Positions 1 through 64,000 of a stretch of 64,000 nucleotides of DNA are shown piece after piece. Numbering within the stretch: position 1 is the stretch's first letter; every line of letters starts with the position of its first letter. A program made the translations under genes and the position numbers. The notes beneath the pieces were generated by a model. The model made no database searches. It was not told where the DNA came from and worked only from the letters and a program-made list of their open reading frames with translations. This stretch comes from Gemmata sp. Lineage in GTDB: Bacteria; Planctomycetota; Planctomycetia; Gemmatales; Gemmataceae. The DNA is taken from contig JANWYJ010000029.1 in the NCBI GenBank assembly GCA_025055115.1, positions 62,001 to 126,000 on the forward strand. The letters run 5' to 3'.

Positions 1-930
1 GGTGAGGGTCTGGTCGCGTTCGCTGGTCAGCAGTTGTTGGAGTTTGGCTTTGAGGCTCCGGAGGGTTTCCACGGAGCTATCGAGGCGGGATTTTTCGGCC
101 TGCGCCTGGGCCGGACTCATGTAGGAGAGTTTGACCATCCGTTCCGCCCAAGCGGCGCGTTCGCGGTTTTGCTCCACGGTGGCTTCGGCTAAGCGCACTT
201 GGCCGGTCAGATCGTCGACGGATTGGCGGAAGGTTCCGGCTTCGACCAAGGCCACCGGGCCGCCGGCCACAGCCGCCCAGGTCGCCCGGTTGGGGTCGTA
301 GGTCATGCCGATGTAGGTTTTCAGGGCGTATTCGGCGGCCGTCAGAGCCGATTGCGCGTTGGAAATGTTCAGTTCGTTCTCTTTGATGGCAATCTCGACA
401 TCTTTTTCGGCTTTAATTTTGTTCGCCAGGGCGGTTTGTACCACGATCAGTTGGTTATCTTCTTGATCTTTGAGCGCCGAGTCGTCGAGGATCATCAACA
501 ATTGGCCGGGTTTGACGCGGGAGCCGTCGTCGATGACCCATTTGATGGTGCTGGAGAAACTTTTGTTGCCAGCGCGCACACGGCAGACAATATCGCGATT
601 GTCGACCGATTCGAGGGTCCCTTTTTCGGTGACACTGACGATCAACGGTTCGCGTTTGACGGTGTGCAGGAGGATATCGGCACGTTCCGGGGCAGGCCGC
701 AAGAACAGATACCAGCCGCTGGCCGCCGCGGCGCCGATCAGCAGCAGACTGGCGGCGGCCACCAGCAACAGCTTGCCGCTACCGGCGGTCCGCGATGGGA
801 GCGTTTTCGGACCACTGCTGCGGGAGCTGAGGACCCCCCCTGCGGCCGACAGGTCGGGGGGCCGGAAGTCGTTCGCCGCCGGGCTGGTCAGTGGGTTGGG
901 TTGCGTCGTCGGTTCGGTTGAAAAGTTCAT
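1..930 (-). CDS. HlyD/membrane-fusion efflux adaptor (3' end cut off)
   Basis: Periplasmic adaptor that would link an inner-membrane pump (RND or ABC type) to a TolC-like outer-membrane channel. The reading frame is open from an ATG at 930 to the window edge (310 codons). Residues 1-50 are Pro/Ser/Thr-rich, 54-76 form a membrane anchor, then comes a barrel-sandwich start (KREPLIVSVTEKGTLES, VKPGQLLMILDD) followed by a long Ala/Glu/Gln-rich coiled-coil hairpin (LTGQVRLAEATVEQNRER and onward). These are typical of HlyD/MacA adaptors; the lipoyl return half lies beyond the window. It follows the TolC-family gene on the same strand and its first 152 bp overlap that gene in another frame. No later in-frame ATG precedes the anchor, so this start is preferred; a GGAG lies just upstream. 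Confidence 0.85.
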   Translation of the reverse strand, partial: MNFSTEPTTQPNPLTSPAANDFRPPDLSAAGGVLSSRSSGPKTLPSRTAGSGKLLLVAAASLLLIGAAAASGWYLFLRPAPERADILLHTVKREPLIVSVTEKGTLESVDNRDIVCRVRAGNKSFSSTIKWVIDDGSRVKPGQLLMILDDSALKDQEDNQLIVVQTALANKIKAEKDVEIAIKENELNISNAQSALTAAEYALKTYIGMTYDPNRATWAAVAGGPVALVEAGTFRQSVDDLTGQVRLAEATVEQNRERAAWAERMVKLSYMSPAQAQAEKSRLDSSVETLRSLKAKLQQLLTSERDQTLT

Positions 931-3900
931 CACTCCATACCCCGCGATCATCGAGCGTCATTAGCTCGAGGTCCAAGTAAAGACGCATCCGCGCAATCAG
1001 ATAGTTCACCCAGTGCGCATACAGCGTGTTTTGAGCATTGAGCAAACCGCTTTGGGCTTGCAGCACCTGTTGCGTCAACGCGGCCGCGCTGCCGGCATCT
1101 GATCCAGCCCCTGGTACCGGCGGGGCAAACAGGATGGCCTCGGCGTTGTCCACCTGTGCATAACCCAGTTCGACCGAACGTTGCTGAATCCGGTATAGCT
1201 CGGCCAAAGTACGCAGTTGGCGGATGTCGGTGCGGACATCGTTGGCGATGTTGTCTTCGAACGCCATGAGGGTTCGGCGTTGGCGTTGGTAGGCTACAAG
1301 GGCCGCACGGTAGTTATTCCGCTCGGCGCGACGTACGAGGGGAAGGTCCGCTCGAAACGTCAGTTGATGGCTGGTGCGGTCGCCCGAAAAAGCGACCGGA
1401 TTATTTCCACCGGGGGGAGTCGTACTATTTAAATCATAGCGAACATCGAAGACACCTTGTAAGGAATTTGCCGTGACAGTTATCTGCCGCCACGCATCCA
1501 CGACCTGCGCCCGCGCGTTCATCAGGTCGAACCGGTTGGCCAGGGCCGCTTGCGTGCCGGCGGCATACGCTTCATCCAGCGAAGCCGTCAGCAAATTCAA
1601 ACCGTTAACCGGCAGCGGCGGCAACGCGGGCCATTTTTTGTACAGCCCGGCGAGGCGCTCATTCTGGGCACTGAGAACCACCAGATAGAAGGCATTGAAC
1701 GCTCGCGTGAAGGCATTTTCTTGCAGCAGTTGCCGTTCGCGGCCTTCTTTCTTGGCCCACGGTTGCGCTTCATATTCCCGGACAGCCAGTTCAAATTCGC
1801 CCAAATCGATTTCGGCATTCAAGGTGGCGAGTTTTTCGGCCGTACCCGGAGGGTCGGGGAGTTTTTTCAGTTCGCGCTCGACCCGTTCATCGAGAATTTT
1901 CCGCCGTTGCGCTTTAAGGTCTGCGAGTCGGGTTCGGGCTTGTTCTTCGGTGAGTTGGGCCGGTCCCCAGGTGGCCCATCGTTTCTCTATATCTTGGGCA
2001 AACTGCGTTCCTTTCACAAGAGGCGATTCGGTCAATAAATTCAGCCATCGTTTCCGGAAGGCAGCGACCGGCTCGGCGGGGTCGAACCGAGCCGCTTCCA
2101 ATTCCATCGCTCGGGCTTGAGCAAACAGTTCATCGAAACGGGCCAACTGTTCGCGGATCGGTCGCAGCGGCGTATCGTCCAATTCCAGATGGACCGTCAT
2201 CGGTAAACCCAATTGTAGCTTGAAGTTATCCAGAGCGTCGAGATATTCGCGAATACCCGGGTTGTTGCCGCCGCCGGTCAACAGGTTCCCCCGACTCAGA
2301 AGCAGTTGCACCTCCACTTGCCCCACTTGCAGGGGCGATTGTTGCCCGCCTTCGCGGAACGCTTGATACAGCCGTAACAACCGTTCCAAGGCGGCCACGT
2401 TGCGCCGTTGGTTGTTGATTTGGGCTTCGAGCCGCAGCAGTGTGAGATACCCAATGTTCGGTGCCGTGAGGTTACCGCCGATACCCCGACCCAGGTTGGG
2501 TGAAAGTCCCTGCAAACCGTAGGGATTATTGGTGTAGTTGCCACCAGCGGCGATAGCCACAAAGAAGATTTTGCGGAACCGGGCATACGAACGGATCGCG
2601 TACAGCAAGTTGCGTTCCGCGAGCGTCAGCGGTTCGAGCGTAACGGCTTTCCCCCCATCGCGCAGAAGCGGTTGCACCAAACTGAGTGTCAGGTTGCTGA
2701 CCGTGGTGGTGGGTTTATCCCCCGAAAGATCAATCACTACCTGATTGGCCAGTCGGGCCAGCAATTGCGCCCCGGTGGGGAACAACTTGCGGATGCTACC
2801 ATCGCTGGTGAATTGCCAGCGTTCGCCGCCGTTGGCCAATTCACGGCCCGTCGAACGGCGGATGACTTCTTCCCCAAAGAATGCCAAAGCGGCGAAGTTG
2901 AAGCGGGCTAACGACACCGGCAGAGCCGCCAGGAAGAGGTCTTCGCGGCGGTCTTGGAATTCGCGGCTGTTGAATAACCCCAGTTCGATGGCTTGTTCGA
3001 GGCGAATGCGGTAGGCGGGTTGGTCGGTGGTTAAAGCGCGGAGGTAATCGGCGGCAGGCTCGCCATCGGCAGGCCAACCGTCGCCGCCTTGGCCGACCGG
3101 ATCGTTACCGGCCGGCTTCGCAGGATCGACCGGTTGCGGTGGCGGCCAACGTTCCGGGGCACCCGCGGTGGCGTTACGCTCCAACGGCATGACCGCGATA
3201 GCGGGAACCGACTGGCCGTTGTGGTCCACTTCACCGGCCACGACCATAACGGGTTGTCGATCTTCGACGATCGTGGGTGGTGGCCGCCGGGACCCCGACC
3301 AGGGGCTGAACTCATCCCGGCCCCGCGGGGGAATGATCGTGCCCGATGGCCGGTCGGTGGTGGCTACTGGCGTATTTTCGTCTTTCTTACCCTCGACCGG
3401 CCCGGGGCGCCAGGCTCCCGGTGTGTGCGTCGGCAGGGTGTGACGCACCGCCGGTCGATCCGTGCATTCGGGGAGGGGCCACGCTAGTTCGGAAAACGTG
3501 GGACGTGGGACAACCGGCCGCGGCGATTGACCCCCTTGGCTGGCTCGTTGCTGATAGGCCCAACGGAGTTCATCCGCGGTTACAACCGGTGGCCGAGCTA
3601 CGCGATCAGCGGCACGGTTTTCCGCATCCCATTGTTGCAGCTTGGCCAGGTATTCGTAACCCTCGATGCGGCCGACCCCGGAGCGCTTCGTCGGCTTCTG
3701 CGGATTGGGCGAGAGTGTTCGAGCGGCGAAATCGTCGGGCGGATAGGGGGGGCGATCGGGATTGGTAGGATCGGCGAAGCGGGCACGCGGATCGGGGTAC
3801 ACATGCCAGTTCTTCACCTGCCAATCGGGGAAGATGTTCTTCTGGGTGATGATCCCTTCAACGTCTTGATCCGCTCGCTGGCGCCAATGGTGCCGCGTAC

Positions 3901-3973
3901 AACCAGGACCCACCAGAAGTATCACCATCGCAGCCGAGACAATATCGGGAAGGCAGCGAGCCGATCGGGGCAT
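779..3973 (-). CDS. TolC-family outer-membrane efflux protein, long form
   Basis: Outer-membrane channel component of a tripartite exporter, 1064 residues, about twice the usual TolC length. A hydrophobic N-terminus (residues 11-24) ends in Cys25, a possible but weak lipoprotein site. Residues 50-320 are Pro-rich and low in recognisable structure. The rest shows the repeated long-helix pattern of outer-membrane efflux proteins (for example LTLSLVQPLLRDGGK, LANRFDLMNARAQVVDAWR, TFRADLPLVRRAERNNYRAA, QQVLQAQSGLLNAQN). The extra length comes from the Pro-rich N-terminal part and a charged helical insertion around residues 620-760. The last ~50 residues are Pro/Arg/Gln-rich and overlap the start of the downstream adaptor. 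The pair is probably one transcript; the pump itself is not in the window. Confidence 0.85.
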   Translation of the reverse strand: MPRSARCLPDIVSAAMVILLVGPGCTRHHWRQRADQDVEGIITQKNIFPDWQVKNWHVYPDPRARFADPTNPDRPPYPPDDFAARTLSPNPQKPTKRSGVGRIEGYEYLAKLQQWDAENRAADRVARPPVVTADELRWAYQQRASQGGQSPRPVVPRPTFSELAWPLPECTDRPAVRHTLPTHTPGAWRPGPVEGKKDENTPVATTDRPSGTIIPPRGRDEFSPWSGSRRPPPTIVEDRQPVMVVAGEVDHNGQSVPAIAVMPLERNATAGAPERWPPPQPVDPAKPAGNDPVGQGGDGWPADGEPAADYLRALTTDQPAYRIRLEQAIELGLFNSREFQDRREDLFLAALPVSLARFNFAALAFFGEEVIRRSTGRELANGGERWQFTSDGSIRKLFPTGAQLLARLANQVVIDLSGDKPTTTVSNLTLSLVQPLLRDGGKAVTLEPLTLAERNLLYAIRSYARFRKIFFVAIAAGGNYTNNPYGLQGLSPNLGRGIGGNLTAPNIGYLTLLRLEAQINNQRRNVAALERLLRLYQAFREGGQQSPLQVGQVEVQLLLSRGNLLTGGGNNPGIREYLDALDNFKLQLGLPMTVHLELDDTPLRPIREQLARFDELFAQARAMELEAARFDPAEPVAAFRKRWLNLLTESPLVKGTQFAQDIEKRWATWGPAQLTEEQARTRLADLKAQRRKILDERVERELKKLPDPPGTAEKLATLNAEIDLGEFELAVREYEAQPWAKKEGRERQLLQENAFTRAFNAFYLVVLSAQNERLAGLYKKWPALPPLPVNGLNLLTASLDEAYAAGTQAALANRFDLMNARAQVVDAWRQITVTANSLQGVFDVRYDLNSTTPPGGNNPVAFSGDRTSHQLTFRADLPLVRRAERNNYRAALVAYQRQRRTLMAFEDNIANDVRTDIRQLRTLAELYRIQQRSVELGYAQVDNAEAILFAPPVPGAGSDAGSAAALTQQVLQAQSGLLNAQNTLYAHWVNYLIARMRLYLDLELMTLDDRGVWSDELFNRTDDATQPTDQPGGERLPAPRPVGRRGGPQLPQQWSENAPIADRR

Positions 3974-4188
3974 AGCGCACCTGTACAGAACCCGTAAAAC
4001 GGAGAATCCAGCACGCTCGATATCGGCCGCACAGTCTGGGTGAGTTGAAAAGAAGGCACCGAAGTTTCCAGCCTACCAACCGATACAATTACCCAGTTGT
4101 CACACCTTGCCCCATCGTCCCCTTTCAACAGAAAAACACGTCAACAGAAAAACCTGTCGGGTGCTCCTTCAACAACCCGGAATGGTAC

Positions 4189-4232
4189 GCGACGACACTC
4201 CATCCGGAACGCGACGACACTCCATCCGGAAC
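4189..4232. repeat. Exact 22-bp tandem duplication
   Basis: Two contiguous identical 22-bp units (4189-4210 and 4211-4232, each starting GCGACGACACTCC). Just before it, around 4121-4152, a 16-bp unit with TCAACAGAAAAAC is also doubled. Both lie in the spacer downstream of the micro-protein and upstream of the efflux genes. The unit length is not a multiple of three and no convincing gene covers it. Confidence 0.9.
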
Positions 4233-4341
4233 CTTCCGCAGAAACACGCCCCAGATGATCCTTCAACGCCGCAGGCAGCTTTGTCGCGCAAGGACCTGCG
4301 CCCACCACGGGCTTCCCATCCACACCCCCAGCCCCCGCGAT

Positions 4342-4495
4342 ACAGACCCGGCTTCGGCCATGGTGAGAAACCGAACGCTTTCCGGGTTGGTTGAGCATAC
4401 TCCCCGCACGGGTTCCTGCGATACAGACTCGGCTGCGGGCATGGTGAGAAACCGATCGCTCGCCCGGAAGTCTCACAGACTCCCCGTACGGGTTA
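4342..4495. repeat. Imperfect ~80-bp tandem duplication
   Basis: A unit beginning GCGATACAGAC and containing ATGGTGAGAAACCGA and ACTCCCCG.ACGGGTT occurs twice in succession with about 80% identity by eye. Open frames run through it on both strands, but their products are just translations of the repeat with no family resemblance. Confidence 0.75.
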
Positions 4496-4535
4496 TCCAT
4501 GGCTCGCCCGTCACTTCACCAATCGCTGGTCCGCC

Positions 4536-4646
4536 TTACGGCAAGCTGTGCCGCGGCGGCTGCTGCTTGCGGAGCAGAACTGCTGTGAGGCCATACATGC
4601 CCACGAACAACACCACGCCAAACGCAATCATGTTGAGCGTCATCAT
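4536..4646 (-). CDS. Putative 36-residue single-span membrane micro-protein
   Basis: A short open frame. It starts with two ATGs (4646 and 4643) and is preceded by GCGAGGTGAG, a plausible ribosome-binding site about 3-8 nt away. The product is a compact hydrophobic helix, MIAFGVVLFVGMYGLTAVLL, followed by a basic tail (RKQQPPRHS), the classic layout of a small inner-membrane protein with the tail in the cytoplasm. It stands alone in a spacer between divergent neighbours. I do not recognise a family. Support is the ribosome-binding site plus strongly non-random amino-acid composition, so it is likely but unproven. Confidence 0.5.
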   Translation of the reverse strand: MMTLNMIAFGVVLFVGMYGLTAVLLRKQQPPRHSLP

Positions 4647-5306
4647 GGCTCACCTCGCACCGCTCGTGGAGTTTCCCACCGAGGCCTGACTTCCTCCTGA
4701 TACAGTTTCCCACCGAGGCCTGACTTCCTGGGGAAGCTGCTCCGTTTCCTAATTAACCATAAAAAGATCTATTTGTCTACAATTATTCGCGACATCCCCA
4801 GGCGTCGGGGTCGTTCTGAATCGCTTGTGAGGGTTGCAGGAGGAGGTGTGGGGGGAACCCATCCTCAACGTTCTCGTCGTCGTCGATAGGTTTTAACGTA
4901 AGTTGCAGGAGGAAGTGTGGGGGGAACCCATCCGGCCACGATCGTCCCGGGGTCACAGGAACGACGCAGGAGTTGTAGCAGGAGGTGGATGGTGGGAACC
5001 CATCCAGCCAGTGCGCTGTCGGTCAGCGTTCCGGATCACTTGTATGGGTTGCAGGACCGCGGCGGGGGATGGAGTGTCGTGATCGTTGGACTTTCGTCAT
5101 GCGGTGTCGTTGCTGTTGCAGGACCGCGGCGGGGGATGAGGAGGAAATGGAAGCCCTTAGGGGATGAGGAGGAAATAGAAGTCGTTACAAGTCAAGGTTG
5201 GAGGGTGTCGTTGCTCTTGCAGGACCGGTGCGGGGGTTAGGACGGGTTGCCGTTGGCGGCTGGTGGGGGGCTGGTGCTTCCGCAACGTCACCGTCTTCAA
5301 CGTCAC
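4647..5306. repeat. Spacer built of several direct-repeat families
   Basis: This stretch of about 660 bp has no credible gene. It holds four repeat families: a 26-bp unit (starts AGTTTCCCACCGAGG) at 4670-4695 and 4704-4729; a ~31-bp unit (GTTGCAGGAGGA...GGGAACCCATC) at 4833, 4902 and 4972; a 24-bp unit (GTTGCAGGACCGCGGCGG) at 5048 and 5115 with a diverged third copy near 5216; and a 38-bp exact unit at 5238-5275 whose second copy (5318-5355) lies inside the 3' end of the next gene. A short AT-rich patch (about 4748-4795) separates the first family from the rest. Confidence 0.85.
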
Positions 5307-6242
5307 TTAACTGACACTAGGACGGGTTGCCGTTGGCGGCTGGTGGGGGGCTGGTACCTGTGTGGTTGTGGCGCTGCGTTTCGAGGACCAGATTCCCAGA
5401 AGCAGGATGACGTGGAGGAATCCGCTGACGACGTGAGCGAGGAGCCAGCCGTGACTGAGTTCGGCATCCATCATCCGCTGTCCGGAGGCAAACAGCCCCG
5501 CGAACATCAGCAGGCACCACAGCGTACCCGTCACGGGCTGGCCCACAAGGTTCAGACATCGCTGGGCATACGATCGGCTGATGCTGTGGGGGGGGCGGGT
5601 GTTCATCTGTTGGACCGCTTCGGCTTCTGTACAGGCGACGATAGAGAGTGGTTCTAACGCTGGCATCAGGCCTTGGTGGAAGCCGAACGCTGTGAGGCGA
5701 CGGTGCATATCATCTGCTAGATAAAGGAGTTGTGGTTCATCAAAGCGTCCGAACAGACCGTGGGTCTGCTCGGTGTCGCCGATGAGCAGGCTCAGGTAGG
5801 CTTCGCGTTGCCCGGCACGCGGTCCGGTCGTGGCGTGGTAGTGCCATAGCCGTAATCCGCGAAGTTCCGACAAGCGACACACACGATGATGTTGATGCCA
5901 GACCGCCGTGGGCGTGAAGCGGAGAACGACGTTTGCCTGCCCGAGGCGAACGATTTCCACCACGATGATTGCCCCCACCGTCAGCCATATTAGCGCTTGC
6001 ACCAAGCATGTGCCGCTCAGCAGCAATGACCACCGCGGCTCTGCCACGGGGTTCACAACCCCGGCAGAAATCACGCCGGCCAACAAACACAGTGGCACTA
6101 CCACGAAGACACCAAGGGTGAGCAGCGACAATCGCGGTCGCGGGCCGGCCGCCGGGGGCGTGAATGTATACGTCAGTGCTTCTGGGCTGGCTGTGACAGT
6201 CACTGACATCTGCTGAACGGTGAAGTGGTTCTGTTCCGTCAT
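5307..6242 (-). CDS. Four-span membrane protein of unknown function
   Basis: A 311-residue protein when started at the ATG at 6242 (MTEQNHFTVQQMSV); an upstream in-frame start would add 14 residues of poor composition. Hydrophobic segments lie at roughly residues 40-62 and 72-100, with two more near the C-terminus (WCLLMFAGLFASG; HVVSGFLHVILLLGIW). Between the two pairs is a soluble stretch of about 130 residues with alternating hydrophobic pattern (VVLRFTPTAVWHQHHRVCRL, LSLLIGDTEQTHGLFGRF) that resembles a PH-like or bPH domain, but this is only a guess. The C-terminal dozen codons are duplicated downstream (5238-5275). No ribosome-binding site is obvious. Confidence 0.7.
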   Translation of the reverse strand: MTEQNHFTVQQMSVTVTASPEALTYTFTPPAAGPRPRLSLLTLGVFVVVPLCLLAGVISAGVVNPVAEPRWSLLLSGTCLVQALIWLTVGAIIVVEIVRLGQANVVLRFTPTAVWHQHHRVCRLSELRGLRLWHYHATTGPRAGQREAYLSLLIGDTEQTHGLFGRFDEPQLLYLADDMHRRLTAFGFHQGLMPALEPLSIVACTEAEAVQQMNTRPPHSISRSYAQRCLNLVGQPVTGTLWCLLMFAGLFASGQRMMDAELSHGWLLAHVVSGFLHVILLLGIWSSKRSATTTQVPAPHQPPTATRPSVS

Positions 6243-6413
6243 CGTGGTCAACTCGCGAGGACCGGGGGGTCTAGCGCTCCTCAAGATTTTTCGGATTTTT
6301 TTCCGCCCACAGCGGGCGTTGGCCGTCTCCGATACCCCAGTCTCCGATACCCTAATAGTGTCGTTACCCTGTTAGAATAGCTCTCCGCGCCGGTACACTT
6401 TGAGGGAGGATGA

Positions 6414-6965
6414 ATGATGGGCACTCGAACAGCAACGCCAGCTCACACGAAAGAGACGATGAACAAGACCACAACCACTGCAGCAATCCCCTTTTCCACG
6501 CGCAACGACATCGACGCGGGCCAACGGGCCCAACTGGTGGCGATTCTCCAGCAGAGCCTGGCTGATCTTTTCGACCTGCATTCGCAAACTAAGTTCGCTC
6601 ACTGGAACGTGAAAGGGCCGAACTTCATCGCGCTTCATAAACTTTTCGACGAACTGGCCGATGAGCTGGCCGAACAAGTCGATACCCTGGCCGAGCGGAT
6701 CACGGCCTTGGGAGGCGTGGCCCACGGCACAGTCCGGCAGGTCGCGGCCACCAGCCGCATCCCGGAATTCCCGGCCCACACCTACCACGCTCCGGAGGTT
6801 CTCACGGCCCTCGCCGATCGCTTTGCGGCCGTCGGCAAGACCGTTCGCGCCGCCATCGACGCCAGCGGCCAGTTGGGCGATCAAGACACGGCCGATCTTT
6901 TCACCGGTCTATCGCGGGATTTGGATAAAGCTCTCTATTTCCTGGAAGCCCACCTCCAAGGGTGA
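6414..6965 (+). CDS. dps: Dps-like DNA-protecting ferritin
   Basis: A ferritin-fold protein that oxidises and stores iron with peroxide and binds DNA under stress, normally as a dodecamer. It has 183 residues, family-typical. The diagnostic block is present: QTKFAHWNVKGPNF carries the ferroxidase His, and HKLFDELADELAEQVDTLAE carries the conserved Asp and Glu of the intersubunit site. The N-terminus is Thr-rich with a Lys, as in DNA-binding Dps tails. GGGAGG precedes the twin ATGs at 6414/6417, which decides the start over the internal Met at 6459. It converges with, and overlaps by 65 bp, the next gene on the other strand. Confidence 0.95.
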   Translation: MMGTRTATPAHTKETMNKTTTTAAIPFSTRNDIDAGQRAQLVAILQQSLADLFDLHSQTKFAHWNVKGPNFIALHKLFDELADELAEQVDTLAERITALGGVAHGTVRQVAATSRIPEFPAHTYHAPEVLTALADRFAAVGKTVRAAIDASGQLGDQDTADLFTGLSRDLDKALYFLEAHLQG

Positions 6966-7314
6966 AGGCTCCAGCAAAAACAAACAGCATCGCCAGCCCC
7001 CCCAGCAGCACCAGCAGCCCCAAGCAGCCGCGGTTGACCACCCGCGGCGGGGCGAGCAACGCCCGGAGTTCCGCCGCGGCTTCGTCGCAAGCACGCACAA
7101 AGCCGTCGCGATCATCCAGCTGCGAATAATTGGCGTCGTGGACAAGCTTGTTGCGGACGGTCGCAATAAAGCGCAGCTTTTTCACCAACTCCGCCGACAA
7201 CCGATCCTGCACGCTCGTGACCTTCTCATGAAGGCCCTTGCCCGTCGCTCCCAGTTGTTCCAAGAGCGATTCAAGAGCTTTCACCCGGGTGATTGCCAAC
7301 GCGATATCACTCAT
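6901..7314 (-). CDS. Small membrane protein with HEPN/DUF4145-like motif
   Basis: A 137-residue protein. The N-terminal ~85 residues are helical and contain LRFIATVRNKLVHD, an R-x4-H arrangement (Arg54-His59, Asn55) like that of DUF4145 and other HEPN-fold proteins. One hydrophobic helix follows (about 96-120), with a short tail outside. HEPN domains are often RNases or nucleotidyltransferase partners, but no partner gene is adjacent and membrane anchoring is unusual, so function is left open. Its last 65 bp overlap the end of dps tail to tail. Confidence 0.65.
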   Translation of the reverse strand: MSDIALAITRVKALESLLEQLGATGKGLHEKVTSVQDRLSAELVKKLRFIATVRNKLVHDANYSQLDDRDGFVRACDEAAAELRALLAPPRVVNRGCLGLLVLLGGLAMLFVFAGAFTLGGGLPGNRELYPNPAIDR

Positions 7315-7465
7315 AACAGTTCAGACACTGAAAGTTCAGCCCACCGGCCCATCGGCAGCCACCCGATGGCTCGTGGATCCGCATCGTTCCAGGTGGTGCG
7401 AACACCTGAAAAACGCCAGAAAACCTGGTTCTTTTCACTGCCGCCCCGGCGTTTTGAAACCGGCT

Positions 7466-7756
7466 CTAGGGAACTGACGCTAACTGCGGATTGAAGAAGA
7501 CCATCTTCCACGGGCGAACGGTCCAGCGGAGAAACACCCCGGCTTGAAAGAACGGGTCGGCGCGAATCAATGCTTCGACCGCTTCGGCAGAATCGGCTTC
7601 GTAAATGATCAGCGCGCCAAAGCCATCGTCGGTGGGTCCGGACGCGAAGAGTTGGTTCTTCTCGATCAAGCTAGCCAGATACGCCCGGTGCGCGGGTCGA
7701 TGTGTGTTCACCAATTGTTGGTCTTGGCTGTATTCGATGATCGCTGCGTACTTCAT
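7466..7756 (-). CDS. YciI-family protein
   Basis: A 96-residue ferredoxin-like fold protein of the YciI/YCII family. Start chosen at the ATG at 7756 (MKYAAIIEYSQD), preceded by GAGGTGGGG; upstream in-frame codons are low quality. Family features: the HRPAHRAYLASLIE helix with the conserved His, FASGPTDDGFGALIIYEA strand, and EALIRADPFFQAGVF. Members are small dimeric enzymes or sensors of mostly unknown substrate. It is a single gene between two same-strand neighbours, with no evident partner. Confidence 0.9.
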   Translation of the reverse strand: MKYAAIIEYSQDQQLVNTHRPAHRAYLASLIEKNQLFASGPTDDGFGALIIYEADSAEAVEALIRADPFFQAGVFLRWTVRPWKMVFFNPQLASVP

Positions 7757-7906
7757 GACCCCACCTCGCCCTCCCGCCATCGCCGCTGACGGGGAAAGAA
7801 GCCACATGCCACCACGCCGGCGTTGTTGGCGGGCCTGACAGCTCCACCAGATTCAGCATAGGCGATAACTGGCCATCGTTCAGGCGTGTCGCCATGAGGC
7901 AGGTTG

Positions 7907-9100
7907 TTAGTTCAGCTGCTGGAGGGCGATTTCCGCGATGTAGCGGCCGATGGCCAGCGATGCTGTGGCCGCGGGCGAGGGGGCATTGAGGACGTGAATC
8001 ATCCGTTCAGTCTGTTTGATGAAGAAGTCGTCGACCAAGTGGCCATCGGGAGCCACCGCCTGGGCGCGTACACCGGCGCTGGCTGGTGTCAGATCGTGGA
8101 ACGATACTTCGGGAATCAACTTCCGGAGCGACCGCCAGAAGGCGCGGCGGCTCAGGGACCGATACATCTCCGCCAGCCCCGCTGGCCAGAACTTCCAGCT
8201 CATTTTCCAGAAGCCGGGGTAGGTGAGATAGTCGCAGACATCGCGCAGGCGGACATCGCGAAAGCGGTAGCCTTCGCGGCTGAAGGCGAGAACCGCGTTC
8301 GGACCGCATTCCACGCCGCCCTCGATCATGCGGGTGAAGTGAACACCGAGAAACGGCAGGCGCGGATCGGGTACTGGGTAGATCAGATGCCGGCACAGGT
8401 GGGTGGCATGTGGCTTGAGCTGAAAATATTCGCCGCGAAACGGCACGATACGTACTCCGGGTTCGACGCCGCATTGCCGCGCGACCCGATCCGACTGCAA
8501 GCCGGCGCAGTTCACCAGCAGCTTGGCCTGGATGGGGCCGGTCGTCGTTTCGGCTTCGATCCCCGTAGCAACGCGTCGGCCATGGAGGAAGCGTCTGTGG
8601 ACATGCACGCTGCCACCGCGGGCGTGGATTTGCTGCGCGTACACCTGGGAAACGGTTTTGTAGTTGACGATACCCGTTTCGGTCACGCGCAGCGCTGCAA
8701 TGCCCGCCACATGGGGTTCGATTTCCCGCATCTGTTCGGGAGTCAGCCAGCGGAGGCCGTGGAGGCCGTTGGCGGTGCCGCGGCGCTGGAGTTCGGCCAG
8801 TGCGGGCAGCTCGCCAGGGTGCGTGGCCACAACGAGCTTGCCACAGCGTTCGTGCGGAATGCCGTGGGCTTCACAGAAGCGATAAAGAAGCTCTCGGCCC
8901 TCCACGCAAGTGCGGGCTTTGGCTGATCCGGGCTTGTAATAGAGGCCGGAATGAATCACGCCACTGTTATGCCCGGTTTGATGCTGCCCGACGTGCTCTT
9001 CCGCTTCGACCACCATGACCACAACGCGGTCGGCCAACGCCAAACCGGTGGCCAGCCCCACAATTCCACCCCCCACGATAAGAACATCCGCTGTGTGCAT
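7907..9100 (-). CDS. lhgO: L-2-hydroxyglutarate oxidase
   Basis: FAD-dependent oxidase/dehydrogenase of the DAO superfamily that returns L-2-hydroxyglutarate to 2-oxoglutarate, passing electrons to oxygen or the quinone pool. It has 397 residues from the ATG at 9100. The Rossmann FAD motif is VLIVGGGIVGLATGLALA at the N-terminus; family motifs follow: HQTGHNSGVIHSGLYYKPGS, GRELLYRFCEAHGIP, LVNCAGLQSDRVA, and a C-terminal NAPSPAATASLAIGRYIAE. Upstream codons to 9151 are in frame but hydrophilic and unlike the family. It stands alone, followed by the DUF11 protein gene upstream. Confidence 0.93.
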   Translation of the reverse strand: MHTADVLIVGGGIVGLATGLALADRVVVMVVEAEEHVGQHQTGHNSGVIHSGLYYKPGSAKARTCVEGRELLYRFCEAHGIPHERCGKLVVATHPGELPALAELQRRGTANGLHGLRWLTPEQMREIEPHVAGIAALRVTETGIVNYKTVSQVYAQQIHARGGSVHVHRRFLHGRRVATGIEAETTTGPIQAKLLVNCAGLQSDRVARQCGVEPGVRIVPFRGEYFQLKPHATHLCRHLIYPVPDPRLPFLGVHFTRMIEGGVECGPNAVLAFSREGYRFRDVRLRDVCDYLTYPGFWKMSWKFWPAGLAEMYRSLSRRAFWRSLRKLIPEVSFHDLTPASAGVRAQAVAPDGHLVDDFFIKQTERMIHVLNAPSPAATASLAIGRYIAEIALQQLN

Positions 9101-9199
9101 GCCATTCCCAGCTGCCTGTGTGCGTGCATCACGTTCTTGGGATTTTGTCACCGCGGAGTGCTGAGGACTTTCACGGGTGTTTGCGATGCTATGAAGCCA

Positions 9200-10906
9200 T
9201 CAGCGCGGGCCGCCGATCACTTCCACCATTTTTTCCGTTTGCATGGGTCGATCGCCGAGGCAATCGGCCATCATTTGGACGCGGAACCAGGCCTGATCGG
9301 CTTTCTTGCCTTCGAAGGTGATGGTGTAGGTGGTTTCGCCATAAGCGGGAATGGTCTGTGCGGCAAAGACAATGACGTTGTTGTCGACGCGAACGTTGGG
9401 TGTGGTTTGCACCACGCTGACCGCCTCGGGAATTTCGATGCGGACACGGACATCGCGGGCCGCTTCGCCGCCGGTGTTCTTGACTTTGACGGTGAAAACG
9501 CCCTGTTGGCCGACGGGGATCGTCAGCGGTTGGAATTTTGTTTCCCAGACGAGGGCCGCGGTTCCGGCGAAAACCGTGGCGAGTTCTTGGCTGGCGCGCT
9601 GGCCGCGGGCATCGCTGGCACTGGCCACGACGACACGCCGGCCGGTGGTATTGGCTTTGATGGCAAAGCGGTACGATTGGGCTTCGCCCGGCTCCAGACG
9701 CGAAAGTTGCCAGACGATGGAATCGCGGAACAGTTGCCCACCGTGGGTTTTCATCGTGGGGATACAGTCGCTGGGAAGAGTGCCGGTGATTTTCAGATTG
9801 GTACAGGGCAGTGTGCCCGTATTGCGAACGACGATTTCGTAGCGGGCGCTCTCGCCGGCATTGACCACGCCGGTCGGTCCGGTCAGCTTCACTTCCAAAC
9901 CGGGCACCAGCACTTGCGTTCGTCCTTCGGCGGGCTTATCGGGCACCAGGCGGGACCCGGTGACACTGGTGAGGGTGAAAACATCTTTCGATTCCCGCGG
10001 CGTGATGCGATATTCAATCACCTTGCGTTCGCGGGGGTGCAGTTTGGCGATTTCCCACAGCCACTGCTGCCCTTCGGGCGTGTTCAGTCTCTTGCCACCG
10101 GTGGTGATCGCTTCCACTTCGGCCGAGGGGGGCAGATTCTCCAGCACGCGCACATTCTCTGCCGGTACACGCCCGGTGTTCTCAACCACCACGCGCACGG
10201 TGAAGGGTTCATCACGAACGGTTTGTTTGGGCGTTGATTTGGTGATTTTGATGGTGGGTTTGGCAATTTTGGTCGTTACGGCCTGGCCATGTTCAAAGCG
10301 AACGTAGGCCACGTTCTTCAATTCCGTGGCGTTGGGTTTGTGCCGCAGGATCAGTTCAATTGTTTTGCTCTGTCCGGCTTTGAGGGTGCCGAACGACCAA
10401 ACCAGTTGCCGTTTCTTGTCGGTGGGGTCGGACTTATCGGGTTCTGGTTCGGCTTTCACCACATGTTCCACCTCGGCCGAGAGCGGATTGCGAACAGTGA
10501 CCGAGTGCGCATCGGCGGAAGAAACATTGGCGATGGTGATGAGGTATTTGATGTCGTCACCCGGGGCCGCATCAGCGGGCACACGCACACGAATGGTGAC
10601 GATGGGGTAGGGCGGATCGGGAACTTCGGCGCTGCGGGTTGGCCCGGCCACGGGGCGAGCGGGAAAGCTGCCGGTGGGCTGGCGGAATTGCGCCAGTTCG
10701 ACGTTCGGATCGTCGATCGGCGGTACTTCGAGCCGGGGGAGAGACTCGTCCGGGGGCGTTGGGGGAGCCGGCAGATGGAACTTCAGTTCCGCTGGGGGTT
10801 GACGCGCCGCGTCTTGCGCCGGCGCGACCAGGGCCACCCACGCCCACACCGCCGCCACTGCCGCGCCCCCCATCGCGATCGACCGTATGTGCTTGCCAAC
10901 ACTCAT
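9200..10906 (-). CDS. Exported DUF11/CARDB-type repeat protein
   Basis: A secreted or envelope protein of 568 residues. Start at the ATG at 10906 with GGAGG 7 nt upstream. A signal sequence (about residues 10-32, ending APAQDAA) is followed by a Pro-rich linker and four Ig-like beta-sandwich repeats, each with the hallmark N-x-G and x-V-x-V-x-N pattern: ITIANVSSADAHSV, VVVENTGRVPAENVRVLENL, IVVRNTGTLPCTNLKITGTL and VKVKNTGGEAARDVRVRIEI. These repeats are common in planctomycete cell-surface proteins, where they are presumed structural or adhesive. There is no cell-wall anchor or C-terminal sorting motif. Confidence 0.88.
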   Translation of the reverse strand: MSVGKHIRSIAMGGAAVAAVWAWVALVAPAQDAARQPPAELKFHLPAPPTPPDESLPRLEVPPIDDPNVELAQFRQPTGSFPARPVAGPTRSAEVPDPPYPIVTIRVRVPADAAPGDDIKYLITIANVSSADAHSVTVRNPLSAEVEHVVKAEPEPDKSDPTDKKRQLVWSFGTLKAGQSKTIELILRHKPNATELKNVAYVRFEHGQAVTTKIAKPTIKITKSTPKQTVRDEPFTVRVVVENTGRVPAENVRVLENLPPSAEVEAITTGGKRLNTPEGQQWLWEIAKLHPRERKVIEYRITPRESKDVFTLTSVTGSRLVPDKPAEGRTQVLVPGLEVKLTGPTGVVNAGESARYEIVVRNTGTLPCTNLKITGTLPSDCIPTMKTHGGQLFRDSIVWQLSRLEPGEAQSYRFAIKANTTGRRVVVASASDARGQRASQELATVFAGTAALVWETKFQPLTIPVGQQGVFTVKVKNTGGEAARDVRVRIEIPEAVSVVQTTPNVRVDNNVIVFAAQTIPAYGETTYTITFEGKKADQAWFRVQMMADCLGDRPMQTEKMVEVIGGPR

Positions 10907-11240
10907 CGCGCAGCCTCCGCGATTCACCCACACACCGCGGGGATATAACGTCCGGTGGAAATCTGCGAAAGATCAATCGGCGCGGAAGAATGGACGTTTC
11001 CTATCTGCCAGCGGGGGAGCTGCCGTCTTCACAATTGAGGAAAAAGCTGAGGAAAAGGCTTCATCGTGGCGAATGATCGTCGGTTGTGGGAAAAATGATC
11101 ATCGGTTGTGGGAAACTCGTGATAGCCTGCACCGCGTCGTCTGAACCTTCGGGTTGACACAGCTTCTTCGGGCCGATCCAGAGTCTGCAGCCGTTGTTCC
11201 GGAGAGGTGAGTTGCTGCAAGATCGTGGCCAGCTGGGTCG
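10907..11240. repeat. Spacer with a 22-bp tandem repeat
   Basis: No gene seen in these 334 bp. Two contiguous copies of a 22-bp unit (AATGATCGTCGGTTGTGGGA, then the same with CATCGG) sit at 11072-11093 and 11094-11115, differing at one base. A shorter doubled GCTGAGGAAAA-type motif lies just before (about 11035-11060). Confidence 0.8.
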
Positions 11241-11720
11241 TTATCCATGTTCGGGCAGCCGCTGCAATTCGGGGAAGGCAGCCACCGCTTGCTCGGGGGT
11301 GTGGTTGAAGATGATGCGCCCCGCGGTATGCCATGCTCCGTGGTGAAAGGTGAATACCGCGGTACACGGTCGTGGCTCGCGGGCCGCCGGGACATCGACC
11401 ATGTCGCCCTCGTCGGTGGGTTCGAAGTCGATCTGTACGGGTACGAGGGCCACAATACCGCCGGTGGCCGTATCGCGGACCAACAGGGCATCCCCGGTAA
11501 TGCGGCAGGCCACCCACTTCAAACCGCGTGGTAATCCGGTGCTGGCGGCGGCTTTGAGCAACTGTTCTTCAAACCGTTCATGCTGAAGGCGGAACAGTTC
11601 GCGGCACCGTTCGACATGAACCGCGCGGCCCAACAGCCACAAGCCGCGTACCAGTAACGCCAGCAATCCTACCAGCAGCAACGCTCCGGCGATCCACCAG
11701 CCCAGGCCGATCTGTTCCAT
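11241..11720 (-). CDS. Small membrane-anchored protein, unknown
   Basis: A 159-residue protein with one N-terminal transmembrane helix (WWIAGALLLVGLLALLVRGLWLL, about 8-30), then a soluble domain with alternating strands (LKWVACRITGDALLVRD, GGIVALVPVQIDFEP, TAVFTFHHGAWHTAGRIIF). It begins 3 bp after the stop of the membrane protein gene upstream on the same strand, so the two are almost certainly co-transcribed. I recognise no family. Confidence 0.75.
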   Translation of the reverse strand: MEQIGLGWWIAGALLLVGLLALLVRGLWLLGRAVHVERCRELFRLQHERFEEQLLKAAASTGLPRGLKWVACRITGDALLVRDTATGGIVALVPVQIDFEPTDEGDMVDVPAAREPRPCTAVFTFHHGAWHTAGRIIFNHTPEQAVAAFPELQRLPEHG

Positions 11721-11723
11721 CGC

Positions 11724-13067
11724 TCAGTTCCCCGCGAAGATACCGATCCGAGCTGCCCGCAACAGGGGGATAGCCCGGTGCGCCCAGTCGTCGTAGCCGG
11801 TTTGATGGCTGTGGGCAAAGTTCCGTTGGGTGATCGCCTCCGCACTCAGACCCGCGGCAGCATCTGCGGCGATGGCCGAATAGGTGGCGTGGCAGGCGGC
11901 CCCCTGGCCGATGCCAAAGCCGACATTTCCCGGGAACGCCAGCGCCGCCATCACACACAGACCGATCGGGACCCACTTGGCCCCCTGCCGAACCCACACC
12001 AAATATGCCATCGCTACCAGAGGCCACATCAGCAGGGAATACCGCGACCATAACCCCATTCCCGCCCCCCAACCGCCGCGGCCGATGCCAATCGCCAGCG
12101 CCACCCCCGCCACGCCGGCCGCCACCGCCACCAAACCCATCACGGCCAGGCGTTCGTCGGCCAAGGGCCAACGCTGGCGAACAAGCTGCACGAGCGTGGC
12201 CAGGCCAAGCAGTCCGAGTGTCGGAGCGACCCACCACCACACCGGCGCAAGCCCGATGCCGAACGCGACCGCCAGAGTTTCTCCGGCCACGCGGAGCACC
12301 GTGAACGGATCGGTACTCAACTCGGGGTGATGCGCGGGTTTCTGATAATCGTGCAGGTAGTTGGCCAGATAGATCACGGGCAGAAGCGTCAGGAGCAGTA
12401 GCCCCACAGCTTGTGCCCGCTGCCCACGGTACCAAATTCCCCCCGCGACGATGGCCAACCACAGCGCAACCGGGGGGACCACCGCCAGGCCAAAACTGCC
12501 CGTCAGAGCCAATAGCAGCAATAGCCCAGCGGCCCGTCCGCCCGAGCGAAACGCCGTGGCCGGGCGAATGTGCAAGGCGACTACGACCAGCCCCATTACC
12601 AAGAGCGTGAAGAAGACGAAACAAATTTGGTAGCCCATGACGAAATTTTCCCAATGCCCGATGTGTAGCATGGAAATGGGAAAGAAGGCATCGCTCCAGT
12701 CGGGTCGGCCACGGAGAGTGGCTGCCAGGCGCATCAGGTACCAGGCTAACCCCGCCAGCACGACCACTTGGAGAAACATTCCGGTGCGGAAATCGTGAGT
12801 GAGTTGAAATAACGCCCAATATACCAACCGGGGCAGCACCATGCGGTGTTCGTTGTGCAATTGCCACAGCCACGGCCCTACCGGTTCTTCGCCCACAAGG
12901 ACGGGAACGAATTCCCACTCATCCGCGTAGGGGGCGTTCGTGCCGAGGAAAGCGACAAAGGCCAACGCGGCCACGGTCCCGACCAGCCACACCGCCGCCA
13001 GCCCGCGGCTGACGGAAATGACTGGCGCGCTTGTCGCTGAAGCGGGCGATGTGTAAGTATGATTCAT
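11724..13067 (-). CDS. Polytopic membrane protein, GT-C glycosyltransferase-like
   Basis: A 447-residue integral membrane protein with about ten hydrophobic segments. The first periplasmic loop reads NAPYADEWEFVPVL, with acidic residues right after the first span, the pattern of GT-C lipid-linked sugar transferases in which the loop-1 Asp/Glu binds the metal. A second loop has HNEHRMVLPRLVYW. The extended C-terminus (GYDDWAHRAIPLLRA) also resembles uncharacterised planctomycete GT-C-like proteins. Assignment is by topology and loop motif only. It forms a two-gene unit with the anchored protein at 11241-11720. Confidence 0.7.
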   Translation of the reverse strand: MNHTYTSPASATSAPVISVSRGLAAVWLVGTVAALAFVAFLGTNAPYADEWEFVPVLVGEEPVGPWLWQLHNEHRMVLPRLVYWALFQLTHDFRTGMFLQVVVLAGLAWYLMRLAATLRGRPDWSDAFFPISMLHIGHWENFVMGYQICFVFFTLLVMGLVVVALHIRPATAFRSGGRAAGLLLLLALTGSFGLAVVPPVALWLAIVAGGIWYRGQRAQAVGLLLLTLLPVIYLANYLHDYQKPAHHPELSTDPFTVLRVAGETLAVAFGIGLAPVWWWVAPTLGLLGLATLVQLVRQRWPLADERLAVMGLVAVAAGVAGVALAIGIGRGGWGAGMGLWSRYSLLMWPLVAMAYLVWVRQGAKWVPIGLCVMAALAFPGNVGFGIGQGAACHATYSAIAADAAAGLSAEAITQRNFAHSHQTGYDDWAHRAIPLLRAARIGIFAGN

Positions 13068-13108
13068 CGCAACGAATTTCTTTTCGCAGGGTCGCTGGAG
13101 TGCAGTAT

Positions 13109-13276
13109 ATGGTCGAGCGACGTATTGAACTCGATCGGCGGTATCGTCGTAAAAAGAAAATGAAGAAGATCAAACAGAAGCTGGAAACCGCCACGGGTGA
13201 AGAACGAGCCAAGCTGCTGTACAAGATGCGGCGGCTCAGCCCGTTCTGGACGGAACCCACAGCCCCTAAGAAATAG
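13109..13276 (+). CDS. 55-residue basic protein (planctomycete family, DUF6800-like)
   Basis: A small highly basic helical protein starting at the ATG at 13109 (MVERRIELDRRYRRKKKMKK), with GGAG about 9 nt upstream. It ends RRLSPFWTEPTAPKK. I recall near-identical short proteins (start VERRIELDRRY, end ISPFWTEP) throughout Planctomycetes, tentatively DUF6800; the name is from memory. The strong charge suggests nucleic-acid or ribosome binding, which is inference. It precedes the transporter genes but is separated by 67 bp. Confidence 0.8.
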   Translation: MVERRIELDRRYRRKKKMKKIKQKLETATGEERAKLLYKMRRLSPFWTEPTAPKK

Positions 13277-13343
13277 TGGGCCGTGCTGAGTAACCAGTGT
13301 GTGTCTGGCGGAATCCCTCGAAGGCGCAACCCCCCGAAACACC

Positions 13344-15161
13344 ATGAGCAGCACACCGCCTGCGGTAACTGATCCTTTAGCGGCCACACCTTCGGCCGCT
13401 CCGGCGCTGCGTCCGGCACCGCCGGCCGAAACAGCCCCATCGGCCATCATTGCCGAAGGGCCGACAATCGCCCGCATCATTGGCTTCATCGGCCTGTTCC
13501 TGACGGTTTTGGGTGTTGTGGTGATTGTCACCACGCGGGCAATTGGTCCGCGGTGGGTGCCCGAAGGCGTGGGTTTTCTCGCGGCGGGTCTGGGACTGGC
13601 CCTGATGCTGTATCACGCCTTTTCCGATGGCGAACAGGAAGTGCGGCGGATGTACGGGATGTTCGCGGGCGTCCTGCTGCTGTTTGCGGTGGCGTTCAGC
13701 CTGGTGCCAGGTCCGTTCGATGCTCCCAGCGATAAACGCACTGTGGGCTACTACTTGCTGCCGTGGGGCTTTGGGGCTGGCTTGGTAGCGCTGCTGTTTG
13801 CCATCCCCTTTACCCGTTACGAAACGCACGAGAAGTTCCGTCACTACGCCCTGACGGCACTTTTGATCCTGGGTGGCGCGTTGGCGGTGGGACCGATTGT
13901 CGCGGGGATCGCCAATCCGGATTTTCTGGCCGGAACGGGGCTGGCGCTGGCGCTTTTGGGGCTGGGGTTTCTCTCGGCCTATTTGAATCAGACGGATACC
14001 AGTGAAGGTTTGGGCTACGCGGTCGCCGTGGTGCTGGGTGTTGTGGGGGCCGTGGTATTGTTTTATGCCTTTGGTCGCACCGTATTCCCGACGGTGCTTC
14101 ACGATGGCCCCTCAGAACTGCGCAACCCCAACCAGGCCCTGGATAAGTGGAAGGTCTTGGGCCGGGTGGCGGTGATTGTGGCCAGCCTGGCTGTTGCAGC
14201 GTATGCGGTCTGGGGGCGCCTGCCGCTGTTGGTCCGGGTGGGGTTGGCCGTGGTTGGGTTGGTGACGGCGGGGGTGTTCATCACCGCGAGCTTCACGGCT
14301 CCGGTGGCGGTTCCGCCCAAGCCGTTTTTGGTTCCGGGGGGGCTAATTCTTGGTAGTTTGGGCCTTTTGTACTTGGCTATTGCCGTCGGGATTTGCTCCG
14401 AAAGTCAATTTGTGACGCTCACACGGCGGGAATTGTCAGCGTATTTCTTTTCGCCGATTGGCTACTTCGTACTGGGTGGCATGCTGGCGGCGCAGTGGTT
14501 CGGCTATCTGACGTTCTTCGAGACCTTGGTGCTCGCGGGCCGGCAAGGGCAAATGCTGCCCGAACCGATCATTCCGCGATACTTCTACAACCTGATCCCG
14601 GTGATGTGTGTAGTGCTCCAAGTGCCAGCGCTGACCATGCGGCTGATGGCCGAAGAATGGCGGACGGGCAGCCTGGAAGTGCTGCTCACCAGCCCTGTCA
14701 GCGAAACCCCGGTCATTCTCAGCAAGTTTCTGGCCACGTGGATTTTCTTCCTGCTGTGCTGGCTGCCGGCGGGCCTGTTCCTCATCGCCATCCGTATGGA
14801 AGCCGGGCAGCCGTTCGATTATCGCCCCCTTTTGAGCTTCTACTTTGCCCTGGCTGTTTGTGGTGCGACCTTTGTGGCCATTGGTCTATTCTTCTCGACG
14901 ATCACCTCCAGCCAAATTGTGGCCGCGGTTCTCACCTTCGCGGTGATGCTGTTTCTGATGTTCTGCCACTTCCTGAAAGACATGAACGTTGGCTTTGGCG
15001 TTCTGAGCAAGCAATTCTTCACGCGGCTATCGTACATCGACCTGTGGCTAGAATCCTCGAAAGGGCAGTTGCCGATTCGTGAAATCCTGGTGTGGGCCTC
15101 CGCAGCCGTTTTCATGCTGTTTTTGTCGGTCAAAGTGTTGGAAACCCGGAAGTGGAAGTGA
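13344..15161 (+). CDS. ABC-2 type permease (gliding-type transporter)
   Basis: Membrane component of an ABC exporter, 605 residues from the ATG at 13344. The N-terminal ~350 residues hold about nine hydrophobic helices. The C-terminal ~250 residues are the classical ABC-2 permease: SQFVTLTRRELSAYFFSPIG coupling helix, then MRLMAEEWRTGSLEVLLTSP, the signature of GldF/NosY-type permeases, and five or six further spans. The gene is followed by GldG-like and DUF4340 genes (65 and 82 bp gaps), a linkage known for gliding-motility-like exporters. No ATPase gene is adjacent, which is unusual; it must lie elsewhere. Confidence 0.9.
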   Translation: MSSTPPAVTDPLAATPSAAPALRPAPPAETAPSAIIAEGPTIARIIGFIGLFLTVLGVVVIVTTRAIGPRWVPEGVGFLAAGLGLALMLYHAFSDGEQEVRRMYGMFAGVLLLFAVAFSLVPGPFDAPSDKRTVGYYLLPWGFGAGLVALLFAIPFTRYETHEKFRHYALTALLILGGALAVGPIVAGIANPDFLAGTGLALALLGLGFLSAYLNQTDTSEGLGYAVAVVLGVVGAVVLFYAFGRTVFPTVLHDGPSELRNPNQALDKWKVLGRVAVIVASLAVAAYAVWGRLPLLVRVGLAVVGLVTAGVFITASFTAPVAVPPKPFLVPGGLILGSLGLLYLAIAVGICSESQFVTLTRRELSAYFFSPIGYFVLGGMLAAQWFGYLTFFETLVLAGRQGQMLPEPIIPRYFYNLIPVMCVVLQVPALTMRLMAEEWRTGSLEVLLTSPVSETPVILSKFLATWIFFLLCWLPAGLFLIAIRMEAGQPFDYRPLLSFYFALAVCGATFVAIGLFFSTITSSQIVAAVLTFAVMLFLMFCHFLKDMNVGFGVLSKQFFTRLSYIDLWLESSKGQLPIREILVWASAAVFMLFLSVKVLETRKWK

Positions 15162-15226
15162 CTGTGCCTCGGAACGCATCGGCGTGCTATGGCCAAGTCG
15201 CTAACTGTTGAGCCGAAACGACCACC

Positions 15227-17389
15227 ATGCAACCGAACCCACCATCCCCGGCCCCAGTTTCGCCGCCGGACCCGATCAGCGAATTCATCCGCCACCAGCG
15301 GCACAAAACAGCCTACGTTCTGTTGGCTTTCTCCATTCTCTTTCTGGCCCTGTGCGCCTGGGGGGTGGTGAAAGCCGCCGGCAGTGCCCCACCGGCCGCG
15401 GCGACCGACAGCGAAAAGACCAGCAACGATCCGTTTGCCCTCGATGAGAGCACCACCGCCGCGGTCAAAGACCCGGCGCGGAATGATTACCGCGTCGCGG
15501 CGATTGCCGCAGGCGCCTGCTGCTTGGTGTTGGTCGGCGCGGCTTTCTGGTTGCTGGCGAGCCTGCCGCCAGAAAGCGAAGCGCAACAGCGGGCGCAAGC
15601 ACGCGCCCTGGTTTTGGGCATCGGCGGACTCATCGGCGCGGTGCTGATTCTGGCCGGGATTGCCTTTTTGTACCGCTGGAGCGATTCTCTGAGCGACTGG
15701 CTCGACAAAGGGAAAACCAAGGAAGCCAAATGGGTCCTGTTGCCACTGTTGATGATCGTGGTCGGCAGCGGGCTGATGTTTCTGGCCAGTTTTCCGGCCC
15801 GAGCGGAAGAGCGTAACAACCCCCTGCTACGGCGGCTGGTCTACAGCGCCAACTTCGGCCTGACACTGTTGCTGCTGTTTGTGGCTCTGGTGGTGGTCAA
15901 TATCTTCTTGGGGCCGAAATTGCCCAACAAACTCGACACCACCGCCGAGAATTTCTACTCCCTATCCACCGGGAGCAAAGAGTTCCTCGCCCGACTCGAC
16001 CAACCCGTCATCGCCTACGCCATCTTGCCGGAGGTCAGCCACCGGCTCTACGACGACATCCGCCGCTTGCTCGAAAATTGTGCCGACAACAGCAATGGCC
16101 AATTCACCTATAAGCCTCTCAGCCCTTCGGGGAACAAGAACGAATATCTGGCCTTAACGAAAAAATACCCGGTGCTGGAAGTGAGCGACTATGGGGTGCT
16201 GTTGGTTGTCGGTGCCGATGAAAAACGGCATGTCTTCATCCGCGACGACGAATTCTTCGAAGGCAGCTCATTTGCCCCGCGTGGCGAGCAGCCATCGCGC
16301 ACGTTCGTGGGTGAAGCCCGGCTCATGAAAGAACTGTTGTTCCTGGCGGAAAGCGAGGCCAAAGCGGTGGTGTACTTCACGCAATCGGCCGGGGAACTCA
16401 ATATCGATCCGCCCCCGGGCGAAGAGCTGAAGCCCTCGGCCACGGCCAACCGGCTGCGCTTGTTCCTGGAACGCAGTAACCTGGCCGTCAAACCACTGAA
16501 GTTTGATCCGGTCACCCCCAAGGTGCCCGACGATGCCGCGGTGGTGGTGGTGGCCGAACCGGTGTCCACCCTCGCCGAACAGCATGTGGAAGCCATTCGC
16601 CGATACATGACCGAACCCCGAGGCACCAAGAAAGGCAAACTGATCGTTCTGGCCGGACCCCAATTTGAACCCACCGGCGAAGTGCGGAAAACGGGTTTGG
16701 AAGGGTTGCTGTTGGAGTTCAATATTCGGCTGGGTGCGCAACTGATCCTGGGTGTTGAGACGCGGGAAGGCCTGGACATTCTCAGCCATGTGATCGGGTT
16801 TGCCGAAAGCGCCCGGCGCGCCCGCAACCCAGTGGCGATGGGCCTGGGCGAGAAGACGGCCTTTGTCACGCCGCTGTGGCGGCCGGTGGCACCGGTGCGC
16901 GACGGCGGGCCGGCGTATCGGGCCGTCACCCTGCTGATCACCGAGCCAGGGCGGTACAGCTGGCTTGAAGACCGCCGCCCCACCGAATTCCGCGCCGCCA
17001 AATACTTCGAGGAATTCCGCAAAGACCCCGCTTTGTTACGCGCCAAACAGCTCACGGACGAAGCCCGACCCGTGGGTGTGGCCGCCTCGGAAGGGGAATC
17101 GGGCCGCGTGGTCGTCATCGGCAATGGCTTGATGATCAGCGATATCTACGCCCAACAATCGCGCGATGGCGTCGATCCCATCACCTTCGACCTGATGGGA
17201 GCGACGATCGATTGGCTCCGCGATCGACCACCGGTTACCTTCAATATCGAGGCCAAGAAGTACAAATCCTTCAGCCTGCCAGCCAGCGCGGATGAAACCC
17301 GCGGGCTATGGTTCCCGCTGCTGTTTGGTCTGGTGGTGGTGGTGGGTTTGGGTGCGAGCGTGTGGATCGTTCGCCGCCGCGCGGCGTAA
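15227..17389 (+). CDS. GldG-like ABC transporter auxiliary protein
   Basis: A 720-residue membrane protein. Five or so hydrophobic segments lie in residues 28-230, followed by a large periplasmic domain of the Gldg family: LDTTAENFYSLSTGSKEFLA, LARLDQPVIAYAILPE, VLEVSDYGVLLVVGADE and VVVVAEPVSTLAEQHVEAIR. A last transmembrane helix closes the protein (FPLLFGLVVVVGLGASVWIV), followed by RRRAA. Family members partner with ABC-2 permeases, and the domain has a sugar-isomerase-like or Rossmann-like fold of unknown role. It lies between the permease and DUF4340 genes in one operon. Confidence 0.88.
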   Translation: MQPNPPSPAPVSPPDPISEFIRHQRHKTAYVLLAFSILFLALCAWGVVKAAGSAPPAAATDSEKTSNDPFALDESTTAAVKDPARNDYRVAAIAAGACCLVLVGAAFWLLASLPPESEAQQRAQARALVLGIGGLIGAVLILAGIAFLYRWSDSLSDWLDKGKTKEAKWVLLPLLMIVVGSGLMFLASFPARAEERNNPLLRRLVYSANFGLTLLLLFVALVVVNIFLGPKLPNKLDTTAENFYSLSTGSKEFLARLDQPVIAYAILPEVSHRLYDDIRRLLENCADNSNGQFTYKPLSPSGNKNEYLALTKKYPVLEVSDYGVLLVVGADEKRHVFIRDDEFFEGSSFAPRGEQPSRTFVGEARLMKELLFLAESEAKAVVYFTQSAGELNIDPPPGEELKPSATANRLRLFLERSNLAVKPLKFDPVTPKVPDDAAVVVVAEPVSTLAEQHVEAIRRYMTEPRGTKKGKLIVLAGPQFEPTGEVRKTGLEGLLLEFNIRLGAQLILGVETREGLDILSHVIGFAESARRARNPVAMGLGEKTAFVTPLWRPVAPVRDGGPAYRAVTLLITEPGRYSWLEDRRPTEFRAAKYFEEFRKDPALLRAKQLTDEARPVGVAASEGESGRVVVIGNGLMISDIYAQQSRDGVDPITFDLMGATIDWLRDRPPVTFNIEAKKYKSFSLPASADETRGLWFPLLFGLVVVVGLGASVWIVRRRAA

Positions 17390-17471
17390 ACCGGGCCTGT
17401 GAGCCTTTGTGCATCCCATCGTCCACGGCGGAATGAAGCGCCGCCGAGGTTATTGTTCGGAGCGTTCGTAC

Positions 17472-19985
17472 ATGAACTTCCGTCAGACTGCGTTGTTGCT
17501 GGGGGGAGTGTTTGTCGTTGTCGTCGCCCTGTTGGTGGTCAGCTTCGTCAGCGAGGATGAGTCGCTCGCCACCAGCGGACTTCTCGCGGAAGAATTGGCC
17601 AGAGTGAAGGCCGATGACATCGACTCCCTGGAGATCGAACGAACCACCGGCGGCCGGCTGAAAATCGAGCGCATCGACGCCAACACCAAAACGTGGCAGA
17701 TCGTGGAGCCGTACCGGGCAGCGGCCGATAGCCAACTGGTGACCGCAGCCATCAACGCCATTCTGCAAGCCAAACCCACCTCCTACACCGGCTCCACGGC
17801 GCTGGCCGCCCGCGGGCTAGAACCGCCCAATATGAAGGTCACACTCCGCAAAGGGTCCGAAAAATCATCCACCATCAACTTCGGTGACGTGGAGTTGGGC
17901 GAGCGCGGCAATGTGTTCGTTACAACCTCGGCTCGGCCGGATCGACCACAGGCCGTGCCGCGCATGCAATTCGACGCTCTGTTTCGTGACAAACGTGGGC
18001 AAGGCAAAGCGGTCGATTTTGTGAAGTGGGCCGCCGATTTCCGCAGCAAATCGGTCTTCCCCGCGGATAGTCGTGCCTTTGGGGAAGATGTCAGTGCACT
18101 GAGGTTGGCCCTGCCGCAGCAGAAACTCGAAGTGGCCCTGTCACGAACGGCCTCGGGCGATTGGCAGTTCGACCTGCCGGCAGGATGGGGCGCCGCCGAC
18201 CCGCAAGGCGACGTGGGCACAGCCCTGGAAACCTTCAACGGGGTTTCGCCGCTGGTGCGGACACTCACCAATATGGCCGCCGCCTCGGCCAACGACTTTC
18301 TCGACAATCCGGGCGATCTCAAACAGTACGGCCTGGAACCGGAGAACCCCGACCGCATCCGGGTGGAGATGCGCACCAAAGACGGCCAATCGGCCACGGT
18401 CTTCATCGGCAAGGCCGACGTGCCTCCCAAAACCGATGACAAATCGCCACCGCCTACCACCAGCGATAAGGTGTTCGTCATGATCGAGGGGCAGCCAGGG
18501 GTCATCCGCGCTACCGGCCGCGATGTCCACCGGCTGAAAGCTGTCATCAAAGACCCCAGCCCACTGCGCGACCGCAACCTGATGACCCTCGATCCGCGGA
18601 AAACCATCGACGGCCTCGACCTTCAACTGGCCGGCCAGGCCACTCCCACAAAACTGCGCCGCATCGGCACCGAATGGAAACTCTACGGCGGACCCAACGA
18701 TCCTCAACCCGCCCGGACATCGGTTGTGGAAGGGATACTGGATGTGATCAAAGCGCCGCGGATCGTCCGCGACTTCACCACCGCCAACGACGCCAATTTC
18801 ACGCCGCCGACCGCAACGGTGTGGGTGTACATCAATGGTTTTGAGACCCCAACCGACACCAAAGCCGAACCGACCAAAAAAGCCGAACCGATCAAGCTCG
18901 AATTCGGCCGCAAGGAAGGCGATAGCATCCATGTGCGCCGTACGCTGCCCACCGGGCAAGTGAACACCTACACCATCGCCGCGATGGTCACGCCCAGCGC
19001 CGCGTCTGCCTCAGTCGATGCCCTGGCCAGCGTGATGAAGTCGCGGCTCGATCTGCTCGATCCGGCGTTGCCATCGTTCACCGCCACCGCCGCGACCAAA
19101 TTGACCGTCACTGGGACAAACCCGGCCAATAACTACACCCTCGAAAAAGACCCCACCGACACTCCCCCGACGCAAGAACGCTTCTGGCGCTTCGTGGCCC
19201 CTGAACCCAAAGGCCGCATCGCCGATACAAAATCGGTCAACAAGATTCTCGATCAGCTCAGTACACTCAACTCGACGGTGCGTTGGCTGGAGGAAGACCC
19301 CAAGCCGGAGCGGCTTGCGGAACTGGGTTTCACGCCCCAGCCAGTTTTGAAAGTGGTTGTCGGGTTACCCAATAACGAAGAACGAACCTTTGAATTCGGC
19401 AAAGAAACGCCGGACGCGGCATCGGTTTATCTCCGCGTGGGGGGCAAAGCGGCTCTGTTCACGGTCCCGCGCCTGGTCTTCACCGACGTTTCCACGCCCG
19501 ACCTGCGCGACCGCCGCATCTTCCGCGGCCTGCCCACCACCGAGGCGACCCGGGTCGAACTCCGCGGATGGGTGGGGTTGATCGGCCCCAAACCAATTCG
19601 CGTGGCCCTCGAGAAGAACAAAGACGGGGCTTGGGTGATCGCGCCGCCTCAACCCGGTGAACCACCAAGCGTTCTGACCGACCTGACCCCCGACACCGCG
19701 AAAATCAATACCCTGTTGCGGCAAATCTCCGAGATCGAAGCCAAGACGTTTGAAACTGGTCCGCCCCAGGAAAAACACGGCTTTGCCGAACCGGCCCAAT
19801 TCCTCGAAATCAAAGTTTGGGGTGCGAAAGGGCAATTCATCTGGCTGAACATCGGCGCCAGCTTCGACAACGGCAAAAGCGCTTACGTTCTGACCAATGC
19901 CCTCCCCGAAGCCAACCCCGTGCTGACCATCGATCCGCTGCCGTTCAATATCTACAAGGAGAAACCCAGCTCCATCGGCAAATGA
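17472..19985 (+). CDS. DUF4340-domain protein
   Basis: An 837-residue protein from the ATG at 17472 (MNFRQTALLLGGVFVVVVAL), one N-terminal anchor and a long extracytoplasmic part. DUF4340 traits: IDSLEIERTTGGRLKIERID, WQIVEPYRAAADSQLV, TYTGSTALAARGLEPPNMKV-like blocks repeated three to four times along the protein (again around LGLEPENPDRIRVEM and LAELGFTPQPVLKVVV). DUF4340 proteins are regularly encoded after GldG/permease genes, so it is probably the accessory or substrate-binding part of the exporter. The first 21 codons of the longer frame were rejected because the signal anchor starts at 17472. Confidence 0.88.
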   Translation: MNFRQTALLLGGVFVVVVALLVVSFVSEDESLATSGLLAEELARVKADDIDSLEIERTTGGRLKIERIDANTKTWQIVEPYRAAADSQLVTAAINAILQAKPTSYTGSTALAARGLEPPNMKVTLRKGSEKSSTINFGDVELGERGNVFVTTSARPDRPQAVPRMQFDALFRDKRGQGKAVDFVKWAADFRSKSVFPADSRAFGEDVSALRLALPQQKLEVALSRTASGDWQFDLPAGWGAADPQGDVGTALETFNGVSPLVRTLTNMAAASANDFLDNPGDLKQYGLEPENPDRIRVEMRTKDGQSATVFIGKADVPPKTDDKSPPPTTSDKVFVMIEGQPGVIRATGRDVHRLKAVIKDPSPLRDRNLMTLDPRKTIDGLDLQLAGQATPTKLRRIGTEWKLYGGPNDPQPARTSVVEGILDVIKAPRIVRDFTTANDANFTPPTATVWVYINGFETPTDTKAEPTKKAEPIKLEFGRKEGDSIHVRRTLPTGQVNTYTIAAMVTPSAASASVDALASVMKSRLDLLDPALPSFTATAATKLTVTGTNPANNYTLEKDPTDTPPTQERFWRFVAPEPKGRIADTKSVNKILDQLSTLNSTVRWLEEDPKPERLAELGFTPQPVLKVVVGLPNNEERTFEFGKETPDAASVYLRVGGKAALFTVPRLVFTDVSTPDLRDRRIFRGLPTTEATRVELRGWVGLIGPKPIRVALEKNKDGAWVIAPPQPGEPPSVLTDLTPDTAKINTLLRQISEIEAKTFETGPPQEKHGFAEPAQFLEIKVWGAKGQFIWLNIGASFDNGKSAYVLTNALPEANPVLTIDPLPFNIYKEKPSSIGK

Positions 19986-20280
19986 CAGCACGCGATGAAT
20001 GTTGCCTATAGCACGATGAGCTTCTGACGAAGCGTCGCACAAGCCGCGACCACCCGACAGTGGCTGCCCCTTCCATCCATAAGCCATGGTCATCGCGAAC
20101 CGACCTGCGTTTCACCGTGCGGCAGCGTTCGCGGCTCGCCAAGCCAGCCGAACCGCGAATGCCACCGAACGAATGGCGTTCCCACCGCTCACGATCGCGC
20201 CTGCCATCAGGGTGGGTCGTCCTTGGGTGGCCTACTCGGGCCAGAGCCGGTTGCAGCCTGGGGCTGCTCTAGGTTTCCAT
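19986..20280. other. Convergent spacer, no gene seen
   Basis: 295 bp between two convergent genes. A 6-bp stem with a TGG loop (GCAGCC/GGCTGC, 20253-20267) is the only structure seen and could be a weak bidirectional terminator, but it lacks a T-run. Confidence 0.6.
20253..20267. terminator. Possible weak hairpin between convergent genes
   Basis: GCAGCC, loop TGG, GGCTGC, located after the DUF4340 gene and 14 bp beyond the end of the peptidase gene. There is no poly-T on either side, so factor-independent termination is doubtful. Confidence 0.3.
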
Positions 20281-22410
20281 TCACCGAGGGCCGGGGGGAG
20301 CGTACTTTTTCAACCACGCGAACACCTCCTTGTGCCAATGTTCGCTGTTTTTCGGCTTCAACACCCAGTGCCCTTCATCGGGGAAGTTGACAAACCGGCT
20401 GGGAACACCCTGCCGTTGCAGGGCGCTGAACAGTTCGTGCCCTTGCCCGATCGGGCAGCGGAAATCGAGGTCGTTGTGAATGATGAGCATGGGCGTTTTG
20501 TGTTTGCCCAATTCGCCGGCACGTTTGTGCGGGCTGAACTCGGCATACTTGTGGGGTTTCTCCCACGGTAGCCCGCCGTGTTCCCATTCGTCGAACCACA
20601 GTTCATCGGTCGTGCCCCACATACTCTCGAAATTCCACACCGAGCAGTGGGTAATCAGGCAGCGGAAACGTGGGGCGATGTCGTTGACGGCGAACCAATT
20701 CATCATGTAGCCGCCGAAGCTGGCGCCGGCCGCGGCGAAGCGGTCTTTGTCCGCATACGGTAGCTTGGCGACGTAATCCAGTCCGCGCACCAAATCGCGG
20801 TAGCATTTTCCGCCCCAGTCGCCGGTGATTTCGTCGGTGAATTTCTGGCCAAAGCCCACACTGCCCCGCGGATTGGGCAACACCACAACATACCCTTGGG
20901 CAGCCCACAGTTGCGGGTTCCAGCGGAAGCTCCAATTGTCGCCCCAAACGCTCTGTGGCCCGCCGTGAACCAGATACGCCACCGGCCATTTCTTCGTCGC
21001 ATCAAATCCGGGGGGCTTGAGAATCCACATATGCATCTGGACATCGCCTTCCACCGGCACTTCGACCGCCTGCGGTGCGGGTAAGTCGAGTTGTTCGAGT
21101 CGTTTCTCGTTGGCCCGGCTGATATTGAGGGGTTTGGCTTGATCCGCCGGCCACCAGTGGACATGCACTTCCGCTGGGTGTGTCATCCGCGCTACGGTAT
21201 AGGCGAGCATGTTGCGTTTGGCGGATGCGGACAGGGAACTGCAAGTGCCGCGATCAAACTGAATGTCGAAACCTTGGCCGTCGATTTGGATGAAGAAAAT
21301 GGGATCGACGGCATTCCAGTGCGCAGTGAAAAGAAAGGCCCGGTCGGACCCCCCAGTCCAGACAAATTCGTTGACGGAGACATCGTATTTGGCCGTGACA
21401 GGGAAGGGTTTTCCGGTGAGTTTGCCATCCGGTTGGCAATCCGCCACGACGATATCCCATTTATCCGCTTCGTAGCCAGCTTGTTTCTGGGCACGCCAGG
21501 CCAACTTCTGGCCATTGGCGGCAAAGCGTGGCCCGCTGTCTGCGGCTTTGTTATCCACTGTCAACGTTTCCCATGTCGTTGAGGTGTTGTGAATGCTGAC
21601 GCGGCAGAGGTCGTAGTTGGTACTCCAGGCTTCGTTCTTCTCGGGCACGGCGGTGAAGACCAGATGTTGGCTATCGGGCGTGAAGGTGAAGTCGTCGCCG
21701 CTGCTGAAGGTGCTGCTGGTGGGGTGGGCGTCGCGGTCGCCAGGGGTGACATCGCGGCAGTTGCGGCCATCAGCATCGATCACAAACAGATGGCGTCGTT
21801 TGTCGCCCACGTATTCGTCCCAATGGCGAAAGAACAGTCTCGTGAAAGTTCGGGCTTTCACCGGGCTATTGGCGATGGCGTCCTCTTTTTGTTGGTTGAG
21901 TTTATCGCTTTCCGCGAAGGGCTTTTCGCTGAATTCGGGATAGACGCTCGAAACAAAGGCAATGCGTTTTCCATCGGGCGACCAGATGCCGTGGCTGGCA
22001 CCGGTGGAGATGTTGGTCAGTTGTTTTACCTGGCCATCAGCGGTCAGAATCCACAGCTGCATTGACCCGGAACGATTCGATTCGAAGAGAATGCGTTCGC
22101 CATCGGGCGACCAGCGCGGGTTGGCATCGCGTTGGCCTTGGGGATCGGTCAATTGTTTGGGAGGCGTCTTGCCGTCGGTGGAGGCGAGCCACAGCGCGGT
22201 GGATGTGCGGTTACGGTCCAGATCGACCGTGGTGACTTGATAGACCACCGATTTGCCATCGGGGCTGATTTGCGGCGCGGCGACGCGCTGGAAGGCAAAC
22301 AGGTCTTCCAGCTGCATCGGTCGCTTGTCGGCGGCGAGGAGGGGTTGGCATGGGCGGCCCGTCCCCCCCAAAGCGATGCCTGCGACGATGAGAATGAAAT
22401 ACTTGCGCAT
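20281..22410 (-). CDS. S9-family prolyl-oligopeptidase-like serine peptidase
   Basis: Exported dipeptidyl/acylaminoacyl-peptidase-like enzyme of 709 residues from the ATG at 22410. Signal peptide in residues 1-27, then a WD40-like beta-propeller with repeated SPDGK/SPDGE motifs (QISPDGKSVVYQVT, RWSPDGERILFESN, WSPDGKRIAFVSSV). The alpha/beta-hydrolase domain follows: AYLVHGGPQSVWGD, nucleophile elbow GASFGGYMMNW, acid NDLDFRCPIGQGHE and His in FPDEGHWVLKP. All three catalytic residues are present. It probably trims oligopeptides in the periplasm. It follows the giant protein genes on the same strand after 118 bp. Confidence 0.93.
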   Translation of the reverse strand: MRKYFILIVAGIALGGTGRPCQPLLAADKRPMQLEDLFAFQRVAAPQISPDGKSVVYQVTTVDLDRNRTSTALWLASTDGKTPPKQLTDPQGQRDANPRWSPDGERILFESNRSGSMQLWILTADGQVKQLTNISTGASHGIWSPDGKRIAFVSSVYPEFSEKPFAESDKLNQQKEDAIANSPVKARTFTRLFFRHWDEYVGDKRRHLFVIDADGRNCRDVTPGDRDAHPTSSTFSSGDDFTFTPDSQHLVFTAVPEKNEAWSTNYDLCRVSIHNTSTTWETLTVDNKAADSGPRFAANGQKLAWRAQKQAGYEADKWDIVVADCQPDGKLTGKPFPVTAKYDVSVNEFVWTGGSDRAFLFTAHWNAVDPIFFIQIDGQGFDIQFDRGTCSSLSASAKRNMLAYTVARMTHPAEVHVHWWPADQAKPLNISRANEKRLEQLDLPAPQAVEVPVEGDVQMHMWILKPPGFDATKKWPVAYLVHGGPQSVWGDNWSFRWNPQLWAAQGYVVVLPNPRGSVGFGQKFTDEITGDWGGKCYRDLVRGLDYVAKLPYADKDRFAAAGASFGGYMMNWFAVNDIAPRFRCLITHCSVWNFESMWGTTDELWFDEWEHGGLPWEKPHKYAEFSPHKRAGELGKHKTPMLIIHNDLDFRCPIGQGHELFSALQRQGVPSRFVNFPDEGHWVLKPKNSEHWHKEVFAWLKKYAPPGPR

Positions 22411-22528
22411 GGTGGATGCCTTTCGATTGCCACGGCTTGGAATCCAGCTGGCTGTGCCAGCGGCCGTCATTCCCCCACGTTGTAGGCACGGCCGGGGGTG
22501 GGAGAAAGAACCCCCCGATGACCAGGCC

Positions 22529-25500
22529 TCAGCGACGCGGGGGGGTGAGTTTCAGCCGGACATCGAGGGTGTTGGCGCTGGTGGTCAGAAACTGCCACAC
22601 ACCTGCACGCAGCGCGGAGGTTTGCCAACCGCGATCACGTTCGATGGCCGCCAGCCAGCCGGGCATCACTTGCACGCGAACTTCTTCGCTCGTGGGGCGA
22701 CTGCCGGCCAGGCGGGGCCGAACGGCCTCAAAGGTGATTGTGTCCGGGGGGGCTTTACCCGCGGAAGCGGGACTGATCGTGCCGCGCCATTCCACAGTTC
22801 CTTCCCGCGCACTCGTCCGCAGCCAGACTTGCACCCGCGAACCCGATTGATGCCAACCGACGACCTCGCTGCCGCGGACCTCGAACAATCGCACCCCCGG
22901 CAACGTCCATTCCAGAAGTAATTGTGGTTCTTTGGCGCTCCAGGTGATCGTGCCGGCGGCATCGGCCCGATGGGGGCTAACCTGCCATGCTGTGCTCGTC
23001 TGAACGGCCAACCCTTCACCCACACGCAGCGAGGGGCGAAGCTCCGCACCAGACCCAGTGGGGCGAAAGACCCGCGGCAGCGGCTGCCCTTCCAACCGCA
23101 AATCGGGCACATTGACAAAATCGCGCCATGCCTCCGCCGGGAAATCGCTGATTGCACTGCCGCCAAGGCTTTCGAGCGTCAGACGCGACGTCCGCAGCCC
23201 GTAAACCGATTCACTGGTGCCTTGGAGGTTCGTGAAGACAATGCGTGGAAACCGCAACACCGGCTGGCGGGAAATGGGCCGCCGCGGCACCGCTTGGAAA
23301 ACGACCATGAACCGCCCCGCCGTGGGATTTTGGAACTCGACCCGCAACACTGGCCAACGACCTTTAGTTTCCACCACCGACCAATCACGCAAGGCCAGCC
23401 ACGCCGCGGCTAAATCCAGATTGCGAGCGCTGACGCGGACCACTTCCAAGTCCGGCGGAATTTCCAAGACAAGACCAGGCACTGTGCCCTGCTCGACGCG
23501 GATCAAGTAGGCCGCGGTCAGTTCGGCCCCGGATTCGCTCACATCCCACACGCACGCTTCACGGACCCGCAACTCGGCTACTCCCGACGCCCCTTCGCGC
23601 CAACGAAGATGAACTGCTTTGGCTCCACCTAAATCCGCCGTCAACCGGCTGCGCGCGTCCGTCGCCACAATTTGCCGGCCCCAGCGGCCCACAATCTGCG
23701 GCTGCCGAGCATCCTTGGCCAGGGCGGCCACCACCCGGCTTCGCGGTACCTCGGGGATGCCGAAACGAACTTCTCGCTCCGAACCAGTCGTGACCAGGGA
23801 TGTAGCAAAACGGCATTCGATTTCATGCCGACCCGGGCCCGGCAGCGCAATGGTGTAGCTATCGGGGCGGTTCGATGTCGGAAATGCCACCCGACCATTG
23901 ACCGTCACACGTTCCAAACGAACATCACTCAGGGGGATCGTGACCATGTTTTCCTGAGCCGCAAAGGCCTGGACGATCCATTGGGCCGTCACAGTGGCGA
24001 CAGCGTCCTGCGTTTGAATGGCATATTCGGCGGCCGTAATGACCGGGGCGGGAGAGGCGGCTTGCGTGAAGCTCGCCAACCGTTCGAGAACAGCACGCGG
24101 TGCGAAAACGTCCTCGGTTCCCCCCTCCTGCGTGACGATCCAGACCGTGGCCGTGGCCGGATTTTGCGCGTTGACCGACCATGTGGCCCAGACCACCAGC
24201 AGGACCGCAGCCATCGTTGCTGTGGCGACCCTGTGGTCACGCTGACGTTGTATGATCCAGGCGACCGCCGCCACGCTCACAAACACCACCGCGGCGACCA
24301 ACGGCAGACCCGCGACCTTGGCCCACCACGGTGGGCCAAGGTGGTACACCCCCCCTGCGACTCCGGCGATTCCGGCCAAAAGAAGCATATCGCCAAGACG
24401 CCGCCGCCGAAGAGTCTGCAACCCCCCCAGCACCAGCCCCGTCGTGAGAAGTACGGCCAACGCGGCCGCGGCACGGGTGGTGCCCACCCGAATCCCCAGG
24501 TCGTCGGCCTGGGTCACTAACACAATCGCTTCGCCACTGGTTAGTGGGCCTCCCAACAGGGGTGGTTCCTCCACTGTCGCATCCCACGGCCGCGCCGGCC
24601 AACCGGGGAGCAATCCTGAAGCAAATGTCCACCATCGTTGGACGGGCACGTCAGCCCCGTTCACACGCGGCGCGGGACTGACAATAGCCCGCGTCGGCCA
24701 AGCCGCCGATACCGGCAGACGATAGCGAACTTCAAAACGAACGTTCGTTCCCGTGGGCAGCGGTATCCGCAGGCTCTCGGGTGCTTGCCGCTCCATACAC
24801 GCCGCCGGGTTCAACCACCGGCCCATCACATTGATGCTGCGTAACTGAACCCCCGGTGGCAAAGTCAGTGCCAGAGGTGAACCGGTCGAATGGGGGATCG
24901 TTCCGCCCATTGCGACCATGACATCATCGACCGCACGAACCACCGTCACCAGGTACGCCTCTTGCACCACCGGGGGCGTGGTTGTTGGCAAAAGCGGCGT
25001 GATCTGGAGGCTGTCGCCGAGCATTTCAACCGCCACGTGTTTCTCCCACGGTGGCGCCACTTCAACCCGTACCGGAGCTTGCACCCCCAGCAGGCGGGCC
25101 AGTGGTAACCTCATCGGGGTAGTTCCAATCGGCGGACCCAACGCGAGCGTCTCAATTTCCGCCATGGTGGCCAGTGGACGATCGAACTGCAATACCCACA
25201 GGGAACCTGGCCATCGTGGCCCTCCCGGAAGAAGGGAAAACACTTCGCCTGGCAGTTGCAGAGCCTGGCTGATGGCGTTTCCTTCGCCCACCAACCGCCA
25301 CGTTCGTGGTCCGTCGTGGGGCGGAGCAAAGACTGCCACGGCAGCCAACGCGCCGCCACTGATGCGCAGCAGCCAGCGCGTGGTTACTGTCCAACGATCC
25401 TCGATCGTATGCAAACGCACGGCCGCCTGCGCGGTGAACGTTGGGTTCGCCAGCCGCAATATCACCTGGCCTTCTGGTTCTTTCCCGCGGTAGTAATAAA

Positions 25501-27286
25501 CCGCTTGCGCATCGCGGGGGATGTCTGTGGTTAGTCCACTCCACCAACCGACAGGTTCGGCCCCAACCCCCGGTTGCAACGTCGCCAGCCATCGCGGTAC
25601 CGTTCGGAGGCTGAACCAACCTTCCCGGTCGGCGGCACCTAGCCCCAGCGCCGGAAATAACCCCACCCCCGGTTGCAGCGCAGGTCCGCGAAACTCCAGG
25701 TGTAGTTGCAACTGCTGCCCACTGACCAAAGGGGGAACGAATTCCACCATTTGGGTGCCCCCTGTTGGCGGACCGACGTAAGAAACCCGCTCATGAATAG
25801 CAACAGGCTTGCGATCGAGGACATAACCAGGGGGCGGGCGCAGGGCGAGCTGAAACAGCGGCCCTCGCCGTACGCGCACATCCACCCGCGCTGTCAGTGT
25901 GGCATGCGTTTCCCCCAGGGCCCAATCGATACGTTCGGTGGTGGCAATCTCCGCTTCCATCGGGCTAAGACGAAACGATGGCAGGCGGCGAAACGGTTCA
26001 TTGGCCCCCGGGGCCAAGAGCGTTCCTTCTAACGTCAAAACCCGTGCCGTCTCGCCTCCACCCAGCGGCAATGACGGCACGGCCGAACCACCACTCAGGC
26101 GGTAATCACCCGCATTCCAGGCTTCGATCTTCCAACCGCTGGCAATCCGCAGCTCCAGCGTTTCTTCGCCGACAATAGCTGCCAATGGACGAACCGATGG
26201 CAACGGGGCATCCGCCGAACGGCTTGGATCAGGAAAGACGCCAAAGGCCGAGATCACCACCAGCCCGCCGGGTCCCGGTTGGCGCAAACGGATGCGGACG
26301 CGCCGCGGACCATCGGCAGTGGCCGGCGGATCGACCGTCCAGGCGGCCCGATTGTTCATGACCACATCAGTGATGTGCAAACCAGGATCAGCCAGAAAAG
26401 ACCATTCGTCCACAGGGCCGCGTGTCGGCATTAACTCGTAGCGGAACGTGGCCGTCAGTTGTCCGGCGGAAAAGTCGTATTGTGCCGCCAATTTCGCTTG
26501 CGCCAGGGCATCCGACGCCCCCCGACGACGGAGCGAAAGTTCCACCTTCGCCGAACTCCCAGGCCGCAGTTGCCACAACCGCCGCTCGGGTTGACCCGGC
26601 ACCGGGAAAGGACCGGTGAGCAGTGTCTCGGAAGCTGCGGGAATTTGATCCGCCGGTAAGTTCAACCGCCACACAGAAGTGGTGCATGGGGGAACTCGTA
26701 GCTCGAAGCGCCGTTCGCCCAATTCCGTGGTTCCGGTCAGTGACCAGGTCAATTGCAAGGTCCGACGCCCTGGGCGTGGGAGCCACACGGCAGGGGCTGC
26801 AGCCCCTGCCGGAATCGCCACAATCGCCTCGTCGCCATCCGCCCACCGGGCACTCTGGATCGCCAAGCGGAACGGTTCCAGAGAGGTCCATGCCGGCCCA
26901 GGTCGTGAATTGAGCAATTGCAGTTCGGCTGTCCCGAACAGTTCTTGACCATCGAATTCGGCAGTGTAAACCGCTTCGATGAGGCGCGGGGGTTGCTTCG
27001 CCAACTCAGCCGCTTCGGCAGCGGCACGAACCCGGGTTTCAAACTCGCTTCGAGGCAGTTGCACCCACGGTCCGGCATCCAATTCGTTTTTCAGCTCGGG
27101 CCAAAGCCCAGCGGGCACACGCAGCCGGCGAATCGGGAACGGATCGGCGACTGATAGCGTCGCCGGGGTGGTGGCCGCGCGAGTATCGGGCCACGGCATC
27201 GGCGGCGAGCTTCTCCCGACGGTCGCGGTGATCGCCCCACCGGCCCCCATCAGGATGACGAGAACGAAACCACGGTATCGATACAT
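22529..27286 (-). CDS. Giant secreted/membrane protein with duplicated module
   Basis: A 1585-residue protein from the ATG at 27286; N-terminal signal sequence (FVLVILMGAGGAITATV). A beta-rich module at about residues 105-215 (AVYTAEFDGQELFGTAEL, then a PGRRTLQL strand) is followed by a long beta-rich stretch. Four close hydrophobic helices lie at about 937-955, 963-979, 989-1010 and 1017-1035. Then a second copy of the module appears at about 1086-1200 (AAEYAIQTQDAVATVTAQWI, LPGPGRHEIECRF) with more beta structure to the end. No catalytic motif is recognised. The gene follows the related gene at 27432-30899, and the pair is probably co-transcribed. Two perfect palindromes lie inside it. I cannot name a family. 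Confidence 0.8.
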   Translation of the reverse strand: MYRYRGFVLVILMGAGGAITATVGRSSPPMPWPDTRAATTPATLSVADPFPIRRLRVPAGLWPELKNELDAGPWVQLPRSEFETRVRAAAEAAELAKQPPRLIEAVYTAEFDGQELFGTAELQLLNSRPGPAWTSLEPFRLAIQSARWADGDEAIVAIPAGAAAPAVWLPRPGRRTLQLTWSLTGTTELGERRFELRVPPCTTSVWRLNLPADQIPAASETLLTGPFPVPGQPERRLWQLRPGSSAKVELSLRRRGASDALAQAKLAAQYDFSAGQLTATFRYELMPTRGPVDEWSFLADPGLHITDVVMNNRAAWTVDPPATADGPRRVRIRLRQPGPGGLVVISAFGVFPDPSRSADAPLPSVRPLAAIVGEETLELRIASGWKIEAWNAGDYRLSGGSAVPSLPLGGGETARVLTLEGTLLAPGANEPFRRLPSFRLSPMEAEIATTERIDWALGETHATLTARVDVRVRRGPLFQLALRPPPGYVLDRKPVAIHERVSYVGPPTGGTQMVEFVPPLVSGQQLQLHLEFRGPALQPGVGLFPALGLGAADREGWFSLRTVPRWLATLQPGVGAEPVGWWSGLTTDIPRDAQAVYYYRGKEPEGQVILRLANPTFTAQAAVRLHTIEDRWTVTTRWLLRISGGALAAVAVFAPPHDGPRTWRLVGEGNAISQALQLPGEVFSLLPGGPRWPGSLWVLQFDRPLATMAEIETLALGPPIGTTPMRLPLARLLGVQAPVRVEVAPPWEKHVAVEMLGDSLQITPLLPTTTPPVVQEAYLVTVVRAVDDVMVAMGGTIPHSTGSPLALTLPPGVQLRSINVMGRWLNPAACMERQAPESLRIPLPTGTNVRFEVRYRLPVSAAWPTRAIVSPAPRVNGADVPVQRWWTFASGLLPGWPARPWDATVEEPPLLGGPLTSGEAIVLVTQADDLGIRVGTTRAAAALAVLLTTGLVLGGLQTLRRRRLGDMLLLAGIAGVAGGVYHLGPPWWAKVAGLPLVAAVVFVSVAAVAWIIQRQRDHRVATATMAAVLLVVWATWSVNAQNPATATVWIVTQEGGTEDVFAPRAVLERLASFTQAASPAPVITAAEYAIQTQDAVATVTAQWIVQAFAAQENMVTIPLSDVRLERVTVNGRVAFPTSNRPDSYTIALPGPGRHEIECRFATSLVTTGSEREVRFGIPEVPRSRVVAALAKDARQPQIVGRWGRQIVATDARSRLTADLGGAKAVHLRWREGASGVAELRVREACVWDVSESGAELTAAYLIRVEQGTVPGLVLEIPPDLEVVRVSARNLDLAAAWLALRDWSVVETKGRWPVLRVEFQNPTAGRFMVVFQAVPRRPISRQPVLRFPRIVFTNLQGTSESVYGLRTSRLTLESLGGSAISDFPAEAWRDFVNVPDLRLEGQPLPRVFRPTGSGAELRPSLRVGEGLAVQTSTAWQVSPHRADAAGTITWSAKEPQLLLEWTLPGVRLFEVRGSEVVGWHQSGSRVQVWLRTSAREGTVEWRGTISPASAGKAPPDTITFEAVRPRLAGSRPTSEEVRVQVMPGWLAAIERDRGWQTSALRAGVWQFLTTSANTLDVRLKLTPPRR
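24316..24341. repeat. Perfect 12-bp inverted repeat inside the giant gene
   Basis: CCTTGGCCCACC, two bases, then GGTGGGCCAAGG. It encodes the loop LGPPWWAK between two hydrophobic helices. It may be chance at a conserved loop or an inserted palindromic element. Confidence 0.8.
26789..26810. repeat. Perfect 22-bp palindrome inside the giant gene
   Basis: GGCAGGGGCTG and its exact complement CAGCCCCTGCC, with no loop. It encodes an Ala/Pro-rich patch (AGAAAPAV) and so could have been inserted in frame. Similar GC-rich palindromes occur at 39452-39474 and 43091-43119. Confidence 0.85.
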
Positions 27287-27431
27287 GCGGTCATCAATCA
27301 ACGAGAGTTCCAATTGTTCCGACTTCGATCTAATTGTTCCGACTTCGACTAGTCCACGTGCTACTTCACTTTGGGTTTATCGTTCCACGGGGAGTTTCCT
27401 GGCCCTTGGGTCGGCACGAGGGCGACCACGT

Positions 27432-30400
27432 TTATGTTCCTGAAGGTGTTGGTGCCGATGGGGCGGAACTTCCACTGGCCACGTTTCCATTGGTTCGGCT
27501 CGACGACCGCGACGGTCCAGGGGCGGGCGGCGCTAAACTGGCCGTGGATACTCCGGTCACGACACTGGGTTCCATTGGCACCCGGCTGAAGCTGGGTAGA
27601 TACAAAATGCGGCGGCGGGCGTGCCAACGGACGAGGGCCTGGATCACCACGGCCACAAGCCCTCCCCCCACTCCGGGTTGTCCCGCGGCCAGAAGCTGCG
27701 CTGCGGATTGCGGATACAAGACCGCGCCCAATCCCAACGCCCCACTCACCAGCGTGATGACCCATGCGGTCACCCGAAGCGGACACCATGTCAGCACCAG
27801 AATCATGACCGCGACGACGAGCGAACCAACGACCATCAACCCCAGCCACGGTAGCCGGACCACCCGCACGCTTTCTGGTGTGGCTTGCCGGATGGCGAGC
27901 ATCTCACCCTCTGTGCCATCGGCGCTGTCGTCGAAGCCGGGTTCGGTTCCTGTCAGAAACCATTGTTCGAGTGCCGCGCGCGACGCGGCGGTGGGAGCGC
28001 AACTGATCCCGCGCAGGCGCCAGAGAATCTCCGATTGGCCACGATCGCTGACGACCAAGGGAGCGGAATCGTGCGGTTCGGTGATCAGCCAACGAACCGG
28101 TCCTACATAGGCGGCGAATACCAGTTCTAACGGTTCGTAGCGGGTTTCACCGAGGGTTCGGCGTGAGCCCGGAGTGGCATAGGTGATTTCCAGAATGCGG
28201 CTGCGGCTGGAGCTATCCGGTAGATTCAGGCGATACCGCGGCCGCTTGGTTGTTTCGTCGATGCCCGCGGGGATTAAGCCGGCGACCAAGCCATCGATGC
28301 GCGCGGTCGGATGGGCGACAGTGCGTTCGGGCAAGAGGATTTCGAGTGTCGGCACCAGGGCCAGCATCAGTCGGAAACGGGCGCGATAGTGGATTGAGCC
28401 GTCGTCAGCCCCCGCGGCTTCGAGAAGGGTGCGTTCGACGCGGACGGTCGCAACGGCCCCAGCGTTGACTTGGCGTACTTCTAAGGCCAATGGTTGTTCG
28501 GCCGACGCGCTGAGGGTTAGGGCAGGGAGCATCTCCCGTTCTGGATTCGCTTCGGGCGGCCATTCGCGCCATCCTGGTGAGACGGCGGTCACCGTGCGGC
28601 CGGTGAGGGTGTGCACCCACACGCGCACGGTCGTTTCGATCCGCGTCGCATCGAGGGGCCAAAACATTCCCACCGGGATGGTGAAGGGGCCATCAGTTTG
28701 TGCAGGCAATGGTAAGGCGAAACTGAGGCGGAGTGTGGTTTCTTTACTGTCGAGCGGGGGTTGATAGCTCCCTGTTCCGGCGGATGCTGTTTCCCAGGTG
28801 GGGGTGGTTTTCAGCCCGATTGTCTCGGGGGGGCCACGGAAGCGCACCGGTTTGGGGAAACCGTCGGGCGAGCGGAGTTTCAACACTTGGGCAATCACCA
28901 TTTGCCGTTCGCCGAGCGTCACGTCGGTGCGTATCTCAGCGCTGATGTCGGGGCGATAGAGTTGCCAAGCGAGCCAGACGCGCGCGACCCCCAGGGGGCT
29001 TTGGGCGGTGATCGTGGTTGGCACTTTGGGCATTTTGCCGTCGGGGGCCGCTGGCGGGGCCAGTGGCGCACTCCAGGCCGTTGCTTCGTCGCCATCCCCG
29101 CTGCGGATTTTGCCGCGAACTTCCCATCCCTCTGGCACACTGGCCGTTACGGTGGTATTGCGTTCAACGACTTTGCTGAATCGGGCTAACAGAAGGTTCA
29201 CTTCGCGTGTCGTCGGCGGAAGCGGTAAAGTGGCGACAAGGACGATCTCAAACGGTTTCGTCATGCCTTTGGCCAGCCGCACCGTGACCGGTCGCCACAG
29301 ACCGTCGCTGGGGCCTTGGGTAACTCCTGCGACAATCAGCGGGTCTGATTCCGACTCCAAGCCGCGCCATTCGGCCGGCACCTCCACGACCAGAGATTCG
29401 ACTTCTGTACGGATCGGCCGCACGGCGATTTCGGCATGAATCAGCCACCCCGCTTCAGTGAGCTTGAGTTTGTAAGACGGTGTGACGCGAATGGTTCCGT
29501 CGACGGGGTAGGCCTCGACGATCAGCCATGGCGTCATGGTTGCGGTGGAACCGGTCGGACCGGTGGCCAACCGGAAGAAAGCAACGCTGTTGTCTTCATC
29601 GGCCGGCAGTGGTGGTTCAGTGCGGCGAAGGTCCGGACCGTGTTTGAACACGAAGCGGGTGTGGGGAGCCGCCATGACTTTGATTGTTCCGCTTTGGCGC
29701 AGAACATCCAGAACAGCAAATGGTCCGACGGCAACCGCAGGTGATTTCGCAGCGGCTTTCGGACGAGCCTGGCGAACGACCAGTGTCACCGTCCAATCCC
29801 CGACCGTTGAACCGGTGGGCAGCTCGACTTTCCAAACCGGTTTGGCGGCGTCGGTCGGTTTGGTGACAATCGGCTGGTAGGTGGGGCCGGTTTCGATCGG
29901 CGCGGTGGCAGCACGATCGACGCTCACATCGGCGTTGGCCGGGGCCACCAATCTCCAGACCAGCGCAGGTCCGCGGAGCTTCACCTTGGCGGTCGATTCG
30001 ACAAAATTGTCGGTCAGGATGGTCGTGACGTCCCATTCGGCGCTTTGGATCGGATCGACGGTGGGTGAACCGGCGGCCTCCCACGTCACTTCCACCGCTT
30101 CAACGGCACCCAGAGGAAAGCCGGCGGATTTGTCGCTGGCGGCTAACTGTTGGATGTCCAAGCCGTTGAAGCGTCGGGTTTCGGGGAGTTTCAGGGGCAG
30201 CGTGGGGTCGGGCGTTCGGGTCACGACATTCACCCGTTTGACGTTGGCCGCGGGAGGGTCCAGGGCCAGTGTGGTGATGGGTGCTCGCGGCAAGGCTAGA
30301 TCGAAACCCACTTCGGCTTTGGTTCCCCGGACGGTCACCGGCACTTCGACATCGAGAACCAGCGTATGTTCGCCCGGAGATTCGACCGTGACGACGAAGC

Positions 30401-30899
30401 CCTCGTCGGCCGTTTCCAGAACTGGTAGTTTGGTGCCATTGAGGGCTGCTGCGACCAGGAAAGCGCGGCGGGCACCGAGGCTGACGGCGCTGTTGGGTTG
30501 AGTTGTCCGGAACGCATAGGTGAGTTTCAAGGCCCCCACGAGTTGCTCGCCACGTTTCTCGATCCGGCCGCGAATGGCGCAACTGCTGGGGGGCCGGGGC
30601 TTACGGGCCGCGAGTTCTTTCTTGAGGGTGTCGATTTGATCCAGCAGCTTCTGAAATTCCTGCGGGCTGAGCGTGACCCGCTCGCCGTTGGAAGGATGGC
30701 CCAGCCAGAGCTGCGTTCCGTCGGGCAGTTTCACTACCAGTGGCTGGCCGTCCTTGGCGTCTTTGGACGGTTCGCTTTTGGGCGGCTCGGCGGGTTTGAA
30801 CCGTTCACCTGCTCCTGGTTGCGCGGCCAGACTAACCGTTCCTACCACAAGGAGCGTTAAGGCCATGACGCTGCTGGCGGAACGACGATCCCACGACAT
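27432..30899 (-). CDS. Giant secreted/membrane protein related to its neighbour
   Basis: A 1155-residue protein from the ATG at 30899 (MSWDRRSASSVMALTLL). A signal sequence ends near AAQPG. A charged Lys/Glu/Pro-rich stretch and a short coiled coil (FQKLLDQIDTLKKELAAR) precede the module shared with the neighbouring giant (about residues 106-220: CAIRGRIEKRGEQLVGALKL, ESPGEHTLVLDVEV, LPRAPITTLAL). Long beta-rich stretches follow. Near the C-terminus are three hydrophobic helices (about 1016-1037, 1043-1062, 1076-1090), then a Ser/Pro/Ala tail. It resembles the first half of the 1585-residue neighbour in order of parts. Probably an envelope protein; function unknown. Confidence 0.8.
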   Translation of the reverse strand: MSWDRRSASSVMALTLLVVGTVSLAAQPGAGERFKPAEPPKSEPSKDAKDGQPLVVKLPDGTQLWLGHPSNGERVTLSPQEFQKLLDQIDTLKKELAARKPRPPSSCAIRGRIEKRGEQLVGALKLTYAFRTTQPNSAVSLGARRAFLVAAALNGTKLPVLETADEGFVVTVESPGEHTLVLDVEVPVTVRGTKAEVGFDLALPRAPITTLALDPPAANVKRVNVVTRTPDPTLPLKLPETRRFNGLDIQQLAASDKSAGFPLGAVEAVEVTWEAAGSPTVDPIQSAEWDVTTILTDNFVESTAKVKLRGPALVWRLVAPANADVSVDRAATAPIETGPTYQPIVTKPTDAAKPVWKVELPTGSTVGDWTVTLVVRQARPKAAAKSPAVAVGPFAVLDVLRQSGTIKVMAAPHTRFVFKHGPDLRRTEPPLPADEDNSVAFFRLATGPTGSTATMTPWLIVEAYPVDGTIRVTPSYKLKLTEAGWLIHAEIAVRPIRTEVESLVVEVPAEWRGLESESDPLIVAGVTQGPSDGLWRPVTVRLAKGMTKPFEIVLVATLPLPPTTREVNLLLARFSKVVERNTTVTASVPEGWEVRGKIRSGDGDEATAWSAPLAPPAAPDGKMPKVPTTITAQSPLGVARVWLAWQLYRPDISAEIRTDVTLGERQMVIAQVLKLRSPDGFPKPVRFRGPPETIGLKTTPTWETASAGTGSYQPPLDSKETTLRLSFALPLPAQTDGPFTIPVGMFWPLDATRIETTVRVWVHTLTGRTVTAVSPGWREWPPEANPEREMLPALTLSASAEQPLALEVRQVNAGAVATVRVERTLLEAAGADDGSIHYRARFRLMLALVPTLEILLPERTVAHPTARIDGLVAGLIPAGIDETTKRPRYRLNLPDSSSRSRILEITYATPGSRRTLGETRYEPLELVFAAYVGPVRWLITEPHDSAPLVVSDRGQSEILWRLRGISCAPTAASRAALEQWFLTGTEPGFDDSADGTEGEMLAIRQATPESVRVVRLPWLGLMVVGSLVVAVMILVLTWCPLRVTAWVITLVSGALGLGAVLYPQSAAQLLAAGQPGVGGGLVAVVIQALVRWHARRRILYLPSFSRVPMEPSVVTGVSTASLAPPAPGPSRSSSRTNGNVASGSSAPSAPTPSGT

Positions 30900-31014
30900 C
30901 GGCACACAACTCGCAGCAGGCGGGCGACTTCCCGGGTTCCCGCCAAGGGCCGCAACCGATCCGACCGTTGCTGTCTGCGAGGATACCCGAGATTTCCTTC
31001 TTCGCTCAGTATAC

Positions 31015-32631
31015 CTAAACCTTGCCGTCGTTTGCGCTGGTCGATTCGGAATTCCTCGTCGTGTGCGTTCGGTCTATCCCATCCCCTCGTCTCAACCGGT
31101 ACACCAGGAGGCCCCCCACAGCCGCGGTCAGTAGCAGAAACGCCAGAGTATGAGTGCCGTAGACCAAGGCCAGATCCGCCCGGCGGCCGCCGAGCAAACC
31201 CGGCACGGTCATCAGAACAAAGGTCAGCGCGACAGTACCGATTAGCAAACGACGCCCCCATCGCGGCAGTTCCACCTGCGCGATGGCATAGGTCAACACG
31301 GCCATTGGGATCAACAGGACCACAGCATGATGTTTCCACGTTCGCTCGCTGAAAAGCAGCATACCCAGACAGATGAAGCCCCATTCTGCGGCCAACGGCC
31401 AGCCGGCACGAAGATCGCTCGGACGATGGATCGGCCAGCGGCAAAGCCCGATGACGGCGAGGGCAAACGTGGCCGTGAGGGCTTTGACGACGATCCAGGC
31501 ATTGCGATGCCCAATGTCGAAGAGGTTATGGTACTCCGCGGGTGTGGGAATGTTCTGAGGATAGATGAGGTACGACGGGCTGTGTGTGAACAACCGGTAC
31601 ACAAAACCCACAAGCGCCTGATTGGCGTGTTCACTGGTGATTTCCCCCTTCAGCAGTGGCCGCTCGATCATCAGCGCGTACCAGCTTGTCAGCAGTTCGC
31701 GATTCCGTTCCCAACCGAAGGTGAAGCCGGGGACCACGACCAGCCACAAGACCAGCCCCGCCAGGGTCGCACCCACGACGCGCCAGCAACGTTTCCAACC
31801 GAAATAGGCCAGAAACAACAGGGGCGTCACTTTGCAGGCAATCGCCAAAGCGAGCACCAGCCCGGCGAGCGTATCGCGACGACGGCGGAAGGCTTCGAGA
31901 CTCCCAACCACCAGAAAGAGGATAAAGATATTCACATTGTTATGCGATAAATCCCCCAAAAGCGGTGGCAGGCACAGAGCGATTGCCGCTGCCCGGGCCA
32001 AATCTCGCCGCGTGGTGTCCGCCACGATCGGGGCGAGGTGGTGCGAAGCTGGGGACGTGGCGGACCACGTTCCTGAAGAGCCGCGCCGACCTTGGCTCGG
32101 TCCCATGGGGGCCTCAGTTCTAGCGTGGTCTTCAGTTCTAGCGTGGTCCTCAGCTCTGGCGTAGTCCTCATCAGCTCCAGTGTGGTCCTCAGCTGCTGCA
32201 ACTGAGGTCGAAGGTGGCCCCCCGACCCGGGGCCAAGGGAATTCCACTGCGCGAAACACCCAAACGGCGGCCAGTACCGCCATCAGAACCTTCGCATAAA
32301 ACCAACTCATCGCGCCGATTGCGGGTGGCAGTGCGGCTAGCGGCTTCAGTATGAAGGCCATGATCGGCGGATTGGGATATTCATTCACACCGACATAAAT
32401 ATTCTCCCCCGCAAACAGGCCGTTGATCATGTCGCGCCAGCGAAGGAATGCCGAGCGGGTTTGCTGTCCAGTATCACCCGGCTTGTGGATTTTGGCTGCG
32501 TATTTGATGCTGGTGACCAGCACGATCACAGCCAAAACCGCGACCAGCGCACCACGCCAGCGCTGCGGATGGGCCTGATACCGAGTGACCGCACGAAAGG
32601 TGAATTCTTTGACCAACGCCCACCGTTGCAC
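31015..32631 (-). CDS. GT87 (DUF2029) lipid-linked sugar transferase-like protein
   Basis: A polytopic membrane protein of 538 residues. GTG start at 32631 chosen because AAGGAGG lies 8 nt upstream. GT87/DUF2029 features: loop after the first span with FLRWRDMINGLFAGENIYVG and NEYPNPPIMAFILKPLAALP, DLSHNNVNIFILFLVVGSLE, and LALAIACKVTPLLFLAYFGWKR; about ten spans in all. Relatives are polyprenyl-phosphate-mannose-dependent mannosyltransferases, which would fit manA nearby (inference). Residues ~150-185 are an odd, hydrophilic Glu/Asp/His/Arg repeat (EDHTGADEDYARAEDHART...) that no relative should need; at DNA level it is a degenerate minisatellite. Confidence 0.85.
   Translation of the reverse strand: MQRWALVKEFTFRAVTRYQAHPQRWRGALVAVLAVIVLVTSIKYAAKIHKPGDTGQQTRSAFLRWRDMINGLFAGENIYVGVNEYPNPPIMAFILKPLAALPPAIGAMSWFYAKVLMAVLAAVWVFRAVEFPWPRVGGPPSTSVAAAEDHTGADEDYARAEDHARTEDHARTEAPMGPSQGRRGSSGTWSATSPASHHLAPIVADTTRRDLARAAAIALCLPPLLGDLSHNNVNIFILFLVVGSLEAFRRRRDTLAGLVLALAIACKVTPLLFLAYFGWKRCWRVVGATLAGLVLWLVVVPGFTFGWERNRELLTSWYALMIERPLLKGEITSEHANQALVGFVYRLFTHSPSYLIYPQNIPTPAEYHNLFDIGHRNAWIVVKALTATFALAVIGLCRWPIHRPSDLRAGWPLAAEWGFICLGMLLFSERTWKHHAVVLLIPMAVLTYAIAQVELPRWGRRLLIGTVALTFVLMTVPGLLGGRRADLALVYGTHTLAFLLLTAAVGGLLVYRLRRGDGIDRTHTTRNSESTSANDGKV
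32100..32203. repeat. Degenerate in-frame minisatellite in the GT87 gene
   Basis: Units resembling TCAGTTCTAGCGTGGTCC or TCAGCTCTGGCGTAGTCC recur four to five times with about an 18-bp period, so the frame is kept. They encode the Glu-Asp-His-x-Arg-x repeats in a cytoplasmic or periplasmic loop. Confidence 0.7.
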
Positions 32632-32713
32632 GATAACGCCTCCTTGCAAGAACGGCAGAAAATCATGGCCGAGGACGCCTTGGGGGTCAATGCGAAGCGG
32701 TGGAGCAATAGCC

Positions 32714-32753
32714 GCCGATTCAGCGCAGGAAGCGCCGATTCAGCGCAGGAAGC
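32714..32753. repeat. Exact 20-bp tandem duplication
   Basis: GCCGATTCAGCGCAGGAAGC occurs twice in succession (32714-32733, 32734-32753) in the 143-bp gap between panD and the GT87 gene, just 21 bp downstream of the panD stop. Confidence 0.9.
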
Positions 32754-32774
32754 GAGAAGGCTGGGGAGATGACG

Positions 32775-33149
32775 CTAACGGGCATCTGCGTCACCGGAAG
32801 TGCCTTTGATGCGATTGTGCTCGTCGAGGAAGACCACCCGGGGTTGGTGCCAGCGGGCTTGTGCGTCGTCCAGTTCGACAAAAGTGGCGATGATGATGAT
32901 GTCGCCGGTTTGGATCAGATGCGCCCCGGCGCCGTTGACACACATCATCCGGCTGCCGCGTGGGCCAGGCAGGGCGTAGGTGATCAGCCGGGTGGCGTTG
33001 GTCACATCCCAGACATGAATTTGTTCGTAGGGGAGAATGTCGGCGGCGTCGAGCAAGTCGGTGTCGATGGTCAAACTGCCTTCATAATCGACATTGGTCT
33101 CCGTGACGGTCGCCCGGTGGAGTTTCGACTTCATCATGATGCGGCGCAT
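32775..33149 (-). CDS. panD: Aspartate 1-decarboxylase proenzyme
   Basis: Pyruvoyl enzyme that makes beta-alanine from aspartate for pantothenate and CoA synthesis, 124 residues. The self-cleavage site is YEGS with Gly24-Ser25, the same numbering as in E. coli when the ATG at 33149 is used ([16 protein letters not shown]), which supports this start over the internal Mets. Other conserved parts: [19 protein letters not shown], the [19 protein letters not shown] core and [10 protein letters not shown]. It lies 31 bp downstream of manA on the same strand and is probably co-transcribed with it. No PanM or PanZ maturation factor is nearby. Confidence 0.97.
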
Positions 33150-33180
33150 GAAGTCTTCTTAGCGAAATGCAGCTTTCCGG

Positions 33181-34176
33181 CTATTCTGGCAAGCCACACT
33201 CGATGAGTGTGACTTCGCCGGCCGGCCGCACAAGACATTCCCCCACCTCTGCGGGCAGTAAGAAGACTTCCCCTGTGCGGAAGGGGAAACGGCTCCCGCG
33301 CCATTCCAGCTCGCCCTGCCCCCGCACGCTCACCACCACCCGGCATTGATGCGCTGCGCCAATGCGGAAGGGAGCTTGCGCCGTCAGGCGTTCGAGGGTG
33401 AAATATTGGCACGCCACCAACCCCTCACGACGCACTCCGTCGCGAATTTCCACCGCCGGCCCGACCGGGACACACGGCCCTTTCTGAAAATCCGCACACT
33501 TCAGACCCTCTTCGATGTGGAGCGCTCGCGGTTGGCCCGTGGTGGCATCCACACGATCCCAATCGTACAGCCGATAGGTGATGTCGCTTGTCTGTTGCAC
33601 TTCCAGCAGCAAAAGATTCCGCCCAATAGCATGAACCGTACCGGCCTCAAGGAAGACACAATCGCCGGGTTGCGGCGTGAAACTGTACAGGGTGCGCGGG
33701 GTGGTCTTCGTCTCCAGAGCGGCGCGGAAGTCGGCCGCAGTGATGCCCTCGGCAAACCCCGCATATAGCCGGCTGGTGTGGGGGTCGGCCTCCAACACCA
33801 CCCAGGCTTCCGTTTTGCCCACCAGACCCGGACCCAACGCCGCGGCTTGCTCATCGTTGGGGTGAACCTGGACGGAAAGTTCCTGCTGGGCATCGAGAAA
33901 CTTCAAGAGCAACGGGAAACGACCTTGCGGCGTTTGCGCTGTGCCCACAATCCGCTGGGCGTCGCTGGCCATCAGTTGGCGCAGCGTTTGCCCCGCCAAC
34001 GGACCTTCGGCCACGACACTCAGGCGGCCATCCACATCACTGAGCAACCACGCTTCACCAATCGGGTCCTGATGCGGCACGGACCGGTTGAGAAATTGTG
34101 GCAGCCGGCGGCCCCCCCACAAGTTGGTGGTGAAAATCGGTTCAAACCGCAGCGGATACAGTGGCGTCCGCGCCAT
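33181..34176 (-). CDS. manA: Mannose-6-phosphate isomerase (class I)
   Basis: Zinc enzyme interconverting fructose-6-P and mannose-6-P, feeding GDP-mannose and glycan synthesis. It has 331 residues from the ATG at 34176 (MARTPLYPLRFEPIF); the 40 in-frame codons upstream are not family-like. Zinc ligands are visible: Gln and His in LSVQVHPND, Glu in GKTEAWVVLE, and His in FLEAGTVHAIG. Family landmarks NLWGGRRLP and IGEAWLLSDVDG are present. This is the short bacterial (Bacillus-type) form. With the GT87 and other envelope genes downstream it may supply mannose for surface glycans (inference). Confidence 0.95.
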   Translation of the reverse strand: MARTPLYPLRFEPIFTTNLWGGRRLPQFLNRSVPHQDPIGEAWLLSDVDGRLSVVAEGPLAGQTLRQLMASDAQRIVGTAQTPQGRFPLLLKFLDAQQELSVQVHPNDEQAAALGPGLVGKTEAWVVLEADPHTSRLYAGFAEGITAADFRAALETKTTPRTLYSFTPQPGDCVFLEAGTVHAIGRNLLLLEVQQTSDITYRLYDWDRVDATTGQPRALHIEEGLKCADFQKGPCVPVGPAVEIRDGVRREGLVACQYFTLERLTAQAPFRIGAAHQCRVVVSVRGQGELEWRGSRFPFRTGEVFLLPAEVGECLVRPAGEVTLIECGLPE

Positions 34177-35010
34177 GCCCAGCCCTTGTCCTCCCGCAGG
34201 CAGTGGTGTTACCGCCGCCGGATCACCCGCCCACGGCCCAGCGATCGACCGTTGCTGACATCCAGTGGCCCGGTTCACGTCTGCCACGCGCATCATCGCA
34301 CTCTCTCACAATAGGTAGTTTGGGAGTTCTTCACAATCACAACACAACCGTAGGACGCTTTCTCGGCATTCGCCACACGTTTCTTGAGCGTCAAACCGTA
34401 GGACGCTTTCTCGGCATTCGCCACGAGTTTCTTGAGCGCCACATGGCGAAAATGAACGCGGAAAATCAATGCCAACTGCTGCGCGGCGAGACGACCCGCC
34501 AGCAAACCGTTCGGTTCCCCTCGGCATGGCGGCCCAACAGGCGAAGAAAATCATCAACTCCAAAAAGCCGTGAACCTTGCGCGTCCAGAGGTGTCTGGAG
34601 TATTGACAGAACCACGCCCCCCGGTGAGCGAACCATGCGGCCTTTCCGCCAACGATGGCTGTAACTTCTACTGCGATGGCTGTAACTCCTAATGCCGCAA
34701 CGGTTTAACCGGTTGTTCAGCGACGGGAAGGCCTTTCCTTCCATCAATCCCCCCGCGATACCAAGCGGATGAAACTATGGCCAGCCAAACTGCACGGCGG
34801 ATGAAACTGGGGCCAGCCAAACCACATGGTGGATGAAACTGGAGCCGGCCAAACTGCACGGCGGATGAAACTGGAGCTGGCCAAACCGCACGGGCCGGGT
34901 TTCTCCGCATGGGAAAGCTGAACCGTGGTCGTTTCTTGAGGAGAGTTGGAAGTTTTTTCGGAAACGAGCCGGTGCCAGACTTCTCAGCGTGCGGCCACCG
35001 GTCGTTACGA
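34177..35010. repeat. Spacer of minisatellites upstream of the tRNA cluster
   Basis: About 830 bp with no gene I can support. It contains a 48-bp unit repeated twice (34346-34393, 34394-34441; core CGTAGGACGCTTTCTCGGCA), a doubled GCGATGGCTGTAACT motif (about 34660-34692), and the four-copy 32-bp array at 34766-34893 listed separately. The promoter of manA must lie at the left end and that of the tRNA cluster at the right end, but no clear consensus was seen. Confidence 0.8.
34766..34893. repeat. 32-bp minisatellite, four contiguous copies
   Basis: Units at 34766-34797, 34798-34829, 34830-34861 and 34862-34893, exactly 32 bp each with no spacer. The core is GGATGAAACTGG and GCCAAAC, differing at a few bases per copy. 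The period is not a multiple of three, so it is not a coding repeat, and with no spacers it is not CRISPR. Confidence 0.92.
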
Positions 35011-35084
35011 AGCGGTGTGGAGCCGAAGGGTAAGGCGGCGCTCTGTTAAAGCGCAGTTTGTAGGTTCGAGTCCTACCACCGCTG
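35011..35084 (+). tRNA. tRNA-Asn (anticodon GTT)
   Basis: Acceptor AGCGGTG pairs with CACCGCT; anticodon stem GCGCT/AGCGC encloses loop CTGTTAA with anticodon GTT (35044-35046); T arm GTAGG-TTCGAGT-CCTAC; discriminator G. The D arm is short-stemmed (GCC/GGC) with 20 bases between acceptor and anticodon stem, one more than usual. No CCA is encoded. First of four tRNA genes on this strand. Confidence 0.93.
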
Positions 35085-35094
35085 CTGTGTTTTA

Positions 35095-35169
35095 TGCCGA
35101 GGATTCAGTGCTGGTACTGTTGCCGCCCTCTGAAGGCGGATGTCGCTGGTTCGATTCCAGCCTCGGCAA
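35095..35169 (+). tRNA. tRNA-Gln (anticodon CTG)
   Basis: Acceptor TGCCGAG/CTCGGCA, D stem CAGT/ACTG, anticodon stem CCGCC/GGCGG around loop CTCTGAA giving CTG, T arm GCTGG-TTCGATT-CCAGC, discriminator A, CCA not encoded. Only 10 bp after tRNA-Asn. Differs from the TTG gene downstream mainly in the acceptor and anticodon stems, so the two are paralogues. Confidence 0.95.
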
Positions 35170-35173
35170 CTGT

Positions 35174-35191
35174 GGGGCGATCCTACGCCCC
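35174..35191 (+). terminator. Short GC hairpin after tRNA-Gln(CTG)
   Basis: GGGGCG, loop ATCCTA, CGCCCC begins 4 bp after the tRNA. There is no T-run. It could help termination or 3' processing. Confidence 0.35.
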
Positions 35192-35197
35192 CTAGAC

Positions 35198-35246
35198 TCC
35201 GGGGGATTCCGTCTGGGGGATTCCGTCGTGGTACTGTGGCCACATA
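35198..35246 (+). pseudogene. Degenerate 5'-half copies of tRNA-Gln
   Basis: 35198-35209 (TCCGGGGGATTC) matches the first 12 bases of the tRNA-Gln(TTG) gene exactly. 35212-35243 reads TCTGGGGGATTC followed by CGTCGTGGTACTGTGGCCAC, matching the acceptor, D arm and 5' side of the anticodon stem of that gene with a few changes and one gap. No anticodon loop or T arm follows. The sequence GGGGGATTCCGTC is itself doubled at the join. These are fragments and not functional tRNAs. Confidence 0.8.
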
Positions 35247-35303
35247 GGCGTGAGGAGGGAGTGAAGAGTTGGGGCGGAAGTGAAGAGTTTGTTGAAGATG
35301 AAC

Positions 35304-35378
35304 TCCGGGGGATTCAGTGCTGGTACTGTTGCCACCCTTTGAAGGTGGAAGTCGCTGGTTCGATTCCAGCCTCCGGAA
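35304..35378 (+). tRNA. tRNA-Gln (anticodon TTG)
   Basis: Acceptor TCCGGGG/CTCCGGA (one G-T pair), D stem CAGT/ACTG, anticodon stem CCACC/GGTGG around CTTTGAA giving TTG, T arm identical to that of the CTG gene, discriminator A, CCA not encoded. It lies 134 bp after tRNA-Gln(CTG), the gap being filled by degenerate tRNA-Gln pieces. Confidence 0.95.
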
Positions 35379-35386
35379 CTGCCACG

Positions 35387-35459
35387 GCCTCGCACGCTTC
35401 AATGGCGAAGCCGCCGGCTTTTAACCGGCAGATGCGGGGTTCGATCCCCCGGCGGGGCA
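35387..35459 (+). tRNA. tRNA-Lys (anticodon TTT)
   Basis: Acceptor GCCTCGC/GCGGGGC (one T-G pair), D stem GCTTC/GAAGC, anticodon stem GCCGG/CCGGC around CTTTTAA giving TTT, T arm CGGGG-TTCGATC-CCCCG, discriminator A. Eight bases after tRNA-Gln(TTG), so probably processed from the same transcript. Confidence 0.95.
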
Positions 35460-35914
35460 CTTCTCCCAATCAACGACTCACTCACGGCCGCATGGCCTGC
35501 AAGGAACGGCCGACCCAACGACGGCGTGGCCCGCAAGGAACAGCCGACCCACCGACTCACGACCGCGTGGCCCGCAACGAACGAGCTTGCCCAAAGTCCT
35601 CTCTGTCTGCAGCCCATTGACTGACCCAACGACCAACGACCGCGTGGCCCGCAAGGAATCCGCCCTTTCCTCAACGTCGCCATCGTCGGCGACGACGTCT
35701 TCGCAACGCTCGACGATGAAGCCCCACCCACACGCGCCACACGCATTGACCCAATGAATGCACTCACCATCGGAATGCACTCACCATCGGAATGCACTGA
35801 ATGCACTCACCATCGCCTGCTCATCGCATGGCTGACGCGCCACTGGAAGGCGCGTTCGCATCCATCGGCGTCCGGCTGGCCCCAGGGCAACCGCGCAGGG
35901 ATTGGCGAGTTCCT
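35460..35914. repeat. Spacer with two direct-repeat families
   Basis: No gene before the phosphatase start. A unit like GACCGCGTGGCCCGCAAGGA recurs four times (near 35485, 35523, 35565, 35638) with changes. A 17-bp unit, GAATGCACTCACCATCG, occurs at 35756-35772, 35773-35789 and 35799-35815. The open frame upstream of the phosphatase start runs into these repeats, which is why the later ATG was chosen. Confidence 0.85.
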
Positions 35915-36745
35915 ATGATAGACCTTATGTCACATGATACTGCGAAACTCGATGCATATCTGCAAGCGGCCATCGCCGCCGCGCGGGCCGGAGCCGCGGA
36001 ATTAGAACGCTGGCGCGGCCGCTTCTCGATTCGCGAAAAATCGCGGGCCGATCTGGTCACGGAGGCCGACGAAGCGTCGCAGCAAGTCATCAAAGAGTGC
36101 TTGCTGTCACGCTTTCCCGATCATGTGTTTATTGGGGAAGAAGACGCGGTCGGAAAATCCCCCGCGGAAGTACGACCGGCAGCCGATGCCCCACCCACGT
36201 GGATCGTTGATCCCCTCGACGGTACGGCGAATTATGCCCACGATGTCCCGGTGTATTGTGTGTCGATTGGTCTGTGGCATGCCGGCGAAGCACTGGTGGG
36301 GGTGATTTTCGATCCCCGGCATAACGAACTGTTCTCCGCTGCCCGCGGACAGGGGGCGTTTCTCAACAACCAACCGATCCGCATCAGTGGCATCACGCGC
36401 ATCGAAGAGGCCATGCTCAGCACCGGGTTTCCCGCCGATTATCACAAGCAACTGCGGAATCTGAAAGCCTGGGAAAAGCTCACCGGTGTGGCCCAATCGC
36501 TACGCCGCAACGGTTCCACAGCCCTGAGCCTGGCCTATGTCGCAGCCGGCCGTTTCGACGGCTACTGGGCGTTCGATAATTACCCGTGGGATGTCGTGGC
36601 TGGGGCGGTTCTCGTCACCGAAGCCGGCGGTACCCTCGCCACCACCGACGGCCAACCGTTCGATCCGTTCCGGCCAGATTTGGTCGCCGGCACACCGCCT
36701 GTGCAGCAGCAAATTGTCGAACTGCTCAAGCGGCGGATGGAGTAG
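35915..36745 (+). CDS. suhB: Inositol monophosphatase family protein
   Basis: Mg-dependent phosphatase of the IMPase/CysQ superfamily acting on inositol phosphates or related sugar/nucleotide phosphates. It has 276 residues from the ATG at 35915. Metal-site motifs: FIGEEDAV (Glu), WIVDPLDGTANYAHDVP (Asp-x-x-Asp-Gly-Thr), and WDVVAGAVLVTEAGG (Asp). SLRRNGSTALSLAYVAAGRFDGYW completes the family pattern. The start at 35927 (MSHDTAK) is also possible. The suhB name is by family resemblance only; substrate cannot be read from sequence. The next gene is convergent. Confidence 0.92.
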   Translation: MIDLMSHDTAKLDAYLQAAIAAARAGAAELERWRGRFSIREKSRADLVTEADEASQQVIKECLLSRFPDHVFIGEEDAVGKSPAEVRPAADAPPTWIVDPLDGTANYAHDVPVYCVSIGLWHAGEALVGVIFDPRHNELFSAARGQGAFLNNQPIRISGITRIEEAMLSTGFPADYHKQLRNLKAWEKLTGVAQSLRRNGSTALSLAYVAAGRFDGYWAFDNYPWDVVAGAVLVTEAGGTLATTDGQPFDPFRPDLVAGTPPVQQQIVELLKRRME

Positions 36746-37935
36746 GCTTCGTTGTGCTGCGTTGTTCGTGTCGGCCCTGTCCCTGGCGTGGTCCAACGTC
36801 ATAGGCCCGACCGACCGCCATCTTGGCCACCATAGGCTTCTACAGGCTGGCACCCTGGTGCCACCGGCGACGATGGGGCCAACGATACCAACATCCTGGC
36901 CACCACGGGCTTCTGCAGGGGGCATGGGGGAGGCATCAGGCGCTCGTTTTGTCCCGTCAGCGACGACAGAATTTCCGTGGGCGACGACAGAAACCGGTCG
37001 GCTGGTCTGGACGCGAGGCGTGTCAGTCATCAGGCGCTCATCAGGCGTCGTTTTTCCGTGCGTGACAGAAACCCGCCCCGGCGGCCTTGCCCGCAGGGTG
37101 AGGTCTGGGGGCATGGGTCGTTCGTCGTCGCTGGATCAGCCGCCGATCCCCCAACTGTTAAGGAAATGCCCCAACTGTTAAGGAAATGATTCCTCATTAC
37201 GCCAAGGAATTGGTCGCTCGTCGTCGCTAGATCAGGCGCCGATCCGGATACCGCCGCGAAGCCAGTCGGTGAAGTCTGGGGGCATGGGTCTGAGGTCTGG
37301 AGGCATTGGTCGCTGGTTGTCAGCGGTCGAGCCGATCTTCCATGCGGAGGCGATGTTGGTTGCTGAGGTCTGGGGGCATGGGGGGCTGGTTGTCAGCGGA
37401 GGCCGTTGTGGTTATCCGAGAGGGCGTGGTTGAGATCATCCGATGGGGCGGGGATGTCTATTTTTGTCGATATGTTCCACGTGGAACGTCGGCGAATGTT
37501 AGAATGTCGTGCGGAAGTATTTGTTTTCATTGATCTTAGAACGAATTCATATCTCTTCACAATTTTATTGTAAGAAATGAAAGTGCCATTTTTTGTATAC
37601 AAAAGTGGACGAAAATATACAAAAGTAGACGAAAACTGCCATCGCTTCGGTGTGGGATGGCACCAGGGGGTGTGGGATGGCGCCAGGGGGCCGCCGCAGC
37701 GCAGCGTCCGCGACTGACCCCCGGTGGCGAGCACATAGTTCTCGTTTTCAAAGTGGAAAACCTGGGCAGCGTATCGTCCGCGACTGACCCCCGGTGGCGA
37801 GCACTGGCGGGCCGATGCGACCGGATGATGGCTGGTTTGTGGCCGGAATTTCCACTTGGTTACTTCAGTTACCAAAATCCTCGAGCCGGGGGATGATGGC
37901 TGGTTGTGGTGTGTGGCCGGGATTTCCACCAGGGT
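36746..37935. repeat. Long convergent spacer rich in decayed repeats
   Basis: About 1.2 kb without a supportable gene. Repeats include CCCCAACTGTTAAGGAAATG twice in a row (about 37149-37188), a GGTCTGGGGGCATGGGTCG-like unit at about 37101, 37274, 37290 and 37360, GTGGGATGGC.CCAGGGGG twice (about 37650-37690), a 34-bp unit containing GTCCGCGACTGACCCCCGG twice (about 37704 and 37765), and the copy of the SOD gene end at 37823-37864. A clearly AT-rich island (about 37450-37640) with the parS-like site interrupts the GC-rich DNA. TGGCACC-CT-GGTGCCA at 36848-36863 is a small hairpin. Confidence 0.8.
37473..37488. promoter_or_regulatory. parS-like palindrome
   Basis: TGTTCCACGTGGAACG matches the ParB-binding consensus TGTTNCACGTGNAACA at all but the last base, with a perfect 14-bp palindromic core. 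It sits in an AT-rich, gene-free island. parS sites mark the origin-proximal chromosome region in most bacteria. A single site with no parAB or dnaA nearby keeps this tentative. Confidence 0.5.
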
Positions 37936-37940
37936 TTACT
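37823..37940. repeat. Duplicated 3' flank of the SOD gene
   Basis: GGATGATGGCTGGTT...TGGCCGG.ATTTCCAC..GG.TTAC occurs at 37823-37863 and again at 37890-37939. The second copy runs into the stop codon of the SOD gene (TTA at 37936-37938); the first has the corresponding TTAC without the gene. Confidence 0.75.
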
Positions 37941-38637
37941 TTTTGGCGAACAGATCGGCAACGAAGTCCCAATTCACCACGTTGAACCACGCGGTCACAT
38001 AGTCGGCGCGTTTGTTCTGATACTTCAGGTAATAGGCGTGTTCCCAGACATCGCAACCCAGCAGAACCGTCATGCCGTCGGTGATGGGGTTGTCTTGGTT
38101 GGGGGTTTTGACCACGGCCAAGGGTTTGTCCTTTCCTTTGACCAGCCACGCCCAACCGCTGCCGAACTGCCCGAGGGCGGCGTTCAGGAATTCTTTCTTG
38201 AAGCCATCGAAATTGCCGAAGCTGGCCTCGATCGCTTGGAGCAATTCACCTTGAGGGGTTCCGCCGCCTTTTTTCATCATTTGCCAGAACCACAGGTGGT
38301 TGAGGTGACCGCCGCCGTTATTGCGAACCGCGGTTTGCACATCGGCTGGGAGTTTTTTGTAGTCGCGAACGACCTCTTCAATCGGTTTTTGCAGCCAATC
38401 GGGATATTTCGCGAGGGCGGCATTGAGGTTGGTGACATAAGCCTGGTGGTGCCGGCCATGGTGAATCTCCATGGTTTTGGCATCGATGTGCGGTTCCAGG
38501 GCATCGACGGGGTAGGGGAGTTTGGGGAGTGTGAAGCCGGCAGGCTCTGCGGCATGGCCCACAAGCGGCAAGGCCGGAACGCTCCAAGCAGCAGCCCCGG
38601 CCACGGTGGAACGGAGAAGTTCGCGACGCGTCAGCAT
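37936..38637 (-). CDS. sodA/sodB: Exported Fe/Mn superoxide dismutase
   Basis: Converts superoxide to oxygen and hydrogen peroxide. It has 233 residues from the ATG at 38637. The N-terminus [16 protein letters not shown] carries a twin-Arg motif followed by a hydrophobic stretch and cleavage region (GHAAEPAG), so it should leave the cytoplasm by Tat, folded with its metal. Metal ligands are all present: His in [12 protein letters not shown], second His in [11 protein letters not shown], Asp and His in [18 protein letters not shown]. Fe or Mn use cannot be decided from sequence, hence the double symbol. Single gene with the RluA-type gene behind it. Confidence 0.94.
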
Positions 38638-38764
38638 GGTGAAAGACTCGCGGTGGAAATTGGGCGACACTTGGGGAACAGACAACGCACAGACATGCTA
38701 ACCACTGGCCGGTCATCAGGCTACCGGCTTCAAGCCACGACCTCGCACACGATTCCTGCGGCGA

Positions 38765-39499
38765 TCAACTGCTCACGGTGCTGGGCCAGTGCGCTGGCAC
38801 GGGAGCTTCGACCGTAAGTTCTTGTTTGGTAAAAGGATGCATGATCGTCAGCCGGCGAGCGTGAAGGGCGATGACGCGTTCGCGGGCTTCGGTGACCGGC
38901 GGGCCGAAGGTGCGTGTACTGCCGTATTGCACGTCGCCCAGCACCGGATGGCCCCGCCATGCCGATTGCACCCGCAGTTGGTGCATGCGCCCGGTCAAGG
39001 GGGTCAGTTCGAGATGGGTGAATTCGGGAAAACGCTGCACAACGCGGTACTCCAGAAGCGCCAGTTTGGCCCCCGGTTCGCCTTCCGCCGCCTTCTCCAC
39101 GCGTGACTGCTCTGGGAGCTTGCGCAGCCAATCGTCCCAGACACCCGCCGCCGGGGTCACAGTTCCTTCGACCAAGGCCCAATAGACCTTGCGAACCCGG
39201 TGTTCGGAAAATTGGGCGTGAAGCCGTTGGGCGGCCTTGGTATTGCGAGCGAAACACACCACACCGCTGACAGGTCGATCGAGCCGGTGAGGGATGCCCA
39301 GATACACTCCCGCCGGCTTGGCGTACTTCACCTTGATGTAGGCCTTCACCAAGGCTTCGAGGCTGGGCACCCCCGGGGGAGCCTGGGTCAGAAGCGGCGC
39401 CGGTTTGTTGACGATGAGAAGGTGGTGATCTTCATAGAGAACGTGCAGCACCGGAAGGGCAGCTGCCCCTTCCGCTGGTTGCCGATGCGCCTCGCTCAC
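38765..39499 (-). CDS. RluA-family rRNA/tRNA pseudouridine synthase
   Basis: Converts specific uridines in RNA to pseudouridine. It has 244 residues from the GTG at 39499 (AAAGGG upstream); GTG 39517 is an alternative. The catalytic motif is GIPHRLDRPVSGVVCFAR (Asp in HRLDRPVSG). Other family parts: VLYEDHHLLIVNKPAPLLTQ, VRKVYWALVEG, LTPLTGRMHQLRVQ and HPVLGDVQYG. There is no N-terminal S4 domain, so it belongs with the short RluA/RluC-like catalytic-only group; the target base cannot be given. Its N-terminal linker contains a GC palindrome (39452-39474). The S41 peptidase gene lies just upstream on the same strand, 46 bp away. Confidence 0.92.
   Translation of the reverse strand: MSEAHRQPAEGAAALPVLHVLYEDHHLLIVNKPAPLLTQAPPGVPSLEALVKAYIKVKYAKPAGVYLGIPHRLDRPVSGVVCFARNTKAAQRLHAQFSEHRVRKVYWALVEGTVTPAAGVWDDWLRKLPEQSRVEKAAEGEPGAKLALLEYRVVQRFPEFTHLELTPLTGRMHQLRVQSAWRGHPVLGDVQYGSTRTFGPPVTEARERVIALHARRLTIMHPFTKQELTVEAPVPAHWPSTVSS
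39452..39474. repeat. Near-perfect GC palindrome inside the RluA-type gene
   Basis: CGGAAGGG-CAG-CTG-CCCCTTCCG, broken by one unpaired base. It encodes the Ala/Gly/Pro linker AEGAAALP ahead of the conserved domain, a place where an inserted palindrome would be tolerated. Confidence 0.75.
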
Positions 39500-39545
39500 A
39501 GCCGACCCTTTCGTCACCAACGTTGGCGTACAGGATGGGGGGAAG

Positions 39546-40973
39546 TCAGTGGCCGCGGAGTTTGTTCTTCAACAGTTCGACGGCGGTGGTCAGTTGCCGG
39601 TCGTGGAAGCGGCTTTCGGTGGGGGTTGCCGCGGCCGGGTTGGTGAGTTCGCGCAGCCCGGCCAGGAGCGAACCCGGCGGTTTCAGCGGTGGCGATGGTG
39701 GATTCGGCCCCACCACCGACGGTTTGCCCGGAACCCACATCACTTTGTAGAACTCCCAGGCCAGTTGTTCCTTCTCCATCGTAGTTGTGGACACTTCGAC
39801 ATCGGGCCGCACACCCCACTCGTCGGGTCGGTCTTTGGGGGCCAGACGGCGATCCATGTTCTGGCCGTTGGGCCGCCAATAGGTTTCGGTGGTCAGCTTC
39901 ACCCCGGCTTTTTCGGACCCGAATTGCAAGCGCAGTAGCTTCTGCACGCTCCCTTTACCATACGATCGCTCACCGACAATTGTAGCGCGTTTATTGTCTT
40001 GCAGGGCTGAAGCCACAATCTCGCTGGCACTGGCGCTCTGCTCGTTGATGAGAACGACCATCGGTCGCTGCGGAGCCGGTTGGAAGATTTCGCGGCTACC
40101 TTCGGCGACGAAGCTCCGCCCTTTTTCGGCATCGCGGCCCCGCGTGCTGACAATCGGAGCACCGGCCGGTAGAAACAAATTCGCTACTTCGATGGCCTGA
40201 TTGAGCAACCCACCGGGATTATCGCGGAGATCGAGGATCAATGCCCGGCCGCCGTCGCGTACGATCTCTTCCACGGCCGCTTTCAATTCCTTGGAGGTCA
40301 GATCGTTGAAGGCCGTAATGCGGATATAGCCGATGCCGTTGGCCCGATCGACGAACCACTCCCATTTGTTGGGGTCGTGGGGTAAGCGGCGCAGACCGGA
40401 GATGGGATGCTGCGGAATGCGAGCCCGCGTCAGAACTACGGGTTGATCGGCGGGGTCGCGACCGGGGCGGCGGATGGTGAGTGTCACTTGGGTGCCCGGT
40501 TCGCCGGTAATCCGTTTGCGCGCCTCACTGACACTCATGCCTTCCGTCGAGAGTTCCCCCACTTTGGCGATGAGGTCGGTGGCCATAATGCCCGCGTCGT
40601 AGGCGGGCGAATCCGGGAAGAGCGAATCGACCCGCAGCAGGCGCGATACCGGATCGACCGACATGATGATTCCCACCCCGCCGTAGCTGCCTTCGTTCTC
40701 CGCCTCGAATTGCTTGAGTTGTTCTTCATTGAAATATTCTGAGTGCGGATCGAGCCGGCGCAGCCCGCCGTTGATCATGTCTTCGGTGAATTGCTTCCAT
40801 TCTTCGGGTGTCAGTTTGCGGTAGAAGCTGACATCGACTTCCGCCATCACCTCGACGACACGCCGCACGCGGTCGTAATCGGCATCCGGGGGCGGGGCAC
40901 TGGCGCAGAGGACCAACCCCAGCGCGACTAACCCGGGCACGATCAGTAACCACGCCAGATTCCGCAGCGGCAT
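39546..40973 (-). CDS. C-terminal processing peptidase (S41) with PDZ domain
   Basis: Exported serine protease of the CtpA/Prc family, 475 residues from the ATG at 40973. Signal anchor in residues 5-27. Helical N-terminal region, then PDZ (SYGGVGIIMSVDPVSRLLRV, PAYDAGIMATDLIAKVGE), then the peptidase core: GIGYIRITAFNDLTSKELKA, LILDLRDNPGGLLNQAIEVA, catalytic Ser in NEQSASASEIVASAL and general-base Lys in GERSYGKGSVQ. All catalytic features are intact. It degrades or trims envelope proteins from the C-terminus. The tail (Pro-rich, then a helix) is longer than in short CtpA forms. Confidence 0.94.
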   Translation of the reverse strand: MPLRNLAWLLIVPGLVALGLVLCASAPPPDADYDRVRRVVEVMAEVDVSFYRKLTPEEWKQFTEDMINGGLRRLDPHSEYFNEEQLKQFEAENEGSYGGVGIIMSVDPVSRLLRVDSLFPDSPAYDAGIMATDLIAKVGELSTEGMSVSEARKRITGEPGTQVTLTIRRPGRDPADQPVVLTRARIPQHPISGLRRLPHDPNKWEWFVDRANGIGYIRITAFNDLTSKELKAAVEEIVRDGGRALILDLRDNPGGLLNQAIEVANLFLPAGAPIVSTRGRDAEKGRSFVAEGSREIFQPAPQRPMVVLINEQSASASEIVASALQDNKRATIVGERSYGKGSVQKLLRLQFGSEKAGVKLTTETYWRPNGQNMDRRLAPKDRPDEWGVRPDVEVSTTTMEKEQLAWEFYKVMWVPGKPSVVGPNPPSPPLKPPGSLLAGLRELTNPAAATPTESRFHDRQLTTAVELLKNKLRGH

Positions 40974-41268
40974 GTTCTCTCCTTGCCCATCGAAGGTTGT
41001 CGATGGGCGATGCTGGTCCATCGCGGGGGCGGACGATGACGCGGAAGCGATTGCTAGCAGTGATTGCTAGCATCATCCCACGGCGTCGGCCGGGGATTGT
41101 CGAGCCGCCCCGAAGTTGTTGTAAGCAAATTGGCAAGGTCGCCGCAATGGCGATTCGCCCGGATTCCCTCCCGGATTCCCTCAGGAAGCGTGGCGATGGG
41201 GATTGGTCTCGACGGTGCCGTGGTGGCTGTGTTAGCATCGCCAACGGCATGGCAGGGAGGCTGCTTTT

Positions 41269-42807
41269 GTGGCCGCAGAACATTCCGCTTCGCGATCACT
41301 GGTGATGGGGGCTGCGACCAATTGGGCCGCGTTCGCGGCCACCTTGGCTGTCAGCTTTTTTCTGGCACCGTATCTGGTGGGTCGCTTGGGCGACGCCCGC
41401 TATGGCGTGTGGTGCGTCGTGGAGAGCATTTTGGCCTATTTCACGCTCTTCGACCTGGGCTTAGCGGCGTGTTTGGTGCGGTTTGTGGCGAAATACCATG
41501 CTCTCGGAGCGCAGGCCGAACTGAACCGGATCATCTCCTCGGCAGTGGGCTTATTCACCCTGGCGGCATTGGCCGTGATGATCGTGGGGGGGGCCATCAC
41601 CCCTTTCATCGCACCGGGATTAGAGCGTCAACTCGACGAACCCGGTGATGTGCTGCCGTTTATGCTGTTGATGATGGCCAATTTGGCGATCACGCTGCCA
41701 CTGAGCACTTTTCCCAGTATCCTCGATGGTCTGCAACGCTTTGGCACGAAAAGCCTGGTGCGGATAGGGGGGCTAGCGCTGCGTGTGGGGGCGATCGTGG
41801 GGGTGATGGAGACGCGGCCCGCCTTACTACCGTTGGCGTTGGTTTTCACCGCCACGAATCTGCTCGAACATATGGTGCTGGCGCTGTTCTGCTTTCGCTT
41901 TCTGCCGGGTTTGCAGCTTTCGACGCGCTGGATCGATCGGGCTACCGTGCGGCAGATGAAGGGCTACAGCCTGGATGCCTTTCTCGCCATGCTGGCGGGG
42001 CGCATCAGCGTACAGTCGGGGGCGATTATTGTGGGCGGGTGGCTGAGTGTTGCCGCCGCGGCGCATTATGCTATTGCCACACGGCTGGTGGATATGGCGA
42101 AAACGTTGCTCCGCTCCGCGACCACCACGCTGACGCCTGCCGTCAGCCAACGCGAAGCGACCGGCGATCTCGACGGCATTCGCCAGGTGCTGCTCGACGG
42201 TACCCGCTGGGTACTGTACTTGGTGTTGCCGATTCAGGGGGGGATACTCGCGTTCGGACAACCGTTTCTGGCGCGCTGGATGGGCCATGCCGACTACGCC
42301 GCCTGGTGCTTTCCCCCCGCAGCCATCCTCAGCGCGACGCTCACCCTGGGCGTGGCCCAATCGGTGGCTGCGCGCATCCTCTACGGCATGGGCCGGCTCA
42401 AGCTGTTTGCCCGGGGGGCATTGGTCGAAGCCGCGGTGAATATCGTGCTGAGTGCCGCCTTGGTCGGCCCGTTGGGCGTGGTGGGAGTGGCGCTGGGGGT
42501 AGCGGTGCCGAACGTGGTGTTTGGCCTTGTTGTCATTGCTTCCACCTGCCGCTTGGTGGATATTGACGTAAGGTCTTATTTCATCAGGAGTTGGTTAAGG
42601 CCATTGTGCGCCGCCGCGGTGCCAGTGGGAGTGTGGGTGGCGCTCGGTCCGGCGGAAGCGAGGTGGCCCAGTATAGCTTGGGGGATCGTTGCCGGGCTAG
42701 GCCCTTATGCCTGGGTGGTGCTCGCAGTGGAAGGGTGGGTCCTTCGCCCACGTGGCGTTCATGGCAGTTCCTTCATCCTGACGCGGGTGATGTCGCGGCA
42801 ACGTTGA
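41269..42807 (+). CDS. Polysaccharide/lipid-linked oligosaccharide flippase
   Basis: Membrane transporter of the MOP superfamily (Wzx/PST type) expected to move lipid-linked oligosaccharides across the inner membrane. It has 512 residues and about 13-14 spans. GTG start at 41269 chosen because AGGGAGG lies 8 nt upstream and the first residues lead straight into the first span (LVMGAATNWAAFAATLAVSF). Family traits: RLGDARYGVWCVVESILAYFTL, DLGLAACLVRFVAKY, and a central FAMLAGRISVQ-like region (here DAFLAMLAGRISVQSGAII). No glycosyltransferases are adjacent, but manA, GT87 and the acylation cassette are within the window. Confidence 0.9.
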   Translation: MAAEHSASRSLVMGAATNWAAFAATLAVSFFLAPYLVGRLGDARYGVWCVVESILAYFTLFDLGLAACLVRFVAKYHALGAQAELNRIISSAVGLFTLAALAVMIVGGAITPFIAPGLERQLDEPGDVLPFMLLMMANLAITLPLSTFPSILDGLQRFGTKSLVRIGGLALRVGAIVGVMETRPALLPLALVFTATNLLEHMVLALFCFRFLPGLQLSTRWIDRATVRQMKGYSLDAFLAMLAGRISVQSGAIIVGGWLSVAAAAHYAIATRLVDMAKTLLRSATTTLTPAVSQREATGDLDGIRQVLLDGTRWVLYLVLPIQGGILAFGQPFLARWMGHADYAAWCFPPAAILSATLTLGVAQSVAARILYGMGRLKLFARGALVEAAVNIVLSAALVGPLGVVGVALGVAVPNVVFGLVVIASTCRLVDIDVRSYFIRSWLRPLCAAAVPVGVWVALGPAEARWPSIAWGIVAGLGPYAWVVLAVEGWVLRPRGVHGSSFILTRVMSRQR

Positions 42808-43142
42808 ACCGGCGGCCGCGGCGACACGCTGCGGTGGGCATCCGTCGGATTTCGCAACGCGCCTGCACTTGCGAATCCTAACGCTATTCCGTGGCCACTA
42901 CCGCTCAAATCAAATGCGGCGGGCATCCGTCGGGTTTCGCAACGCACCTGCACGCCGGAGTTGCGGCCACACCATCGAGTGGAACGTTGCGGCAGGCGGC
43001 TATTGGGTTTTGGAAAGGGTTCGATTGTGGGTCGCTGTTGGGCGGCCAGTGGGGTGGGGCGGTTGTTTGCAAGTTGCAATGGCAGAAATACTTACGGCGA
43101 GCCTCAGGCTCGCCGTAAGGGCTGCCGAAAGCTTGAGTCCGG
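42808..43142. repeat. Convergent spacer with a duplicated 38-bp unit
   Basis: No gene. A 38-bp unit (core GGCATCCGTCGG and TTTCGCAACGC) occurs at 42831-42868 and 42916-42953 with three mismatches. A strong hairpin (43091-43119) follows near the end of the lipoprotein gene. Confidence 0.85.
43091..43119. terminator. Perfect 13-bp-stem hairpin between convergent genes
   Basis: CTTACGGCGAGCC, loop TCA, GGCTCGCCGTAAG. It is symmetric and placed between the flippase and lipoprotein genes, so it could end transcription from both sides, though there is no long T-run. It may also be one of a dispersed palindrome family. Confidence 0.6.
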
Positions 43143-43583
43143 CTACTTCTTTTTCTTCGATTCGAGCTTGATTTCAATGGGTTTCCCATCGCCGGTGATG
43201 GTGTAGGCCAACACCGTTTGCGCCGGGTTGCTGTAGTAGGGGGGGAAGTCGTCTTTGATGTCCAGCCCTTCGACGATGGCTCCCGCGCCCTGTTCGCTGT
43301 CGCCCGCTTGAACGTTGACCGCCTTATTCACGGTTACTTTGTAGCGGCCCGGCGCCAATCCCTTCTTGCCAGTTCCGCTGGTAACGATGAATTTGCCATC
43401 GGTCCCAGTCCGCCCATGACCGCTGGAGGTCGGGTCGGTATCCTTATCCGGAAAGAAGCGAACAAGGGCATCGGCCACGGGTTTATCGTCGAGGGTCACG
43501 GAGCCGGAAACCGGTAGTTCCGGTCCGTGATTGCCCCCACAACCGGCCACAACAAGCAACGAGATACAAAACATCCATCGCAT
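43143..43583 (-). CDS. Small lipoprotein with carboxypeptidase-regulatory-like fold
   Basis: A 146-residue lipoprotein from the ATG at 43583 (GAGGA upstream). Signal peptide MRWMFCISLLVVAGC with a clear lipobox (VAGC) and Gly-Gly after the Cys. The mature part is a single beta-sandwich: LPVSGSVTLDDKPVADALV, GTDGKFIVTSG, GLAPGRYKVTVNK, typical of planctomycete lipoproteins encoded next to DUF1559 genes. It begins 35 bp after the DUF1559 stop, forming a two-gene unit. The role is presumed to be at the cell surface, together with the pseudopilin-like partner. Confidence 0.88.
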   Translation of the reverse strand: MRWMFCISLLVVAGCGGNHGPELPVSGSVTLDDKPVADALVRFFPDKDTDPTSSGHGRTGTDGKFIVTSGTGKKGLAPGRYKVTVNKAVNVQAGDSEQGAGAIVEGLDIKDDFPPYYSNPAQTVLAYTITGDGKPIEIKLESKKKK

Positions 43584-43618
43584 CAGAAAAATCCTCAGAC
43601 CCACCACCGTGGAGGGAG

Positions 43619-44737
43619 TTAATCGAGATTGACAACCGAGCCATCGGACATCAGTGCCACCAGTTCGAGTGTGGCCGCCGGAACCGTTTCGCGGACAAAG
43701 CGAATGGACCCATCACCCATGGCGAACATGGCTCCGCCCGAATGGAGGCTACCGACGCGGCCCCAGTCGCCCAGGCGTCCCGGACGCGGGGGGTTGGTGC
43801 CGGTGGGGTTGCCGCAGGTGGTCCAGGTGGCGTTCAGCGACCAGTTATTGATACCTTGCGTGGGGTTGAAGCTGCTGGCGACCCGCGCGGTACCCGGGTC
43901 CAAACCAGTTTGCACCCAGCCACGATACGCCCACACTTCCCCCCAGCCATTGCACCGCGGTTCGACCAGGGTTTCGCCGAGCAAGAAGGTGTTGCTCGAG
44001 CCGTCCAGAGCATCTTCGATCTTGCTATTACTATTTTCACCAAAGTAGTAACGGGTGCCCGGGGTGGCACTGTTGCGCCACCAATTGCAGGTGCCGAAAT
44101 CACTGGCAGTACGGGTGATGAAGTCGTAGTTGGTGCGTTGACCGGGCAGGCCGGCACCTGCACCGTAACGGTTCGGGTGGGCCTGGGCGGTGCTTTGCCG
44201 CGGGCCGGGATCACTGGGGCAAATGAACATCGGAATCGGCGTGTTGGCGAGCCGCATATTCACGGTGGGGGCGGTGCTGACAGCCCCGGTGTTGCCCATC
44301 CACGGTGGCCCCGAGTAATCGCCCCGTTGGTTGCGAATCACGCCGGAGTTGTCCCAAATCACATCGCTGAAGGGCAGGTTCAAATCCATTTGCCGGAACA
44401 AGGCTTCTTGTTCAATGAAGGGCAAAACCAGAACCCATCCGTTCATGTTGAGAACGCGCGTCGCACCGTTGCCAGTTGTGGCACTGCCACAGAAACCATA
44501 GTTGACCCCGGCTGGCGGCAACGTTCCATTGGCGCTTTGATAGTTGTGACAGGCCAGCGCCAGTTGCTTGAGGTTGTTCGAACAGCGCATCCGGGCCGCC
44601 GCTTCCCGGACTTTCTGCACCGCGGGCAATAATAGACCGATGAGAATCGCGATAATCGCGATGACAACGAGAAGTTCAATCAGCGTGAAACCACGCGCGA
44701 CGAACCGAGAACGAGACCGTGTACAATAGGATAGCAT
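43619..44737 (-). CDS. DUF1559 pseudopilin-like protein
   Basis: A 372-residue protein from the ATG at 44737 (GAGGAG 8 nt upstream). The N-terminus has a type IV prepilin signature: RGFTLIELLVVIAIIAILIG, with processing expected after Gly and methylation of the following Phe, then the long helix LLPAVQKVREAAARMRCSNN. DUF1559 body and the C-terminal block LHSGGAMFAMGDGSIRFV complete the family pattern. Such proteins occur in tens to hundreds of copies in planctomycetes and probably form or decorate surface fibres via a type II secretion/pilus machine; none of that machine is in the window. Confidence 0.96.
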   Translation of the reverse strand: MLSYCTRSRSRFVARGFTLIELLVVIAIIAILIGLLLPAVQKVREAAARMRCSNNLKQLALACHNYQSANGTLPPAGVNYGFCGSATTGNGATRVLNMNGWVLVLPFIEQEALFRQMDLNLPFSDVIWDNSGVIRNQRGDYSGPPWMGNTGAVSTAPTVNMRLANTPIPMFICPSDPGPRQSTAQAHPNRYGAGAGLPGQRTNYDFITRTASDFGTCNWWRNSATPGTRYYFGENSNSKIEDALDGSSNTFLLGETLVEPRCNGWGEVWAYRGWVQTGLDPGTARVASSFNPTQGINNWSLNATWTTCGNPTGTNPPRPGRLGDWGRVGSLHSGGAMFAMGDGSIRFVRETVPAATLELVALMSDGSVVNLD

Positions 44738-44929
44738 TTTTCCACTCCTCACCCTAAATAGGAAGTGACAAAGGGTCCGAAGACCCCGAAAATTGGGGGA
44801 GTGTCCAAAATATACACACAACATTCATAGGCTGTAAAGTAGCTATTTGTCATTTTCGCCACCTCTGTGGCGCCGTTGAAAATTGTGCCGTCGTTGAAAA
44901 TCGGCTGGTGGCTGAAAAGGAAAGCCAAA

Positions 44930-46006
44930 TTAGAGAGCCAGTTCGACGCCCACTTCGCCCTCACGCACCTCGCCAATGCGCCAGGCGGGGATTCCGTCGT
45001 CCGACAGTTGTTGGATGATCTCCGCCGCCGCCGCCGCGGCTGCCACCACCACAAAACCGATGCCCATGTTGAAAACGCGGAACATTTCTGCGGTGGCGAT
45101 ATTCCCCAATCGTTGCAGCCAGGCAAACACCGGCGGGCAGGTCCATGACCCCCGCTGGATATACACTCGGCAGCCGGGGGGGAGAATACGGCTGATGTTG
45201 TCGGGCAGTCCACCTCCGGTGATATGGGCCAAACCGTGAATAGCCGGGCGGTGTGTCTGCAACAGCCGGCGGATGGGTCGAACGTAGAGCCGGGTGGGTG
45301 TCAATAGCTCCTCGCCCACCGTTCGGCCCAGTTCAGCTACGGGGTCGGTGACCTGCCGCTTCGCCACATCAAAGACGACTTTCCGCGCCAGGCTGAAGCC
45401 ATTGGAGTGCAGGCCACTGGAGGCCAGGCCAATGACCGCGTCGCCTTGTTGGATGGTGTGGCCGTCGATGATGTGGTCGCGTTCGACAAGCCCGGCGGCG
45501 AATCCGGCCAGATCGAAGTCGCCCGGCTGGTAGAAATCGGGCAGGATGGCTGTTTCGCCGCCCACGAGGGCACAGCCTGATTCGCGGCAACCATCAGCGA
45601 TGCCTTGTACCAATTGTTCGGTGAGAGTTGGGTTGTCGTGGGCCATGGCGAGATAATCGAGGAATACCAGTGGTTCTCCTCCGGTACAGATGAGGTCGTT
45701 GACCGCCATGGCCACCAGGTCGATACCGACGGTGTCGAACTGGTGCATCGCTTGTGCGATTTTGAGCTTACTCCCGACGCCATCGGTGCAGCTGACCAAT
45801 ACGGGATGGGTGTAGTTTCCGGCCGCGGCCAGATCGAACAGACTCGCAAAGCCGCCAACGCCTTTGCCGCCGCGGCGTGGCGGAAAGGGGGGGGGAATCA
45901 CGCCGGGGCGGTGTGTACGGGCCAGATGCGTTTGCAGAGCCGCGATGGTTTGCTCGTATTGGTCGAGGTCGAGGCCGGCTTTTTTGTAATCCCACGATTC
46001 GGGCAT
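44930..46006 (-). CDS. purM: Phosphoribosylformylglycinamidine cyclo-ligase
   Basis: Fifth step of purine synthesis: ATP-dependent closure of the imidazole ring to give AIR. It has 358 residues from the ATG at 46006 (MPESWDYKKAGLDLDQYEQ); the long upstream extension is unrelated. Family motifs: SCTDGVGSKLKIAQAM, IDLVAMAVNDLICTGGEPLVFLDY, CALVGGETAILPDFY, DAVIGLASSGLHSNGFSLAR and HITGGGLPDNISRILP. Length is normal. An Ala-rich run (VVVAAAAAAAEIIQQL) encoded by repeated GCC/GCG codons lies near the C-terminus. No other pur gene is adjacent. Confidence 0.97.
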   Translation of the reverse strand: MPESWDYKKAGLDLDQYEQTIAALQTHLARTHRPGVIPPPFPPRRGGKGVGGFASLFDLAAAGNYTHPVLVSCTDGVGSKLKIAQAMHQFDTVGIDLVAMAVNDLICTGGEPLVFLDYLAMAHDNPTLTEQLVQGIADGCRESGCALVGGETAILPDFYQPGDFDLAGFAAGLVERDHIIDGHTIQQGDAVIGLASSGLHSNGFSLARKVVFDVAKRQVTDPVAELGRTVGEELLTPTRLYVRPIRRLLQTHRPAIHGLAHITGGGLPDNISRILPPGCRVYIQRGSWTCPPVFAWLQRLGNIATAEMFRVFNMGIGFVVVAAAAAAAEIIQQLSDDGIPAWRIGEVREGEVGVELAL

Positions 46007-46177
46007 AGTGGCGTCCTTGTGAAGAAAATGTCGCGCTGGCTGGGGGGCCTTTGTCGCGAGTTCCCCGGAACCCGGCATTGACCGCGGTTCCCCCCTCGGG
46101 CTATAGTCCCCGCCCCGCGGCCAGAACTGAGCCGGCTGCGTGTCCAACTGCTGTCCAACCATCGGGATGGGTGGGGA

Positions 46178-47716
46178 ATGTCGTTTGCGCTTTGGGCCCA
46201 TACCACAGTGGCTTCTGCAGCACCGTCTTATGAATCCGAGTTTGCCTATTTCCGCTGGCTGCACGAACTATTGCCAGCGCCGTTCTTTCATACCCAACCG
46301 TTTCTTGTATTTTTGGCGGGGGTTCTTGTCGCGTACTGGATGATCCCCCGCCGCTGGATGATGGCCCGCATTTGGTTGCTGGTGGTCGCCAGCTTTCACT
46401 TTTACGCCGCATGGAGTTACGAACTTGCATTTCTGGTGACCGGCACCACGATCGCCGATTATCTGTTCGGCCGATGCATGGGGCTGACGAACCGGCCGAG
46501 GCTACGCCGGGCGATCCTGTTGTCCAGTATCGGTATGAACCTGGGCATTCTCTGCTACTTCAAATACCGGGGATTCTTCCTGAACGAACTGTACGAGGCC
46601 TTGGTGACACTGGGCTATTCACCCAGTTTTGCCCCCCTGGATCCGCTCACGATCATCATTCCGTTTGGCATTTCGTTTTACACCTTTGAAGCCATCAGTT
46701 ACGCGGTCGATGTTTACACGCGCAAAATTGAGCCGGAGAAGAGCCTGCCGCGCTTTTTACTCTTCATACTGTTCTTCCCGCATCTGGTGGCCGGACCGAT
46801 TGTCCGCGCGGGTGATTTTCTGCGGCAAACCCGGCGTCCGAAACGGTGGAATTGGCTGCGGGTGCAAGTGGGGGTCCAGCTCTTTTTGATCGGCGCCTTC
46901 AAGAAAATGGCCATTGCCGACCGTATGGCGCTATTCTGCGACCCGGTGCTAAGCCATCCGGAAGCCTACAACTCGGTGGCGATGTGGTTTGCTGTGCTGG
47001 CGTATAGTGTGCGCATCTACTGTGACTTTTCCGGCTACTCCGATATGGCCATTGGTGCGGCTCACTTGCTCGGCTACAAGCTGACGATGAACTTCAACAT
47101 GCCGTATTTGGCCGTGAACGTTTCGGATTTCTGGCGACGCTGGCACATTTCGCTCTCCACATGGCTGCGCGACTACGTCTTTATTCCGCTGGGGGGCAGT
47201 CGCGGTTCGCGTTGGCTCAATTATCGCAATTTGATGATCACGATGACGCTGGGCGGGTTGTGGCACGGGGCTGCGTGGGGCTACATCGTGTGGGGCGTGG
47301 CCCACGGGGCTTTGTTAGTGATCCACAAACAGTTCCAGTTCTTCTGCCACGACAAACCGCGCCTGACCGCCTTCCTCGAGACCGCTTTGGGCACCGGTCT
47401 GCGTATTTTCGTCACCTTTTTCTGTGTGAGTATGTGTTGGGTGTTATTCCAACCGCAGTTGAGCCAGGCACTGGTGGTGTTCAGCAAACTTTTCTACATC
47501 CAACCGGGCTTGCGCCTGGAGATGAGCAATCAGAGCTTGTGGGCGACGGTGATCTTCTTGTTGGTCTGCCAGTGGCTGGTGCGCAGTGGGCTGTGGGCGA
47601 AAATCTCCGCGCGAATGCCAGCCCCGGTGCTGGGAGCAGGCTATGCGGTCTGTTTGTGTACGGCTTTGGTTCTCGCTCCGGCCAATAGCAGTACCTTCAT
47701 TTACTTCCAGTTTTGA
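46178..47716 (+). CDS. MBOAT O-acyltransferase (AlgI/DltB-like)
   Basis: Membrane-bound O-acyltransferase that passes acyl groups across the membrane to a polymer, as AlgI does for alginate. It has 512 residues and about 10-12 spans. Family motifs: PFGISFYTFEAISYAVDVYT, FFPHLVAGPIVRAGDFLRQ, YCDFSGYSDMAIGAAHLLGY, NMPYLAVNVSDFWRRWHISL and the catalytic-His region GGLWHGAAWGYIVWG. It is followed by two SGNH-like membrane proteins (25 and 41 bp gaps), the usual partners that complete transfer to the polymer. The acceptor polymer is unknown. Confidence 0.95.
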   Translation: MSFALWAHTTVASAAPSYESEFAYFRWLHELLPAPFFHTQPFLVFLAGVLVAYWMIPRRWMMARIWLLVVASFHFYAAWSYELAFLVTGTTIADYLFGRCMGLTNRPRLRRAILLSSIGMNLGILCYFKYRGFFLNELYEALVTLGYSPSFAPLDPLTIIIPFGISFYTFEAISYAVDVYTRKIEPEKSLPRFLLFILFFPHLVAGPIVRAGDFLRQTRRPKRWNWLRVQVGVQLFLIGAFKKMAIADRMALFCDPVLSHPEAYNSVAMWFAVLAYSVRIYCDFSGYSDMAIGAAHLLGYKLTMNFNMPYLAVNVSDFWRRWHISLSTWLRDYVFIPLGGSRGSRWLNYRNLMITMTLGGLWHGAAWGYIVWGVAHGALLVIHKQFQFFCHDKPRLTAFLETALGTGLRIFVTFFCVSMCWVLFQPQLSQALVVFSKLFYIQPGLRLEMSNQSLWATVIFLLVCQWLVRSGLWAKISARMPAPVLGAGYAVCLCTALVLAPANSSTFIYFQF

Positions 47717-47741
47717 ACCTTCTGTGCGCTGGAGGTGAACC

Positions 47742-48899
47742 GTGCGCTCCGCGGCAATCACGAGGCCAACGCAACGATTCCGCCGACTGTCGCTGCGCTT
47801 GCGCGTAGTGAAAGTGCCGGCATTGCGCGGCGTTCGGGTGCGTTCGCCGCGGCGCGGGCGTGGTGCTCGGGTGGTCATCTTCAGCTTTCTGGTCGCGGTG
47901 GTGCTGCTGCATGGGGCCGTGGTGCTGATGATGGATGTGGTGTGGCCCCGGCTGCGCGATCCGGAATACGGCTTGCGCGTCGCGGCATTGCAGCAACGGC
48001 TGCGCGAATACCCACAACGGCCCTTGGTGCTGGCCATCGGCAACTCGCGGACGGCGATGGGGATTCGTCCGGAAGCGTGGGAGGCCGTTCGCCCAGGCAC
48101 GCCGAACGATCCACTGCTGTTCAACATGGCAATTGTCGGTAGCGGACCCATTCTCGAACTGCTGACTCTGCGTCGGGTGTATGCCGATGGTTTCCGCCCG
48201 GACCTGGTGTTGCTGGAGTACTGGCCACCATTTCTGCGCCAAGATGGCGAATTCGGTGAAGCGGCCCGCTTCGATCCGCGCCGTTTGCGCTGGAGTGACC
48301 GCGCCACGATCCGCAGCTACTACCCGAATGCCGCGGCGGTCGAGCGGCGGATGTGGCTGACACGCCTCAATGCCATCAGCGATAACCGCCAAAGCCTCTT
48401 GATTCAGACGGACGATGATTGGTTTCCGCGCCCCTGGCGGATCAACGGGAATTGGGTCGATCTCGATCCGTGGGGCTGGCTGCCGGGCATGGACCCCGCG
48501 CCGCAGGATGTTGCGACCCGCCGTCGCCTCATCGAACATCAACGCCCCTTCGCCATCGACCGCTTTCAGGGACACACGATTCATCCCGAATCGGATCGGG
48601 CCATCCGCGAAGCGGTGGCCCTCGTCCGCGCCCAAGGAGCTGAAGTGGCCTTGGTGTATTTGCCGGAATCGGCGGAGTATCAGAGTTGGTATCCGCCGGA
48701 TGTAGAACATGCCGCTTGTGCCCACCTCGCGACGCTGTGCCGCGAGTTGGGCGTGCCGGTCATCAACACCCGTGATTGGATGGACGAATGCTATCTCGCC
48801 GATGGTTTTCATCTGTCGCGAATCGGTGCTACCCTTTTCACCGCTCGGCTCGGCCCAGTGATGGCCGAATTGTTGGGGCCAAGTGGAAAGCGGCCGTAA
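47742..48899 (+). CDS. SGNH-like membrane protein, partner of the MBOAT (copy 1)
   Basis: A 385-residue protein. GTG start at 47742 with GGAGGTGAAC 7 nt upstream. Very basic N-terminus (residues 1-42), one span (VVIFSFLVAVVLLHGAVVLM), then the juxtamembrane VVWPRLRDPEYGLR shared with the next gene. The extracytoplasmic domain has an SGNH-like first block, VLAIGNSRTAMGIRPEAW (GNSRT with the nucleophile Ser), and a last block YLADGFHLSRIGATLF holding the Asp-x-x-His pair. These blocks resemble AlgJ/AlgX/DltD-type proteins that deliver acyl groups to a polymer. The family assignment rests on motif order and neighbours only. Confidence 0.82.
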   Translation: MRSAAITRPTQRFRRLSLRLRVVKVPALRGVRVRSPRRGRGARVVIFSFLVAVVLLHGAVVLMMDVVWPRLRDPEYGLRVAALQQRLREYPQRPLVLAIGNSRTAMGIRPEAWEAVRPGTPNDPLLFNMAIVGSGPILELLTLRRVYADGFRPDLVLLEYWPPFLRQDGEFGEAARFDPRRLRWSDRATIRSYYPNAAAVERRMWLTRLNAISDNRQSLLIQTDDDWFPRPWRINGNWVDLDPWGWLPGMDPAPQDVATRRRLIEHQRPFAIDRFQGHTIHPESDRAIREAVALVRAQGAEVALVYLPESAEYQSWYPPDVEHAACAHLATLCRELGVPVINTRDWMDECYLADGFHLSRIGATLFTARLGPVMAELLGPSGKRP

Positions 48900-48940
48900 T
48901 TGTCACCACGCCGTCAGCCGTTCCGGCACCGCCGCCACAA

Positions 48941-49975
48941 GTGCCACGCTGGCGGTCGGCCCGGCAGGCGGTTCTGTGGGGGTTGGCTGCGATTCTGCTA
49001 GCGAATGTGGCGTTGGCCGTCGCTGTGGAAACCGTGTGGCCCCAGTTACGCGATCCGGAATACGGCTACCGCATCATGCGACTGCGTCAGCTCCAGCAAC
49101 AGTGGCCGCAGCGACCGTGGATATTGGTTATCGGCTCATCGCGCACACAGAATGCGATTGATCCCCAAGCGATGGGGTTAGCGGAACAACCGGATAGGCC
49201 CTGGGTGTTCAACTTTGGGATCGCCGGGGCCGGCCCAGTTCATCAACGTCTTCTGTTGCAAAAGCTGTTGGCCCAAAACATCCGACCCACCGCGGTGTTG
49301 GCCGAACTGTTACCCGTCACACTCGCCACGCATCACAACGTCGATCCGATCTTCACACTCCAAGTGTCGCGGTTGAGTTATGACGATGTCCAGCGCCTGG
49401 AACCGTATCTGGCCCATCCCCGCGAACTCCGCCGCCGTTGGCTCAAAGAACGGCTGGATACCTGGAGTTCCCAACAGCCGGTGTTGTTGAGCCACATCGC
49501 GCCATCGTGGCAAGCGTGGGCGCAGCGGATCGATCACCAGTGGGAAATGCTCGACGATTTCGGTTACACCCCGTACCCCGAGCATCACGCCGCGCACAAG
49601 CGAGCCCAGCGCCAGGAAGTGGCTCGCTCCGAATACGCCGATTACCTCCGCGATCTACACATCAGTGAACTGGCGACCCGGGCGATCCGCGATCTGGTCA
49701 GCGAGGCTCGCGCCGCGGGCATCCCGGTGGCATTTTTTATCACCCCCGAATCGCCGCTATTTCGCAGTTGGTACTCGCCGCTAACCCAAGAACGGCTCCA
49801 CGCCTACATCGACCAACTGACACATCAACTGGCCTGCCCCGTGTTTCTCCCCCCCACCGATTTCACGGAAGACGACTTCGCCGATGGGCACCACATTCTG
49901 CCGGCTGCGGCCGCCCGCTACAGCCGTTGGCTGGCCCAGACCCATCTGCAATCGTGGTTACAACACCACCGCTAG
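48941..49975 (+). CDS. SGNH-like membrane protein, partner of the MBOAT (copy 2)
   Basis: Tandem paralogue of the preceding gene, 344 residues if started at the GTG at 48941. An overlapping upstream start (48788 ATG) would run 110 bp inside the first copy, and an ATT overlaps the first copy's stop at 48899; the true start is uncertain. One span (QAVLWGLAAILLANVALAVAV), then ETVWPQLRDPEYGYRIMRLR matching the first copy, SGNH block VIGSSRTQNAIDPQAM (GSSRT), and a closing DFADGHHILPAAAARYSRWL (Asp-Gly-His-His). It probably acts at the same step as copy 1, perhaps as a heteromer. Confidence 0.78.
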   Translation: MPRWRSARQAVLWGLAAILLANVALAVAVETVWPQLRDPEYGYRIMRLRQLQQQWPQRPWILVIGSSRTQNAIDPQAMGLAEQPDRPWVFNFGIAGAGPVHQRLLLQKLLAQNIRPTAVLAELLPVTLATHHNVDPIFTLQVSRLSYDDVQRLEPYLAHPRELRRRWLKERLDTWSSQQPVLLSHIAPSWQAWAQRIDHQWEMLDDFGYTPYPEHHAAHKRAQRQEVARSEYADYLRDLHISELATRAIRDLVSEARAAGIPVAFFITPESPLFRSWYSPLTQERLHAYIDQLTHQLACPVFLPPTDFTEDDFADGHHILPAAAARYSRWLAQTHLQSWLQHHR

Positions 49976-50565
49976 CGGCGTCAACGCGGCACTGGCTTCC
50001 GCCTCCTTTGCACCCTCGGAGAAAAGTCTTGTGTCAACCCGATCCCCATCTTGCGGCGCTGGCGTCGAAAGCCCTCCCCGATGGGATCGGTACGGAGAGC
50101 TGGCAGCGATCAGTTGCGATCCTATCATGCGATCCTATCAGTTGTGATCCTATCAGTTGCGATCTCTGTTAATGGTGCTAAGGCGCAGGGAGCCGTTGCC
50201 TGGTCGAGCGATACCGGCGGGGCAACGGTCGCTTGGGATCAACTGGGTCGAGGGGCCAACGCCGGTGTTGGCTTCTGATGATCTGCGCGGCGCTGAGGCG
50301 GACAGCGACAGTACCAGCGATGGTGAGACCTTGACCGGTGAAGAATTGGCTCCCGTGGGACAACTTGGCCGCGAAGAGCTTGCCGCCCTCGATGAGGAGA
50401 CCATCGAGGGTGAAGAATTGGCTCCCGTGGAATAACTTGGCCATGGCCCGCCCCCTCCCGAAGCCCAACTCACGATTCCGCGCTGGGACGGCTGGAAAAG
50501 CAGAGTTGTTTGTGAGGCACTTCTTCCTCTTGCGAAGCCCAACTCACGATTCTGCGCTGGGACCG

Positions 50566-50592
50566 TTGACAGAGTGGCCCAGAGACGATAAT
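50566..50592 (+). promoter_or_regulatory. Possible sigma-70-type promoter for rpsU
   Basis: TTGACA (50566-50571) and GATAAT (50587-50592) separated by 15 bp, about 125 bp upstream of the rpsU start. The -35 is perfect and the -10 has five of six bases, but the spacing is shorter than the usual 17 bp. It begins at the edge of the second copy of the 30-bp repeat. Confidence 0.4.
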
Positions 50593-50680
50593 AGTGTTAG
50601 GATAGAGTAACTCTGTACACCCGCGACCAGCACGAGGTGTGCTGGACTATAGACTTTCGGGCTGAAAATCACACTCACCA

Positions 50681-50698
50681 GAACCCCGCGCGGGGTTC
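50681..50698 (+). promoter_or_regulatory. Perfect 18-bp palindrome in the rpsU leader
   Basis: GAACCCCGC followed by its complement GCGGGGTTC, ending 7 bp before the AGGAG ribosome-binding site (50706-50710). As RNA it can form a 7-bp GC-rich stem with a GCGC loop. It could be an operator or a translational control hairpin for the ribosomal protein gene. Confidence 0.45.
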
Positions 50699-50715
50699 GC
50701 AACACAGGAGAGCGA

Positions 50716-50919
50716 ATGGGATTGCGGATGCGTGTTCACGATCGGGAACCGATCACGGCGGCGTTGCGTCGCTTCAAGAAATTGATCGAACGCAGTGGCA
50801 TGCGTGGCGAGCTGCGCGCTCATGAATACTACGAAAAACCGTGCGAAGCGCGTCGCCGCAAGGAAGCCCGCCGGCTGAATGCGATCCGTAAGGCCGCCGC
50901 CAACAATCCACGTCCGTAA
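50716..50919 (+). CDS. rpsU: 30S ribosomal protein bS21
   Basis: Small-subunit protein near the mRNA 5' region and anti-Shine-Dalgarno end of 16S rRNA, 67 residues. Family pattern is complete: MRVHDREPITAALRRFKKL, SGMRGELRAHEYYEKPCEAR and a basic tail RRKEARRLNAIRKAA. ATG at 50716 with AGGAG 5 nt upstream. Monocistronic here. The 12 bp around its stop codon (CCGTAAACGGTG) recur 16 bp downstream as CCGTAAGCGGTG. Confidence 0.95.
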   Translation: MGLRMRVHDREPITAALRRFKKLIERSGMRGELRAHEYYEKPCEARRRKEARRLNAIRKAAANNPRP

Positions 50920-51588
50920 ACGGTGCTCTCCGTAAGCGGTGTTCATGCAGGCCCTCGACAACGGGGCTTTCGCCCAGGGCGGCGCACTGTGTAATTAGTC
51001 CAGAGCAGCGCACTGTGTACGTTGGGCTACTTTCGATCGCCGCCAGTCCTTCCACGTCGTAGCTGAACCTGACTCCGTGTCACAGAATGCGTTGCCCTGG
51101 GGTGAATGTGTTGCCCTGGGGTGGCGCGTCTGGGTCGCGGATGCCAAAGGACATTCCCACGATGTTCGCGGGGCTAGGTCTGGGCGGCCTGTGAGTGGGA
51201 AATTTGACATCCTCAACCCTCAAGACCGCCCGCCGAATCGTTCGCGAAGCCACGTATGCGACGATGACCCGATGGTGCGGTCGAGCTATCGTCGTTGCTG
51301 CCGATCGCCCGATCGTTCACGACGCCACATATGGGCGGCTCGTGAAAGACCGCCGCGGCGGTCGCGCCGGGAAGACCGCCCTACCGCAGTGCCATCACTT
51401 GCGACAAATCTCGTCTGTTCCGAGGCCATTCTCACGTCACGCCGAGAAGATCGCCTCATTGCAGTGCCATCACGATGCGAAAGTCATTGCCAATTCTAAC
51501 TTTCCGGCGACTCCGCGGCCGGGCCGCCGACGAGACGAACCACATCACAGAGACGAACCACATCACAGTGCGCAAGTCGTTGCCAATT
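50920..51588. repeat. Convergent spacer with several direct repeats
   Basis: About 670 bp between rpsU and selD without a supportable gene. Pairs seen: GCGCACTGTGTA (about 50983 and 51007), GCCCTGGGGTG (about 51093 and 51112), a TTGCAGTGCCATCAC-like motif (about 51387 and 51458), an 18-bp exact tandem GAGACGAACCACATCACA (51532-51549, 51550-51567) and the copy of the selD end at 51471-51510. Confidence 0.8.
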
Positions 51589-51604
51589 CTAACTTTCCGG
51601 CGAC
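51471..51604. repeat. Duplicated 3' end of selD
   Basis: A ~40-bp unit (core GCCAATTCTAACTTTCCGGC) occurs at 51471-51510 and 51565-51604. The second copy contains the selD stop codon and last four sense codons (CTAACTTTCCGG, i.e. ...SPES-stop); the first is a free copy in the spacer. Confidence 0.85.
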
Positions 51605-52650
51605 AACACCACCCGGATTGTCCCCCTCCCCTCACCGGCGATGCGCCCCACATGGGCACTGGCGAAAGTCCCGGCGGCCGCAAGTGCGCGAATAACTTCG
51701 TCGACTTGAGCAGTGGGTACAGCGGCCAATAGCCCGCCGGAGGTTTGCGCATCGCACAGCAGCAATTGCTGTTCCAGCGGGATTTCCGGGGCATACTCGA
51801 CCCAATCGGTGAGGAACTTCCAATTGGCCCGGGTTCCTCCCGGAGCAATCCCCGCTTGGACATACTCACGAGCCGCGGGCAACACCGGGACCCGTTGCGC
51901 CCACACTTCCGCGGTAACACCACTGGCCGCCGTGATGTTGCGCAGATGGCCCAAAAGACCAAAGCCCGTAACATCCGTCAGGGCATGAACTTCAAACCGC
52001 GCTAGCACTTCAGCGGCGACACGATTGAGCGTTGTCATCACGGCGATGGCTTCCGCAATGGCGCTGTGGGTGTCTTGGTCGTTTTTCGCCGCGGTGGTGA
52101 TGATGCCCAACCCTAAGGGTTTGGTCAGAATGAGAGCATCGCCCGGCCTGGCGCCGGCATTGCTCAGAACGCGCTGAGGATGAACCGTTCCGACCACAGC
52201 CAAGCCAAAGATCGGTTCTTCACTTTTGATAGTGTGCCCGCCGATGATGGCGATTCCGGCCTCCTGGGCGATGGCCGCCGCCCCGGCCAGAATTTCGCCC
52301 AAGACCGTGGCGGGCAGGGAATCAGGAAAGCCCACGATGCTCAAGGCCGCTGTGGGCTGGCCGCCCATCGCGTAAATATCCGACAGAGCATTGGCCGCTG
52401 CCACACGCCCGAAATCGCGGGGGCTATCGACAATGGGCGTGAAGAAATCGGTGGTCAGCACCAGGGCCAGTTCGTCATTGAGTTTGTAGATGGCCGCATC
52501 GTCGGCGGTGGAACTGCCGACCAGGACGTTCGGATCGTGGACTGGGGGCAGCAGGCCCAACAGGGGCAGCAAGAAACCGGGGGGGTGTTTGGCCGCGCAG
52601 CCGGCCCGTTTGGCCAGCTTGGTCAAGCGGAGGGGTTCCGTCGTGTTCAT
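51589..52650 (-). CDS. selD: Selenide, water dikinase
   Basis: Makes selenophosphate from selenide and ATP for selenocysteine and/or selenouridine synthesis. It has 353 residues from the ATG at 52650 (GGGAG upstream). The N-terminal active-site loop is AKRAGCAAKHPPG, with Cys18 at the catalytic Cys/Sec position and Lys21 as the essential Lys; it is the Cys form, not a selenoprotein. ATP-site motifs: STADDAAIYKL, VLTTDFFTPIVD, ANALSDIYAMGG, GGHTIKSEEPIFGLAVVG, LTDVTGFGLLGHL and CDAQTSGGLLAAV. No selA, selB, selU or tRNA-Sec is in the window, so which selenium pathway it serves is unknown. Confidence 0.96.
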   Translation of the reverse strand: MNTTEPLRLTKLAKRAGCAAKHPPGFLLPLLGLLPPVHDPNVLVGSSTADDAAIYKLNDELALVLTTDFFTPIVDSPRDFGRVAAANALSDIYAMGGQPTAALSIVGFPDSLPATVLGEILAGAAAIAQEAGIAIIGGHTIKSEEPIFGLAVVGTVHPQRVLSNAGARPGDALILTKPLGLGIITTAAKNDQDTHSAIAEAIAVMTTLNRVAAEVLARFEVHALTDVTGFGLLGHLRNITAASGVTAEVWAQRVPVLPAAREYVQAGIAPGGTRANWKFLTDWVEYAPEIPLEQQLLLCDAQTSGGLLAAVPTAQVDEVIRALAAAGTFASAHVGRIAGEGRGTIRVVLSPES

Positions 52651-52734
52651 GAATTTCTCCCAGAGGGAATAGTGTCAGTATAGCCCTTGGAGGTGCCGAA
52701 AAGAGTATGATGGAATAACAAGGCTGAGGCGGAT

Positions 52735-53436
52735 ATGTCGGAGGGGCAAGTTCTTTTTCAGGCGATTCTCCAAGAGCCGGACGCGGACCTACCGCGTCTG
52801 ATGTTCGCGGATTGGCTGGAAGAACACGGTGGGAACGCCGAGCGGCTGCGCGCGGAGTTTATTCGCGTGCAGGTGGAATTAGCGCACACACCGGCCGCCA
52901 CCACCCGCTATTGGGAGCTGTTGGCTCAGGAACAGCGGCTGCTCAGTGCCTACGGCGAGCAATGGCTGGCCCCACTGCGGGGACCCGGTGAACCCCTCCA
53001 ACGCGGCTTCACGCAAGGGCAATTCCGCCGCGGGTTTGTCGAAGTGGTCTGGATGCCCTGTGGCTGGTTTCTCCAGTGGGCGAAAGTGCTGCTGGAACGT
53101 ACTCCGCTGCGGGAATTACGTATCACCCGAACACAACTCGATGAACTGGCAGCTCTTATGGCCAGTGACCACCTGCCGCGCCTCAACGCTTTGGATTTAT
53201 CCGACCGACGATGGGGCGATGATATGGCCCGACTTTTGACCAAACGCCCCAGCATCACTGCGATCCGCACTCTCCGCTTGCGGGCCTGCGGGCTGACCGA
53301 TGTCAGCGCCTACCGGCTGGCAGAAACTCCCTTCGACTGGCCCTTGCGGGAATTGGATGTAGCTTTCAACGACTTCAGCCCTGCTGGAATCGCCGCACTC
53401 CAGGAACGCTTTGGACACGTTGTGCGCACCAAGTAG
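52735..53436 (+). CDS. TIGR02996-domain protein with leucine-rich repeats
   Basis: A 233-residue protein from the ATG at 52735. Residues 5-52 are the planctomycete-specific TIGR02996 repeat-companion domain (LFQAILQEPDADLPRLMFAD, WLEEHGGNAERLRAEFIRVQ). The rest is a degenerate leucine-rich repeat region (LRELRITRTQLDELAALMAS, LNALDLSDRRWGDDMARLL, IRTLRLRACGLTDVSAYRLA, LRELDVAFNDFSPAGIAALQ), giving a small solenoid for protein binding. Such proteins are numerous in Gemmataceae; function is unknown. Divergent from selD, with 84 bp between the two starts. Confidence 0.92.
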   Translation: MSEGQVLFQAILQEPDADLPRLMFADWLEEHGGNAERLRAEFIRVQVELAHTPAATTRYWELLAQEQRLLSAYGEQWLAPLRGPGEPLQRGFTQGQFRRGFVEVVWMPCGWFLQWAKVLLERTPLRELRITRTQLDELAALMASDHLPRLNALDLSDRRWGDDMARLLTKRPSITAIRTLRLRACGLTDVSAYRLAETPFDWPLRELDVAFNDFSPAGIAALQERFGHVVRTK

Positions 53437-53669
53437 CCACCGCCTCGGTCAGTGGCGCATCCATCGGCGGTTGGTTTCTCACCCGGGCCGTTTCCCAAAC
53501 ACAACGTTTCCGGTCTCGGGGAGTGTCACCTCCGGTGAATGGACCAGCCGCTAGCGCCCCAACATCCTGGAACACAACTTTCCTCGTGCTGAGGAGTGCC
53601 GTCCCGGAGGCCAAACCGCGCCGCAACAGGGACGCAGCCACACGGGGCACCGGTCTTCCCGACGACGGA
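53437..53669. other. Convergent spacer, no gene seen
   Basis: 233 bp between convergent genes. No repeat or hairpin stood out. Confidence 0.5.
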
Positions 53670-54428
53670 TCAGTCGCGTTTCTCGACAATATCTTTGCGG
53701 GTGCTTTCGATCACTTTCGCCAAAACCTTAATGTCGGCGTCGTCCACTTTATGCTTTTTGAGCACTTTGACGATGACCTCGGCGAAAGCATCGAACTCCG
53801 CATTCGTGATCATCATGCCCTTGTGAGCCTCGGCCATGGTTTTGCCGGTGTATTTCAAGGGACCGCCCGTGTTTTCACTGATCATTTCGACTAGGGTTTG
53901 ACGGAGATGGCCGATGATCTTGGGATCGGGCTTTTTGCCGCGGAAGAAGTTGATTTTCGGGTCTTCTGCGGCTGCCAGGAGAATGTCGTCGACCACTTTG
54001 CGAACACCGATTTCCCCGCCGAGCCGTTCCCACATCGTCGCGCCCTTCTTGCCGTTGCGAGCCGGCGCGATTTCTTCCAGAATCTCATCCAACGCGGTGC
54101 GGAGTTCGAAGGCCCCTTTGGGAGCGTCCCATTTGCCGGCTTTGATGTTGTCCGCAGCCCGTTCGAGCCGCAATTTGACTTTGGCTTGCAGCGTTTCGCG
54201 GTGATCCAAAAGCGGGACAATCGCCAGAAGTGTTCCCTGATACAACCGGTAGCAGCCTTCGTAGTTTTTGTCATCATTGAACAAACTCGTCCCCAACAGG
54301 GCCGACTCATAGGCCGCCGTGGCGATGCGTTTATCGAGTTCGACACGCTCCAATGGTTTCTCATCGGCACGGCTCAGGCCCACCGTGGCGACCATAACCA
54401 CAAGCATCAGAACGATTTTCGTTCGCAT
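53670..54428 (-). CDS. Exported truncated hemoglobin with extra N-terminal helical domain
   Basis: A 252-residue protein from the ATG at 54428. Signal peptide in residues 1-21 (KIVLMLVVMVATVGLSRADE). Residues ~22-125 form a helical domain of unknown type (RIATAAYESALLGTSLFNDD, LEEIAPARNGKKG). The C-terminal ~120 residues are a group-1 truncated globin: MWERLGGEIGVRKVVDDILL, FFRGKKPDPKIIGHLRQTLV, and GGPLKYTGKTMAEAHKGM with the proximal His. Truncated globins bind oxygen, NO or act in oxidative chemistry and are normally cytoplasmic and single-domain, so export plus the extra domain are notable. Divergent from the HtrA gene. Confidence 0.88.
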   Translation of the reverse strand: MRTKIVLMLVVMVATVGLSRADEKPLERVELDKRIATAAYESALLGTSLFNDDKNYEGCYRLYQGTLLAIVPLLDHRETLQAKVKLRLERAADNIKAGKWDAPKGAFELRTALDEILEEIAPARNGKKGATMWERLGGEIGVRKVVDDILLAAAEDPKINFFRGKKPDPKIIGHLRQTLVEMISENTGGPLKYTGKTMAEAHKGMMITNAEFDAFAEVIVKVLKKHKVDDADIKVLAKVIESTRKDIVEKRD

Positions 54429-54609
54429 ATAGTCCCTTTCCCAACTGGAGAGCAACCCCATGTTGCCAGTGTACCCGAAGAACTTCCGCGGGGGAATGTC
54501 GGCGGGGGTATTCGTTACGTCGGCACCGCTTGCTGGGAAACTTCGCCCGAATCTTCCAGGATTTGCCGCCTATCCTAATATGGTGTAAGCCGACACGTAG
54601 GGGAACGCC

Positions 54610-55854
54610 ATGAGCCAGCACGGTCCGCGCGATGATGCCGCGTCGTTCAATCCGTATGACATCGAAACGCGCCGCCCACGCGGCTATCCCGTCGCGGAAT
54701 CGGCTTCTCCCAGTCCGCTGGCCTACAGTTTGCTATTGCTGCTCGGCATCCTGTTGGGCATGGTCGGGCTGTGGATCGGCCACCGTATCGCCAGCCGCTG
54801 GGCCGGCGAACCCCCCAGTCACGATCCTTCCGCTCAGCCCCGTGAACCGGCCCCCACCACACCATTGGATGCAGAAGAACTCGAAGCCGTCAACCTCTTT
54901 GAAAATGCCAAAGACTCGGTGGTCAATGTCGACGTGGTCATGATCCGGCAGATGCGCTGGGATCAACCACCCATCGAAACCCAAACCAGCGGCGGCTCTG
55001 GCTTCGTTTGGGATAAACACGGCCGGATTGTGACGAATTTTCATGTTATTGCGGATGTTTTGCGCCGTCCCGATCTGATGACGCTGCGGGTGGTGATGGC
55101 CGACCGCTCTGCGTATTCGGCCACTCTCATCGGCGCTGCGGCCGATCACGATTTGGCCGTCATCCAAATCAGCGCGCCCAAAGATAAGCTCAAACCGATC
55201 GTGGTCGGAACTTCGCACGATTTGAAAGTTGGACAGAAGGCCTATGCGATTGGTAACCCCTTTGGTCTGAGCCTGACCATGACCAAAGGGATGATCAGTT
55301 CTCTCAATCGCATCATTGAAGCACCCAGCGGTGCCCGCATTCCGCGGGTGATTCAAACCGATGCCGCGATCAATCCGGGCAATTCGGGTGGCCCGCTTCT
55401 GGATAAAGCGGGCCGGCTCATCGGCGTCAATACCTCCATTGCCACACCCAACGGTGGCAACGTTGGCATCGGTTTTGCCGTGCCGGTCGATACGGTCAAT
55501 CGGGTGGTCACCGAATTGATCCAAAGTGGCCGTTCACTTCGCCCTGATTTGGGTATTACACTGTTTGACGAACGCCGTCTCCGTCAAGCCCGCTACGAAA
55601 CCGGTGTCATGATCGAACGGGTCCTTCCCAATCGGGCCGCGGCCAAAGCCGGTTTACGGGGTATGAAGTTCAACGCCCGGGGTATTCCCATCGAACCTGG
55701 CGACCTGATCATCGCGATCAACGGCGAACCGGTCAACGACATCGAAGATTACGAACGCATTGTGCGCGATCTGAAAGTCGGGGAACCGGCCAAAGTGAAG
55801 GTCTTACGCGGCAACACCGAACTCGAAGTGACCGTGATTGTCGATGGTGTATAA
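54610..55854 (+). CDS. HtrA/DegP-type serine protease with one PDZ domain
   Basis: Membrane-anchored envelope-quality-control protease, 414 residues. Residues 1-37 polar, 38-60 transmembrane anchor, 61-90 Pro-rich linker. Trypsin-like domain with intact triad: His in GRIVTNFHVIADV, Asp in AADHDLAVIQIS, Ser in INPGNSGGPLLDKAG. The activation loop is GNPFGLSLTMTKGMISSLNR. A single PDZ follows (GVMIERVLPNRAAAKAGLRG, EPGDLIIAINGEPVNDIEDY). The layout is that of DegS/HtrA-type enzymes. A 181-bp gap to the divergent globin gene must hold both promoters; TATCCTAATAT at about 54573 is a possible -10 area. Confidence 0.95.
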   Translation: MSQHGPRDDAASFNPYDIETRRPRGYPVAESASPSPLAYSLLLLLGILLGMVGLWIGHRIASRWAGEPPSHDPSAQPREPAPTTPLDAEELEAVNLFENAKDSVVNVDVVMIRQMRWDQPPIETQTSGGSGFVWDKHGRIVTNFHVIADVLRRPDLMTLRVVMADRSAYSATLIGAAADHDLAVIQISAPKDKLKPIVVGTSHDLKVGQKAYAIGNPFGLSLTMTKGMISSLNRIIEAPSGARIPRVIQTDAAINPGNSGGPLLDKAGRLIGVNTSIATPNGGNVGIGFAVPVDTVNRVVTELIQSGRSLRPDLGITLFDERRLRQARYETGVMIERVLPNRAAAKAGLRGMKFNARGIPIEPGDLIIAINGEPVNDIEDYERIVRDLKVGEPAKVKVLRGNTELEVTVIVDGV

Positions 55855-56346
55855 TTTCGGAACACTCGACCACTCGGGTGCATGATTTCTGAACACTCAG
55901 CCGCTCGGGAACACTCCCTTCTCGCCAGCCTTCCCCTTCTCTCCAGCCTTCGGGGAAGTGGCTCGGCGCCGCTACGTCCGTTTCATCCGCTCTAAAGCGA
56001 CTGCCTTCATCGCGGCGACCCAATCGGGGAAGTGGTTGGGTGCCGTTCCGTCCGTTTCTGTCGGCGCTTTGTGTCAATTCTGTTTGTGTCAATTCTGTCG
56101 GCACTTTGTGTCAAGTGGTTACAAGCGTTGGCGTCGGTTTCTGACGTTGGCGCTATTGGCTCGCCTCGTCACAATAGGTAAGCGTGGCGAGGTATTCATC
56201 TTCCACCGGATTTTCCGCTTCTTGGTGTGGTTTTTCTCGCCGGACGCGAAAGCCTGTTCTAGACTCCCAGCACCGGCGATGTTCCTTCGGCCCGGATACA
56301 GGCCGTCGGTGACGCCGGCCAGTATGAATTCGGGAAGGATGGCTCC
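55855..56346. repeat. Spacer with direct repeats
   Basis: No gene in 492 bp. A 36-bp unit (TCGGGGAAGTGG...CGTCCGTTTC) lies at 55950-55985 and 56024-56059 with several mismatches. A TTTGTGTCAATTCTGT motif is repeated two to three times at 56075-56115. GGAACACTC and its neighbours recur around 55858-55915. Confidence 0.8.
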
Positions 56347-58215
56347 ATGTCTTTGCCCCTGTCGAGCCTACGCAGCGATGATGCAACCCCGGTACGGCCT
56401 GCGCCGTTTGTGGAACGTGTTTTTGGCACACCGCGTTTTCATACCGAAGGCGACATCGCCGCGCTGACATTTGCCGCGGACGGCACGGTGTTGGCCGTGG
56501 ACGAAGCCGGGGTGTTGTGGCGTTGGTCAGGCGAGGGCCGGTTGCTGGCCCGACACTTTTTGAGCGATTTGGAAACGCTCTGGTGCTTTGGGCCGCAGGG
56601 GGAGTTGTTGGCCAGCGGCAACGATGACCTGATTTTGTGGGAAACGGCGACCGGGCAATTGTTCCGCCGCATCGAACAACCTTCGGATCAATCGGCGTGG
56701 GTAACGGCTATCGCCTTTTCTCCGGAGGGGCGTCTGGTCGCTGCCGGTCACGATAATGGTTGGGTACGGTTTTGGGATGTCGCCTCCCAGAAGTTTTTGG
56801 GACAAATCGCAGCGCATGCCAGTGGTGCGGTGCGGCAGCCCGTTTCGGCTGTGGCGTTTTCGCCCGACGGGAAGTGGCTGGCCACGGCCGGGGAAGATCG
56901 CGTCGTGCGTGTCTGGGATAGTGATTCGCACCAGTTGGTCGCTGAGTTGAAAAGCCACACCGACCGGATACCGGCGCTGGTGTGGTCGCCGGATGCGCGG
57001 CTGCTGATCTCCGCGGGTTGGGATACCTCGGCCCGGGTGTGGCGCCCCCCCCATCCCGACCCGCTGATGCTGCTCAATAGCCACGCCGACCAAGTGCATG
57101 CTCTGGCCTATAGCCCCGATGGGAAGTATCTGGCCTGCGCCGACTCCGATAACGACATCTATTTGTGGCGCGATCCCGAAACGGCTCAACGCGGCCCCAT
57201 TCTCCGCGGGCACACCGATGAAATTCGCTGCCTGGCCTTCTCCCCGGATGGCCGGCAGTTAGCCAGCGCCGGTCTGGATCGGGTTGTGCACATTTGGGAT
57301 GTTCGCGATGGGCAACTGCTGGCCGGTCCTAACCCGAAAGGTCGCCACAGTATTGCCGTCATTGCCGGCACGCCGTTGCGCTTGGCCAGTTCCGCCGGTT
57401 CCAAAGTACGGGTGTGGGATGTGGCCAGTGGGGAGGAAGTCGCTCCCACGCACCTGTGCCCGGCTGTGGCCGTCGCGGCCAGTTCCGATGGGAAATGGCT
57501 GGGGATTGGCGGCACCGATCATTACACGCAATTGTGGAATGCGGCGGAAGGAACCCTCCACGCCTCCCTCGAAGCCACCAAGCCGCCGATTGGCTTTCTC
57601 ACCTTCACGCCCGATGGGAAAACTCTCCTCCACACCAGCCCGACGGATGGCCTGGTGTGGCTGTGGGCCTGCGAAACCGGCCAACCCGAACTGATTCTCA
57701 TCGAAGCGGCCGATGCTTGCACGCTGGAGGCCGTGGCGGTCCATCCCAATGGCCGTTGGGTGGCCTGCGGTGGTATCGACTACCTGAACACCGGCGAACG
57801 CGATGGCGCTGTGTGCCTTTGGGATATTCCCACCAAGGAAAAACTCGCCACGATCGATGTGGGGGTTACGTCGCTGGCCTTCGATCCTCAGGGGAAGTAC
57901 CTCGCCGGGGCCGGTTTGGACGATGCGGTCTACGTTTGGGATGCCGCTACCCAAGAGACCGTTTTCGTCTTCGGCGGGCACCTGCACGCCATCAATGTCG
58001 TGGTCTTCGATCCGACCGGCAGCTATTTGCTCAGTGGTAGCGACGACGGTACTCTGCGCTGTTGGGACGTGCTCAGCGGCCGTACCCTAGTTGTCCGCGA
58101 ATTGGATAGCCCCGTGCAGTCGCTGGCCTTCTCACCTGATGGCCGCTTCCTCTTCTGTGCCAACGGCAACACCACCTGTTACCAGATCGACTTCCAGAAG
58201 TTTTTGGAAGACTAG
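56347..58215 (+). CDS. WD40 protein, fourteen repeats (two propellers)
   Basis: A 622-residue protein made almost entirely of WD40 repeats, with about 30 N-terminal residues outside them. By eye there are fourteen units, each with FSPDGK-like turn and a closing Trp-Asp: for example VAFSPDGKWLATAGEDRVVR, LAYSPDGKYLACADSDND, LAFDPQGKYLAGAGLDDAVY, VVFDPTGSYLLSGSDDGTLR. Fourteen would make two seven-bladed propellers. No signal peptide, kinase domain or F-box was seen, so it is probably a cytoplasmic scaffold. Such proteins are common in planctomycetes. Alone on its strand. Confidence 0.93.
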   Translation: MSLPLSSLRSDDATPVRPAPFVERVFGTPRFHTEGDIAALTFAADGTVLAVDEAGVLWRWSGEGRLLARHFLSDLETLWCFGPQGELLASGNDDLILWETATGQLFRRIEQPSDQSAWVTAIAFSPEGRLVAAGHDNGWVRFWDVASQKFLGQIAAHASGAVRQPVSAVAFSPDGKWLATAGEDRVVRVWDSDSHQLVAELKSHTDRIPALVWSPDARLLISAGWDTSARVWRPPHPDPLMLLNSHADQVHALAYSPDGKYLACADSDNDIYLWRDPETAQRGPILRGHTDEIRCLAFSPDGRQLASAGLDRVVHIWDVRDGQLLAGPNPKGRHSIAVIAGTPLRLASSAGSKVRVWDVASGEEVAPTHLCPAVAVAASSDGKWLGIGGTDHYTQLWNAAEGTLHASLEATKPPIGFLTFTPDGKTLLHTSPTDGLVWLWACETGQPELILIEAADACTLEAVAVHPNGRWVACGGIDYLNTGERDGAVCLWDIPTKEKLATIDVGVTSLAFDPQGKYLAGAGLDDAVYVWDAATQETVFVFGGHLHAINVVVFDPTGSYLLSGSDDGTLRCWDVLSGRTLVVRELDSPVQSLAFSPDGRFLFCANGNTTCYQIDFQKFLED

Positions 58216-58531
58216 ATTGACGCCTTGGGCATTTTTGGCCCAGGATGGTCAACGGGTGGTACCGTTGCCGTTCTCGCACTAACAGGTCGACCGCGCTTTG
58301 TGTGGTATTTCAACGGATGGTCAACGGGTGGTACCGTTGCCGTTCTCGCACCCTCAGGGCGGTGGCGGTAATCTCACGACCCAGATCGCCGGCTAGCGCA
58401 GAAAGAGGCTGTGCCCCCTCACTTCTGGACTGCCTCCTCACTTCTGGACTGCCAGACACAGTGCAATAAGCGAAGGGTGTGAACATCGTCCCCTCACTTC
58501 TGAGCTGCCGGCTGACTTCTGGGCTACCCCC
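58216..58531. repeat. Convergent spacer with two repeat arrays
   Basis: No gene. A 37-bp unit (GGATGGTCAACGGGTGGTAC...) is present exactly twice at 58243-58279 and 58315-58351, 72 bp apart. The rest is the five-copy CTCACTTCTGG array listed next. Confidence 0.9.
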
Positions 58532-58547
58532 TCACTTCTGGATTTTG
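58418..58547. repeat. Five-copy repeat that includes a gene's stop codon
   Basis: CTCACTTCTGGACTGCC occurs at 58418-58434 and 58437-58453, with variants at 58493-58509, 58512-58528 and 58531-58547. The last copy covers the final codons and stop of the neighbouring gene (TCA at 58532-58534 is its TGA), so each copy carries the same stop-codon context. Confidence 0.88.
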
Positions 58548-60421
58548 GCGTACCAATCGCGCCACGCGGTTGCGGCCAGCGCCTTCTGGCCAGCACTGGC
58601 CCCTGGTGATGGGCCGAAGTCGTAGCCGGTGAGGCTTTTCAGTCCGGCGTGGGCGGCGCGGCTGACCGCGTCGTTGGTATCCGTCAGCGCGTCGATGAGG
58701 TCGGGGATGTGGCTTTTGTCGTCTTTCATGGCGCAGGCCAGGGCGGCGGCTCGGCGGAGTTCGGCTTCGTCGGATTTGAGCATGGCGCGGAGGGTGGCGG
58801 CCGTCATCCGGCTGAGGCGTTCGGCCAGGGCTTCCCGGGCAGCTTTCTTGCGTGGCCCTGCTTCCAGGGCGGTGGCTGCGGCCACAAGCGCCCGGGTGTA
58901 TTCGCTGCCTTTGCTGTCGCGCAGGGCTGCCAGTTGTTTGTTCCAGTCCTCGCCGGTGGATTTCAGCAGATCGGCGGCCATGGCGATGGCGCGATCGCCG
59001 GTGGGGTTGGGAAGAGTCAGCACGGGTGGGGGCACCGTGGCGATGGGGGTGGTGGGACGGGGCGGTAACAGATCGACCGGGGATGGCCCTTTGCCGGCCC
59101 GTAATTCGGTGTTGGTGGGGTCTTTCTGCACCTTGCTCGACAGATCGCGAGCCAGGTTCGACTTGGCGAGAAATAGCAGAGCAAAGGCGGTATTCACCTC
59201 CGCGTTGTAGCCGCCGATATCCCAACTGCCGTTGGGCGATTGCGAGCGGACAATCGCTGTCGCACCCACGTCGTACCAGTTAAAGCCGCCAATCTTTTCA
59301 ACTCCATAAACCACGCCGACCCGTTCCAACGACCAGAGGAAGTACAAATCGCCCTGGCCGTGGCCCCCTTGGGCGCTGAGAAGGCCTTGACCGGTGCGGA
59401 TTTTGTCGGCGATGGTCAGACCCAGCCCCGCAAAGGCCCGTTGGATGACCAAATCGCGGGCATCGGCGGGCCGTTTCGCCGGTGGTTTCTTTTCCGGCTC
59501 TTTGGGGCTGCTCGCGAAGGGATCGGTCGGTTTCGGTTCATTTTTGCCCGGTTCGGCAGGCATCGGCGCCGGTGGCGCCGGCTGGACGCGGCGTTCCTCG
59601 CGGCGGGCTAGCGCGGTGGCCATGCTGATCAAGCCTGCGCAATACATCGACGGGCTGCCTGGAGGAGTCGTCGTCGAACCCGGCAGCGGCCCCGAGTACG
59701 GCCAGTTGCCCGTCTGGGGGTCTTGACTGGCCATGAAGCGCCGTTCGATAGCATCGAGCGAACGTTCGACATCAACCCCATGCTTGCGCGCCATCCAAAG
59801 AGCCATCACCGCAAACTGGGTGTTGGAGTTGTCGTCCATTTGTGGCCCCATGCCGCCGGGTTGCTGCTTGGCCACCATCAGCGCCTGACCATACTTTTCA
59901 ACCTCCGGATAGAGTTTGCCCGCGACTTGTGGGTTCGCTTTAATCGCCTTGAGCCAGGCGATGTCGTTATCGTTGATGGAATTCAGGCAGTTGTACGACC
60001 ATCCGCCATGAGGGGTCTGGCCCACCAGCAGCCGCACCGCCAATATCTGAATCAGCGGTTCGTCAGCCGGATCGCCGAGCCGGTCGAGGTACATCAAACA
60101 CAGGGAAATTTGATAGGTTCGGATTTCGCGATAGACCGCTTCGCGCACTCGCTGCGTGATCGTTTTGATGGCGTCGTCGTTGGGCGCAACGCCGTTTTCC
60201 AATAACGCCAAGCCGGATAGGCAAGTGGGACCAATGCCGTAGGCTTCACCCGGTACCGCTCCGCCCACCTCCGCGCCACGGGCGTACTTGGCTTTCAACA
60301 CCGCGATACCACCTTGAATGGCCTTATCAATTTCGTCCGGTGAGGCCGCGTGGACCCCAGGAACCCACACGACCAGCAGACTAGCCAGCACGCCACTTGG
60401 GCGGAACCACGTTCCAACCAT
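58532..60421 (-). CDS. Exported terpenoid-cyclase-fold protein with HEAT-like C-terminus
   Basis: A 629-residue protein. Signal peptide (VLASLLVVWVPGVHA), then an alpha/alpha-toroid of the prenyltransferase/squalene-cyclase type: IDKAIQGGIAVLKAKYARG, TYQISLCLMYLDRLG, GGWSYNCLNSINDNDI, NSNTQFAVMALWMARKHGV and later GHGQGDLYFLWSLERVGVV, GSWDIGGYNAEVNTAFALLF. The cyclase catalytic motif DXDD is not seen, so a non-enzymatic scaffold is likely, as in many planctomycete relatives. A Pro/Lys-rich linker and, after residue ~490, HEAT-like helices (MLKSDEAELRRAAALACAMK, HIPDLIDALTDTNDAVSRAA) follow. Function unknown. Confidence 0.85.
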   Translation of the reverse strand: MVGTWFRPSGVLASLLVVWVPGVHAASPDEIDKAIQGGIAVLKAKYARGAEVGGAVPGEAYGIGPTCLSGLALLENGVAPNDDAIKTITQRVREAVYREIRTYQISLCLMYLDRLGDPADEPLIQILAVRLLVGQTPHGGWSYNCLNSINDNDIAWLKAIKANPQVAGKLYPEVEKYGQALMVAKQQPGGMGPQMDDNSNTQFAVMALWMARKHGVDVERSLDAIERRFMASQDPQTGNWPYSGPLPGSTTTPPGSPSMYCAGLISMATALARREERRVQPAPPAPMPAEPGKNEPKPTDPFASSPKEPEKKPPAKRPADARDLVIQRAFAGLGLTIADKIRTGQGLLSAQGGHGQGDLYFLWSLERVGVVYGVEKIGGFNWYDVGATAIVRSQSPNGSWDIGGYNAEVNTAFALLFLAKSNLARDLSSKVQKDPTNTELRAGKGPSPVDLLPPRPTTPIATVPPPVLTLPNPTGDRAIAMAADLLKSTGEDWNKQLAALRDSKGSEYTRALVAAATALEAGPRKKAAREALAERLSRMTAATLRAMLKSDEAELRRAAALACAMKDDKSHIPDLIDALTDTNDAVSRAAHAGLKSLTGYDFGPSPGASAGQKALAATAWRDWYAKIQK

Positions 60422-60751
60422 TGTTGGACCCTCAGCCGATGGAGGTGGTGCCAGTTGTCTCTAATGTACCACGTTGGAAGTACGGAAGCGACTGCGAAAT
60501 GCTTTCACCCTGATGCTCACATGCGGCTGTCGGGCCCGCAATGGCCTTTTGGGAGTACGGAAGCGACTACGAAATGACTTCCCCATCGCCTTCGGACGAG
60601 TGATCCCAGGGGGGCGCTACCCCAATATCCGGAAAAGGTTGCTACGTTGTTAAGGGCGTTGGGGACGAGTGATCCCAAGGGGTTTTTCGCGGCCCCAACG
60701 TTTTTCGCGCCCCCTATATTCCGGGGCGATACAATCCGGGTGGCCAAAGAT
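60422..60751. repeat. Spacer with two duplicated motifs
   Basis: No gene. A 23-bp unit (AGTACGGAAGCGACTGCGAA...) lies at 60479-60501 and 60554-60576 with one mismatch. GGACGAGTGATCCCA lies at 60594-60608 and 60663-60677. Promoter elements for the upstream-facing gene at 60421 must be here but none was clear. Confidence 0.85.
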
Positions 60752-61888
60752 TTACTTCACAATCACCTCGATAGGAATGAGGTGGTTGATCATGTAGGTG
60801 CGGCGGTCGGGGTCGCGGGTGGCGGCTTGGGTATTGCCGCGCTCGTCGGTACAGCGGACGACGAAGGCGTAGGTCTGCTTTTGCGTGGGTGTGAACGGAT
60901 GGCTCCAGCGCACGAATTGGAACGGCTCGGACTTGGTGATTTCTTTGACGATCGTCCACTGGCGGCCGCCGTCGCTACTGAATTCCACCTTGGCGACACG
61001 GTTTTCGCCCGCCCACGCATAGCCTTGGACCACCAGCGGCTGGTTGACGGGGAGAATGGCTCCGGCTTCGGGCTGGGTGATGATCGCCTTGGGCTGAATA
61101 GCGGTGATGGGGGCCAATTGGGGGGGAGCGTTCGCGGGCCGGTGCCAGGAGGAATAGTCAAACGTTTGCCAAAACCCGGTGTGCGGGCGATCCAACACCA
61201 CAATTTGCGTCAGCCACTTGACGGACGCCATGCCGTACCAGCCGCCGACAATCGCCCGCAGCGGTGCCCCATGAGCGGGCGACAGTGGTTCGTCGTTCAT
61301 CTGCCAGACGATGAGCGTTTCATCCTTTTGCGCCTTGGCTAGGGGAATACCCCGATCGAAGGGGATGGCCCCAGGCGTGGGCGGATCGGCGACGGTACCA
61401 CGATCCGCCCCGATGAGCACCACGTCGCTGGCCCCCGGCTTGACGCGGGCACGGGCCAGGATGGCACCGAGAGGAACTCCCGTCCACAAGGCTTGCCCCA
61501 CGCCCCCATGACCCCACTGCAACCCGCGGACCGGCGGAACGAGAAAGACACGGCCGTTGCCGGCACATTCCAGGAGTATTTCCCGCCGCACCACGTCCAT
61601 AGCCTGAAGATCATCCAGCGTTAGTTCGAGGTTTTTCTCGACATGCCCGGTGACACTCAGGCGCAAGGTCTTCGCGTCTAGCGCAGGAACGGCAAAGTGG
61701 CTGCGGACGAAGAATTTCTCGGTTTGGCGCGAAAATAGCTCGCTCAGGGGTGTTTCGAGATTCCGCGGTTCGTGCATCCGCACGATGAGCGGTTCGGCCC
61801 GGGCCGAGGACGGCGCTTGCGCAACCACGGCTGCCGCGACCGCCGCCGCCGGGGCCGAACGGAGTAACTCTCGCCGCGAAAGTGCCAT
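60752..61888 (-). CDS. Sulfite-oxidase-like molybdenum enzyme (Tat-exported)
   Basis: A 378-residue oxidoreductase of the sulfite oxidase family. Start at the ATG at 61888 (MALSRRELLRSAPAAAVAAA), with a twin-Arg signal, so it is probably folded with its Mo cofactor before export. Mo-binding domain: RSHFAVPALDAKTLRLSVTG, catalytic Cys ligand in LLECAGNGRVFL, GVGQALWTGVPLGAILARA and the HGAPLRAIVGGWYGMASVKW block. The C-terminal dimerisation domain has AWAGENRVAKVEFSSDGGRQ. There is no heme domain; an external cytochrome acceptor would be needed and none is adjacent. The substrate could be sulfite or another S- or N-oxide. Confidence 0.92.
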   Translation of the reverse strand: MALSRRELLRSAPAAAVAAAVVAQAPSSARAEPLIVRMHEPRNLETPLSELFSRQTEKFFVRSHFAVPALDAKTLRLSVTGHVEKNLELTLDDLQAMDVVRREILLECAGNGRVFLVPPVRGLQWGHGGVGQALWTGVPLGAILARARVKPGASDVVLIGADRGTVADPPTPGAIPFDRGIPLAKAQKDETLIVWQMNDEPLSPAHGAPLRAIVGGWYGMASVKWLTQIVVLDRPHTGFWQTFDYSSWHRPANAPPQLAPITAIQPKAIITQPEAGAILPVNQPLVVQGYAWAGENRVAKVEFSSDGGRQWTIVKEITKSEPFQFVRWSHPFTPTQKQTYAFVVRCTDERGNTQAATRDPDRRTYMINHLIPIEVIVK

Positions 61889-62018
61889 CACAACGCTCTC
61901 CCCCAACGGTTCTGCCATCCCTAAGAACAACGCAAGTCGAAGTTCAGCCAGAGTTGGCCGAAAAATTCCTTGCCCAAGCCGCTGCGGCAGGGGAAACTCA
62001 CCACACAAGGCGGCGGTT

Positions 62019-63056
62019 TCACCAACCCAAGCCTTTGGTGGTCGTTTTGATACGGGTCAACTTGTCGTTGGTACACATATACAGAACGCTGCCGTCGTCG
62101 CCCCAGCCCACGTTGGCTGTTTTATCGTTGGTGACGATCCGGCCCAGCAGCTTCCCTTGAGGCGAGAACACATACACGCCGTTGACCGCGGTGGCGAAGA
62201 TGTGGCCGTCTTTATCCACCTTCATGCCGTCGGGCAAGCCTTTGTTCGGGTGGGCCTTCACGTCCGCGGTGGCATCGTACAACACTTTGCCTTCGCCCAG
62301 GCTACCATCGTCCCGGATGGGGAAGGCCATCCAAATCGCTTTTTCAGGGTCGGAGTTGGCCACGTAGAGTGTTTTTTCGTCCGGGGAGAGGGCAATACCA
62401 TTGGGCCGCGACATTTCTTTGGTCAGAAGTGTCAGTTCGCCTTTGCGGGAATAGCGATAAACCCCTTGGAAATCGAGTTCTTTGGTGGGGTCGTTCATCT
62501 GTTTGGGTAAGCCGTAGGGCGGATCGGTGAAGTACATGTCGCCGTTTTGGGCGAACACCAGATCGTTGGGGCTGTTGAACCGTTTGCCCATGTACTTATC
62601 CACGATGGTTGTGAAGGTTCCGTCGCGGTTCATCATGGCAACGCGGCGGTCGCCGTGTTGGCACAAAACCAGGCGGAAATCCTGGATGATAGCCAGCCCA
62701 TTCGAACCGGGTTCGGCTCCGGTGAAGGGTTCTTTGCCGGTATAGCCGCTGGGTTTGAGAAACTGAGTCACGCCTTCTTTTTCTGACCAGCGCATGATGC
62801 GATTGTTAGGAATATCCGAAAACAGCAAGGAATTGGTGCGTTTGTCCCACACCGGGCCTTCGGTCCATTTGAAACCGTCGGCGAGCAGTTCGATTTTGGC
62901 ATCTTTGGGGATGAGGGTGTCGAACTTGGGGTCGAGCCGTTCGATCGAGCCGATGGTTTTGTAGGTTTTCTCATTCTCGGCCTCGGCCCGGGGCCCGACG
63001 CCGTTTGCCGAAACCACCATCAACAGCACCACAGTACCGACGAGCCAACGCACCAT
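62019..63056 (-). CDS. Exported SMP-30/gluconolactonase-like protein
   Basis: A six-bladed-propeller protein of 345 residues. ATG at 63056 (MVRWLVGTVVLLMVVSANGV) chosen because GAGGAGG ends 8 nt upstream; ATG 63071 is possible, and the far longer open frame runs under the divergent transporter. Signal peptide in residues 1-25. Family motifs: FKWTEGPVWDKRTNSLLFSD, FTGAEPGSNGLAIIQDFRLV, RFNSPNDLVFAQNGDMYFTD, MSRPNGIALSPDEKTLYVAN and GLPDGMKVDKDGHIFATAVN, which carry the metal-binding Glu, Asn and Asp. Relatives are lactonases, mostly of sugar lactones; the substrate is unknown. Same strand as, and 130 bp upstream of, the molybdenum enzyme gene. Confidence 0.93.
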   Translation of the reverse strand: MVRWLVGTVVLLMVVSANGVGPRAEAENEKTYKTIGSIERLDPKFDTLIPKDAKIELLADGFKWTEGPVWDKRTNSLLFSDIPNNRIMRWSEKEGVTQFLKPSGYTGKEPFTGAEPGSNGLAIIQDFRLVLCQHGDRRVAMMNRDGTFTTIVDKYMGKRFNSPNDLVFAQNGDMYFTDPPYGLPKQMNDPTKELDFQGVYRYSRKGELTLLTKEMSRPNGIALSPDEKTLYVANSDPEKAIWMAFPIRDDGSLGEGKVLYDATADVKAHPNKGLPDGMKVDKDGHIFATAVNGVYVFSPQGKLLGRIVTNDKTANVGWGDDGSVLYMCTNDKLTRIKTTTKGLGW

Positions 63057-63239
63057 GAGAGGCCTCCTCATCGATTTTTCATCATAAGCGGCGAAAACCA
63101 TACGGCACCATGGTATCCGAACCCGTGGCAGGAACAAGCGGTAGGGAAGAATCCGCGTGCCTTGGATGAGCATCGTGTGTAAGATCGCTTTCACCGCCTC
63201 AGCGTATCTGAACGTTCTGCGAACCGAGAGGTTGTTAAC

Positions 63240-64000
63240 GTGGCGACAGAAGAAACCATCCCCACACCGCCGACTGAAGCGGCGGTCCCAGGCGTATCCG
63301 CGTCGTCTCCTTCGGCCGTAGCGGCTCTGGATGGGCAAGCTCCCGAAGCTCCCGGATTGATCCCCGAGGTGCCCACAACCCACCCCAAAGGGTTCTGGTT
63401 CATCTTCAGTGGCGAACTGGCCGAACGGGCCAGTTTCTACGGGATGAAAGCGGTTCTGACGCTCTACCTGGTGCATGTGTTTCTCTACACCCGCGACGAG
63501 GCCAGCAAACTGGTGCACCTTTATGTGGCCGGTTGCTATTTCTCCAGCTTGCTGGGCGGGGTAATCGCCGACCGGTTTTTGGGGAAATATTGGACGATTG
63601 TTCTTTTTGCGATTCCCTATATCATCGGGCAATTCGTCGTCGGTCTGTCGGTGGAATACCTGACCTACGGGGCCTTGGTGTTGTTAGCCCTGGGGAGTGG
63701 GATCATTAAACCCAACATCTCCACCTTGATGGGGTTGACCTACGACCAACAACGCCCCGGCCAAGAGCAACTCCGCAGCCAAGCCTTTGCCTGGTTCTAT
63801 GTGGCCATCAACATCGGTTCGTTCCTCTCAACTCTCATCTGCCCGTGGTTGCGGGATACCTTTGGCCGCGTCGATCCGGCCACCGGCATTCCGGCCGATC
63901 CGCAAACAGGGTATTTGGCCGCCTTCATGTTCCCCGCGATTTTGATGGTGGTGGCGTTGGGCTTTTTCGCCGCCGGGAAGAAGTATTACGCGGTGGAAGT
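63240..64000 (+). CDS. POT/PTR2-family proton-coupled transporter (3' end cut off)
   Basis: Major-facilitator proton-coupled oligopeptide transporter, first 253 residues visible. GTG start at 63240, with GAGAGG about 8 nt upstream; residues 1-48 are a polar Pro/Ala/Glu-rich tail, longer than in most relatives. Signature motifs: GFWFIFSGELAERASFYGMK (the E-x-x-E-R-F/A-x-Y-Y/G motif region), YVAGCYFSSLLGGVIADRFL, LALGSGIIKPNISTLMG and AFAWFYVAINIGSFLSTLIC. Divergent from the SMP-30-like gene, 183 bp between the two starts. Confidence 0.93.
   Translation, partial: MATEETIPTPPTEAAVPGVSASSPSAVAALDGQAPEAPGLIPEVPTTHPKGFWFIFSGELAERASFYGMKAVLTLYLVHVFLYTRDEASKLVHLYVAGCYFSSLLGGVIADRFLGKYWTIVLFAIPYIIGQFVVGLSVEYLTYGALVLLALGSGIIKPNISTLMGLTYDQQRPGQEQLRSQAFAWFYVAINIGSFLSTLICPWLRDTFGRVDPATGIPADPQTGYLAAFMFPAILMVVALGFFAAGKKYYAVE

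Follow-up and report, generated by a model that had tools for sequence, protein, structure and literature searches.

The locus described here lies in a stretch of 64,000 nucleotides from Gemmata sp., referred to below as the window, and consists of two giant open reading frames that stand side by side on the minus strand and encode the proteins that we call A and B. A reading of the sequence alone had reported two neighbours of 1585 and 1155 residues, and both are present, those lengths being counted from the ATG codons; residue numbers in this text run from the more upstream ORF starts, TTG for A and GTG for B, and are converted to ATG numbering by subtracting 9 for A and 2 for B. The closest named record, from an uncultured Gemmata sp., carries a B protein that is 76% identical to that of the window. 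The features of the locus are listed by coordinate, with the numbering of units that is developed further below:

20281-22470, minus strand: downstream neighbour, S9 prolyl-oligopeptidase family
22529-27313, minus strand: protein A, unit 2 plus a truncated unit 3; 1594 codons from TTG, 1585 amino acids from the ATG at 27286
22532-24148, minus strand: A residues 1056-1594, truncated unit 3 (hhalign, E about 1e-18; AlphaFold2)
24161-24229, minus strand: A residues 1029-1051, fourth helix; resembles a signal sequence of unit 3 fused into the chain, and has a site of A-x-A type (hydropathy; split-gene forms at loci L143 and L147)
24173-24475, minus strand: A residues 947-1047, membrane block of four helices, the first three of them homologous to the bundle of B (hydropathy)
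24494-27148, minus strand: A residues 56-940, predicted to be the exported portion of unit 2; homologue of B residues 51 to about 1010 (hhalign)
27432-30905, minus strand: protein B, unit 1; 1157 codons from GTG, 1155 amino acids from the ATG at 30899
27603-27848, minus strand: B residues 1020-1101, three-helix membrane bundle (model, hydropathy)
27876-30593, minus strand: B residues 105-1010, a run of beta-sandwich domains that show internal repeats (AlphaFold2, profile comparison)
30096-30593, minus strand: B residues 105-270, first beta-sandwich domain, containing the module of the earlier reading (motif at 177-186; profile comparison, model)
30813-30899, minus strand: B N-terminal signal sequence, ending ..GTVSLAAQ (hydropathy; helix 11-27 in the AlphaFold2 model)
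31015-32649, minus strand: upstream neighbour, GT87 glycosyltransferase, 109 bp from B

A and B are homologues along almost their full length. When order-wide profiles (50 and 49 sequences for A and B) were compared with hhalign, A 56-1024 aligned with B 51-1099 at an E-value of 1.5e-32, and A 1056-1558 aligned with both A 59-586 and B 64-599 at E about 1e-18; the best that reversed and block-shuffled controls achieved was E 0.005, over 33 columns. Profile comparison also revealed internal repeats within both proteins, those of A being offset by about 185 residues. These results change the standing of the beta-rich module of about 110 residues that the sequence-only reading had seen as the common element of the two proteins. 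The module is real, its PG-x-[HRK] strand lying at B 177 and A 181, and it does recur in A behind the membrane block as had been proposed, with the motif at A 1160 inside the copy that spans A 1056-1558; it is not, however, a stand-alone element, but part of one of several beta-sandwich domains in each unit of about 1,000 residues. Across the family the motif was counted 62 times against 11.7 in shuffled sequence, and its occurrences fall mostly at residues 150-199 of B-size proteins. No convincing further copies of the family were found elsewhere in the genome, and plasmid records gave no match to it.

The organization of the operon becomes clear from relatives in which A is longer or divided. 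Elsewhere in the phylum, and in most genera outside the clade of the window, A usually has about 2,400 residues and two full units; the class-wide B profile matches A twice in most phylum-wide loci, each time usually at E <1e-30, and A is split into two genes at L143 (1,419 + 1,470 residues) and at L147 (1,237 + 1,138 residues). From the double match and the split-gene loci we conclude that the operon comprises unit 1, which is protein B, and units 2 and 3, which are joined in A. It is near certain that each unit is laid out as a signal sequence, a short helix, a string of beta-sandwich domains, and a three-helix membrane bundle. Hydropathy across the family agrees with this layout, showing for B a signal sequence and three C-terminal helices, and for A a signal sequence ahead of unit 2, then three helices and a fourth, and after these unit 3 with two to three further helices. 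Behind the membrane bundle of B lies an arginine-rich tail in which an L-P-[GS]-F-x-R motif is conserved. The A protein of the window is a shortened form, in which unit 3 breaks off roughly halfway, so that the remainder and the final membrane bundle seen in other genera are missing; some close relatives keep a C-terminal membrane segment, and a search of the genome with a single-sequence query from a distant genus, a weak negative, did not find the missing half elsewhere.

The four membrane helices that had been described in A are correct by hydropathy, but the last of them resembles the signal sequence of the next unit, since an A-x-A-type site follows this fourth helix in the protein of the window (..WATWSVNAQ-NPATA) and the split-gene forms of unit 3 begin there, with their own signal sequence coinciding with the helix. 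An A-x-A near the fourth helix was seen in 27 of 65 proteins against 18% of random stretches, an excess that is weak as a sign of internal cleavage because hydrophobic segments are alanine-rich.

Structure prediction, which the sequence-only reading had suggested as a check, gave confident models that consist of beta-sandwich strings of known fold. The AlphaFold2 model of B (mean pLDDT 81.5, pTM 0.40) runs from the signal helix through a helix at 81-100 and beta strands from 105 to about 1010 to helices at 1020-1040, 1043-1063, and 1065-1101, and that of A 1056-1594 (mean pLDDT 89.4, pTM 0.51) is nearly all beta. Foldseek searches of the PDB with these models, which represent different protein segments and were built from different alignments, both returned ribophorin I/Ost1 first: whole B matched 8b6l_O at E 4.8e-8 and prob 1.00, followed by integrin and complement strings and then by N-terminal domains of M1 aminopeptidases, and the C-terminal model of A matched 8b6l_O at E 4.1e-11, ahead of integrins, M1 N-terminal domains, and ITIH1. 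The two tandem luminal beta-sandwich domains of Ost1 were matched in both models (prob 1.00, about 430 columns), with 426 columns aligned between the A model and the 428 residues of chain 6s7t_E. The superpositions are loose, with TM 0.24-0.32 for the Ost1 matches, TM 0.25-0.32 and rmsd 12-20 A where several domains are superposed, and TM 0.21-0.32 and rmsd 12-23 A for the A model over two domains, and the low TM and high rmsd limit the claim to the same kind of domain in tandem, as distinct from the same rigid structure. As modelled, the repeated domain is thus of a known fold, that of the M1-aminopeptidase N-terminal domain and ribophorin I, so that the outcome which the sequence-only reading had named as refuting it, a known domain of ordinary function, is reached only by half: the fold is familiar, the architecture and function are not. 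A separate search of a viral structure library returned generic Ig-string proteins and one viral M1 aminopeptidase and was uninformative.

Several other systems share parts of this fold. Integrin alpha ectodomains and complement C3-C5 resemble the planctomycete proteins as strings of beta-sandwiches, but the whole-string matches are loose (rmsd >20 A) and of a generic Ig type, and no propeller, MIDAS, or thioester was recognised; likewise, none of the Pfam models for alpha-2-macroglobulin and complement (MG ring, thioester, bait region) matches A or B, the likeness being confined to weak whole-string Foldseek matches. The A model also matches the structure of the inter-alpha-inhibitor heavy chain ITIH1 (6fpz), and at L160 an anti-sigma-like protein of VIT-VWA type is encoded divergently beside the units, but A and B themselves contain no VIT or VWA domain by Pfam.

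The sequence libraries are silent on this family. At curated cut-offs no Pfam or NCBIfam model matches A or B as single sequences, and a PDB sequence search with A found no match, in keeping with the initial impression of an unrecognised family; hmmscan of 28 class-wide members against Pfam gave weak and scattered matches, the best being TgpA_N at 4.7e-5 in one member. No publication describing the B-A pair was found in the open literature that was searched, many subscription papers lying outside it. The family, its three-unit architecture, and its operon are without a named counterpart in the libraries or the searchable open literature, although the domain fold is already known.

Ribophorin I deserves separate treatment, as the top structure match of both models and as a protein in which two beta-sandwich domains of this type follow one another on the exported face, next to a membrane anchor. 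It has two similar luminal beta domains beside the anchor and binds glycosylated peptides (PMC7226087), and in published searches it is found in eukaryotes and in TACK/Asgard archaea, not in bacteria (PMC11417166, PMC10307638). The planctomycete proteins differ in having many more domains per unit, three units, and three-helix bundles, and no cytosolic helical ribosome-binding domain is seen in their units. At the sequence level the class-wide B profile from one alignment (A3) placed ribophorin I fourth of 177,635 PDB sequences, with E 1.1, a match not reproduced with alignments A2, A4, and A5. hhalign of A3 against human and yeast Ost1, whose sequences were checked against PDB chains, reached at best P 0.011 and a probability of 3.7%, suggestive in this one of four alignments only; here the score of 29.0 exceeded the shuffle maximum of 23.6 and lay above 30/30 shuffles in a consistent register. 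The Pfam Ribophorin_I model (PF04597) found nothing over its cut-off in 40 genomes, that of the window included, and did not appear in hmmscan of the 28 members. An assignment of the family to ribophorin by sequence was accordingly rejected, one alignment being suggestive and the others and PF04597 negative, and the proteins are not filed as ribophorin; from these sequence comparisons, homology to ribophorin I is not established.

The family is widespread in its class. Single-sequence queries found A in 81 and B in 71 of 102 genomes of the order, and a class-wide profile detected the family in 133 of the 149 class genomes, or in 127 of 143 when only those of good quality are counted; among genomes drawn from the phylum it was found in 57 of 149, 8 of those in the class, which leaves about 49 of 141 outside it. 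It is missing from 16 of the 143 good genomes of the class and from most sampled genomes outside it, and thus is not indispensable everywhere; two operons occur in some genomes of a single family, G272 and G108 being examples. The genomic search for co-occurring pairs that the sequence-only reading had suggested shows A and B to be co-conserved: in the fetched loci that have both, they are neighbours on the same strand, and their frames often overlap by 4 bases; a few loci that looked single reflected a gene picker that dropped overlapping frames, and B is present at L141, L142, L144, and L150.

The neighbours of the pair are more variable. Within the class, a scan of 47 loci found no universal partner: the gene directly upstream of B encodes inositol monophosphatase in 9 of the 47 and GT87 in 5 (Gemmata-type loci), and neither linkage is used here as a functional argument. 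An S9 peptidase recurs near some family loci in the order of the window, and was rejected as a general partner, the linkage not being general. Outside the class, an ECF sigma factor, a VWA/YfbK protein, and then the units follow one another in one direction at L148, L151, L153, and L154, with gaps of -4 to +95 bases, the VWA/YfbK protein having an anti-sigma-like N-terminus at L148, L151, and L154, and at L160 a sigma factor and a zf-HC2/VIT/VWA protein are divergent from the units. This arrangement accounts for 5 of 20 phylum-wide loci, is absent in Gemmata, and was found at none of the class loci examined. In the branches concerned it links the system to envelope signalling, as its target or as its sensor.

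In B, conservation is strongest at positions that are mainly W, G, P, F, Y, and L (W275, G406, W779, and Y909 among them), together with a single histidine, H180, in the shared motif, and neither HExxH nor GxMEN motifs occur in A or B; the structural character of the conserved residues and the lack of these motifs suggest binding or scaffolding and not catalysis. We tentatively propose, at slightly less than an even chance, that the locus encodes a non-enzymatic, exported, membrane-anchored scaffold built of three copies of a unit of about 1,000 residues, in which B and A probably form one complex that organises the envelope. Each unit would be exported by its signal sequence, would display its long string of M1-NTD/ribophorin-I-type beta-sandwiches outside the cytoplasm (on the periplasmic face in a diderm cell, a side that the signal sequences suggest), and would be held by its C-terminal three-helix bundle. 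Unit 1 would be the separate protein B, and units 2 and 3 would usually be fused in A, with the signal sequence of unit 3 forming the fourth helix of A's middle membrane block. The beta-sandwich faces of the presumed B-A complex may bind other exported proteins or glycans and so organise the envelope. In the deep branches, where the ECF sigma/anti-sigma-VWA pair adjoins the units, the assembly is probably switched by envelope state or reports on it. The envelope system envisaged by the sequence-only reading is consistent with the signal sequences, the beta-rich part predicted to be exported, and the membrane helices; complex formation, the binding role, and envelope organisation are our extrapolation from these features.

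Other roles have been weighed against this scaffold. The Ig-like strings might serve as an adhesin or appendage, either in attaching cells or in forming a planctomycete surface structure (the crateriform pits, for instance), an idea favoured by the integrin alpha matches in the structure search, by the VWA and VIT-VWA partners of the deep branches, which are typical for adhesion and ligand-binding systems, and by wide presence in the class; against it, the multi-helix bundles are of a kind usual for anchoring in the inner membrane, neither an outer-membrane barrel nor a sortase or PEP-CTERM anchor was observed, and a match to integrin is generic among Ig strings, so that we regard this role as unlikely, though worth keeping in mind. 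No published composition of crateriform structures was found for comparison. We find it rather less plausible that the exported parts detect damage to the envelope and pass the signal on via the VWA anti-sigma protein of an ECF pathway: the gene rows at four loci and the divergent pair at a fifth speak for it, but they would fit equally well if A and B were target genes of the sigma factor, and with 5 of 20 phylum-wide loci and none of the class loci examined, sensing cannot be the general role.

The Ost1 likeness invites the further thought that the units are a bacterial functional analogue, standing beside the Sec translocon and holding new exported proteins for glycosylation or quality control. 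That two different segments, predicted separately, both find Ost1 as their best match among solved structures, that its domain layout and glycosylated-peptide binding are as described (PMC7226087), that the B profile ranks it as it does and the profile comparison beats all 30 shuffles, and that GT87 lies directly upstream in Gemmata loci all lend this some appeal; yet the sequence evidence is not significant and is lost with the other alignments, PF04597 is negative at its cut-off, the ribosome-binding cytosolic helical domain is lacking, no oligosaccharyltransferase is found among the neighbours, and the GT87 linkage is confined to the Gemmata group, which together make the analogy very doubtful. 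A degenerate peptidase or protease-linked inhibitor derived from M1 aminopeptidases is hardly credible. The N-terminal (saddle) domain of LTA4H, ERAP1, and PepN does share the repeated-domain fold, over some 190-200 aligned residues at prob 1.00, identity reaching at most 20% across some 190 residues for the C-terminal model of A and 19-20% to a Deinococcus M1 peptidase, and an S9 peptidase gene lies downstream in the window; only this non-catalytic fold is held in common, however, the peptidase neighbour is not general, and A and B are without the catalytic domain and its HExxH and GxMEN motifs, the absence of which largely refutes the idea.

The planctomycete envelope is unusual, with budding division without FtsZ, an enlarged periplasm, and surface pits. 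An essential-gene study in Planctopirus listed 108 phylum-specific unknowns that are essential (PMC10632474). For the non-catalytic subunits of oligosaccharyltransferase, an earlier study reported no candidates of promise among prokaryotes (PMC4973528), and the Ost1-type fold bears on the origin of these subunits. The boldest construction, which we count as a long shot, is that the family is an ancient bacterial relative of Ost1, a three-unit exported machine, in part a polyprotein with an internal signal sequence, that would hold exported proteins at the membrane for modification and be switched by an ECF sigma factor and a VWA anti-sigma protein; if true, bacteria would have their own counterpart of an oligosaccharyltransferase subunit that reports to date confine to eukaryotes and TACK/Asgard archaea. 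The three-unit model and the ECF/VWA linkage offer concrete, testable predictions, and an unnamed pair of 1,100- and 2,400-residue proteins, kept across most of the class and in deep branches, marks a large gap in the knowledge of the planctomycete envelope.

The window also carries, on the forward strand, a consecutive row of genes that matches the gliding-type ABC arrangement:

13299-19985 (+): consecutive ABC2-membrane, ABC_transp_aux (GldG-like) and DUF4340 genes

A GIFT domain is common to GldG and the oligosaccharyltransferase subunit Wbp1/OST48 (PMC7226087), and the models of the giant proteins B and A match best another subunit of that enzyme, Ost1 (ribophorin I). Conserved linkage of GldG-like ABC genes with Ost1-like-fold genes was not seen, and their proximity here is therefore probably a coincidence. 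Two tRNAs predicted in the window are of unusual length (93-94 bases), overlap long ORFs and are probably false:

10632-10724 (+): tRNA-Ala(agc), predicted
37908-38001 (-): tRNA-Pro(ggg), predicted

The gap between B and A contains a short repeat, the copies of which are 95% identical to each other in the window sequence and which overlaps the upstream TTG start of A; it is possibly a regulatory site, or else the leftover of a repeat:

27309-27348: tandem repeat, two 20-bp copies (TCCAATTGTTCCGACTTCGA)

A congeneric genome has fragmented matches to both proteins, at a locus that is either decaying or affected by sequencing errors:

G026:C1:5598835-5607222: B and A matches in several frames, with internal stops

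Among the phylum-wide loci, L160 carries genes divergent from its units, the B/A homologues, and the large protein encoded there also matched a marine sortase-target model, below cut-off:

L160:10415-16538: ECF sigma gene, then gene for a 1855-aa zf-HC2/VIT/VWA protein

The deep relative L159 (genome G443) encodes adjoining proteins of 1525 and 1276 aa, which the unit profile matches several times, in partial stretches that overlap, a pair that perhaps represents a rearranged or earlier layout of the domain repeats.

Follow-up and report, generated by a model that had tools for sequence, protein, structure and literature searches.

Membrane acylation systems that combine an MBOAT with SGNH proteins provide the closest described counterparts of the locus analyzed here. 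In the account given in PMC12148441, PatA is an MBOAT with a catalytic His and its own C-terminal FXYXXF Tyr motif, an acyl-shuttle motif defined for PatA and DltX; an acyl-tyrosine was demonstrated for PatA, and the authors considered that the model likely extends to other MBOAT-SGNH systems. The same source describes an SGNH partner encoded as a separate protein, for which anchoring through a single N-terminal helix is proposed, and a PatA/PatB/Ape1 three-gene operon, that is, an MBOAT plus two SGNH-family proteins. For their part, AlgJ and AlgX are described in PMC4148444 as circularly permuted, with the H-S-G-N order and a DxH motif, and as having separate roles, AlgX being the terminal enzyme. 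A further family, DUF1574 (PF07611, SGNH clan), is placed among those without known activity in one review (PMC9487903). Our literature searches listed no paper that deals with several SGNH genes arrayed beside an MBOAT, or with Gemmata MBOATs.

The MBOAT gene and its two SGNH partners

The window, the whole stretch of 64,000 nucleotides analyzed, contains at 46178-49975 what the initial annotation had described as an MBOAT with two tandem SGNH-like partners, and the ORFs, the PF03062 match, and the SGNH folds all agree with that description. The first gene (46178..47716, plus strand) encodes an MBOAT acyltransferase of 512 aa, which matched PF03062 with an E value of 1e-32 (114 bits; cut-off, 27) and was the sole match to this family in the window's genome. 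The protein also matched a solved DltB structure and the DltB model TIGR04091 (E 2e-52), the latter with 178.6 bits, below the 375-bit cut-off. When it was aligned with the ORFs of more than 400 aa found in loci L063-L102 (31 MBOATs in all), His323 (47144-47146), His363 of the WHG motif (47264-47266), F507, Y509, and F512 proved invariant in 31/31. The last three residues lie in the C-terminal FIYFQF (47696..47713, plus strand), which conforms to FXYXXF, the Tyr509 codon being located at 47702-47704. The features of PatA-type MBOAT-SGNH acyltransferases were thus present, namely, the conserved His, the FXYXXF end, and an adjacent SGNH protein with Ser, Asp, and His.

The ORF of SGNH-1 (47742..48899; 385 aa) starts 25 bp after the end of the MBOAT gene, and the SGNH-2 frame (about 48899..49975; candidate start codons, ATG 48788, ATT 48899, or GTG 48941) comes next, all three being on the plus strand. 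Both proteins consist of an N-terminal transmembrane anchor, a juxtamembrane block (WPRLRDPEYG in SGNH-1 and WPQLRDPEYG in SGNH-2), and a predicted DltD-like SGNH domain. In SGNH-1 the nucleophile Ser of GNSR is encoded at 48045..48047 (invariant alignment column S80), and the Asp and His of DGFH are encoded at 48801-48803 and 48810-48812 (invariant columns D332 and H335). The corresponding residues of SGNH-2 are the Ser of GSSR (49139..49141; invariant column S80) and the Asp and His of DGHH (49883-49885 and 49892-49894; invariant columns D328 and H331). With 31% identity in BLASTP (107/346; E 1e-46), the two proteins are, as judged from their sequences, true paralogues. Both genes are under purifying selection, the comparison with the nearest relative giving dN/dS values of 0.12 and 0.15; values ranged from 0.09 to 0.22 across the MBOAT and each SGNH class tested.

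Promoter-like sites near the trio (3, versus a shuffle mean of 1.6 and a standard deviation of 1.6) and terminator-like sites (6, versus 4.9 and 1.7) were both within the shuffle range. In the window's genome, our searches detected one MBOAT and, as SGNH relatives, only SGNH-1 and SGNH-2, so that a single deletion should remove the whole route; an AT3-family match at a contig edge of this genome belongs to a different acylation route.

Fold and family of the SGNH proteins

AF2 modeling of SGNH-1 (the part from 47808) and SGNH-2 (the part from 48902) rendered confident structures, with pLDDT values of 91.7 and 94.7, respectively, and a pTM of 0.90 in both cases. Foldseek returned DltD (6o93; E 3.3e-6) as the best solved match of the SGNH-1 model, and the first 7 rows obtained with the SGNH-2 model were all DltD, the query TM-scores to DltD being just 0.34-0.46. 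With VIA, SGNH-1 aligned with DltD over 254-267 residues (Z 12.9-13.8) and with the smaller hydrolase TesA over 166 residues (Z 14.4), which ties with or beats DltD. According to these models, both partners are SGNH folds of the DltD-like type, as the initial annotation had anticipated for the fold. Searches of PDB sequences with SGNH-1 and with the SGNH family profile matched no solved structure, and the kinship with DltD therefore rests on the fold.

A total of 91 SGNH hits were obtained, and the 85 remaining after removal of 6 partial ones were aligned. The catalytic Ser, Asp, and His were invariant in 85/85, and in all of them the Ser block preceded DxxH, which is the canonical block order. 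Ser-Asp-His triads cannot distinguish a transferase from a hydrolase. The spacer after the G of the nucleophile block was S in 51 copies, T in 30, and N in 4. The initial annotation had based a division of work on GNSRT versus GSSRT and on DGFH versus DGHH, a basis that does not hold: the blocks differ at noncatalytic spacers only, with no change in the catalytic residues. Its statement that both proteins share a membrane anchor and WPxLRDPEYG was borne out by the models, each with one long N-terminal helix (residues 16-45) and W-P-x-L-R-D-P-E-Y-G immediately after; the block is not special to the pair, its core being family-wide (D in 73/85 and P in 76/85).

Matches to DUF1574 or GDSL models were found among the 85 members, 75 of which matched PF07611 at an E value of ≤0.01. 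SGNH-2 did so with an E value of 5.4e-9 and 36.3 bits (cut-off, 29.1), the best stretch covering profile positions 62-133 (72/342), and SGNH-1 scored 16.9 bits, under the cut-off. The PatB/DUF459 model was absent among the 4 Pfam families matched by any of the 85 members, and no DltD model appeared among their Pfam matches at an E value of 0.01.

SGNH arrays in relatives

Many members of the same family have, after the MBOAT gene, 1 to 5 SGNH paralogues whose classes are ordered A-B-C-D-E, an arrangement that reveals a one-to-many MBOAT-SGNH layout. SGNH-1 belongs to class C and SGNH-2 to class D, and the window array is C + D only. Clades gathered the confidently classed copies of C (34/34), B (17/17), E (9/9), AB (54/55), and DE (42/43); a separate tree comprised 76 rows, after exclusion of 9 very divergent ones. 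Because copies from one genus and from G025 had served to train the class profiles, the assignments made within that set are not independent. The classes are ancient and predate several genera, and 8 positions are ≥85% conserved in each of C and D yet differ between them. Class-specific residues include M106 and W113 of SGNH-1 and N87 and M94 of SGNH-2.

The order AB-C-DE was tested in the loci with at least two copies (42/61), of which 39 were orderable; in L088, L093, and L098, the 30-bit margin was reached by fewer than two copies. It was respected in 39/39 loci and in 137/137 unlike-class pairs, although L088 and L093 would violate it if the classes of their weakly classed copies were accepted (L132 also holds one such copy). 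At least two superclasses were present in 35/39 orderable loci, and all 35 were ordered in 0 of 20,000 shuffles (maximum, 17), a figure that is not a probability because the loci share descent. Six loci with ordered copies (L066, L080, L087, and L132-L134) show no MBOAT on the stretch covered. Since 20 loci were picked by eye from the profile matches in genomes of the family, favoring contigs with several hits, they do not measure the frequency of long arrays.

Array composition varied widely. Classes C and D were both present in 12/18 MBOAT-bearing loci of the same genus, and other arrays consisted of A+C (L069), A+E (L081), or A+B+C with no D linked to them (L117, L130, and L131). Because other genomes keep these combinations, the pairing of C with D is not obligatory, and the window's C + D look like the remnant of a longer A-B-C-D-E set. 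The initial annotation had also proposed that the partners act as a pair; the 12/18 loci speak in its favor, but the alternative combinations and the arrays of up to 5 copies speak against it. A relative with one copy performing the same role had been named as a refuting case; single-SGNH relatives do exist, for example, in other genera (L086, L091, and L095) and in another family of the order (L099), which matches that case in form. In addition, G009 contains two adjacent class E copies, the MBOAT gene of G014 has no SGNH neighbor (L077), its single class C copy being located at another site (L078), and in L119 and L120 the MBOAT is flanked by one SGNH copy on either side.

The family's own profile matched at least 42/149 genomes of the phylum sample and, at an E value of 1e-25, at least 60/95 genomes of the family. 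As a phylum-wide marker, DUF1574 was too insensitive (3/199 genomes, the window's own included).

Neighboring genes

No polymer operon was found beside the array. Many neighbor clusters were antisense ORFs of GC-rich genes, and the scan covered three genuine ones. Upstream, a divergent purM-like gene of the AIRS family recurred in 12/31 MBOAT loci (the window's member was scanned), and a family-2 glycosyltransferase gene was located ∼3-4.5 kb upstream in 5 loci (3/5 members scanned). Downstream, a gene for a BD-FAE-type alpha/beta hydrolase recurred in 9 loci and was absent in the window; 9/9 members matched PF20434, a family with 9 matches in the window's genome, none near the trio, and present in 13/14 control genomes. 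None of these three families identifies the polymer.

Proposed mechanism and alternatives

We favor, as the probable reading, an envelope acyltransferase of the MBOAT-SGNH type that has more than one terminal SGNH protein; the MBOAT would load its C-terminal Tyr and so charge several SGNH acyltransferases, with a separate acceptor for each of them. What the sequences and models show in its support is the gene content, the motifs and triads, the predicted folds, the antiquity and constant order of the classes, and the purifying selection. Against it stand the lack of a polymer operon beside the array, a kinship with DltD that is seen in the fold and at low TM-scores, triads that would suit a hydrolase as well, the shared descent of the 39 loci, the weakly classed copies of L088 and L093, and the separate locations of the MBOAT and the class C copy in G014. 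The MBOAT would take an acyl group, probably acetyl, from cytoplasmic acyl-CoA via His363 and load it onto Tyr509 of its own FIYFQF, facing the periplasm. As homology with PatAB and Dlt suggests, the acyl-Tyr would then swing to the catalytic Ser of one membrane-anchored DltD-like SGNH protein, held beside the MBOAT through its transmembrane helix and the juxtamembrane RDPEYG, a segment that presumably docks on the MBOAT. Each SGNH class would finally pass the acyl to its own acceptor site, presumably on a surface or envelope glycan, the classes differing in acceptor or position. Surface-polymer acylation by an MBOAT and two SGNH partners, as put forward in the initial annotation, is accordingly retained as probable, and a division of work between the partners is likely, given that they belong to separate ancient classes and that both are under purifying selection.

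Other arrangements fit part of these data. One SGNH protein (PatB-like) might transfer the acyl and the other (Ape1-like) remove it, as in the patA-patB-ape1 operon (PMC12148441), with its MBOAT and two SGNH-family proteins; C and D are just 31% identical, SGNH-1 is also near hydrolases such as TesA in VIA, and esterase and transferase are not separable from triads alone. We nevertheless find this unlikely, since anchor, juxtamembrane block, and fold are common to both proteins and the top Foldseek match, DltD, is a transferase. Moreover, the presence of as many as five anchored copies beside one MBOAT fits several terminal enzymes better than a single eraser, different pairs are retained in L069 and L081, and the BD-FAE-type hydrolase encoded next to the array in 9 relatives could be the eraser. 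To a similar extent, we doubt that the copies are redundant tandem duplicates acting on the same substrate, with a drifting copy number. The range of 1 to 5 copies, the adjacent E copies of G009, and the intact triads in 85/85 would suit such a dosage effect, but the age of the classes, which is greater than that of several genera, and the residues that distinguish them (the 8 positions of C versus D), together with the conserved array order and the purifying selection on each class, argue against it.

Less likely still is a relay or heteromer of the AlgJ-AlgX type, in which one SGNH protein hands the acyl to the other and the latter modifies the polymer. The separate roles of AlgJ and AlgX (PMC4148444) and the co-occurrence of C and D in 12/18 MBOAT-bearing loci of the genus favor it, but L069, L117, L130, and L131 have C and lack a linked D, A+E occurs without C or D in L081, and the block order reported for AlgJ/AlgX differs from that of the SGNH proteins of this family.

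Taking the several-terminal-enzyme reading further, one acyl-tyrosine hub may serve a set of as many as five SGNH acyltransferases, all belonging to ancient classes and each acylating a different position of an envelope glycan, A-B-C-D-E then being an inherited acylation code trimmed here to C + D; we regard this extension as a tentative possibility, somewhat short of an even chance. Since natural arrays range from 1 to 5 partners, they allow the acceptor specificity of each SGNH protein to be tested singly, and a candidate function is suggested for the DUF1574-like SGNH group.

Comparison with known systems

The locus resembles AlgI/AlgJ/AlgX in having one MBOAT with two SGNH-type proteins. 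The initial annotation had taken an alginate-type cassette as its reference, and we rejected that assignment on block order and fold: AlgJ and AlgX are described as permuted and with DxH (PMC4148444), whereas the SGNH proteins of the window's family show the canonical S...DxxH order and have DltD as their best match. The ALGX model gave zero matches in the window's genome, but zero in the controls as well. The Dlt system shares with the locus a DltD that is the Foldseek top match for both SGNH models and a DltB whose model (TIGR04091) and solved structure are matched by the MBOAT; the latter, however, falls below the DltB cut-off and carries the Tyr motif itself. A Dlt system was also rejected, none of the 5 matches to the DltA model in the window's genome being above the cut-off. 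As for DUF1574, 75/85 members match it and SGNH-2 exceeds its cut-off, but the best stretch of SGNH-2 spans only positions 62-133 of 342 and SGNH-1 remains under the cut-off. The locus is like PatA/PatB (PMC12148441) in the MBOAT that bears a catalytic His and its own FXYXXF Tyr motif and in the separate SGNH partner with one N-terminal helix; it differs in that the partners match DUF1574/GDSL models, with PatB/DUF459 in 0/85, and in that many relatives encode 2 to 5 of them per MBOAT.

Organization of the MBOAT locus

On the forward strand, the MBOAT gene (46178-47716; PF03062, E 1e-32) is followed head to tail by the genes of SGNH-1 (47742-48899) and SGNH-2 (ending at 49975). The MBOAT was the only PF03062 match in the genome (4.93 Mb, rated 98% complete). 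Its two partners, which share 31% identity, were the only SGNH relatives found there in searches with SGNH-2 and with a family profile, the latter scoring 13 of 50 candidates. The sole AT3-family (PF01757) match of the genome (G000:C3:72-692), cut by a contig edge, possibly represents a second acylation route.

Inspection of positions 48788 to 48941 revealed no ATG, GTG or TTG at the expected SGNH-2 start, immediately past the stop codon of SGNH-1. That stop is overlapped by an in-frame ATT (TAATT), an arrangement shared with the nearest relative (G017, locus L082), and several SGNH-2 orthologues carry GTG or ATG near the same site. Judging from these sequences, ATT is a possible start codon; the other candidates are an upstream in-frame ATG at 48788, also present in G017, and a downstream GTG at 48941, found in the window only. 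A 15-bp tandem repeat (ATCAGTTGCGATCCT, 3.9 copies) occupies positions 50109-50164, just past SGNH-2.

Predicted folds and the MBOAT C terminus

Structural modelling of both partners, proposed in the initial annotation, gave confident AlphaFold models from alignments of relatives (SGNH-1, 49 sequences, pLDDT 91.7, pTM 0.90; SGNH-2, 85 sequences, pLDDT 94.7, pTM 0.90). In both, a single long N-terminal helix (residues 16-45) leads through the WPxLRDPEYG block and a second helix into the catalytic domain. In Foldseek searches of the PDB, the top hit of SGNH-1 was DltD (6o93, E 3.3e-6), and DltD filled the seven highest ranks for SGNH-2 (best E 2.7e-4); query TM-scores were only 0.34-0.46. With the VIA aligner, TesA (Z 14.4, 166 residues) and DltD (Z 13.8, 254 residues) tied for SGNH-1 by its own rule.

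For its part, the MBOAT ends in FIYFQF. The F, Y and F of this motif, together with H323 and H363, were invariant in all 31 MBOATs aligned (loci L063-L102 plus the window). The 2025 PatAB study (PMC12148441) reports that the Tyr of the C-terminal FXYXXF of PatA is auto-acetylated and that PatB accepts an acetyl-Tyr peptide as donor, and its authors consider the model likely to extend to other MBOAT-SGNH pairs.

Ordered SGNH arrays in relatives

Of 59 genomes searched, comprising that of the window and those of 58 relatives, 45 had a match to the MBOAT and 34 to SGNH-2, and in many of them several SGNH paralogues come after the MBOAT. Sixty loci (L numbers) were retrieved, and their SGNH copies were assigned to classes A to E with class profiles. 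The arrays obtained included ABCDE (L070, L072, L074), ABCD (L064, L067 and, in other genera, L115, L116, L121), ABCDD (L122, L123), ACD (L063, L089, L126-L129), ABC (L117, L130, L131), ACDE (L068, L075), ACDEE (L071), AC (L069), AE (L081) and CD (the window and L082). Loci with one copy adjoining the MBOAT came from other genera (L086, L091 and L095, among others) and, in the case of L099, from a different family of the order; class assignment was weak in these four (margins of 3 to 21 bits). The order AB, then C, then DE held in all 39 loci with at least two copies classed with a 30-bit margin, and in 137 of 137 unlike-class pairs. Since arrays with A, C and D span at least six genera, the two-copy state of the window is most parsimoniously read as a loss of A and B.

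In one genome (G014), the MBOAT (L077) has no adjoining SGNH and a lone class C copy lies elsewhere (L078); thus, the array can break up. In G292, SGNH copies flank the MBOAT on both sides (L119, L120), instead of the usual one-sided array, and class D copies unlinked to the MBOAT array occur in G013 (L076) and G273 (L118).

In a FastTree phylogeny of 148 SGNH copies, in which confidently classed copies were counted, clades were recovered for classes C (34/34, support 0.985), B (17/17, 0.993) and E (9/9, 0.947). AB (54/55) and DE (42/43) were nearly clades, each with one foreign row, and classes A (30/38) and D formed no clean clades. Pairwise dN/dS against G017 was 0.094 for the MBOAT, 0.116 for SGNH-1 and 0.150 for SGNH-2, and ranged from 0.12 to 0.22 for classes A to E (G008/G010 and G008/G012 genome pairs). 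By these sequence-based values, no copy measured resembles a duplicate in decay.

Across 85 aligned copies, GxS was invariant in its G and S and DxxH in its D and H, and one P was likewise invariant. The initial annotation had distinguished the partners by GNSRT versus GSSRT and DGFH versus DGHH; these differences affect the x of GxS and a spacer position of DxxH, and they fail as class markers, class C including both DGFH and DGHH as well as GSS, GTS and GNS. At eight positions, classes C and D are each at least 85% fixed, for a different residue in each class; these include the positions 4 and 11 residues past the nucleophile Ser and 2 past the catalytic His.

Neighboring genes

None of the purM-like, BD-FAE-type or glycosyltransferase genes neighboring the MBOAT loci named the polymer. 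In 12 of the 31 MBOAT loci, the upstream side carries a purM-like gene in divergent orientation, and in 5 loci a family-2 glycosyltransferase gene lies ∼3 to 4.5 kb upstream. In nine relatives (L063, L064, L067, L069, L070, L072, L074, L080, L084), though not at the window's trio, the array is followed directly downstream by a BD-FAE-type alpha/beta hydrolase gene, on the opposite strand in eight; all nine products match PF20434. Because the name denotes feruloyl and acetyl-xylan esterases, this hydrolase may be a deacylase partner, though the family is common. Two reverse-strand AIRS-superfamily genes (PF00586 and PF02769) flank the trio, at 44930-46264 and 51589-52650; the latter may encode a selenophosphate-synthetase-like paralogue. 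A DUF1559 protein (PF07596) with an N-terminal methylation motif (PF07963), a common type in planctomycetes, is encoded at 43619-44824 (reverse strand).

Proposed mechanism and comparison with known systems

By homology, the acyl group would most likely pass from acyl-CoA to the MBOAT's own Tyr and from there to the catalytic Ser of a membrane-anchored SGNH protein. That protein would then presumably transfer it to an envelope polymer. Since one MBOAT accompanies several SGNH classes, it would act as a shared donor, the classes differing in acceptor.

The literature searched described no conserved-order array in which an MBOAT is joined by up to five anchored SGNH paralogues, and it assigned no function to DUF1574-like proteins. 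One MBOAT with two SGNH proteins is already known from AlgI/AlgJ/AlgX and from the patA-patB-ape1 operon. Thus, two partners per MBOAT are known, and what is new here, as far as that literature extends, is the presence of up to five per MBOAT in a fixed order.
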